From assembly GCA_905182485.1 (NCBI GenBank), contig CAJJBO010000001.1:1-33519 (forward strand): 33,519 nucleotides of DNA, given 5' to 3'. Below the pieces are notes generated by a model, which saw nothing but the letters and a program-made list of their open reading frames with translations, ran no database searches and was not told the DNA's origin. Position numbers and translations under genes: made by a program. Below, in pieces: positions 1-33,519 of this stretch. The DNA is from an uncultured Luminiphilus sp. Its GTDB lineage: Bacteria > Pseudomonadota > Gammaproteobacteria > Pseudomonadales > Halieaceae. Position 1 is the stretch's first letter. Every line of letters begins with the position of its first letter.

Positions 1-96
1 CACCGGATGGTGTTCTCGACCTAGCTTGTAGGACTCATGTGGCTCCCGTAAAAAGGATTCGCTCGATAAATCTATCGTCACCTGTGGTGTGCTCAT
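1..96 (-). CDS. N-terminal fragment of a possible cytochrome P450, cut by the window edge
   Basis: An ATG at 96 on the minus strand opens 32 uninterrupted codons that run off the left edge. The segment with residues FLREPHESYKLGREHHPV resembles the N-terminal region of bacterial cytochromes P450, where a Phe-x-x-(D/E)-P-H-x-x-Y-x-x-L-R-x-x-x-P-V pattern is common. The heme-binding Cys region would lie outside the window, so the family call is inference from one short pattern. No strong Shine-Dalgarno is visible. The gene is divergent from the dehydrogenase at 415 and would share its promoter region, which fits an oxidative degradation pathway. It could instead be an unrelated protein. Confidence 0.35.
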   Translation of the reverse strand, partial: MSTPQVTIDLSSESFLREPHESYKLGREHHPV

Positions 97-220
97 AAGC
101 TCGCTCGCTAGTCGATGGGCAATCGGTCAGAGGCTCGAAACTAACTGACAGTTACTTGACCTTATGACCCTCGCAATGCGCCTGATATTTAACGGCGCTT
201 AACGCGGTTTGGAAAATTAT

Positions 221-278
221 TTGAGTTATTCTCAACTTAATTTGAGTTAAAGTCAAAACCGTTTACGGGCGCTACCGT
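221..278. promoter_or_regulatory. Operator-like region between the P450-like fragment and the dehydrogenase
   Basis: The 318-bp gap 97-414 holds a palindrome at 221-235, TTGAG-N5-CTCAA, followed by a second TTGAGTTA at 242-249. The two copies are 21 bp apart, about two helical turns. A CGCTACCGT motif follows at 270-278. The 18 bp TTGAGTTATTCTCAACTT (221-238) matches 16 of 18 positions with 5885-5902 in front of the TonB receptor. Regulator binding is inferred; no regulator gene is visible nearby. Confidence 0.55.
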
Positions 279-414
279 ATGGCAGGACAATCCAGGACGG
301 TTGATGATTAATGCGACTCAGACAAGTTTGCGGCGGCGTGACGATGAGACGTAGTTTTACTGATCGCTCTGAAGCGATCTAGCGCAGACATAGAATAACG
401 AGGATGGGTCTGAT

Positions 415-1434
415 ATGAAGGCAGCGGTTTTCAAGAGTTTGGGCCAGCCATTACAGGTAGAGGAACGTATCCGGATCCTACGCCCGAGGCCACCGAGCTG
501 GTGGTCAAGGTCGCCTACTGCGGTATCTGCGGCACTGATCTGCACTCGACGCGTGAGGGCGCCTTTGCGGCCGAATGCGATTCGATACTGGGCCATGAAT
601 TTTGTGGCCATGTTGTCGAGGTGGGCTCGGAAATAAAAGGCCAGTGGCAAGTGGGCGATAGGGTGACTGCCCTGCCTTTTATTGGTTGCGGTCGTTGCGC
701 TTCCTGTGTCACGGGACGACCATTTGAATGTGCGCAGGTGAAATTGACGGGAATGGACAGTCCTGGCGGTTTTGCTGAGTTCGTGAAAACAGGTTCCAGT
801 GAGACCTTGAGACTCCCCGATGGTTTGTCCATGCAGAGCGCTGCACTCATTGAGCCCCTAGCGGTCGGTTTGCACGCGGTGCGTGTCGCACAGTTGAAAG
901 TAGGCGAGCGGGTGCTCATTATTGGTGGAGGGCCGGTAGGCCTTGCGGTAGCGCTTTGGTGTCAGTTTTTGGGCGCGCAGGATGTCCTGGTGTCCGAGTT
1001 TGCCGAGCAAAGGCTCGCCTTGGCGAGGCAGCTGGGCGCAACCGGAACCTTAACCCCGGGTGCGACATTGGGAGAAGAGTTTGGCGACGCCAGTGGCGGT
1101 GAGCCGGATGTGATTTTTGAGTGTGTCGGTGCGCCAGGGATTGCTCCAAGCGAGTATCGACATTGCGCCGCGTAGATCGCGAATCATTCCGGTGGGGGTC
1201 TGTGAGGAGCCCGACACGATTGTGCCCTTGGGGGCCCTCCTAAAGGAATTGCAGATGCACTTTGCCATTGCGTATAACCGGGACGATTTTGAGACCGTCA
1301 TCGCCATGCTGGGCCAGCAGCGAATAGACGCGTCAGCCATGATCACTGATGTCGTGACGTTAGAGGATATGCCGTCTGCGTTTGAAGCGCTGAGATCGCC
1401 AACATCCCAATGCAAGGTGCTGACTGAATTATGA
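415..1434 (+). CDS. Zinc-dependent alcohol dehydrogenase (medium-chain MDR family), frameshifted
   Basis: This is an NAD(P)-dependent zinc alcohol/polyol dehydrogenase of the sorbitol/threonine/butanediol dehydrogenase type; the substrate is not determined. Visible motifs are the catalytic-zinc segment CGICGTDLH, GHE, the structural-zinc cluster CGRCASCVTGRPFEC, and the Rossmann motif GGGPVGLA. Two frame changes are needed. One is near 470-474, where ATCCGG appears to have lost a C. The other is at about 1140, where an extra A follows GGG. They compensate, giving a net 339 residues, normal for the family. The stop overlaps the start of the CoA ligase (ATGA at 1431-1434), so the two are translationally coupled. 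Motifs are intact, so sequencing indels are more likely than gene decay. Confidence 0.8.
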
Positions 1435-3164
1435 TTGCCATTAGCCAAGACCGTTTATCGCGAGATGCCGAGGAGTGGCGAATACACACGATTGCCATCG
1501 AGGCCCTCAAGAAAGCGGTCGCAGCCTCATGACGTGGCTATTTACCTAGAGGACGAGCCTGACGCCACCTATGGGGCGATCGCTGAGGAAGCGTTCGACT
1601 CATCGCGGCGCTACAGAGGCTGGGCCTGTCGGTTGGCGATGTGATCAGCTTTCAACTGCCCAGTTGGCGCGAGACGGTGGCGATCAATCTCGCGGCGGCG
1701 GCCCTTGGGCTGGTAGTGAACCCCATCGTGCCGATTTATCGTGACGCTGAGCTGCGCTTCATTTTAGGTGATGCCGCGAGTAAGCTGATATTGATCCCTG
1801 ATCAGCACCGCAGTATCGATTACGTCAATATGATTTCTCGGCTTCGGCCCGAGCTGCCCAGTCTTGAACATGTCGTCACGCTTCGTGCGACAACCGAATA
1901 CCCCAACACGATACAGTACGAGCAGCTCATTGATTGTGAGCCGGCCGATGAGTCCAGCTTGCCTGCGATTGATCCTAACTCGATCAAGTGCCGCCTCTAT
2001 ACGTCGGGGACCACCGGTTTTCCGAAAGCGGTTTTGCATAGCCACAACACACTGACGCGCATTCTTGATAATACGAGCGATCACTCGGGCACCAACTCGA
2101 CGGACGTCATGATCATGCCATCTCCTATTACCCACATTACGGGCTATAGCAGCGGCCTTAATTTACCCTTTATTCGTGACGGTCGGTCGGCGTTAATGGA
2201 GCGATGGAACGCTGACCAATGCATTGATTTTATTCATCGGGTTGGCGGCACGATGACAGTGGGAGCGACCCCGTTCCTTCAAGAATTGTTGGATGCGGCG
2301 GAACGCCGTAATGACCCTTTGCCGAGTATGAGGGTTTTTTCATGTGGGGGCGCTGCGGTGCCGCCTGCGTTGGTGTTACGTGCTTACGACGTATTGGAGA
2401 ATTGTCGTACGGTTCGAGTGTACGGGAGCACTGAGGCGCCTATTATCACGCTGGGCTGGCTGAATGATGCTCAGCTGGCCGCCACTACTGACGGACATGC
2501 TTACGGTTATGAAGTGCGTATTGTCGATGACGAGGGCGCAGAGGTCCCTGATGGCGAGGACGGTGAAATCACGGCACGTGGCTCAGGCATGTTCCTTGGC
2601 TATGCCGATGCAGATCAAAATGCGGAGGCTCATACCGACGATGGTTTTTTTCACACCGGGGATATTGGTCGAAAAACGCCAGAGGGCGCGGTTCTGATCA
2701 CGGATCGAAAGAAGGACATCATCATCCGGGGTGGCGAGAATATTAGCGCTAAAGAGATAGAAGACTGTCTCCATCTTCACCCTAAAGTGAAAGAGGCGGC
2801 AGTTGTTGCCATGCCCCATGAGCGTCTGGGAGAGGGTGTTTGCGTGTTTGTTATCTTGCAGGCTGACAGTGAGTCTTTACTGCTAGAAGAGATAGCAACA
2901 TTTACCAATGATCAGGGTCTGGCTCGGCAGAAGATTCCAGAGCGGCTGGAAGTGGTTGATGATTTGCCTCGAACCCCAAGTGGCAAAGTCCGTAAGGATC
3001 GATTGCGAGTGCAGTTAGCGGGATCAGTAAAGAGGGCGGCAGGGTCTTCATGGCGTCGTGCTCAGGTTCTGGTGCATCTCATGCGTCCTCTCGCAGTACA
3101 CCGCTACAGCACTGCTCGTGATGAACCTCGAGCTGTTGAGTTCTGTGTTGGGCGCTTCTGCTAG
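1431..3164 (+). CDS. Acyl-CoA synthetase (AMP-forming; cyclohexanecarboxylate-CoA ligase-like), frameshifted
   Basis: This is an ANL-superfamily ligase that activates a carboxylic acid with ATP and CoA. Motifs in order are the phosphate-binding loop YTSGTTGFPKAV, YGSTEAP, HTGDIGR, the hinge DRKKDIIIRGGENIS, and the C-terminal catalytic lysine in PRTPSGKVRKD. The start ATG at 1431 overlaps the dehydrogenase stop. The reading frame changes near 1515-1522 and returns near 1595-1600; the middle piece contains AIYLEDEPDATYG. The reading frame runs about 45 residues past the usual end after SGKVRKDRLRVQLA, so the true stop may be near 3015-3030 and hidden by another indel. Wording of the N-terminal half resembles cyclohexanecarboxylate-CoA ligases, but substrate is inference. 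Confidence 0.8.
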
Positions 3165-3197
3165 GTGTTTGGCGGCGACGACCTTCTGAGTAGGCAA

Positions 3198-3226
3198 AAA
3201 AAAGCGCCCTTTAAGGGCGCTTTTTT
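3198..3226. terminator. Bidirectional rho-independent terminator
   Basis: A perfect hairpin pairs AAAAAAGCGCCC (3198-3209) with GGGCGCTTTTTT (3215-3226) around a TTTAA loop. It has A-tracts on one side and T-tracts on the other, so it can terminate transcription in both directions. It sits between the convergent CoA ligase (ends 3164) and TonB receptor (ends 3244). Confidence 0.9.
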
Positions 3227-3243
3227 GGTCCTGCGAAATGCCT

Positions 3244-5654
3244 TTAGAACTTTAACTGTACTTCAACGCCAAAGTTGCGGGGCCGGTTTACCGTGCCTTG
3301 CGACCATAGTCCCGCAACATATACCGGGGCTGAGTTCGTTGGGCCAGTGGCGTTATACTGGCCGCTCCGACGTCAAGAAAATACAAGCTGTAAATCTCAT
3401 CGGTCAGGTTTTTGAGCCGTTCAAAGAGACGCTCCAGTGGGCGCGACTCAAAGCTGATCGACGCGTCTAAGATACCGTATGCGTCGTTGCAGCCTGGATT
3501 GTTGCCGCTGAAGTTCCCTTCGATTCCCTTGTTGTTGGCAGACGTGCAGTAATCGTCTTTCCAACGGTAATCTATGGTTGATACGAGGAAGCTCGACTCT
3601 GTCAGTTGTGCTTCATGCATAGCGCCGACGGTAAAGGTCATGTCGGGGGCGCGACGGAGGTCAAGACCGCCCTTGTCCAGGGCATTACCTGTTCCGTCCA
3701 CCACCATGTAGTCGTCATAGGAGGAGTCTAAGAGCCCTAGGTTAGCCGACAATGTCAATCCGGCAGTCGGTATCCATAGTGTTTCGAGCTCCATGCCGTC
3801 AATGCTAGCGGCTGCCGCGTTCTGCACGATCGTCAGTGTGACCGCGCCATCAACTCCTGGCAAGATCACGTCTTCTTGCTTGTCAGAGTAATCAACGGAG
3901 AAGATGGCACCGTTAATTTGCAAAGTGTTGTCAAACCACATGGTCTTAAAGCCTAGCTCAATACTCTCGACGTTCTCAGGGTCATAAGGACCGGAGTTCG
4001 CTGCGTTGTTATTACGGCCGTTGAATCCGCCTGATCTAAAGCCTTCCGAATAGGAGGCGTACACCATGTGGTTGTCAGTGGTGTAGGTCAGGCCCACCCG
4101 CGGCGTGAACTCATCCCAGCTCTCATTGCCGGTAAAGACTTTGGCTTCGCCAGTCACGAGATCGGTGTAATTGTTCTGCGCGGTCGCCGCGATAGCGCTG
4201 TCGCAGGCTCCCCAGCTCTTGATCGCATAGCGTGGGTCAGCGCCAGCGTCTGCATCATAATCCGGCCCAGGCCAGTTGCCATAAAAAGGCTGCTCGCCCG
4301 TCGCGTCACGACCGGTGAACACCTGGCACATGGTCTTTTCTTCATCAATCCAGCGACCGCCAACTGACAGGCTTAACTGATCAGTGATATCAAAATCAAT
4401 TTGCCCAAAGACGGCGGTATTCTCCGTCTCGTGTAGCGTTCTGGGTGAGTCATTGAACCCGCCGAAGAACCAAGTCGTTTGCCACGCGTCGTACTCGCTA
4501 TCCCACAAGTAGGCTCCCACGGTGGTCTTGCCCCAAGAGAAATCGCTTTCTAGGCGTATCTCAAAGCTTTCCTGCTCCTCGGTTTGAGGGCGAGACACTC
4601 GAAACAGATCCGCTGCGCTGTTATCGAATTCTTGCAAGTGATGTTTCTTCCATTTCGCGGGTGCCATAAATCGCCACCAGCTTGTTGTTCTCATTGATGT
4701 TCCACTGCACGTTCAGGGTCACCGCTTCGACCTCTACCGAGGCACGCTGGTCATTGCTGTGAAAGGTGTTGTAGTGGAAGTCGCTGATAGCAGGATTGCA
4801 CTCTGCTGCCGGCTGGCCCACAAAGTTGAATAGCAATTCACCGGCGCCGTTGAAGCATGTCGTGGGGCGCGCGTTGGTCTCGTCGTCAATGTCGTCGTAG
4901 ATCAGGTGCGCTTGAAAATTGTCATTGGGGTTCCACAATGCAGACACGCTCCACGCCTGCACTTCGGTGTCGCCCTCAGCTCGTATTTCGCGTTGGGTTG
5001 TTGAAGTAGCCGCCACCACTCAGGTCCATGGCAGACACCTTGGTCGCCAAAGTGCCACCGAAGATAGCCGGGAAGTTAAGCATGCCCTTCAAGCCTCTCG
5101 CTGCACCACCTCCTGTGACGAGGACGTCTAACCTTGCCGCCCAGCTCGCCAGTTGGCTTTGAGCGGATGACATGCACGAGTCCACCGATCGTGTTTCTTC
5201 CAAATAGGGTGCCCTGGGGTCCTCTGAGGACTTCGATTCGCTCGGCATCCCAGACATTGAGGAGGGCGCCGGTAGAGGTCGCCAGATAAATGCCGTCTTG
5301 ATAGATCGCCACCGCCGGATCAAAACTCTTTTCAACCTCGGCGAGCTGAATACCCCGAATGGACACAACCGCGGTGCCGTTTCCCCAGTACCGGGTCGAT
5401 GATCATGTTGGGTGATACGCCCGCGACGTCCATCAGGTCACGAGCGAAAGGTCTTTTCGATTGCAGACGCGTCCATGGCGCTAACGGATGCGGGAACCGC
5501 TTGCAGGTTTTCTTCTCGCTTCTGCGCGGTAACAACGACTTCCTCGATGGAGCCGCTGACCTCTCGTCTGTGCCATAGCCTGGTTGGAGATCACCGAGCT
5601 CGCAAGCAGCGGCAGGGCAATCGCGGTGGACCTCATTAGCAACTTCTTGTTCAT
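3244..5654 (-). CDS. TonB-dependent outer-membrane receptor, multiply frameshifted
   Basis: This is an energy-coupled outer-membrane transporter. The start ATG at 5654 has a GGGAG ribosome site. The first 29 residues form a signal peptide (MNKKLLMRSTAIALPLLASS, then a cleavage site near AMA-Q). A TonB box and linker follow (EEVVVTAQKREE), then the plug with IEVLRGPQGTLFGRNTIGG, then a long beta-barrel. The last strand reads RPRNFGVEVQLKF with the typical terminal Phe, ending at a TAA at 3246-3244. About eight frame changes are required, near 5570, 5450, 5375, 5145, 5100, 5010, 4640 and 3395. Total length of about 800 residues is normal. The ligand is unknown; the shared promoter motif with the dehydrogenase/CoA-ligase pair suggests import of that pathway's substrate. 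A genuine pseudogene cannot be excluded. Confidence 0.85.
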
Positions 5655-6204
5655 GGTGACTCCCAGTGAATGTTATGCTCTTATTACGAATGACGTTATA
5701 TAGGCGCTTGGATTCGATCGTAAATTTTAGTGATGCCTCGCGCGTGTTTTCCCGCTACCTTGTTTCCTTTAATAGGAAGCAGTTCTGGACGCTACCATCA
5801 CGGTAGCGGTGTGCGTGTCGAGCATCCGGCAATGCTGCTTTATTACGAGGCGGCTACCGTCAGGCTTGTCTAAAGCCCCTTTCTTTGAGTCCTTCTCAAC
5901 TTTACTGCCTGTCCCGAGTATCGAGTCAACCTAGAGCTTGCTAGCCGAGTTTTGTGGCGCTTGATGAACCTGATGTGTTGTGCATTGATGTCGCATAGCG
6001 GTGCAAGACAGCAGCTAGTCCCGCCTGTCGTGTCTACCCCTAGCGTCACTGTGTCTTGGGTCGAGCGCTGCGAGGGGTTGCCGACGCCCCTACTGGCAGC
6101 GTCAACCCCTCGTGTGGCAACCCCTCTGGCAGGCTACCCCGCTGTGTGGAGTTGCGTGTGCACGTGTCGCTGCGGGTGTAGGCGTAGGCGCAGGGTGTGC
6201 GCGC
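5655..6204. promoter_or_regulatory. Intergenic region upstream of the TonB receptor, with operator-like repeats
   Basis: There is no convincing gene in these 550 bp. TTGAGTCCTTCTCAACTT at 5885-5902 contains TTGAG-N5-CTCAA and nearly matches 221-238. An inverted repeat CGCTACC-ATCAC-GGTAGCG lies at 5790-5808; on the minus strand it reads CGCTACCGTGATGGTAGCG and resembles CGCTACCGTATGG at 270-282. A third GGCTACCGT is at 5852-5860. The right half (6000-6200) is GC-rich and low in complexity, between the divergent receptor promoter and the 3' end of the oxidase gene. Confidence 0.5.
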
Positions 6205-6891
6205 TTAAGGCGCCGCCCGCTTTGGTTGCGGCGCCGCCGATTCGGCGATGGCATGCTCGCTCCATCGGTGCATCTGTTGGATAGTGGTTCGGTCGATCTT
6301 CCCTTGCTCTTGCAGGCCATCGCACGCCCACGCCAAATTAGCGTCGGCATGTCGCTGCTCGTCTGCTCGCACTCTGACAATGAGATCAGACAGTCGGGCG
6401 TCTCTGTTGCAAGCCGTAGTAGTCGATCGCGAGTTGGGGTGCCGCAATGTTTTCGGCCTCTCCGTCTTCGATAAGCGCCAGTAGCTCGTGTAACTGCGCA
6501 CCGCTTCCTCTTCGAAATAGTGAATCATCTTGTGTGCGGTTTTGGGCGCCAAGACGTACAGCAAGAAGTAATAATTCCAAAAGACCAGCTGGGCAATCAG
6601 GATGAGCGTGCGCTCTAGCCGGCTGGGCTTTGCGATCTCGATGAAAAACATCAGATGCATGCGCTCGTTTTCGGCTTCCGCCAATAACTCTCGGATGAGG
6701 GGCCCGTACCCCGTCTTCATGCTGCGCAAGCTCTTTAGATGGATCCACATTCCTGCAACCATGCCGGGTACGCCAGCAATGGTCTCGAGCACGACAGCGC
6801 GATGCCCATAACGTCTGGCAAAGAAGGTGTCAGCGAAGAACCGAAAGAACGCCGTTTGGCTTCGCGCGAAAAAATCTGATACCGACCCCAT
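6205..6891 (-). CDS. aox: Alternative oxidase (ubiquinol oxidase, non-proton-pumping)
   Basis: This is a membrane-bound di-iron ubiquinol oxidase that reduces oxygen to water without pumping protons, giving resistance to cyanide or nitric oxide. The diagnostic iron-ligand motifs are all present: LETIAGVPGM near residue 37, AENERMHLM, YFEEEAVRSYT and RADEQRHAD. Length 228 residues is normal for proteobacterial members. Residues around 134-160 are out of frame: another frame supplies LALIEDGEAENIAAPQLAI and DYYGLQQ, the expected family sequence. One base is therefore missing near 6490 and one extra near 6400. The start ATG at 6891 precedes SVSDFFARSQ. A perfect inverted repeat lies 43 bp upstream. 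Confidence 0.9.
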   Translation of the reverse strand: MGSVSDFFARSQTAFFRFFADTFFARRYGHRAVVLETIAGVPGMVAGMWIHLKSLRSMKTGYGPLIRELLAEAENERMHLMFFIEIAKPSRLERTLILIAQLVFWNYYFLLYVLAPKTAHKMIHYFEEEAVRSYTSYWRLSKTERPKTLRHPNSRSTTTACNRDARLSDLIVRVRADEQRHADANLAWACDGLQEQGKIDRTTIQQMHRWSEHAIAESAAPQPKRAAP

Positions 6892-6933
6892 TGTCCTAGC
6901 TCACCTGACTCTAGATGGTGGTGCGGGTGGCCA

Positions 6934-6957
6934 CCGCGGGTTTAGAATAACCCGCGG
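6934..6957. promoter_or_regulatory. Inverted repeat upstream of the alternative oxidase
   Basis: CCGCGGGTT (6934-6942) and AACCCGCGG (6949-6957) form perfect 9-bp arms around TAGAAT. A further palindrome, GGTGGCCACC, abuts it at 6926-6935. Position 43-66 bp before the oxidase start suits a regulator site or a 5'-UTR hairpin. There is no T-run, so a terminator is less likely. The rest of 6892-7286 shows no supported gene. Confidence 0.45.
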
Positions 6958-7286
6958 CTCCTGCCATGGGGGCGGCGAATCGGGCACAGTAGCAAACTTT
7001 TTCAGCTGATTCACTTACCTTAGCGCCGTACCGCTGCAATATTTATCGTCCGTCTAAGCAGGCTATTGTCGAGCCGGCAGGCTCGGCCCGCGGGGCCGGT
7101 CTGTCGCCTAACCAATTCCCCTTAGAGGCGCTGTGCTTCATCGGGCGTGGGGGTCCCAGTGGGGCCGTCAGAGGTCGTCGTGAGGGTCGGTAAGGGTCGA
7201 GTGAGGCTCGACTTCAGGGGCGAGGCTGAGCCGCCACGTGAGGGGCACGTCTTCGTCTGCCTGAATGGCCAAACCGGACCCTGCTA

Positions 7287-8423
7287 TCAGTGAATGGGGG
7301 TTAATGCCCCAGCACGTGTCCCAAGGGCGGTCAGAGCATTGCTGGACGTTCACGCGGCTGCTCGCGTGGCCCATCAAACCGATACGCCATTGTTTGCCGG
7401 CCAGATTCGCCAAGTCCTGCGCCAATCTCTAGATTAAATTCGTGTAACAGGCGGCTCGCACGGCTGCATCGTCAATGCCGTCTGGGTATGCAAACGGCGT
7501 TAAGCTGCGGTAATCGCCACTCTGGCGCTACGGCCATGCTTAATCCCATCGCCTCTAGCCCAGAGACCAGTTCAAGATGATTCTCTCGATGCCGCGCAAA
7601 GCTGGCATCGAGGCCTTCCTCTTGCAGGATCAGCAGTGATTCATGGAGTGCATAGAGCGCATTGACCGGCGCTGTGTGGTGGTAGGCTCGCTTAGTGTTG
7701 CCACCCCAATAGCCCATGACAAGTTGCATATCGAGAAACCAGCTTTGCACTTTAGTCGCCTCGGTTTTGAATGCGGGCAACTGCCTTGCGGCTGAATGTC
7801 ATCGGCGACAGGCCGGGCACGCAGGAGAGGCATTTCTGAGTCCCGGAATACACGGCATCGGCGCCCCAGTCGTCAACGCAAAGATCGATGCCTCCGAGGC
7901 TGGTCACGGTATCGACGATCGTCAGCGCGTCATGGCGCTGTGCAAGCTCGCACAGTGTTTTGGCGTCACTGCGCACCCCGGTGGAGGTTTCGGCGTGCAC
8001 GAACGCCAGTAGATTGGCCTCGGGGTGCGCGGCAAAGGCTTCTTCTACCTTCTGCGGATCAACGGGATCTCCCCATCGATCCTGCACCATCACGGCGTGA
8101 GCGCCGCAACGCTCTACGTTCTCCTTCATGCGACCACCGAACACTCCGTTTTGACAGACGATGACGGTGTCACCCGGGGAGACCAGATTGACAAAGGCCG
8201 CTTCCATGCCGGCAGAGCCCGGGGCGGATAGGGGAATGGTGAGTTCGTTTTGGGTTTTAAAGGCGTATTGCAGTAGCTGCTTGGTGTCATCCATCAGCTC
8301 GATAAACAGCGGATCAAGGTGACCGATGGTGGGCCGCCCTAGTGCACCCAGTACTCTGGCGGACACGTCTGAAGGGCCAGGCCCCATTAAAATGCGCTGT
8401 GGAGGGTGAAAGCTGTGGCTCAT
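7287..8423 (-). CDS. Class V PLP aminotransferase (alanine/serine-glyoxylate type), frameshifted
   Basis: This is a fold-type I PLP aminotransferase of the alanine-glyoxylate/serine-glyoxylate/serine-pyruvate family. The N-terminal half shows LMGPGPSDVS, GSAGMEAAFVNLVSPGD and HAETSTGV. SGTQKCLSCVPGLSP carries the PLP lysine and precedes the middle part with GNTKRAYHHTAPV. The C-terminal part shows NLEIGAGLGE, WRIGLMGHASS and VSNALTALGTRAGALTPIH before a TGA at 7289-7287. Frame changes occur near 7760, 7495, 7430 and 7345. Full length is about 378 residues, as expected. I use the ATG at 8423 (SHSFHPPQR) because the frame upstream to 8492 does not look like family sequence. The gene is monocistronic as far as visible. 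Confidence 0.85.
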
Positions 8424-8510
8424 GGCTTGTCCGTTAGGAGAAATCGAGATAATGGTGCGCCGCAGGGTGCCTAATTTACGACGCCTTGACAACCCATTAG
8501 GTAGATCTTG

Positions 8511-8849
8511 ATGAGTGGGCGCTCAAAGCGACATAAAGGCAAAACCCGGACGATCGAGATGACGATCTACTTGATGCGGAACGTTACTAATGGCGTTTTA
8601 GCGCGCCAGAGAACAAGTTGAGGCAGAGCAAGCTGCTCAGAGAGAAAGCCCCTTCAAAGCAGCGGATGGAGCGCTTATCCGGGGCAGGAGACAAACCTAT
8701 GGTTCGTTGATAGGTACGTAGCGAGCCGCAACTGGATCACACGCTACTTAGGCAGAATGCATCTCGTTGCGTTGTGGGGCGAGTCGCTAGCCTCCTCAAA
8801 TAGCGGCAGGTGCCTCGAGCAGGCGTCGGGTGATGCCGTTATGGTCTGA
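8511..8849 (+). CDS. Possible small basic protein, two frame changes, unknown function
   Basis: An ATG at 8511 follows AGGTAG with six-base spacing and opens 36 codons (SGRSKRHKGKTRTIEM...) before a stop at 8619. A second frame from about 8609 reads KLLREKAPSKQRMERLSGAG to a stop at 8708. The first frame then resumes as FVDRYVASRNWITRYLGRM and ends at 8849, five bases before the Tsx-like gene. The compensating pattern matches the errors seen in recognised genes nearby. I do not recognise the protein. It may be a chance concatenation, but otherwise 8424-8853 holds no gene. Confidence 0.25.
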
Positions 8850-8853
8850 TGAT

Positions 8854-9611
8854 TCAAAAGTGATATTTGATGAGCATGCTCAAAGCGTGCTGATCGGTAT
8901 TGAAGTCAGTTGTGTGGGCGATACCAAATTTATCGGACCAAAAGTAATATTCGAGGCCCAGGTAAAAGCGTGTGTCGGGTCGATGAAGTAACTTGCCGAG
9001 GTTGTATTTGAGCTGAGGGTTGATTTGCAGATTTTCCGCATAGCCTGTCTCGTCGGTCGCAAAGACCCAGTCGATGAAACCATCCAACACCACCTCGGAT
9101 CGTCCATAGGCCAGGTAATAGAAAAGCTGGGCGTCATCTGCCATCCCTCTGATGACGTGTCACCGACACGGTTGAGGCTCTCGCGGCGAGTCAGGCTAAG
9201 CTGAAAAAAATCAAAACCGGGTAGCGAAAGATCGATCGAAGGGCCGATCAAAAGCATTTCGGCGGTCTCGCTGCCAAACTCGACATTAGTCGTTAATAAG
9301 ACATCTGTGATCGGTCCGAGGGTGAGCGGATTTGCCGCGAGTTTATTGTGGGACCACCGGATGGCGACTTCACCATACAGCCCCGCCGAACGATCAACGT
9401 GCGGGTATTGGCTCGCTTCCATGAAGGCAAAGCTGTCGCCCGTCGACAGCGCGCTGGCGTGCTCCAGGGTCACCGCATTCTGCTCTTCTGGATCAACTTT
9501 GAAATGCTGCCCTTGCGTCACAGTGGCGCTCATATTTTGCCAAAGTATTGCTGAGTCAGCGTTGCTCGACAGACTGGTAAGCAGCAATGTTAAAAGCAGT
9601 AGCAGTTTCAA
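8854..9611 (-). CDS. Tsx-like outer-membrane channel protein, frameshifted once
   Basis: This is an outer-membrane beta-barrel of the nucleoside-specific channel (Tsx)/DUF5020 type. The probable TTG start at 9611 begins a signal peptide (KLLLLLTLLLTSLSSNADSA). Alternating hydrophobic strands follow, then the family-like C-terminus with LKYNLGKLL, RFYLGLEYYFWSDKFGI and the terminal strand ALSMLIKYHF ending in Phe. The frame changes near 9110, after SITWPM, where the other frame continues RSEVVLDGFIDWVF. Total is about 250 residues, normal for the family. The transported compound is unknown; nucleosides are only a family-based guess. It is convergent with the uncertain small ORF. Confidence 0.75.
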
Positions 9612-9795
9612 TAGTGGGGCTCGAGTTATTGTGGCTCCGTATGAAGGGCGCAGACTATTGCCGCGCCTTTGGTATCGTCTTCGAGTAGTGTAGAGCGCCT
9701 TCGCGGTTACGCCTAGCCACAACGCAGCGTCCCGACATTGCCAGACGGAATAGCACGCTACGCAGTCTGGCGATTTCTGTGTGGTGCGGCGTCAT

Positions 9796-10560
9796 TTAAA
9801 AATGAGAAGCACCGAGGCCAATACCCCCGTCAACCTCCAAAGCCACCCCTGTTACCCACTCGGCAGTGACGAGATACTCGATCCCCTCTGCGACTTCCGT
9901 GCCGGTCCCAATTCGCCCGAGTGCATGCAATCCGGCAACGGCATCGTAGCGATCTTTTGCCTCGGCCTCAGTGAATAATCCAGCCCGTAGATTCAACTCT
10001 GTGGAGACCGCGCCCGGTAAAATGCAGCCCACTCGGATTTGTCTTGGGCCGAGCTCTGCGGCCATCACTTTGGTCAGTCCCTCGAGTGCGGCTTTTGTTG
10101 TCGCGTAGGGCGAAGCCCCTGGAAAGGCTCGGCGCGTATGGGTCGATCCGATGAATACGATGGCGCCGTCGGTCGCGTCGAGATGAGGCACCGCGAGGCT
10201 CGACAGCATCATGGCCGAGATGACGTTGGTATTAAACGCATCGGTCAGGTGGGCCTCGGTGTAGCCGTCAACGGGTTGCCGGTACATGTTGGCGGCATTA
10301 TTGATCAGGGCATCGAGCTTGCCGCCACCGTGCGCTAGCGCCGCCTCGATCATGTTTACGCGGTCAGATTGTTGACACACATCACCCTGAACGACGCGGC
10401 AGTTGCCCCCCAGCTGTGCCTGAACGGCTTCGAGCTTTTCGATGCGTCTGCCGCTGATGGTCACCAGCGCGCCTTGCTCACAAAATCGCTGAGCGCAATC
10501 GGCGCCGATACCGGAGCCCCCGCCAGTAATAAGAATGGACATGCCTTGCAAGGATCTCAT
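9796..10560 (-). CDS. Short-chain dehydrogenase/reductase
   Basis: This is an intact 254-residue classical SDR that oxidises or reduces a hydroxyl/keto group with NAD(P). It shows the cofactor motif TGGGSGIG near residues 13-20, NNAA near 88-91, the active-site Ser in FIGSTHTRR, and the catalytic YxxxK in SPYATTKAALEG. The C-terminal part is GVALEVDGGIGLG. Its start ATG (10560) overlaps the stop of the flavin monooxygenase by four bases (ATGA), so the two are translationally coupled and likely act on the same substrate. The substrate cannot be told from the sequence. Confidence 0.9.
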   Translation of the reverse strand: MRSLQGMSILITGGGSGIGADCAQRFCEQGALVTISGRRIEKLEAVQAQLGGNCRVVQGDVCQQSDRVNMIEAALAHGGGKLDALINNAANMYRQPVDGYTEAHLTDAFNTNVISAMMLSSLAVPHLDATDGAIVFIGSTHTRRAFPGASPYATTKAALEGLTKVMAAELGPRQIRVGCILPGAVSTELNLRAGLFTEAEAKDRYDAVAGLHALGRIGTGTEVAEGIEYLVTAEWVTGVALEVDGGIGLGASHF

Positions 10561-11668
10561 GCCCTCAGTCCCGCTTGTTTCATCATAGGTAGCAGTGTCT
10601 CATTAAATTGGTTCAGCCCCTCTTCATAGTTTACCCAGCTCAATGTGATGCCATCGAGCCCGGCGTTTGAAAAGGCGAGCATGCCATCGATGATTTGCTC
10701 GGCTGTGCCAACCAGCGGAATGGCACCGTAGCCTGCAATGAGATTGGCTGCCATGGATTCCCAGCCATCTCCCAGCGCGCTCTGCGAGTTGGGGATCAGC
10801 ACGTCTAAGAGATTACGGACACCTTCCCAATCGCCACGATCGTAGACGTATTCCTGCACGAACTCTCTAGCCTCTTTTTCGGTTTCCCGGCATACAATGT
10901 AAGCCTGACCAAAAACCTGCATGTCGCGTTGGTATTTTTCCTTTGCTAATCGTCGGCCATTGGATGCCACTTCACTGGCGCTCGCGACGTCTTTTGCGAC
11001 AACAAAGTTAAAGTCTGCATGAGCGGCGGCAAATTCTTGGCCGCGGGCACTATTACCGGCGCTCATTAACGCCGGCCAGGGGCGCTGAAGGGGCTTGGGC
11101 TCCGAATAGCAGGCGGGCGACTGAAAATGCGGGCCGTCGTAGTCGAATTCCCCCTCTACAGTCCAGAGTTCCTTGCACAGAGAAATCCAGTCGTCCGCCA
11201 CGTCGTAACGAATATAAGTTCCTCTTGTGGGATACCAAACATGGCTATTTCACGTTCGTTCCAGCCAGCGACGATATTGAGGCCAAATCGGCCCCCCGCA
11301 ATATGATCAATCGTCGCCACCTCTTTAGCGGCACGGATGGGATGAACAGTGGGCACATGGAACGTTGCGAAGATGCTGATCTCTTCGGTTTTAGCGGCGA
11401 GGCCCGCTGCCCAGGTGAATGTTTCGAAGTTGCGATGATTGAAGTTAACTTTGCCGCCCATGCCTTTCCAGCGGGCAACGGGAATGATGGCCTCGATACC
11501 CGCTGCTTCCGCCAGCTGTGCGACCGTGACGGATTCTTGCCAATCGACTTTGAGCGTATCGGGACGGTCCGTCATCGAGCATCCACTGCTGACATTGAGA
11601 CCGAACACGCCCAGTTTGAGTTTGTGTGGGCTGCTTTTCAGGGGGTGTATTGGGGGTGACAGTGTCAT
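10557..11668 (-). CDS. LLM-class flavin-dependent monooxygenase (RutA-like), frameshifted once
   Basis: This is a bacterial-luciferase-like FMNH2-dependent monooxygenase. The N-terminal half (KLGVFGLNVSSGCSMTD, ARWKGMGGKVNFNHRNFET, GGRFGLNIVAGWNEREIAMFG) and C-terminal half (PWPALMSAGNSARGQEFA, ADFNFVVAKD, PLVGTAEQIIDGML) match the order seen in RutA and related enzymes. A frame change near 11217-11222 joins them: after FGIPQEE the other frame reads RYDVADDWISLCKELW. The start ATG is at 11668, and total length is about 370 residues. It forms a two-gene operon with the SDR. The pyrimidine role of RutA should not be assumed because no other rut gene is near. Confidence 0.85.
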
Positions 11669-11775
11669 GCGAAAGGCTCTTTCAAGGAGGGCGTCAGGAT
11701 CCAGTGTCGCAGACTGAGGCGAACTTGCACAGTCGCTTTTATAAAACAAGAAAAGGAATAAAAACAGTATTTTGA

Positions 11776-11787
11776 GATAACTTTATC
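11776..11787. promoter_or_regulatory. Short palindrome upstream of the monooxygenase
   Basis: GATAACTTTATC is a palindrome (GATAA-CT-TTATC) 108 bp before the monooxygenase start. It lies in an AT-rich stretch (11735-11800) that also carries the probable minus-strand promoter. A regulator site is inferred only from symmetry and position. Confidence 0.3.
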
Positions 11788-11888
11788 AGGTGTTTTATGG
11801 TCATTTAGGCCACTCGAGTTTGGGTATTGGTTGTAAATCAAGCCCGCCATTCGGGTGGCGTCGCGTCAAACCGGTGAGGAACCTCTTG

Positions 11889-11906
11889 CGTATACCGTTG
11901 TATAAC
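11889..11906. promoter_or_regulatory. GTATAC element upstream of the 115-residue protein
   Basis: CGTATACCGTTGTATAAC lies 14 bp before the ATG at 11920; its TATAAC end makes a good -10 hexamer. A very similar string, CGTATACGTTGTATGAG, is on the minus strand at 30825-30809, at the sirtuin/epimerase divergence. The role is unknown. Confidence 0.35.
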
Positions 11907-11919
11907 AGAGGCACATCAC

Positions 11920-12267
11920 ATGATTAGCTTAAAAGAATTCGACACGGTGATTCCAACCGATCAGTGCAGCAGAAGTCTGTTTGTAGCGCAACGAGACAAG
12001 CTTGCAAAGCTCATGCGCAACTCGGTTTCTGAGGCTGTTCCGGCATCGGGTAAGTCGCCCGAGCAGGTTAAACGAGACGAGTTGTTGCGAGAGCGCCACA
12101 TCGAGCAACGCCTGCAACGTTTAATCGTGCGGGCCAAAGGGATTGTCTCGGGAGAGATGTTGGTTCGACACCAACGAGAGATACCCGTAGACGAGATTCC
12201 GGATTACGCCGTCACCCATTTGTTGGCGCAATTGGGCGAGCAGGAGTTGCGGCTGCAGCCTTACTAG
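11920..12267 (+). CDS. Hypothetical 115-residue protein
   Basis: An intact ORF begins at an ATG with a purine-rich AGAGGC nearby. I do not recognise the family. The product is soluble and charged, with no signal peptide or membrane segment. The middle (RDELLRERHIEQRLQRLIVRAKG, residues about 52-74) is predicted to be a long amphipathic helix rich in Arg, Glu and Leu. The C-terminal part IPDYAVTHLLAQLGEQELR looks like a second helix. It precedes gmhA by 199 bp with no clear terminator, so cotranscription is possible but unproven. The 12268-12466 gap shows no gene. Confidence 0.6.
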   Translation: MISLKEFDTVIPTDQCSRSLFVAQRDKLAKLMRNSVSEAVPASGKSPEQVKRDELLRERHIEQRLQRLIVRAKGIVSGEMLVRHQREIPVDEIPDYAVTHLLAQLGEQELRLQPY

Positions 12268-12466
12268 CGCGGTGTTTCCACTGGTCTGGCCATTGCCTGA
12301 CCTTCTTCGCGCCTTCTTTGACGGACCCCCTGTGGCAGGTTCGCTTCGAATCGTTGTCTGAATCGCGCTGGTTTGCTGGGAATGCTCAACAGCAGCATTT
12401 CCTGCCTCGATCGCTGTTATCATCACACTGTTGGTTATCCCATGCCCTACACATCAGGGGAGAAAC

Positions 12467-13045
12467 GTGCAGCGAATGATTAGCGACTACATTGATGCCC
12501 ATCTGAAAACCTTATCCGATTTACGCGGATCGGCAGAAGATATCAGCTCGATGGCGACAGTGTGTGCCGAGGCATTGCAGACAGGCCACAAAATTCTGAT
12601 TTGCGGTAACGGCGGTTCTGCGGCAGATGCGCAACATTTTGCTGCCGAGTTGGTGGGCCGGTTCGTGTCGGACCGTCCGGCGCTCGCTGCCATTGCACTC
12701 ACAACAGACACTTCAGCGCTCACTGCGATTGCAAACGACTATGGCTACGATGCTGTGTTCAGTCGGCAGGTTGCGGGCCTTGCGCAAGCTGGAGACGTGC
12801 TGTTGGCGATCTCCACGTCGGGCAATAGTGTGAGTGTGCTGAATGCCTGTGAGCAGGCTGCGTCAATGGATTGTAAAGTGATTGGTTTGACCGGCCGTGA
12901 CGGCGGCGCCTTAAAAGCGCATTGTCGCAATCTCGTCATCGCGGCCTCGAATGACACGGCGCATATTCAAGAGGTGCATATTGTCGTGATTCATCTCCTG
13001 TGCGCACTGATCGAGGAGCAGCTGGATTGGGCTGCGTGGCAATGA
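12467..13045 (+). CDS. gmhA: Sedoheptulose-7-phosphate isomerase
   Basis: GmhA converts sedoheptulose 7-phosphate to D-glycero-D-manno-heptose 7-phosphate, the first step of LPS heptose synthesis in the cytoplasm. The SIS-domain motifs are clear: CGNGGSAADAQHFAAELVGR with the zinc-binding His and Glu, STSGNS for phosphate binding, and QEVHIVVIH with a further metal His near the end. I choose GTG at 12467 because AGGGGAG lies four bases before it. An ATG at 12476 is the alternative; a longer frame to 12431 has no ribosome site. Length 192 residues fits the family. gmhB follows after 12 bases. Confidence 0.93.
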   Translation: MQRMISDYIDAHLKTLSDLRGSAEDISSMATVCAEALQTGHKILICGNGGSAADAQHFAAELVGRFVSDRPALAAIALTTDTSALTAIANDYGYDAVFSRQVAGLAQAGDVLLAISTSGNSVSVLNACEQAASMDCKVIGLTGRDGGALKAHCRNLVIAASNDTAHIQEVHIVVIHLLCALIEEQLDWAAWQ

Positions 13046-13057
13046 GAGACGTGGGCA

Positions 13058-13930
13058 GTGAGTGCGGTTGACCTAAAGCGCGCTGTGTTTTTGGATCGAG
13101 ATGGCGTGATCAACGTCGATCACGGTTATGTGAGCAGCTGGGATCAGTTTGAGTTTTTGCCCGGCGTTCCTGCGGCACTATGGCAACTTCAGTCTGCAGG
13201 GTATGTTTTGGTCGTTGTTTCGAACCAATCAGGAATTGGTCGAGGCCTCTACAGTGAAGCTGATCTGGCAGAGCTCAATCGTCGCGTATACCGTTACCTG
13301 CTTGACGAGTGTGGCGTCGAGATCGCTCAATTCTACCATTGCCCGCATCACCCCACTGAGGCGCTCCTGAAATGGCGACAGCCGTGCCATTGCCGCAAGC
13401 CCGCGCCGGGGATGATCGAGCAAGCCTGCGCCGAACTCCGCATCGATCCAAGCAGCTCATTGATGGTGGGAGATAAAGTGTCCGATATGGAGGCGGGTCA
13501 GGCCGCTGGGGTAGGACGGCTGTTTAAAGTTGTTCCTGCGGCTACGGCGCAGCCTCTCGCCGGCAATGGTGATGGCAAGGAGGGTGTCGTCTTGGTAAAC
13601 GGCTTACCCGATGTGGCGCGGATCGTGAGCGAATCGAATGAGTCCTCTCCGATCACTGGCTACCGGTATGTCAAGGATGATAATACAGTCCGGTTGGTGC
13701 TAAAAGGCGTAGCCAAAGGTTTCGATATCGGCGGCAAAGCGTTCCGCCACCAGCGCCTGGGTGTCTTGATCGTAGTATTGTCGATATTCCGCACGGTCAT
13801 TAGCCTGTCGTCTATGAGGCAGCGCGATAGTCGGTATACCAATTTGCTGGCAGCAGGTGTCGAAATCGGCCTGCAGCGATTCATAGCGCCCTACAAAGTC
13901 GACGATCTGGCGTCCCCTGAGATCAATTAA
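13058..13930 (+). CDS. gmhB: D-glycero-D-manno-heptose 1,7-bisphosphate 7-phosphatase, with abnormal C-terminal run-on
   Basis: GmhB is a HAD phosphatase that removes the 7-phosphate of heptose bisphosphate. Motifs are FLDRDGVIN with the nucleophile Asp, SNQSGIGRG, a zinc-binding loop CPHHP...CHCRKPAPGM, and GDKVSDMEAG. The start is GTG at 13058. The family normally has 180-190 residues, but this frame runs to 290. The last 95 residues have no family similarity and lie over the coding strand of the sulfotransferase. An indel just before about 13650 probably hides the real stop, since a TGA is present at about 13648 in a neighbouring frame. The enzyme itself (13058 to about 13645) is complete. 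Confidence 0.88.
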   Translation: MSAVDLKRAVFLDRDGVINVDHGYVSSWDQFEFLPGVPAALWQLQSAGYVLVVVSNQSGIGRGLYSEADLAELNRRVYRYLLDECGVEIAQFYHCPHHPTEALLKWRQPCHCRKPAPGMIEQACAELRIDPSSSLMVGDKVSDMEAGQAAGVGRLFKVVPAATAQPLAGNGDGKEGVVLVNGLPDVARIVSESNESSPITGYRYVKDDNTVRLVLKGVAKGFDIGGKAFRHQRLGVLIVVLSIFRTVISLSSMRQRDSRYTNLLAAGVEIGLQRFIAPYKVDDLASPEIN

Positions 13931-14350
13931 ATAGTCCGATTGCGGCGTGATGGAGGTGTCTAGGTGGTACTGCCAAGGTCTTGTTGGCTCAAGCTTGCGC
14001 CTCAGGAAATCAGAAAACGACTCCCCCTCGTTTACCAGACTGGGCCGTTCACGCTTGATGTGATGGTAGGAGCTCACCTGCAGGTCCCATGGGTTGCGCA
14101 CGAAGGCAAATTTAAACAGTCGGTTATAAGTGTCTCTGGGTAGCATCTCTTGAGCCGTAATGGCTTTGCAGTGGCGAGGTAATTTGATCGCGGAGCGATG
14201 CCCCGTAAGCCCGCTCATTTTACTGGCTACCCATTGAGGTAGGTAATAAGGATCGCGCCAGCGGTAGCGCTGCAAAGCCTGGCGAATACTGGTTCCGCCG
14301 GTTTTCGCAATGTGAACAAAGAGGAACTGGTAGCGATTAGAGAGGAGCAT
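13700..14350 (-). CDS. Sulfotransferase family protein
   Basis: This is an intact 216-residue protein with both PAPS-binding motifs of carbohydrate-type sulfotransferases. FVHIAKTGGTS near residues 10-20 is the 5'-phosphosulfate loop, and FAFVRNPWDLQVSSYHH near 82-98 is the 3'-phosphate site. There is no signal peptide or membrane anchor. It lies in opposite orientation inside an LPS heptose/core gene cluster, which suggests sulfation of a surface glycan; that is inference from context. The start ATG at 14350 lacks a strong ribosome site. The region 14351-14671 shows no supported gene. Confidence 0.85.
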   Translation of the reverse strand: MLLSNRYQFLFVHIAKTGGTSIRQALQRYRWRDPYYLPQWVASKMSGLTGHRSAIKLPRHCKAITAQEMLPRDTYNRLFKFAFVRNPWDLQVSSYHHIKRERPSLVNEGESFSDFLRRKLEPTRPWQYHLDTSITPQSDYLIDLRGRQIVDFVGRYESLQADFDTCCQQIGIPTIALPHRRQANDRAEYRQYYDQDTQALVAERFAADIETFGYAF

Positions 14351-14671
14351 AAGAGTGGATTCGGCCGCTGTAAGTTAACATTCAGTTCGGTCATGAAATC
14401 ATGGTCCGATCGCGTCAGCACGAAGTGTCTGGCGCACGAGACGAACCTAAATTAGCACATTCAAAGGCAGAAGGAGTGTTTCATACCGCGCGCCGCGTTT
14501 CGCGTTGCTGACTGCCAAACCCATGCGTAGGTTATATCGCCTTGAGTGGCCCGCGCTAGTGCTGGCGACACAGTGGGTTCGGCTGGAAAGTCAGTGCGCA
14601 CACCCGGCAGGTGTTTTTTTGCAAAAGAGGGTGTGTCTGCAGTATTCACACCTGCGCTGGTGGAGGTGCGC

Positions 14672-15973
14672 GTGAATCAATACACTAGCGCAGGCTTAGC
14701 AAAAGGGTGTCAGCCCCAAATCTTTTTGGGGGCAGTAGCGACAATGCAGCGACTGAGTGATGTTTCACCATCCATAATCTGGGTATTTCTGTTTTTTACC
14801 CTGTCTCTCTCCTCGGCGACGCGCCAGTTTATTTGGCTGATGGCGCTAGTGGGTTTGGTCATGTTTGTGAGGGGCCCCAAAATCTTTTTTGAGACTGAAG
14901 GCGTGCGCAAATTTTGGATCGTCTTAGCATGCTTTTTGTTGCCGGCACTTTTTTCTCTATTTGGCGCGATTAATTTCGAGCGCTCGCTGTCGGGCGCCCT
15001 GCGTTTTCTTTCTTATGGGTTTGCGGTCTGGGTTGTGCTGCAAGTTAAGCTGGACAAAATAGAAAGCCAACGACTCATGTCACTCATCGGCGCAGTCATG
15101 ATGATCTGGGTGGTCGATGGGTTGGTACAGTTGCTCACGGGTTTTAGCGTATTTGGTAATCCGCTCATTGAGCTGGATTCAGGGCATACCTTGGTGACGG
15201 GTAGCCTGCGCATGGGCTACGGATCGACCTTGGCGATTTTATCGCCATTTTATTTAGAGGCGTTGCGTCGAGCGGGCTCGGGCCCAGCGATAAGCGTCTT
15301 ATCGCTGCCATTATTTGCCGCCATCGTGATGAGTGGTAACGAAGCGTCAATGGTTCACGCCCTAGCGGCGCTAGGCGGATACGCCCTGATTCTGCGGAGA
15401 GCCAAAGCGGGTGAGCAGGTGACGTCATGGCTTTTGTCGCTGTTACTGTTCTTTTCATTGGCGGTGTTGTCGGGTTGGATTCTCAGCGACACGTTTCGGG
15501 CCTCCGTCACCGGGCAAGCGGCGTCAGATGTTTACCAAGCGTTTGATTATTTGCCTGTCTTTTGGTCGTCTGCTTGGCAGGGGTTTATGGACCATTTGGT
15601 GAACGGTGTGGGTATTCGCGGCTGGGGGTCTCTGATGGTTTCGTTAGAAAGTATTAGTGTGCTGCCCGTATCCGAACGTTGGCACCCGCATTTATTCGCG
15701 CTTGAGGTTGCGGTGGATACCGGCATCCCGGGCTTGATCGGTTATGCGTTATTTTTTGTGTTTTTAAGCCGACGTCTCTTCGATGCTAGATCAGAAGTGG
15801 CGCTGAGTTCGCTCGTGGTTATCCTGGCGCTATTTCCGTTGAATAGCTCGATCTCTTTTTATTCTTACTTTAACGGTAATATTCTTTTCCTGACATTAGC
15901 GCTCTTGATTGTGCTCGATCGAGATATCAAGACACCGACAAAGGTTGCTGGTCCTTATGATGGTCGATCTTAG
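14672..15973 (+). CDS. O-antigen ligase-like membrane protein (Wzy_C/WaaL family)
   Basis: This is a polytopic inner-membrane protein with about ten to twelve hydrophobic segments, beginning IIWVFLFFTLSLSSATRQF. A large periplasmic loop follows (about 15520-15710) containing RGWGSLMVSLESISVLPVSE and HPHLFALEVAVDTGIPGLIG. The HxHx...E(V/A)..TGIPGL pattern is characteristic of O-antigen ligases, which join polymer to lipid A-core. GGAGGT at 14662-14667 stands four bases before GTG 14672, so I prefer that start. ATG 14744, just before the first membrane segment, is an alternative. The 3' end overlaps the next gene by 17 bases. Confidence 0.85.
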   Translation: MNQYTSAGLAKGCQPQIFLGAVATMQRLSDVSPSIIWVFLFFTLSLSSATRQFIWLMALVGLVMFVRGPKIFFETEGVRKFWIVLACFLLPALFSLFGAINFERSLSGALRFLSYGFAVWVVLQVKLDKIESQRLMSLIGAVMMIWVVDGLVQLLTGFSVFGNPLIELDSGHTLVTGSLRMGYGSTLAILSPFYLEALRRAGSGPAISVLSLPLFAAIVMSGNEASMVHALAALGGYALILRRAKAGEQVTSWLLSLLLFFSLAVLSGWILSDTFRASVTGQAASDVYQAFDYLPVFWSSAWQGFMDHLVNGVGIRGWGSLMVSLESISVLPVSERWHPHLFALEVAVDTGIPGLIGYALFFVFLSRRLFDARSEVALSSLVVILALFPLNSSISFYSYFNGNILFLTLALLIVLDRDIKTPTKVAGPYDGRS

Positions 15974-17039
15974 TGACAGCCCAGACCGAGGTGCATTTCC
16001 TAATCGGATTCTGATTATCCGTTTGAGCGCAATAGGCGATGTCGTATTCAGCTCACCCCTCGTGGATGCGCTGAAAGGAGTCTATCAAGGGGCTGATATT
16101 TTTTGGTTGGCTGAATCTCCAGTAGTGCCTTTGCTTGAGCATCATCCTCACTTACGCGATGTCATTGTCTGGCCGCGCAAAGAGTGGGGTGAACTGCTCA
16201 GAAGCGGGCGATGGCTGGCATTGCTGAAGGAGATAGTGAGGTTTAAGCAACGGCTTCGCCAATACGAGTTTGATTTGGTGATCGATGCGCAGGGTTTATT
16301 CAAAAGCGCTGTGTTGGCATGGATGACTGGAGCGGTTAGGCGGGTAGGCTTTGCCTCAAAAGAGCCAACCCGCGCGTTACTGACCGAGCGGATTGAAAAA
16401 GACGCTGGCCCCGCGATCAGTTCTGAATATCGTGCGATGGCCAAGCATCTGGGTTACGAGAGCAACGTATTTCCAATGAAAGTCTGTGTGCCGCCAGCGG
16501 TCGAGGTATGGGCAGATGCGTTTCGTGGAGATACGCCTTACATCGCTATTTGTCCGTTTACCACTCGACCGCAGAAGCATTGGCCTGAGGCCCATTGGCA
16601 AGTCTTAGCGAAAAGCCTAGTGGCGCGCGGCTGGCGTGTTGTGGTGTTGGGTGGGCCCGCCGATAGCGTAACTGCTGATTGTATCTTCGCTGATATCCGG
16701 GTCGAGTCCATGGTCGGAAAGGCGGCGTTATTAGAAAGTGCCGCGTTGGTCGGTCACGCTGATCTTGTCATCGGTGTGGATACGGGGCTGACCCACATGG
16801 GGTGGGCATTTGAAGTACCTACGATCGCGTTGTTTGGTTCGACTTGCCCGTATCGAGATCTTGGGGGGCTGCGTGGCGCAGTGTTGTACAAAAATATGAC
16901 TTGCTCACCGTGCCGGCGAAAACCAGTCTGTGGTGGAACCTATGACTGCCTCGCTGCCCTTTACCCCGACAGCGTGATTGAATCTATGGCGGGTTTACTG
17001 CGCGATAAGTCGGCGTCCGGCTCCGTGGTAGCATCTTGA
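15957..17039 (+). CDS. Glycosyltransferase family 9 (LPS heptosyltransferase)
   Basis: This is a GT-B enzyme that transfers heptose from ADP-heptose to the LPS inner core on the cytoplasmic membrane face. The N-terminal motif ILIIRLSAIGDVVFSSPLVD, the nucleotide-sugar site GVDTGLTHMGWAFEVPTIAL and the C-terminal Cys-rich segment TCSPCRRKPVCGGTYDC are typical of family 9. Length about 360 residues is normal. The start is one of two adjacent ATGs (15957 or 15960), inside the end of the ligase gene. I cannot decide between the WaaC, WaaF and WaaQ subfamilies. hldE follows after 22 bases in the same operon. Confidence 0.88.
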   Translation: MMVDLSDSPDRGAFPNRILIIRLSAIGDVVFSSPLVDALKGVYQGADIFWLAESPVVPLLEHHPHLRDVIVWPRKEWGELLRSGRWLALLKEIVRFKQRLRQYEFDLVIDAQGLFKSAVLAWMTGAVRRVGFASKEPTRALLTERIEKDAGPAISSEYRAMAKHLGYESNVFPMKVCVPPAVEVWADAFRGDTPYIAICPFTTRPQKHWPEAHWQVLAKSLVARGWRVVVLGGPADSVTADCIFADIRVESMVGKAALLESAALVGHADLVIGVDTGLTHMGWAFEVPTIALFGSTCPYRDLGGLRGAVLYKNMTCSPCRRKPVCGGTYDCLAALYPDSVIESMAGLLRDKSASGSVVAS

Positions 17040-17061
17040 GCGCCAATAGAGGGAGAGTGTA

Positions 17062-18482
17062 ATGTCTGCATTGCCAGACATGAGTGCTAGCAGCGTCACC
17101 GTCATTGGGGATGTCATGTTAGATCGATTTTGGACGGGCGCGACCCAGCGTATGAGTCCAGAAGCGCCTGTGCCGGTAGTCAATGTGTCTTCGCAGGAAG
17201 ACCGTGCTGGCGGCGCGGGAAACGTCGCTGTTAATTTGGCGCAGCTCGGGTTGACTGTCTCGCTGGTGGGGCTATGCGGTGATGATGACCATGCTCGTGC
17301 CCTGCGTCGCTGTGTCGAAGAGGCGGGGGTTCGCTGGAACGTCATGCCGTGTGCTGCCGAGACCATCGTCAAATTACGTGTGTTGAGTCGCAACCAGCAG
17401 CTGTTGCGTTGGATTTTGAGCAGTCACTGATAAATTATGCCAATGACTTATTTGTGGGTTTTGCACAGCAGCATTTGGTCGGGGCAGACTTGGTCGTGTT
17501 TAGCGATTACGCCAAGGGATCGCTTGCGCTGATTGAGTCTTTGATCGCGCGGTGTCGATCTTTAGGTAAAACGACCTTGGTCGACCCAAAAGGGCATGAA
17601 TTTGAGCGTTATCGAGGGGCGACGGTGTTAACCCCTAATCTCACTGAGCTCGAAGCCGTGGTGGGGCCTTGCCAGGATGACGCGACACTCATCGCAAAAG
17701 CAGAGACCCTAAGAAGCTCCCTCGAGTTAGAAGCGATTTTGGTGACACGAAGCGAAGCCGGCATGACATTAATTCAGGCGGGGTCAGCGCCGCAGCACTT
17801 TGCCGCCAGCGCACAAGAGGTTTTTGATGTGACGGGTGCCGGCGATACGGTGATCGCGACGTTGGCGGGGTGTCTCAGTGCAGGACTGCCGATGGCCGAG
17901 GCCGCGGGGATCGCTAATGGTGCTGCAGGTGTGGTGGTGGCCAAGTTAGGAACATCGAGCGTGACGCCCGATGAATTAACCAAGGTCGCCGAGGGGTTGC
18001 GCGGTGCTCCGGAGAGACTGGGTGTCGTATCGGCATCTGACATGTTGGACGTGGTGGCAGAGGCGCGTGGGAGGGGGCAGCGCGTCGTCATGACTAACGG
18101 CTGTTTTGATTTGCTTCATCCTGGTCATATTGCTTATCTAGAGCAAGCGGCAACCTTGGGTGACATGCTGGTGGTCGCTGTGAACGACGATGATTCAGTG
18201 CGCCGGTTGAAGGGCGACGCCCGGCCAGTGAATGCCATTACAGACCGGATGGCTGTGCTCGTGGGCCTCTCGGCGGTGGATTATGTACTGCCATTCTCCG
18301 AGGACACACCGGCAAAATTGATTGAGGCGTTGGCGCCAGATGTGCTGGTCAAAGGCGGGGATTATATTGTCGAGGAAATCGCTGGCCATGAGTCAGTAAT
18401 GGCGCGAGGTGGAGAGGTGGTCGTACTTGATTTTCTAGAGGGGCACTCAACCTCAAGCTTAATAGACCGGCTTAGTGACTGA
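17062..18482 (+). CDS. hldE: Bifunctional heptose-7-phosphate kinase / heptose-1-phosphate adenylyltransferase, frameshifted once
   Basis: HldE phosphorylates D-glycero-D-manno-heptose 7-phosphate at C1, and after GmhB action transfers AMP to make ADP-heptose. The N-terminal ribokinase-like domain shows VIGDVMLDRFW, GGAGNVAVNLAQLG and DVTGAGDTVIATLA. The C-terminal nucleotidyltransferase shows MTNGCFDLLHPGHIAYLEQA and VKGGDY. The start ATG at 17062 has GGGAG upstream. The frame changes near 17405-17410: the first frame stops at 17430, while the next continues LDFEQSLINYAND. Corrected length is about 473 residues, close to E. coli HldE. No slippery heptamer is seen there, so a sequencing error is more likely than programmed frameshifting. 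Confidence 0.93.
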
Positions 18483-18611
18483 ACGACGTTGTCTTTAGAA
18501 ATCGGCGTGTGCGTTGCGCTAACAGTTTTTTACTCAGTTGAATGGCCTGCTTTTAAAGGCCCCAGCACCGCCTCATTGTAAGCGGGTGTTTGCCAAAAAA
18601 GGAACGATCAT

Positions 18612-18821
18612 TTGTCTCAGCCTAGCCGAGAAGAATCAGATCAGTATTGGCGAGACAGTTTTTATTGGCGCGAACCCTTCGCATTGCCCAATCGGCTTGC
18701 CGGACCGCAATCACGACGAATGCGCTACCGCCCCTGTGAGCCACCGCGGCCGTTGGCGCTAGGGACAATTGCCTCTGCTGCTGATCGATCGATTCGAGTG
18801 GGGTCGAGATCGCATGCCTGA
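18612..18821 (+). CDS. Doubtful small ORF before the MFS gene
   Basis: A TTG-initiated frame of 69 codons contains aromatic- and proline-rich segments (QYWRDSFYWREPFALPNRL, YRPCEPPRPLALG). It overlaps the MFS start by eight bases. I do not recognise it; there is no clear ribosome site. The 331-bp gap 18483-18813 otherwise holds only the operon's promoter region and a weak GGCCT/AGGCC hairpin near 18543. It may be noncoding. Confidence 0.18.
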   Translation: MSQPSREESDQYWRDSFYWREPFALPNRLAGPQSRRMRYRPCEPPRPLALGTIASAADRSIRVGSRSHA

Positions 18822-20061
18822 TTCGCCAAAAGGTAAGTGGCTATTACTGACACTGCTCTGTTTTGCCGGAGCCATGGTGTACACGTTCCCTTTTCTTCGT
18901 TATTCCTACTACGACACCATGAAAGAGGCGCTTGGCGTCACTCATACTCAGATGGGGCTGATGCAGGCGGTCAACGGGGTTGCGGCGACGTTCGGTTACA
19001 TCCCCGGTGGCTGGCTTGCAGATCGGTATTCTCCTAGAAAATTATTGGCGACGTCCCTCATTGTCACGGGGCTGAGTGGGTTTTATTTCTCCACCTTCCC
19101 GTCTTATATAGGGGGGCTGTTTCTGTATGGTTTTTGGGGGGTGAGTACCTTGATCATTTTCTGGGCCCCTTTTATTAAAGCGACCCGCAATTTGGGCCCC
19201 GATGCTGAGCAAGGTCGATTGTTTGGGTTTTTAGAGGGCGGCCGCGGGGTTTTTGGTTTTTTGATCGGTATGTTCACTTTGTTCGTTTTCAAAGAAATGG
19301 GTGAGGGGCCAACCGGCTTGATGTGGGTGATCAATATTTCAGCCGTCGTGACGGTCGCAGCGGGGCTGACCGTTTGGCTGATTTTCGAGGACCCGCCTCA
19401 GGGAACGGCTTCTGAGTCGTTGTTTCAAAACTTTAGCGGGGCCCTCAAAACGCCGCAGGTGTGGGTGATCGGGCTTATTATTTTTTGTGGCTATGGTCTT
19501 TTTGCGAGCCAGAGTTACATTACGCCCTACATGACCGGCGTGATGGGTGCCGTGGTGACCTATGGTGTGCTGATGGGCATTTTGAGAACCTATGGTATTC
19601 AGGCGATTGGCGCGCCGGTCAGCGGTATCGTGGCGGATAAAATCGGGGGGCCAAGTATTGTCATTGGCTTCGCGTTTGCTGTCGCGGCGCTCTGTATGTC
19701 GATACTGCTCATGGTGCCGCCAGAGCTAAAAAACTTAGCGATCGTCTCCAACGTTATGATTGTGCTGGCGCTCTGTGTCTTTGCGCTACGCGGCAATTTT
19801 TATGCGACTTTTTCTGAGTCAAAAATTCCAATGCACACTATGGGGACAGCCGTGGGGGTCGCCTGTTTTGTGGGTTATTTACCCGAGGGGTTCACCTATC
19901 CGATGATCGGCTATTGGTTAGATTCTTACCCGGGCCTGCCCGGCTATCAAATCACCTTTGGCTATATGCTGGTGCTGTCTCTGGTGGGTATCTTAGCCAC
20001 ATTATTCTTGCGGCGTATTAATCGACAGAATGAGTCAGAGGAGTGCTCGCGCGTTGGGTAA
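18814..20061 (+). CDS. MFS transporter, YihN-like
   Basis: This is a twelve-helix major facilitator. The N-terminal half has YIPGGWLADRYSPRKLL (the loop 2-3 motif A region) and AEQGRLFGFLEGGRGVFGF. The latter, with KTPQVWVIGLI and YGVLMGILRTYGIQAIGAPV, matches the YihN branch of the family. I use the ATG at 18814; a longer frame to 18769 adds non-membrane residues without support. Length is about 415 residues. It is the first gene of a dense catabolic operon and probably imports the operon's substrate. The 3' end overlaps the dioxygenase gene by 32 bases. Confidence 0.88.
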   Translation: MPDSPKGKWLLLTLLCFAGAMVYTFPFLRYSYYDTMKEALGVTHTQMGLMQAVNGVAATFGYIPGGWLADRYSPRKLLATSLIVTGLSGFYFSTFPSYIGGLFLYGFWGVSTLIIFWAPFIKATRNLGPDAEQGRLFGFLEGGRGVFGFLIGMFTLFVFKEMGEGPTGLMWVINISAVVTVAAGLTVWLIFEDPPQGTASESLFQNFSGALKTPQVWVIGLIIFCGYGLFASQSYITPYMTGVMGAVVTYGVLMGILRTYGIQAIGAPVSGIVADKIGGPSIVIGFAFAVAALCMSILLMVPPELKNLAIVSNVMIVLALCVFALRGNFYATFSESKIPMHTMGTAVGVACFVGYLPEGFTYPMIGYWLDSYPGLPGYQITFGYMLVLSLVGILATLFLRRINRQNESEECSRVG

Positions 20062-20884
20062 AGTACTGTCTGATGCGCAGATCAGGCGCTATCGAGAGGC
20101 GGGTTTTGTCTCGCCTGTCGACGTGATGAGTGAGCAGGAAGCCAGTCAGTATTTGCACCGTTTTGAAGAGGCTGAGCGACGCTTTCCGGCGCTCGCGCAT
20201 GCCCATAAGCGCAATAATGTGCACCTGTCTTTTAAGTGTCTCGACGAATTAGCACACCATCGGGTCATCTTAGACGCCGTTGAAGATCTTATCGGCGCTC
20301 ATTTCTCGTTGTGGGCGACGGTTCTGTTCTGTAAGGAGCCCCAGAGCCCGCATTATGTGAGCTGGCATCAAGATGCCACTTACATGGGAATGAATGACAC
20401 TGAATTCGTGACGCCTTGGTTGGCACTGACGCCCAGCACCCTGACGACGGGCTGTATGCAAATGATTCCAGGATCACATCAGCACGCCATCCTTGAGCAT
20501 GAGGATACGTATGCGGAGGACAATATACTGACGCGTGGCCAAGTGGCAAAGGGGATTGACGAGACCATCGCCGTTGATTTGGTGCTTAAACCCGGGCAAA
20601 TGTCATTGCACCATGCCAAGGTCGTCCATGGCTCAAGGCCTAATACCTCGGCGCAGAGGCGAGTTGGGTTTGCCATGCAGTCTTATATGCCGCCACAAGT
20701 CCAGCAGGTTGTGGGTGACAATCTCTGGCTGGATATTCGGGGTGTCAACGACCGTCAAAATAGCCGCCGGCTGCATCGACCCGAATATGATGCCGATCCC
20801 ATTTCGGCCGCTGACCGCGATCTGGCAGATGCCAATTTAGACGACATCCTGTACCGTGGAGCGGCGCAGAAAAGAGGTTACTGA
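20030..20884 (+). CDS. Phytanoyl-CoA dioxygenase (PhyH) family Fe(II)/2-oxoglutarate oxygenase
   Basis: This is a probable Fe(II)/2-oxoglutarate-dependent hydroxylase. The iron triad is visible: HxD in SWHQDATYMG near residue 117 and the distal His in HHAKVVHGSRPNTS near 200. The 2-oxoglutarate-binding Arg is in AQRRVGFAMQSY. Other family features are WLALTPSTLTTGCMQMIPGS and LKPGQMSLHH. It is 284 residues and intact. Ectoine hydroxylase belongs to this superfamily, but so do many natural-product enzymes, so the substrate is open. Its start lies inside the MFS gene and the next gene begins five bases after its stop. In this operon it may hydroxylate the imported compound before hydrolysis. 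Confidence 0.88.
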   Translation: MSQRSARALGKVLSDAQIRRYREAGFVSPVDVMSEQEASQYLHRFEEAERRFPALAHAHKRNNVHLSFKCLDELAHHRVILDAVEDLIGAHFSLWATVLFCKEPQSPHYVSWHQDATYMGMNDTEFVTPWLALTPSTLTTGCMQMIPGSHQHAILEHEDTYAEDNILTRGQVAKGIDETIAVDLVLKPGQMSLHHAKVVHGSRPNTSAQRRVGFAMQSYMPPQVQQVVGDNLWLDIRGVNDRQNSRRLHRPEYDADPISAADRDLADANLDDILYRGAAQKRGY

Positions 20885-20888
20885 GTCC

Positions 20889-22055
20889 GTGTCGAACGCA
20901 TTAGAACCTGCCCTTGATATTTCCAAGCTGGTGGCTTGGCGCCACGCATTGCATCGCTGTCCTGAGCTTGGGTTTGAGCTCAATGAAACGGCAGGCTATA
21001 TCGAGCGTCAATTGCGGGAACTGGGTATCGAAACCCATAGCGAGATCGGGCGGGTCGGTCTCGTTGGTGTGCTGCGCAAGGGGGATAGCAATCGGGCAAT
21101 TGGTCTTCGCGCAGACATGGACGCGCTCAAGATACAAGAGCTCAATACTTTCGAGTATCGCTCGAAGACAGAAGGCCACATGCATGCCTGTGGGCATGAT
21201 GGGCACAGTGCCATGCTGTTAGGCGCGGCAGAGGCACTGCGCTCACTGGATTTCGACGGTACCGTTTATTTTGTCTTTCAACCAAACGAGGAGCACGGGC
21301 TCGGCGCGCAGGCCATGATTGATGATGGTTTGTTCGATCGATTTCCCATGGACGCTATTTATGGCATGCACAATATGCCCGGGCGCCCGGCAGGGCAGTT
21401 GGCGATGAAGCCAGGCGGTATTATGGCCGGCGAGGACAATTTTAGTCTGACGATCGTGGGGCGGGGTGGGCACGCGTCTCAACCACATCAGCATATCGAT
21501 CCGCTTGTCATCGGTGCAGAGATCATTTTGGCGATACAAAGTATTGTGGCGCGGTCGATTGATCCAGCCGAGCAAGCCGTTGTTTCCGTGACCGAAATAG
21601 AAGCTGATGGGACCGTTAATGTGGTGCCCAGTATCGTCACGATAAAAGGGGACTGTCGAAGCTTTAAACGCGGCGTGAGTGAAACGATCGAGCGTCGATT
21701 GGGTGAGCTCGCGCAAGGGATCTGTCATGCCCATGGTGCCGAGCTTCGTTTCTCGTACCGGCGTGTCTTTCACGCCACGACCAATCACCCGGCGGAGACC
21801 GAGCATGCGCTCGCCGCGGCGCAAGCCACCAATCCCGCTGAGCTCGTTGAGTATCCGTGCCACCCCATGACGGCTTCTGATGACTTCGCTCACATGCTGC
21901 TTGAGAAGGAGGGGGCCTATGTCTTCATCGGCAACGGCTCCGATAGTGTAGGCGGCTGTGCGCTGCACAATCCGCACTACGACTTTAACGATGAGATACT
22001 GGCCACGGGTGTAAGGTTCTGGATTAATCTCGTGCAGCAACAGCTGTCTTCCTGA
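20889..22055 (+). CDS. M20 family amidohydrolase (hippurate/N-acyl-amino-acid hydrolase type)
   Basis: This is a metal-dependent amidohydrolase of the M20D type that cleaves N-acyl groups from amino acids. Features are RHALHRCPELGFE at the N-terminus, LRADMDAL, the metal-binding HACGHDGHSAMLLGAA, FQPNEEHGLGAQAMIDDG with the catalytic Glu, GMHNMPG, and the dimerisation segment GRGGHASQPHQHIDP. The C-terminal metal His lies in CALHNPHYDFNDE. I choose GTG 20889, just after the dioxygenase stop; the same frame is open from 20856. About 388 residues, intact. It would release a free amino acid for the lyase that follows ten bases downstream. Confidence 0.9.
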   Translation: MSNALEPALDISKLVAWRHALHRCPELGFELNETAGYIERQLRELGIETHSEIGRVGLVGVLRKGDSNRAIGLRADMDALKIQELNTFEYRSKTEGHMHACGHDGHSAMLLGAAEALRSLDFDGTVYFVFQPNEEHGLGAQAMIDDGLFDRFPMDAIYGMHNMPGRPAGQLAMKPGGIMAGEDNFSLTIVGRGGHASQPHQHIDPLVIGAEIILAIQSIVARSIDPAEQAVVSVTEIEADGTVNVVPSIVTIKGDCRSFKRGVSETIERRLGELAQGICHAHGAELRFSYRRVFHATTNHPAETEHALAAAQATNPAELVEYPCHPMTASDDFAHMLLEKEGAYVFIGNGSDSVGGCALHNPHYDFNDEILATGVRFWINLVQQQLSS

Positions 22056-22065
22056 GTACGCGATC

Positions 22066-23195
22066 TTGACCGCTCCCTACTCCCATACAAACCATTTCCA
22101 CAACACGGAGCAGAGTAATGATATCGGGGCGACTGTGGATGCCTTGTTCTCAATTGACGACTGCGCCACTGCCTATTCAACGATTCGCCAGTGGCCGGCC
22201 TATCAGGCGACGCCGCTGATTAGTATGACGGATATCGCGGCAGCGGCGGGTGTTAACACGGTCTATTACAAAGACGAATCGAGTCGTTTCGGTCTGGGGT
22301 CGTTCAAGGCGCTAGGGGGCTCTTACGCGATAGAGTGCCTGTCGCAGGACTCATCCCGTGGTGATTTGGTGGTCTGTACCGCGACCGATGGCAATCATGG
22401 CCGCGCGGTCGCCTGGGGGGCGAGCTTGTGCGGCGCCGAATGCCATGTCTTTATCCACGCGAATGTCAGTGAGGCGCGTGCTCAAGCGATCGCTTTGCTG
22501 GGTGCTGTGATTCATCGTGTCGAAGGCAATTATGATGATTCGATCGCTGCCTGTAACGAGCAGGCCGCGTTACACGGTTGGCAGATTGTGTCTGATACGT
22601 CTTGGGAGGGGTATCGCGATATTCCCAAGATGATCATGGCGGGTTACTCGGTGATGACCTTTGAGATGATGGATCAACTCGATGGAGAGATACCGAGTCA
22701 TGTCATTCTTCAGGCGGGTTGCGGCGCGATGGCGGGCGCGTTGACCGACCCGGTGTGGCATCACTGGGGTGCTCGGCTTCCCACCATTATTATGGTGGAG
22801 TCTGATCGATCAGATTGTGTCTATCAAAGCCTGAAGCGGGACGAGATTCATTTGGTCAACATTGTCGAAGAAACCGTAATGGCAGGACTGTCTTGTGGCG
22901 AGGTGTCTTTGCTCGCATGGCCGCTCATTCAAAAGGGAGCCTCACATGTCGTCACCATTCCTGACGCGGGGGTCGGTCCGATGGTGCGCTGGTTAGCCAA
23001 CCCCAGTGACGGTGAGAGACCGAGCGTCATCGGGGGAGAGTGCTCGGCGTCTGGTCTCATTGCTCTGTTAGCGATTCAACATGATCCAGCGCTTGCTCAT
23101 GACATGGGCATCGTCAGCGACGCCGGGTCTGGTGATCGGACGAGGGCAATACCGACGCTGAGCTGTATGACAACATCATCGCAGGCGCGCTATGA
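22066..23195 (+). CDS. Diaminopropionate ammonia-lyase-like PLP enzyme, frameshifted near the 3' end
   Basis: This is a fold-type II PLP lyase. The sequence YYKDESSRFGLGSFKALGGS, with the PLP lysine in SFKALGG, is diagnostic for 2,3-diaminopropionate ammonia-lyase. Other family features are ATDGNHGRAVAWGA, QIVSDTSWEGYRDIPK and GCGAMAGAL. The first frame continues wrongly past 23130. The expected end DEGNTDAELYDNIIAGAL appears in another frame and stops at TGA 23193-23195, after one indel near 23135-23140. That stop overlaps ATG 23192 of the next gene. The start is uncertain (TTG 22066 is the longest). Related lyases also act on other beta- or gamma-substituted amino acids, so the exact substrate is not fixed. 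Confidence 0.85.
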
Positions 23196-23903
23196 ACGCG
23201 GCTACGAGCTTACTCCCGCGGAGCGATCTGATCAGTTGGGCATGATTGTGCTGCATCTGATGTACGATCGAGATGAGTTCAGATGTATTTTGCCGACGCG
23301 ACGGTGAGTCTGCTGCGTGAATCGTATTCCATTCGAAACGAGGTCACCGCTGAAACGCTGGCGGGTATGGCGCACGACCTCAAGCAAGCCGCTGCGCTGT
23401 TCCCATTAACCCACTCATTTGACGCGATGGGGTATGCCTGCACTTCTGGTGCGATGCAAATTGGTTCGGCACGTGTGAGTGAGCTGATTAATAGCGAGCG
23501 CCCCTGTGACTATGTCAGTAATCCGATGCAAGCGGCACTGCTGGCATTTGAGCAGCTTGGTGCAAAGATTGGCTACATTGGCCCTTACTCGAAGCAGGTC
23601 TGTCAGACCATGATCGACCATATTGAGGCTGGTGGATTTACCGTATCGCATGCGGTGAGTTTTGATGAGGAGCATGATGAGTATGTGGGCCGTATTGCGC
23701 CGGAGTCGATTTATGACACGGCGATGGCGCTTGCTGCAGAGGCGGGGCAGTCCATTGACGCTATTTTTATTGCGTGCACCAATATGAAGTGCGCCAGTGT
23801 TTTAGATAAAATCACCGCCGAGAGTGGAGTGCCGGCACTGTCGAGTAACAAAGTGCTCGCGTGGGATTTAGCGCGATCGTCGGGAATTCCTTTCTCTTTG
23901 TAG
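23192..23903 (+). CDS. Asp/Glu racemase / maleate isomerase superfamily protein, frameshifted at its 5' end
   Basis: The clear part (23283-23903) carries the two-cysteine layout of the Asp/Glu racemase, maleate isomerase and arylmalonate decarboxylase superfamily. MGYACTSGAMQIGS holds the first Cys and FIACTNMKC the second; IGYIGPYSKQV and VPALSSNKVLAWDLAR are also family-like. The N-terminus is split by about three frame changes. The frame with YELTPAERSDQLGMIVLH and DEFRCILP is followed by DATVSLLR, then by NEVTAETLAGMAHDL. The start is probably ATG 23192 (ATGA overlap with the lyase stop), giving about 236 residues. EutA of ectoine-utilisation loci belongs to this superfamily. Reaction not determinable from the sequence. 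Confidence 0.78.
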
Positions 23904-23921
23904 TGGTTGGTAGGAGTCGGT

Positions 23922-25109
23922 ATGTCAAAGGTGCCTTCTAGGGGCTTTAGTCGTGACGAATTTATGGCGCGACTCGCAGCAATTCAGGCTCAAATGGCGT
24001 TGCAGGACATAGGTGGACTACTACTCACCACTGAGAGCGATATTTTTTATTTTACCGGCTTTTTGAGCCAATTCTGGCAAAGCCCTACGCGCCCCTGGTT
24101 CGTTGTCATTCCTGCCGCTGGCTCGCCCATTGCGGTCATTCCCGAAATCGGGGTGAATGCGATGACGAGTGAGTTCATGACCGATATCCGCAGCTGGGCG
24201 TCTCCCCATGCCACCGATGATGGGGTCTCTCTATTGGCGGAAACCGTACTGGAGGTGTTGGCTCAATCTCAGTCGTGCACGTTGGGGATAAACAAAGGGC
24301 GCGAGACACAGATCCGCATGCCCATGAATGATTTCGAGTCGCTTATGGATCGACTCAGGGGGAGTGTTACTGGTTTGTGTGTGGTAGATGCGACACCTGC
24401 GATTCAGGCCGTGCGAATGCTGAAGTCCGAGGCAGAAATCGACAAGATTCGATATGTCGCCGAATGCGTATCAGGCGTCTTCGACCGTTTATTCGCTTTT
24501 GCGGAGGTCGGTATGAGTGATGCTGACCTGTTTAGGCGTTTTACGATCGAGTGCTTACATGCGGGTGTCGATACCGTGTCTTACCTAGTGGGTGGCGCGG
24601 GGCAGCACGGCTACGACGATATTATTTCGCCTCCTTCAGGGCGTCGCCTGAGCACAGAGGATGTGTTGATCTTTGATACCGGCTGCACTTTCGACGGTTA
24701 TTTTTGCGATTTTGATCGAAATTATGGTTTTGGCGGGGTGAATGATTTGGCCAAGGAGGCGCATCACTCAGTCTGGCAGGCCACTGAAGCGGGGCTCAAG
24801 GCAGCAGTGCCGGGTAATACCTGCGCTCAAGTATTCGGTGCCATGCATGAAGTGCTAATGAATGCTGGTGCGATGGGCGAAACGGTAGGGCGTTACGGGC
24901 ATGGATTAGGGATTCAACTGACCGAGCCGCCCTCGTTCACGCCCTGGGAGAATACGATTTTGCGTGAGGGCATGGTGATGACGCTGGAGCCAGGTATGGT
25001 GTATGCGCCAGGCAAAATGATGGTGCACGAGGAAAATATTGTGATTCGTCGCGACGGCCCCGAGCTGTTATCGCGCCGAGCACCGCCAGAATTGCCGGTC
25101 AAGCAGTGA
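23922..25109 (+). CDS. M24 family metallohydrolase (Xaa-Pro peptidase/creatinase/ectoine-hydrolase fold)
   Basis: This is a pita-bread-fold hydrolase. All five metal ligands typical of M24 are visible: Asp in IFDTG, Asp in FCDFDRN, His in RYGHGLGIQ, Glu in TLEPGM and Glu in VHEENIVI. The N-terminal creatinase-like domain shows GLLLTTESDIFYFTGFLSQF. The ATG at 23922 has GGAG seven bases upstream and is preferred to TTG 23907. It has 395 residues and is intact. DoeA/EutD ectoine hydrolases and creatinases share this fold, so it may hydrolyse a small C-N bond rather than a peptide. Its stop overlaps the next start (TGATG). Confidence 0.88.
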   Translation: MSKVPSRGFSRDEFMARLAAIQAQMALQDIGGLLLTTESDIFYFTGFLSQFWQSPTRPWFVVIPAAGSPIAVIPEIGVNAMTSEFMTDIRSWASPHATDDGVSLLAETVLEVLAQSQSCTLGINKGRETQIRMPMNDFESLMDRLRGSVTGLCVVDATPAIQAVRMLKSEAEIDKIRYVAECVSGVFDRLFAFAEVGMSDADLFRRFTIECLHAGVDTVSYLVGGAGQHGYDDIISPPSGRRLSTEDVLIFDTGCTFDGYFCDFDRNYGFGGVNDLAKEAHHSVWQATEAGLKAAVPGNTCAQVFGAMHEVLMNAGAMGETVGRYGHGLGIQLTEPPSFTPWENTILREGMVMTLEPGMVYAPGKMMVHEENIVIRRDGPELLSRRAPPELPVKQ

Positions 25110-27583
25110 TGACACAAAGGCCAACAGCTACCTCTGCGGGAAAAGTGCTGCCCAAGCATGCGCGGGTCGTGATCATCGGCGGCGGCATCTTGGGTTGTTC
25201 CGTTGCGTATCACCTCGGCAAGTTGGGTTGGCGCGATATTGTCTTGCTGGAGCAGGGGCAGCTGACCTGCGGCACCACCTGGCACGCCGCTGGGCTGGTG
25301 GGGCAACTCCACGGCAGTCACGCCAGCACAGAATTTGCGAAATACACCGTTGAGTTGCTCAACACCATTGAGGCTGAGACAGGCCAGGATCCGGGCTATC
25401 GAGAATCAGGCTCTATTTCTATTGCTACGAATCCGGAACGTTTGGCTGAGCTGAAAAGAAAAGCAGACTTTGCCTCGCTCTTTGACATCGAGGCACATTA
25501 TTTATCGCCTCAAGAAATAGAGCGCTACTGGCCGTTAATGAATCCAGAGGGGGTGTTGGGTGGCATATTAATGCCCAAAGACGGATCCGCTAACCCGATT
25601 GACCTCACCATGGCGCTGGCAAAAGGGGCGCGGGATTTGGCGCAGTTATTGGAAGGGGTTCAGGTTCAGCAAGTACTGGTTGAGGGTGCGCGTGCAGTCG
25701 GGGTTGCCACCGACCAGGGCACCATCACGGCGGAGGTGGTCGTTAATTGCGGCGGCATGTGGGCGCGCGCATTGGGGCAGCGGCATAATGTGGGGGTTCC
25801 ACTGCACGCCTGCGAGCACTATTACTTGGTGACAGAGCCCATCGACGCCTTGCCTCGTGATTTACCAGTGCTCCGTTCTTATTGTGACGGCACGTATTTT
25901 AAGGAGGATGCCGGCAAACTGTTGTTTGGATTTGCCCATCATCACGCCAAGCCATGGGCTACTGCCGGCATACCTGAGCCGTTTTCGTTCGAATCGTTGC
26001 CCTTTATTGAAGACGATGTCATGGACGTGATCGAGATGGCGATGAAGCGAGTGCCATTGCTGGAGGAAGTTGGTATTCGCACCTTTTTTAATGGACCCGA
26101 AAGCTATTCTTATGATGGGCAGTTCACACTGGGCACGGCTCCCGATTTGAGCAATTACTTTATGCTAGCGGGGCTGAACTCTACGGGGATACAAACTGGT
26201 CCCGGTGCAGGTAGGGCGTTGGCAGAATGGATTGTTAATGGCTATCCGACCCTCGATCTCAGTGGGATGGATCCGGCTCGGTGCGAGCCATTTCAGGCCC
26301 GAGATCGGTACTTGCAAGCACGATGTCCAGAGACGTTGGTGCGAACCTACGCGATGCATTGGCCGAATTATCAGCGGGAAACAGCAAGAAATATTAGGCG
26401 TTCACCTTTTTACCATAGCTTGAGAGAGCAAGGCGCCTGCTTTACTGAGACACAGGGCTGGGAGCGTCCAGGTTGGTATGCACCCGAGGGTGTAGCGCCG
26501 CAGTATGAGTATAGCTTTGGTCGCCAAAACTGGTTTGAGTATGCCCTCGATGAGCAGCGCGCTGCGCGAGAGAGGGTGGCTATTGTCGACTACTCAATGC
26601 TGGGCAAGATCAGTGTGGAAGGATCGGGAGCCGAGGCCTTTCTGCAAAGGGTGTGTACGAATAACGTGGCGATGTCATGTGGTCGTATTGCCTACACGCT
26701 CTTACTCAACGAGCGAGGCGGTATTGAGAGCGATGTGACGGTCGCGCGTTACGCGAATGACCGCTACATGGTGATGAGCTCTATTGCGCGCACCCGAAGG
26801 GACTATTTATGGTTGGCCTCTCTTATTGAGCCTGAAGAACAGGTCAGACTCCGCGACGAGACAGCATCGCTGGGTGTGCTGGGTGTGATGGGTCCACAAA
26901 GCCGAGCACTCATGGCGGCCGTGACTGAGTTGGATGTCTCGAATGAGGCCTTTCCGTTCAATCGCTTTTGCGACTGCCACATTGGTCACGCGGAGGTCAC
27001 GGCGCAGCGGTTGTCGTACTCGGGTGAGTTGGGTTGGGAAATAATGGTAACCCCAGATTTTGCTGAACACGTTTTGGATGTCTTGCTGTCAGCGGGAGCG
27101 CCTTTGGGCGTCAAGCTGCTCGGTTCAGAGGCGCTCAATGCCTTGCGAATAGAAAAAGGGTTTCTGCATTGGGGGCATGACATGGCCTACACAGAATCGC
27201 CCCATCAAGTCGGGCTGGACTTTACCTGCAAGACCGACAAGTCCCCTGCGTTCATCGGCCGAGCCGCCTACTTGCAACGTAAAGCAGAAGCGAGCGGCCC
27301 GTATCTTTGCGCGGTGAGACTTAAGGACTCGACGCCGCTGATGCACCACAATGAGCCGGTGCTTCGGGATGGTCTGGTAGTGGGTTATGTCACCTCAGGC
27401 GCTTTTTCTGCACACTTTCATTGTGCGGTGGGCTTGTGTTTTATCGATTTGCCTGCCGGTGCACAAGGCAAAGCGGCGATCGCATCGGGGGAGTATGCGG
27501 TCATGATCGAGGGCGAACCGATAGCGGCCGAAGTGAGTGTGCAGCCGTTTTACGACCCCCTTAATGAACGGATGCTGTCCTGA
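25109..27583 (+). CDS. Dimethylglycine/sarcosine dehydrogenase-like FAD enzyme with GcvT C-terminal domains
   Basis: This is a two-part oxidoreductase of 824 residues. Residues 1-400 are a DAO-type FAD domain: VVIIGGGILGCSVAYHL near 20-36, and GTTWHAAGL near 55-63, where the His (about 59) matches the covalent-FAD His of mammalian dimethylglycine and sarcosine dehydrogenases. The FAD domain closes with AGLNSTGIQTGPGAGRALAEW. Residues about 430-820 are GCV_T and GCV_T_C folate-binding domains (WFEYALDEQRAARERVAIVD, GVLGVMGPQSR, SGELGWEIMV, EKGFLHWGHDM). Such enzymes remove N-methyl groups and pass the one-carbon unit to tetrahydrofolate. It is intact, and translation is coupled to the M24 gene by TGATG. 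It implies an N-methylated intermediate; the precise substrate is unknown. Confidence 0.9.
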   Translation: MTQRPTATSAGKVLPKHARVVIIGGGILGCSVAYHLGKLGWRDIVLLEQGQLTCGTTWHAAGLVGQLHGSHASTEFAKYTVELLNTIEAETGQDPGYRESGSISIATNPERLAELKRKADFASLFDIEAHYLSPQEIERYWPLMNPEGVLGGILMPKDGSANPIDLTMALAKGARDLAQLLEGVQVQQVLVEGARAVGVATDQGTITAEVVVNCGGMWARALGQRHNVGVPLHACEHYYLVTEPIDALPRDLPVLRSYCDGTYFKEDAGKLLFGFAHHHAKPWATAGIPEPFSFESLPFIEDDVMDVIEMAMKRVPLLEEVGIRTFFNGPESYSYDGQFTLGTAPDLSNYFMLAGLNSTGIQTGPGAGRALAEWIVNGYPTLDLSGMDPARCEPFQARDRYLQARCPETLVRTYAMHWPNYQRETARNIRRSPFYHSLREQGACFTETQGWERPGWYAPEGVAPQYEYSFGRQNWFEYALDEQRAARERVAIVDYSMLGKISVEGSGAEAFLQRVCTNNVAMSCGRIAYTLLLNERGGIESDVTVARYANDRYMVMSSIARTRRDYLWLASLIEPEEQVRLRDETASLGVLGVMGPQSRALMAAVTELDVSNEAFPFNRFCDCHIGHAEVTAQRLSYSGELGWEIMVTPDFAEHVLDVLLSAGAPLGVKLLGSEALNALRIEKGFLHWGHDMAYTESPHQVGLDFTCKTDKSPAFIGRAAYLQRKAEASGPYLCAVRLKDSTPLMHHNEPVLRDGLVVGYVTSGAFSAHFHCAVGLCFIDLPAGAQGKAAIASGEYAVMIEGEPIAAEVSVQPFYDPLNERMLS

Positions 27584-27626
27584 TCAATCCCGCGTCGCGA
27601 CAACGAGTATCGTGCATCACACCGCA

Positions 27627-27656
27627 TTGACGGGGCGAGTGAAGTCGGCATGTGAT
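27627..27656 (+). promoter_or_regulatory. Possible promoter for the cyclase-family gene
   Basis: TTGACG (27627-27632) and TGTGAT (27651-27656) are separated by 18 bp, a fair sigma-70 match. The 156-bp gap 27584-27739 is the longest inside this gene block, so the cyclase gene may have its own promoter. Confidence 0.3.
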
Positions 27657-27739
27657 AGGGCGAGCATCAAGTGTGTTGCCAATGGGGGTGCCCCACTTGT
27701 TATGCTCGTCGCAGACGATAAAGGAAGAGTGAAGCCGTT

Positions 27740-28537
27740 ATGCGCCGATTTATTGATTTGTCGATTTACTTGGAAAACGACGTGCTGAGCGATCCGCCCG
27801 CGATGAAGCCGAATATCGACTACATCCGTCACGATGTGGGTGCGGAGCAAATGGCTTCGTTCTTTCCGGGCTTGGACAGTGCGGCATTGCCGGACGGCGA
27901 GGGCTGGGCCATCGAATTTGTTCAATTGTGCACGCACAATGGTACCCACCTCGATGCGCCGTATCATTTTCATCCCACCATGAACGAGCACACTGGGGGT
28001 AAAGAGCGCGCTATTACCATTGATGAGGTGCCGCTGGAGTGGTGCTTTCAGTCGGGTGTGAAGCTGGACTTTCGCCATTTCCCAGACGGTTACGTTGTGA
28101 CGGCGGGGGACATTGAGGCAGAGCTTGAACAGATTGGCCATACGCTGTCGCCACTGGAAATTGTGTTGGTCAATACCGCAGCGGGCGGTGCCTATGGCGA
28201 TAGTGACTTTGTGAGTCGGGGGTGTGGCGTGGGTTACGAGGGGACGATGTACCTTCTCGAACAGGGCGTCCGCGTGACCGGCACCGACGCCTGGAGTTGG
28301 GATGCACCCTTTGATCAAACAGCGGCTCGATTCGCCGAGACCGGTGATGCGAGTCTCATCTGGGAAGGCCATAAGGCGGGTCGCCATATTGGCTATTGTC
28401 ACTTGGAAAAACTACATAACCTGGAGTCGTTGCCCAGCACTGGCTTCACTATCAGCTGCTTCCCGCATAAAATTCGCGGCGGATCCGCTGGCTGGACGCG
28501 CGCCGTAGCGATTATCGACGACGCATCAGACGGATAG
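27740..28537 (+). CDS. Cyclase-family metal-dependent hydrolase (kynurenine formamidase/isatin hydrolase fold)
   Basis: This is an intact 265-residue protein of the cyclase family. The metal-binding motif HNGTHLDAPYHFHP (HxGTHxDxPxH) lies near residues 72-85, preceded by the typical N-terminus RRFIDLSIYLENDV. Enzymes with this fold hydrolyse small amides or ring-opened products (kynurenine formamide, isatin). In context it may hydrolyse a cyclic or formylated intermediate of the preceding operon, but it is 156 bp downstream and may be separate. Its 3' end overlaps the end of the convergent photolyase gene by 12 bases. Confidence 0.85.
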   Translation: MRRFIDLSIYLENDVLSDPPAMKPNIDYIRHDVGAEQMASFFPGLDSAALPDGEGWAIEFVQLCTHNGTHLDAPYHFHPTMNEHTGGKERAITIDEVPLEWCFQSGVKLDFRHFPDGYVVTAGDIEAELEQIGHTLSPLEIVLVNTAAGGAYGDSDFVSRGCGVGYEGTMYLLEQGVRVTGTDAWSWDAPFDQTAARFAETGDASLIWEGHKAGRHIGYCHLEKLHNLESLPSTGFTISCFPHKIRGGSAGWTRAVAIIDDASDG

Positions 28538-29969
28538 GGTTTTCAGCGTGGCGTAAGCCCCCAACGCGGCTTCCCTCGCGGTTTTGTGATCCACAATGGG
28601 TGAGGGGTAGTTTTCTCCCAGCGACACACCTGCTTCGGCGAGCACCTCCGCTGGCGCCTCCCAGGGTTTGTGTAAAAACTTATCGGGGAGTGACTGTAAC
28701 TCAGGCACCCACTGGCGCGTGTAGGCACCGGCCTTATCAAACTTCTCGCCCTGTGCGATGGGGTTGAAGATCCGAAAATAGGGCGCTGCATCGCAACCAC
28801 ATCCTGCTGCCCCACTGCCAGCCGCACGCATTGGAGGCAAGATCGGCATCGAGGAGGCAATCCCAGAACCACGATTCACCCTCGCGCCAGTGGAGCAACA
28901 AGTGCTTCGTCAAAAACGACGCCACCACCATGCGCACTCGGTTATGCATAAAGCCCGTGGCCCAGAGCTGACGCATGCCCGCATCGACAATAGGATAGCC
29001 CGTTTGTCCGCGCTGCCACGCTGTGAGGCGCTGCTGATCAGTACCCCAAGGGAAGTAGGAAAACTTCGGATTAAACGCCTCATCGGGCATGGTAGGAAAG
29101 TGAAAGAGTAGGTGATAGCAGAATTCACGCCATCCGACTTCGCTGAGAAACTTATCGGTTGCGCTACTTGCCTCGGGCTCAAAGACCTTACTCGCTTGCG
29201 CTGCGTGCCAGACTTGTCGCGGAGAGAGGTTGCCGAAGCGGAGGTAGGGTGATAGTCGAGACGTGCTGCGCGCTGAAGGGATGTCTCGGCCATCACCGTA
29301 GTCGATCACATGATGGGCCAAAAATTGTTCCAATGCTGCGTGCGCACCGTCCTCACCGGGACGCCACAGATCCTCCCACCCCTGCGCCCAGTTTGGCTGT
29401 GTGGGGAGCAGATTCCACGAGTCGAGCGTCTCAGACTGCACGGGTGTCGGGCAGGGAGAGAGTGTGGGTGTGGCCAATGGCATCTGTGGTTCTGGACGCC
29501 GTAAACACGCCCGCCAAAAAGGGGTAAAGACTTTAAACGGTGTGCCAGCGCCCGTGGCGACGGCTTCTGGCTCATGGAGTAGTGTCCCCGGATACCGCTT
29601 AAACTCAACATCGTGTTGACTCAAGCTGTCACGCAGGGATTGCTCTAATTGCCCCGCCCATGGCTGATACTGGCGGCTACAGTAGACCGCTTTGGCGTTC
29701 ACTGAGCGACAGACATCCTCTAGCACGGTGGCCGTGTTGCCTGATCGTAGCGTCAATGGGATGCCTTGCTCATTCAGTGCTGCCTCGAGCGCAGCGAGGC
29801 TCTTGTGGAGCCACCATCGACTGGCACTCCCTATGCGCCACTCCTCACTGACCTTTTCATCCCAGATATAAAGCGCCACGACCGGGCCGCGCTCAGCAGC
29901 CGCGGACAATCCAGCCAGGTCGTTGAGGCGCAAATCATCCCGAAACCAATAAACAGCGATATCAGACAT
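28526..29969 (-). CDS. phrB: Deoxyribodipyrimidine photolyase (class I), frameshifted once
   Basis: The enzyme uses blue light and FADH to split cyclobutane pyrimidine dimers. The N-terminal antenna domain begins IAVYWFRDDLRLND. The FAD domain shows TSRLSPYLRFGNLSPRQVW, GWREFCYHLLF, TGYPIVDAGMRQLWATGFMH and NRVRMVVASFLTKHLL. After ASNACGWQW the frame changes at a G4 run near 28812-28816, and the other frame continues AGCGCDAAPYFRIFNP and ends LKTLSV at 28526. Corrected length is about 480 residues, normal. The start ATG at 29969 lies eight bases inside the sirtuin gene. It is part of the light-stress block. Confidence 0.93.
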
Positions 29970-30813
29970 GTTGATGCTCCGGGGTTTGTGAGTCTAGCTG
30001 CGCCACATATTGGCTCAGGGTGGAGAAAGGGTCGTCATCGAATTTGCGCACGCACAGCTCATCTGCCCGCGTTTGACCAACGTTCAAAATAATCAGTGGC
30101 TTGCCCTGCTGGATGGCATACCGGCAGAACCGAAAACCTGAATAAACCGAGAGCGAGCTGCCTATGACCACCAAGCCTTCTGCTTCATCGATCATGCGGT
30201 AGCACGCCTGCACTCGCTCTGAGGGCACGGTGCCGCCAAAGAATACGACATCAGGCATCAGCACCCCCCCGCAAGTTTCGCAATGGGGCGATTGAAAACC
30301 GTCAATGAACGCAGCAGGAAGATCTGCGTCGCCATCTGGGAGCAGCGTCACTGAAGTGAGCGAGGGCAAGGTGTTGTGTTGCTCTAGCCAGTTTTGAATG
30401 TGGCTCCGCGCTTCGGTATGACCGCAGCTTAGGCAGCGCACTCGATCTAATCGCCCATGCAGATCAATGACGCTTTGCGCGCCAGCTTGCTGGTGGAGAC
30501 GGTCGACGTTCTGGGTGATCAGCCCGCTGATGATGCCGGCGCTTTCGAGCGCTACTAAGTCATGATGCGTTTGATTGGGGCGAGCTTGGTGGACTCTTGG
30601 CCAACCCAAAATCGATCGGGCCCAATAGCGCTGTCTCTTTTTTTCCTGCTCCACAAACTCCTGGTGCTGGATCGGTTGGCTGCCCAGCCAGTGGCCGCGA
30701 TGGTCGCGATAGGTCGGTATCCCAGAGGCACTGCTGATGCCAGCCCCGGTCAAGCCCACCCAGGGGGCGTGCTGTTCAAGTAATAACGTTAAAGAGGCAA
30801 CCGATTCGCTCAT
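29962..30813 (-). CDS. Sir2-family NAD-dependent protein deacylase
   Basis: This sirtuin removes acyl groups from protein lysines using NAD. Motifs are GLTGAGISSASGIPTYRD near residues 20-37, ITQNVDRLHQQAG, the catalytic His in DLHG, a four-cysteine zinc site (CLSC...CETC), and VVFFGG and VVIGSSLSVYS for NAD binding. It is 283 residues and intact. It overlaps phrB by eight bases, so the pair is coexpressed. It is divergent from the epimerase gene, with only 71 bp between starts. The pairing with photolyase suggests a stress role; that is inference. Confidence 0.92.
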   Translation of the reverse strand: MSESVASLTLLLEQHAPWVGLTGAGISSASGIPTYRDHRGHWLGSQPIQHQEFVEQEKKRQRYWARSILGWPRVHQARPNQTHHDLVALESAGIISGLITQNVDRLHQQAGAQSVIDLHGRLDRVRCLSCGHTEARSHIQNWLEQHNTLPSLTSVTLLPDGDADLPAAFIDGFQSPHCETCGGVLMPDVVFFGGTVPSERVQACYRMIDEAEGLVVIGSSLSVYSGFRFCRYAIQQGKPLIILNVGQTRADELCVRKFDDDPFSTLSQYVAQLDSQTPEHQHV

Positions 30814-30830
30814 ACAACGTATACGTCATA
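30809..30830. promoter_or_regulatory. Divergent sirtuin/epimerase promoter with ACGTATACGT palindrome
   Basis: The 71-bp gap contains the perfect palindrome ACGTATACGT (30817-30826), next to the sirtuin start codon. Its minus-strand reading CGTATACGTTGTATG resembles 11889-11906. A GTATACG also occurs at 33100-33106 before the sigma gene. It may be a shared operator or -10 element. Confidence 0.4.
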
Positions 30831-30884
30831 GTATTTTTCCGGATCTGCTATCGCGGCCCGGCTAACGAAGGAGAACGGTTGGCA

Positions 30885-31769
30885 ATGCATATCTTGATAA
30901 CGGGTGGCACGGGTTTGATTGGCACAGCAACGCGTGAGCTGTTGCTTGAACAAGGCCATCGCGTGACGGTATTGACCCGCCGTGCGCGGCAGAACGAGCG
31001 GCAGCTCGCCTTTATCAAAGCGTTGTCTGACTGTGAGCCTGATGTTGATGCAGTGATTAACTTGGCCGGCGCGGGGCTTGCAGATCGGCGCTGGTCTGCA
31101 CGCTACAAGCGTGAAATAACGGCCAGCCGCCTTCAACTGACGCAGCGGCTCGTCGAGTGGATGAGCGCTTTGGAGGTTACGCCGAAGAGACTGATCTCTG
31201 CCAGTGCGATCGGATATTACGGCGCGAGTGAAACGTCGCAGTTTACTGAGTCCTCGGCTGGTGGAGAGGGCTTCTCTGCCGAACTGTGTCAGGCATGGGA
31301 GGTGGCGGCCCGTGAGGCGACAGCGTTGGGCATCCCAGTGACTGTATTGCGTTTGGGGGTTGTTTTTGCAAAGTCTGGCGGTGCGCTTGAAAAAATGACC
31401 CAGTCGTTTCGCCTCGGTGTTGAGTCGTGGCTGGGGTCGGGCTCGCAGTGGCTGAGTTGGGTGCATTTAACTGACGTGGTTCGAGCCATTGATCACGCGC
31501 TCACCAGTGCCACACCTGCACCGGTTTACAATGTGGTAGCGCCGCATGCGATACGCCATCGAGATTTGGCTACGGAGGTAGGGCGTTTTCACAGGGTCTG
31601 GCTAAAGTTGGGTGTCCCATCTACCGCCGCGAGATTGCTCGCGGGGCAGATGGCAGAGGAGCTCTTGCTGACTGGGCAGCGCGTCTTGCCCGAACAACTT
31701 GAGGCGGAGGGCTTCGATTTTCACTATCCTACCGTGGCCGACGCGCTGGCCGACCTTACCGTCCGCTGA
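30885..31769 (+). CDS. TIGR01777/SDR39U1-type NAD(P)-dependent epimerase
   Basis: This is an extended short-chain dehydrogenase-like protein. It has the nucleotide-binding MHILITGGTGLIGTA, NLAGAGLADRRWSARYKREI, ISASAIGYYGAS and LRLGVVFAKSGGALEKM, which mark the YfcH/TIGR01777 family. The C-terminal DUF1731 part includes LLLTGQRVLPEQLEAEGFDF. About 294 residues, intact. AAGGAG is five bases before TTG 30879 and eleven before ATG 30885; I keep ATG but TTG is possible. Members of this family recur in MerR/photolyase light-response clusters. The substrate is unknown. Confidence 0.88.
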   Translation: MHILITGGTGLIGTATRELLLEQGHRVTVLTRRARQNERQLAFIKALSDCEPDVDAVINLAGAGLADRRWSARYKREITASRLQLTQRLVEWMSALEVTPKRLISASAIGYYGASETSQFTESSAGGEGFSAELCQAWEVAAREATALGIPVTVLRLGVVFAKSGGALEKMTQSFRLGVESWLGSGSQWLSWVHLTDVVRAIDHALTSATPAPVYNVVAPHAIRHRDLATEVGRFHRVWLKLGVPSTAARLLAGQMAEELLLTGQRVLPEQLEAEGFDFHYPTVADALADLTVR

Positions 31770-31777
31770 GCGATGTC

Positions 31778-33073
31778 TTAGGCCATTGAACCTACTTGCT
31801 GGTAATCGCTGTAGGCCTCCTGAATACCCTCTTGGCTTTTCAACTTGCGCAACGCAGACCGCTCTAATTGACGCACCCACTCACGACTGACACCCAGCCG
31901 GTCGGCGATTTCGGTGCGCGACAGCGGCGGCCCGTCATGAAGTCCCCAACGCGCAACGACCACCGCTTGTTCATTCTTCTCCAGCTGATCAACTGCGTCA
32001 CCCAAAAAGCGATGCAGAGAATCCAGTTCTGCGATAGTAGTGGTGTGCCCAAATTGCTCGCTGGTCAGTGTGTCTACCATAGACCCCTCGTCGTCGTCGT
32101 ATCGCGGCGCGTCTAGCGACACGGCGAGGTTCCGCACCTCGAGGATCTCTTTGGTTTTTTGCTTGTCCATGCCCAAGTTTTTGGCCAATTGTGCCACGTC
32201 GGGTTCCATCCCTGTCTTTGCCTGCTCAATGGCGCGCTCTCGATAAACCTTGTTCACCTGATCCTGTACGTGCGTCGGCAGTCGAATGAGGTTACCGGTA
32301 TCGCCCACGTAACGCCGCACGGCTTGGGTTATCCAGTTAAAGCAGTAGGTGCTGAACCGGAAGCCCTTTGAGAACTCGAACTTCTCAGCGGCTCGGATAA
32401 GACCCAACGTCCCTTCCTGCACCAAATCAAGATAGCCGACGCCGCGCCCGCGGTAACGCCCAGCGATAGAGTGTACGAGTCGCAGATTATGCATGACCAG
32501 CGCATCCCTCGCTTCTGTGTAGTGCCTAAGGGCCTTCCGAATACGCTTTAAGACCGCGGGCTCAAGCGCAATCGGCATCGGTGGCGACTGCCAATGCCGC
32601 GACCAGTGGCCAATGGCATCCGCGACTGCGTCAGGAAACTGTCCTCCCGCTCGGCGAAGCATGTAAACCGCGATACCGACAGACAAACTGGCAGGTATCT
32701 GCAACGCCTGCACTGAATCGGCGTAGCGCTTTTTACTGGCTCGTTTGGTCAGCGTTTGGGTAACCGATTTTGCCACCTTAGCCAGATCACCATCGGCAAG
32801 ATACGGGGCCAGCTCGCGCCGGAGGGTAAAGTGTTGCTCCCGGCTCGGGAAGCGCTTCACCTCTGGCGGACGCTCTGCCGCATTGTGTAATAGATCTGCC
32901 AACGTGCACCGCAGATCGTCCACCTCAGCTATGACGCTAGTCAATTCAAAAACGGCGTCCCATTTTTTACTGTCGATGTCTTTCTCTTCATCGGCGGTTA
33001 ATAATGGATAGCGCCTGATTTCCGCGAACATCAGCTCGAGGTCAGTGTCTTCACTACTGTCTAAAGTTTGCAT
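31778..33073 (-). CDS. Alternative sigma-70 family RNA polymerase sigma factor
   Basis: This is a 431-residue group 2/3 sigma factor. Region 1.2 is at residues 11-33 (DLELMFAEIRRYPLLTADEE). Region 2 is at about 195-255, with DLVQEGTLGLIRAAEKFEF and RFSTYCFNWITQAVRR for -10 recognition. Region 3 follows (LPTHVQDQVNKVYRERA). Region 4 has a clear helix-turn-helix LSRTEIADRLGVSREWVRQL at 385-403. Region 1.1 is absent. About 160 residues between 1.2 and 2 do not resemble the housekeeping factor. GGGGGAAT is upstream of ATG 33073. It is divergent from the MerR gene across an inverted repeat and convergent with the epimerase, so it may direct expression of this stress block. Confidence 0.88.
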   Translation of the reverse strand: MQTLDSSEDTDLELMFAEIRRYPLLTADEEKDIDSKKWDAVFELTSVIAEVDDLRCTLADLLHNAAERPPEVKRFPSREQHFTLRRELAPYLADGDLAKVAKSVTQTLTKRASKKRYADSVQALQIPASLSVGIAVYMLRRAGGQFPDAVADAIGHWSRHWQSPPMPIALEPAVLKRIRKALRHYTEARDALVMHNLRLVHSIAGRYRGRGVGYLDLVQEGTLGLIRAAEKFEFSKGFRFSTYCFNWITQAVRRYVGDTGNLIRLPTHVQDQVNKVYRERAIEQAKTGMEPDVAQLAKNLGMDKQKTKEILEVRNLAVSLDAPRYDDDEGSMVDTLTSEQFGHTTTIAELDSLHRFLGDAVDQLEKNEQAVVVARWGLHDGPPLSRTEIADRLGVSREWVRQLERSALRKLKSQEGIQEAYSDYQQVGSMA

Positions 33074-33136
33074 GCTATTCCCCCATTGCTTTCATGAGTG
33101 TATACGGGGGTAGAGGGCCCGGAGGTTCTCTATTTG

Positions 33137-33178
33137 ACCTAGTTTGTCTAGGTATCTTATGGACAATACCTAGACAAA
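33137..33178. promoter_or_regulatory. Operator between sigma factor and MerR regulator: 13-bp inverted repeat
   Basis: TTTGTCTAGGTAT (33143-33155) and ATACCTAGACAAA (33166-33178) are perfect 13-bp arms around a 10-bp spacer. ACCTAG-TTTGT-CTAGGT (33137-33153) forms a second, overlapping symmetrical site. A -35-like TTGACC (33134-33139) leads in the MerR direction with TTATGG 17 bp further. Bound regulator would cover this promoter, so autoregulation by the MerR protein is likely. Confidence 0.65.
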
Positions 33179-33248
33179 ATGACGATTGCGGCGATCTAAA
33201 GTCTTTTTCTGCGCGTAAAGCTGGACAAAGGGTAAACAGGAACCGCAG

Positions 33249-33519
33249 ATGAACGCACCAGCTCGCACTATAACAGCATTGGAGCCCAGACCGTTATACG
33301 GCATTGGCACGGTAGCCAGATTAACCGGACTTAAGGCAGATACCCTGCGTGTTTGGGAGCGGCGCTACGGGTTGGGCGCGAGTTACAAGTCTGCCACTGG
33401 GCGCAGACAGTACACGCAGTCTGATCTAGATCACCTGCAACTGGTGGCCGCATTGGTCAGTCAAGGAGTTCGGATTGGCGAGATTGCGGCCTCGGATGGT
33501 AAGACGCTGCAGGTTTTGC
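33249..33519 (+). CDS. MerR-family regulator, CarH/LitR-like N-terminus, cut by the window edge
   Basis: The start ATG at 33249 follows AGGA with a good gap. Ninety codons are visible. Residues 17-41 (YGIGTVARLTGLKADTLRVW, then ERRYG) are a winged-helix MerR DNA-binding domain. The WERRYG form and the following GRRQY are typical of the CarA/CarH/LitR branch, whose C-terminal part binds cobalamin and senses light. That domain lies outside the window, so light sensing is an inference from family and from the adjacent photolyase. It is divergent from the sigma factor. Confidence 0.88.
   Translation, partial: MNAPARTITALEPRPLYGIGTVARLTGLKADTLRVWERRYGLGASYKSATGRRQYTQSDLDHLQLVAALVSQGVRIGEIAASDGKTLQVL

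Follow-up and report, generated by a model that had tools for sequence, protein, structure and literature searches.

We find that the window (the whole stretch of DNA analysed, 33,519 nucleotides from an uncultured Luminiphilus sp.) carries a real operon of seven genes, which runs from an MFS transporter gene to a DMGDH-like gene at positions 18814-27583. It is probably (we put the chance at about 60%) an acquired catabolic operon, whose recurrent core resembles the enzyme set of ectoine degradation and would serve another small zwitterionic solute. The core consists of an M24 hydrolase, an M20 deacylase, an EutA-like racemase-fold enzyme and a PLP lyase resembling diaminopropionate ammonia-lyase (DAPAL). 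We read it as a catabolic cassette that parallels ectoine breakdown and would handle a zwitterionic solute of the amide type, and that in the window also includes an oxygenase and an N-demethylase module; the target of the operon looks like a small, nitrogen-rich, N-methylated compound.

Gene content and limits of the operon

The eight gene families that a sequence-only reading had placed here were all recovered at those positions by Pfam (MFS_1; PhyH; Peptidase_M20; PALP; Amdase; Creatinase_N with Peptidase_M24; DAO with FAO_M, GCV_T and GCV_T_C; Cyclase). On the racemase-fold protein Asp_Glu_race scored below its cut-off, and Amdase was assigned.

18814..20061, plus strand: predicted MFS-family importer, 415 aa (PF07690, 1.3e-25)
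20030..20884, plus strand: PhyH-family Fe(II)/2-oxoglutarate oxygenase, 284 aa (PF05721)
20856..22055, plus strand: M20 amidohydrolase / N-acyl-amino-acid deacylase, 399 aa (TIGR01891, metal motifs)
22066..23195, plus strand: diaminopropionate-ammonia-lyase-like PLP enzyme (approximate end, set by the frame in which the C-terminal motif lies)
23192..23903, plus strand: EutA-like Asp/Glu-racemase-fold protein (start approximate, by the position of the L044 start codon)
23907..25109, plus strand: M24 metal-dependent hydrolase of prolidase/dipeptidase type, 400 aa (PF00557 and PF01321)
25106..27583, plus strand: DMGDH-like FAD dehydrogenase fused to a GcvT-type folate domain, 825 aa (PF01266, PF16350, PF01571, PF08669)
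27740..28537, plus strand: cyclase-family hydrolase, a resident neighbour outside the operon

Adjacent genes overlap by 32 bp (MFS/PhyH), 29 bp (PhyH/M20) and 4 bp (M24/DMGDH) or are separated by 10 bp (M20/PLP) and 3 bp (EutA-like/M24), and the cyclase gene follows after a gap of 156 bp. The tight operon that had been claimed stands for seven genes; it does not extend to the eighth, the cyclase gene, nor does the PLP/racemase overlap hold as read. The MFS start at 18814 agrees with that of its relatives. Promoter-like and terminator-like sites in the window were about as frequent as expected (8 against 7.0 and 13 against 11.0, respectively), and no tandem repeats were found in it.

At the PLP/EutA-like boundary the open reading frames as read (22066-23307 and 23283-23903) differ from the true gene limits. 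At several points the window differs slightly in length from a Luminiphilus relative (L044), which puts the C-terminus of the PLP enzyme and the N-terminus of the EutA-like protein into other frames; in L044 both genes are intact (PLP 5757-6890, EutA-like 6887-7615) and overlap by 4 bp. By this comparison, the overlap read from the window is a frameshift artefact. The hldE gene directly upstream of the operon is likewise split in the window, and the frameshifts are therefore likely to be an assembly error.

Recurrence of the core and its transporters

Linkage was counted within 6.5 kb of the M24 gene (some contigs end within this distance) at 80 loci, the best of at least 582 confirmed relatives. 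Distant equivalents of the neighbours were missed because recognition relied on similarity to the window proteins, and matches to DMGDH below 60% identity, to the PLP enzyme below 100 bits and to PhyH below 50 bits were dropped before counting. Among these best 80 loci, a PLP gene was near the M24 gene at 63, an EutA-like gene at 58 and an M20 gene at 32 (M20 was not recognised at 48); all three occurred together at 28 loci and none of them at 9, and an Lrp/AsnC cluster, one member of which was identified by Pfam, was present at 25. In 12 plasmid neighbourhoods the PLP gene was found at 9 and the EutA-like gene at only 4. The core genes occur in roseobacters (Leisingera, Ruegeria, Shimia, Phaeobacter and Roseovarius), in vibrios and in rhizobia. 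Roseovarius pelagicus has five cassette enzymes, encoded on both strands of a stretch of about 8 kb, alongside Ehu-type permeases with a binding protein and Lrp and GntR genes; two further loci (L064, which lacks M20, and L073) combine the same enzymes with a related Ehu-type transporter. SPO2196 of Ruegeria pomeroyi is annotated as diaminopropionate ammonia-lyase in what we read as a table of predicted sRNA targets (PMC4809877).

Ectoine importers of the ABC, BCCT and TRAP types are described in a review (PMC5924519). OpuAC ABC genes lie beside the cassette in L090, L101 and L119, TRAP genes in Photobacterium L134 and in L065, L092 and L097, and a BCCT gene in Vibrio cortegadensis, where RidA adjoins the lyase gene. 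Searched with the transporter proteins of L101, L134, L135, L136, L138, L142 and L144 only, 8 of the best 80 loci had a close relative (at least 55% identity) within 6.5 kb (2 Ehu, 3 TRAP, 3 OpuAC), 16 had weaker matches only and 56 had none. The Ehu-type binding protein of L142 falls below the EhuB cut-off (TIGR02995, 178.5 against 190.9 bits), and its EhuC-type permease is above its own (244.6 against 196.95 bits). The binding protein has Ile in place of an EhuB Glu that presumably takes part in binding ectoine, and its ligand is therefore probably not ectoine. The MFS transporter of the window says little about the substrate.

The M24 hydrolase is not EutD

Residues D257, D268, H332, E361, E375 and E376 of the M24 protein are invariant in 23 sequences, the plasmid rows of which came from tblastn and are pattern-free. 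The fetch patterns for the 80 loci include D268 and E375/E376, so that conservation of these residues there follows in part from the way the loci were chosen; the patterns do not cover D257, H332 and E361. Four canonical EutDs (L124-L127) have E, P, Y, M and T at D257, D268, H332, E361 and E375, and the E376 column is E in both types. The retention of five metal ligands that are lost in the EutDs points to a metal-dependent amide or imide hydrolase. Against the EutD model (TIGR02993) the protein scores 65 bits, or 58.6 in the genome search, with a cut-off of 613, and no EutD above the cut-off was found in the window genome (69.6% complete) or in four relatives. A EutD of more than 500 bits is also present in 23 of 30 cassette genomes, hand-picked from the 80 loci, and 10 of these are above the cut-off. 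Ectoine hydrolase was ruled out by the scores, the kept metal ligands and the EutD-type genes in the same genomes, and the ring opening that had been proposed by analogy with EutD is weakened by the ligands.

A divergent ectoine/5-hydroxyectoine pathway, with M24 acting as EutD, M20 as DoeB2, the PLP enzyme as EutB and the EutA-like protein as EutA, has to be weighed all the same. Its gene set is parallel: an M24-fold hydrolase, an N-deacylase, a PALP-fold enzyme and an EutA-fold protein are adjacent in both systems, DoeB2 and EutA are the best NCBIfam names for the M20 and racemase-fold proteins (which bears out the suggested kinship with ectoine-utilisation families), and Lrp/AsnC regulators and Ehu-, TRAP- or BCCT-type uptake genes are close to some cassettes. 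A 2026 paper reports putative Gram-positive ectoine clusters with an amidohydrolase, an extra eutD homologue and at times an "MSF" transporter (PMC13188858). Beside the EutD result, however, the EutA-like protein reaches only 103.9 bits against TIGR02990 (truncated ORF; 103 by six-frame translation) with a cut-off of 318, and M20 only 318.9 bits against DoeB2 (NF038260) with a cut-off of 550. The operon has a metal-type M24, an M20 deacylase instead of EutE/DoeB, a DAPAL-like lyase instead of EutB, and added DMGDH and PhyH genes; EutE/DoeB, EutC, Atf and Ssd are not among the families found in it, and the absence of EutC and EutE/DoeB had been correctly noted before. Ectoine has no N-methyl group on which a DMGDH could act. 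The operon is not the eut/doe pathway, and a divergent version of it seems unlikely.

PhyH and DMGDH-like modules

The DMGDH-like protein has the full DAO, FAO_M, GcvT and GcvT_C architecture, matches the solved DMGDH 4p9s at 2.5e-131 and supports the earlier view that an N-demethylase-type function has been added to an ectoine-like set. It shares the FAD and GcvT architecture of dimethylglycine/sarcosine dehydrogenases but falls in a separate clade, with relatives at 68-89% identity and ordinary paralogues at 44-48%. In 15 cassette genomes, hand-picked from the 80 loci, such 68-89% relatives were found in 5, all of them genomes of the DMGDH-bearing type, and the other 10 reach at most 48%. 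Sinorhizobium chiapasense has a 57% relative away from any cassette gene, beside two putative ETF subunits (identified by eye). In the PhyH protein H113, D115 and H200 are invariant in 7 sequences. Its best solved relative, 6zyk/6zyl (135 bits), is what we take to be ThoJ, a RiPP tailoring enzyme of the PhyH beta-hydroxylase type and not a catabolic one. TsaJ, a ThoJ homologue, is reported to prefer a bis-methylated histidine substrate (PMC8153245). Seven plasmid records carry PhyH relatives (35-43% identity); of their neighbourhoods, those in L150 and L151 were read and contained no cassette genes.

The position of the DMGDH-type gene directly behind M24 recalls creatine breakdown, in which creatinase, an M24 enzyme, is followed by sarcosine dehydrogenase. 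Creatinase was rejected: the M24 protein scores 38.6 bits against 1chm and 115.9 against PepE, and the best creatinase is only at Foldseek rank 34. Creatinase is not known to have a metal centre.

The operon might instead serve to scavenge N-acylated dipeptides, or peptide-like amides, in which an amino acid is N-methylated; in that case M24 would cut the tertiary amide, DMGDH would demethylate the N-methyl amino acid and M20 would deacylate the remainder. The metal-type M24, whose structure model is nearest PepE and Xaa-Pro dipeptidases, its overlap with the DMGDH gene and the N-acyl-glutamine aminoacylase among the M20 relatives agree with this. Farther from the cassette, L137 and L142 have ABC transporters that may point the same way, since their binding proteins are about 530 aa long, as in peptide importers. 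Scavenging of this kind would nevertheless leave unexplained the racemase-fold gene and the DAPAL-like lyase of the core and the Ehu, OpuAC and BCCT transporters near some cassettes, and we regard it as quite unlikely.

The lyase, the EutA-like protein and the deacylase

The PLP enzyme scores above the cut-off of PRK08206 (370.1 against 276 bits) and below that of the stricter DAPAL model TIGR03528 (259.9 against 532.25 bits, with the C-terminus of the ORF frameshifted). It matches DAPAL 4d9g at 5.6e-60, and its motifs TDGNHG and SDTSWEGY correspond in the alignment to TDGNHG and QDTAWEGY of that enzyme, so that both motifs of the catalytic Asp residues (which we take to be 120 and 189 in Escherichia coli DAPAL) are present. 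Among the 63 lyases at the best 80 of at least 582 M24 loci, 51 have ATDGNH, 10 ASAGNH and 2 ATAGNH, and these variants suggest that lyase chemistry may vary. In the EutA-like protein C53 and C165 (numbered in the ORF as read) are invariant in two sets of 8 sequences each, which have one gene in common (L101 of the second is L022 of the first). M20 is above the cut-off of TIGR01891 (308 against 153.75 bits), and its metal motifs are kept in 7 of 7 aligned sequences.

A DAPAL-type lyase next to an M20 hydrolase is also found in YgeX and YgeY, which function in anaerobic urate use. Here, in contrast, M20 is DoeB2/YxeP-like (only 20.2 bits to the YgeY model), there is no transcarbamoylase, and M24, EutA-like and DMGDH genes are added. 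Breakdown of 2,3-diaminopropionate derivatives that bear carbamoyl, guanidino or methyl groups (compounds resembling albizziine or beta-N-methylamino-alanine) would suit the PRK08206 score and the two Asp motifs; in four rhizobial plasmid cassettes, moreover, a Zn-dependent hydrolase (carbamoylase type in the one scored) lies in one gene run with the lyase and M24. Such substrates would give no clear role to the racemase-fold and M24 steps, the TIGR03528 cut-off is missed, and we consider them improbable.

Gene order and probable acquisition

L044, G390 (L154) and the alphaproteobacterium Hellea (L046) share the order of all seven genes, with a truncated M20 ORF of 305 aa in Hellea and a contig end inside its DMGDH gene; Arenicella (L047) has six of the seven, with PhyH and MFS divergent and no adjacent DMGDH. 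Identity of the MFS protein is 91% in L044, 72% in Hellea and 53% in Arenicella. This retained order supports the coherent catabolic operon that had been proposed. The window M24 is carried by only 5 of 140 genomes of the family, the window's own included, but an assembly of genes by chance or in a single genome is very improbable indeed, given an order common to two bacterial classes and found at two sites within one genus, and strong linkage in 80 loci (the best of at least 582) selected without regard to neighbours.

At eight same-genus hldE sites, chosen from 43 genomes with an hldE match, the operon is absent from seven, and in all seven the cyclase gene is present and adjoins hldE; a photolyase gene adjoins it in turn at six, the contig of L160 stopping within the cyclase gene. 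The cyclase is therefore a resident gene and was ruled out as the pathway member it had been taken for. G390 has an empty hldE site and the operon block on another contig, and the operon looks horizontally acquired and able to move as a block.

Proposed pathway and significance

For the preferred reading, a cassette serving a zwitterionic solute other than ectoine, we infer the order of reactions, the substrate class and the products as follows. The substrate would be imported by the MFS protein; PhyH would carry out a hydroxylation and/or the first oxidative demethylation; the FAD/GcvT enzyme would transfer N-methyl groups onto tetrahydrofolate; M24 would cut an amide or imide bond at its two-metal centre; M20 would remove the N-acyl group; the EutA-like enzyme would invert a stereocentre; and the amino acid set free, similar to 2,3-diaminopropionate, would lose ammonia (or water) through the PLP lyase, which would yield a 2-oxo acid such as pyruvate, and ammonia. 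In the most specific version, which is tentative and on the unlikely side, many marine alpha- and gammaproteobacteria would share an undescribed route from a diaminopropionate-type solute, both N-methylated and N-acylated, to pyruvate, ammonia and one-carbon units, and a metal-type M24 would take the part of the EutD-type ectoine hydrolase. As the sequence-only reading had supposed, no description of the gene set was found among the top entries that one open-access library gave for it.

Genomes with core genes often encode a EutD of the canonical type as well. Should the cassette serve a different compatible solute, common marine bacteria would be using an overlooked dissolved-nitrogen compound, and the label "Xaa-Pro peptidase family protein" may be wrong for such M24 genes. 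Some carriers are in culture, which makes the question of the substrate directly testable.

Gene content and reading frames

The window corresponds to contig C1 in a 2.17 Mb draft genome that is 69.6% complete. The eight gene families named in the sequence-only reading were borne out by Pfam; all eight genes lie on the plus strand, where neighbours overlap or are separated by gaps of at most 10 bp, except that the cyclase gene lies 156 bp beyond its neighbour:

18814-27583, plus strand: seven genes, in the order MFS, PhyH, M20, PLP (a lyase resembling diaminopropionate ammonia-lyase, DAPAL), EutA-like, M24 and DMGDH-like
27740-28537, plus strand: cyclase gene

For the PLP and EutA-like genes the families stood but the ORF limits as first read did not, since both ORFs are distorted: the normal C-terminus of the lyase and the N-terminal part of the EutA-like protein were found in other frames of the window, and there are several small length differences at these genes from the DNA of L044, a Luminiphilus relative in which both are intact. 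hldE, just upstream of the operon, is split too (two overlapping ORFs, 17062-18482), which points to base-level errors in the window assembly; it is in one frame in most relatives found (PfkB plus cytidylyltransferase in L044). As hldE is likewise split, sequence error is a more likely cause of the frameshifts than decay. The photolyase ORF (28737-29969) has 410 aa vs 480 aa in L044, probably through another frameshift, and the DMGDH-like gene of genome G413 (L155 4395-6878), read as two ORFs of 370 and 438 aa, may be frameshifted too.

Linkage of the core cassette

M24 loci were fetched from named genomes by M24 alignment (the best 80 of 582 confirmed relatives) and neighbours were recorded within 6.5 kb. 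Among these best 80 of 582, the PLP lyase was present at 63, the EutA-like gene at 58 and M20 at 32, with all three at 28 and none at nine; an Lrp/AsnC cluster was found at 25. Among the carriers are Leisingera, Ruegeria, Shimia, Thalassovita and Roseobacter sp. MED193. On plasmids, M24 was found in 29 records, for example from Phaeobacter, Roseovarius, Aliiroseovarius, Vibrio, Photobacterium and Rhizobium, and the 12 plasmid neighbourhoods examined held a PLP lyase at nine and an EutA-like gene at four.

Some loci carry further distant copies. At L073 (17516-20728), some 6 kb away from the first cassette, lies a second M24/EutA-like/FAD-oxidoreductase trio (25%, 28% and 25% to the window proteins), possibly a paralogous pathway; a second M24 (23-24%) lies four genes downstream of the cassette at L082, L083 and L100, and the window genome has a second, weaker EutA-family match (48 bits, G000:C7:94312-94950).

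A DMGDH at least 60% identical was present at 6 of the best 80 of 582 M24 loci. Five of 15 cassette genomes have a DMGDH relative of 68-89%, the other ten one of at most 48%. A strict threshold of 1e-280 was passed in the class sample by 2 of 274 genomes, the window's own and G190, which has a cassette variant of its own at L022. In Roseovarius pelagicus (L142), about 10 kb on both strands hold Ehu-type permeases and a binding protein, Lrp, DMGDH (70%), EutA-like, GntR, M20, DAPAL-like and M24 genes; the same genes recur at L073 and, except for M20, at L064, the Ehu-type binding protein and permease at 63-86% identity. Sinorhizobium chiapasense has a 57% DMGDH relative with no cassette genes nearby, which counts against a strict link.

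Limits, mobility and distribution

Eight same-genus hldE sites were fetched (L156-L161, L162, L163), and the hldE of L044 was matched at 100% identity in G399, a genome of this genus. In G402 (L162) MFS, PhyH and M20 come after hldE; the remaining seven sites (L156-L161, L163) have no operon gene between hldE and the cyclase gene, both of which are present. In G390 the full set of seven, together with a second PhyH gene, lies on a different contig (L154), and that genome's own hldE-cyclase site (L161) is empty of the operon. The mobile unit is therefore MFS-PhyH-M20-PLP-EutA-M24-DMGDH; the cyclase gene, listed with the operon in the sequence-only reading, does not belong to it and is present at all seven same-genus hldE sites without the operon. 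At L156, L158, L160 and L163, two ORFs of about 410-480 aa, by eye resembling secreted amidohydrolases, occupy the window's operon position between hldE and the cyclase gene.

Within the Halieaceae, the gammaproteobacterial family of the window genome, 5 of 140 genomes, counting the window's own, have M24 at E 1e-60 or better, and the five belong to a single genus. The alphaproteobacterium Hellea (L046) has the same gene order at 64-80% identity (with a short M20 ORF of 305 aa, of which 136 align, and a contig that stops inside DMGDH), and Arenicella (L047), a gammaproteobacterium of another order, has a variant with PhyH and MFS divergent and no adjacent DMGDH. This rarity in the family, together with the distant occurrences, is compatible with horizontal transfer of the operon.

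Predicted chemistry

The lyase scores over the cut-off of one DAPAL model (370 vs 276) and under that of the stricter one. It shares with DAPAL 4d9g two Asp-containing motifs, whose Asp residues abstract the proton from the D and L isomers in DAPAL; one motif reads ATDGNH in 51, ATAGNH in 2 and ASAGNH in 10 of the 63 lyases at the best 80 of 582 M24 loci. For its reaction a PALP-fold lyase needs a beta carbon that carries a hydroxyl or an amino group. A RidA gene adjoins the lyase gene in Vibrio cortegadensis, which would be consistent with release of a reactive enamine.

The M20 metal motifs and the PhyH iron triad are each kept in 7 of 7 sequences, and the EutA-like protein keeps two cysteines, typical of racemases and isomerases of this fold. 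The best solved relative of the window PhyH is 6zyk/6zyl, presumably ThoJ. TsaJ, a ThoJ homologue, is described in PMC8153245 as catalysing beta-hydroxylation of bis-methylated histidine. An additional, different PhyH gene (27-28%), lacking in the window, starts the block in G390 (L154) and Hellea, and in L101 and L119 EutA has a PhyH of 28-29% as its neighbour.

Relation to ectoine utilisation

M24 as the ectoine hydrolase EutD was rejected (65 bits against a EutD model cut-off of 613). Its residues D257, D268, H332, E361, E375 and E376 do not vary among 23 sequences, whereas at these positions four canonical EutDs carry E, P, Y, M, T and E. Nearest to its AlphaFold model (mean pLDDT 81.7; below 50 at 327-346, the stretch holding H332) were PepE and Xaa-Pro dipeptidases; EutD ranked 10th. 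EutD above 500 bits was also found in 23 of 30 cassette genomes (10 of these over the curated cut-off) and was absent in seven; in the window genome and in four relatives from its genus the top score was 58.6 bits, none passing the cut-off (three of these five genomes are less than 90% complete). Most of the 30 carriers examined thus have the cassette together with a EutD-type gene; in the window's genus it seems to occur without one.

Ehu-type uptake genes lie beside cassettes L142, L064 and L073 (and at L144, with neither lyase nor EutA-like gene near), OpuAC-type ABC genes beside L090, L101 and L119, TRAP genes beside L134 (Photobacterium), L065, L092 and L097, and a BCCT gene beside L135 (V. 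cortegadensis). A close relative of one of these transporters occurs within 6.5 kb at only 8 of the best 80 of 582 M24 loci (16 weaker matches only, 56 none). Ectoine importers include ABC, BCCT and TRAP systems, according to a review (PMC5924519). In L142 the Ehu-like binding protein scores slightly under the EhuB cut-off (178.5 vs 190.9) and has Ile in place of an EhuB Glu. Together, these observations suggest as substrate a zwitterionic solute similar to, but other than, ectoine. Four rhizobial plasmid cassettes include a Zn-dependent hydrolase within the same gene run, the one scored being of carbamoylase type; in these (L136, L139, L140, L141) Lrp, DAPAL-like, M24, amino-acid ABC and Zn-dependent hydrolase genes stand in a row, with nitrile hydratase genes near all but L141.

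The suspected kinship with the ectoine/hydroxyectoine (eut/doe) pathway holds in that the operon would work in a similar way, yet tests of membership placed it outside. No description of this gene set was found among the top-ranked open-access literature matches from one library. We conclude that this is a real, mobile catabolic operon, founded on a conserved cassette without a named pathway.
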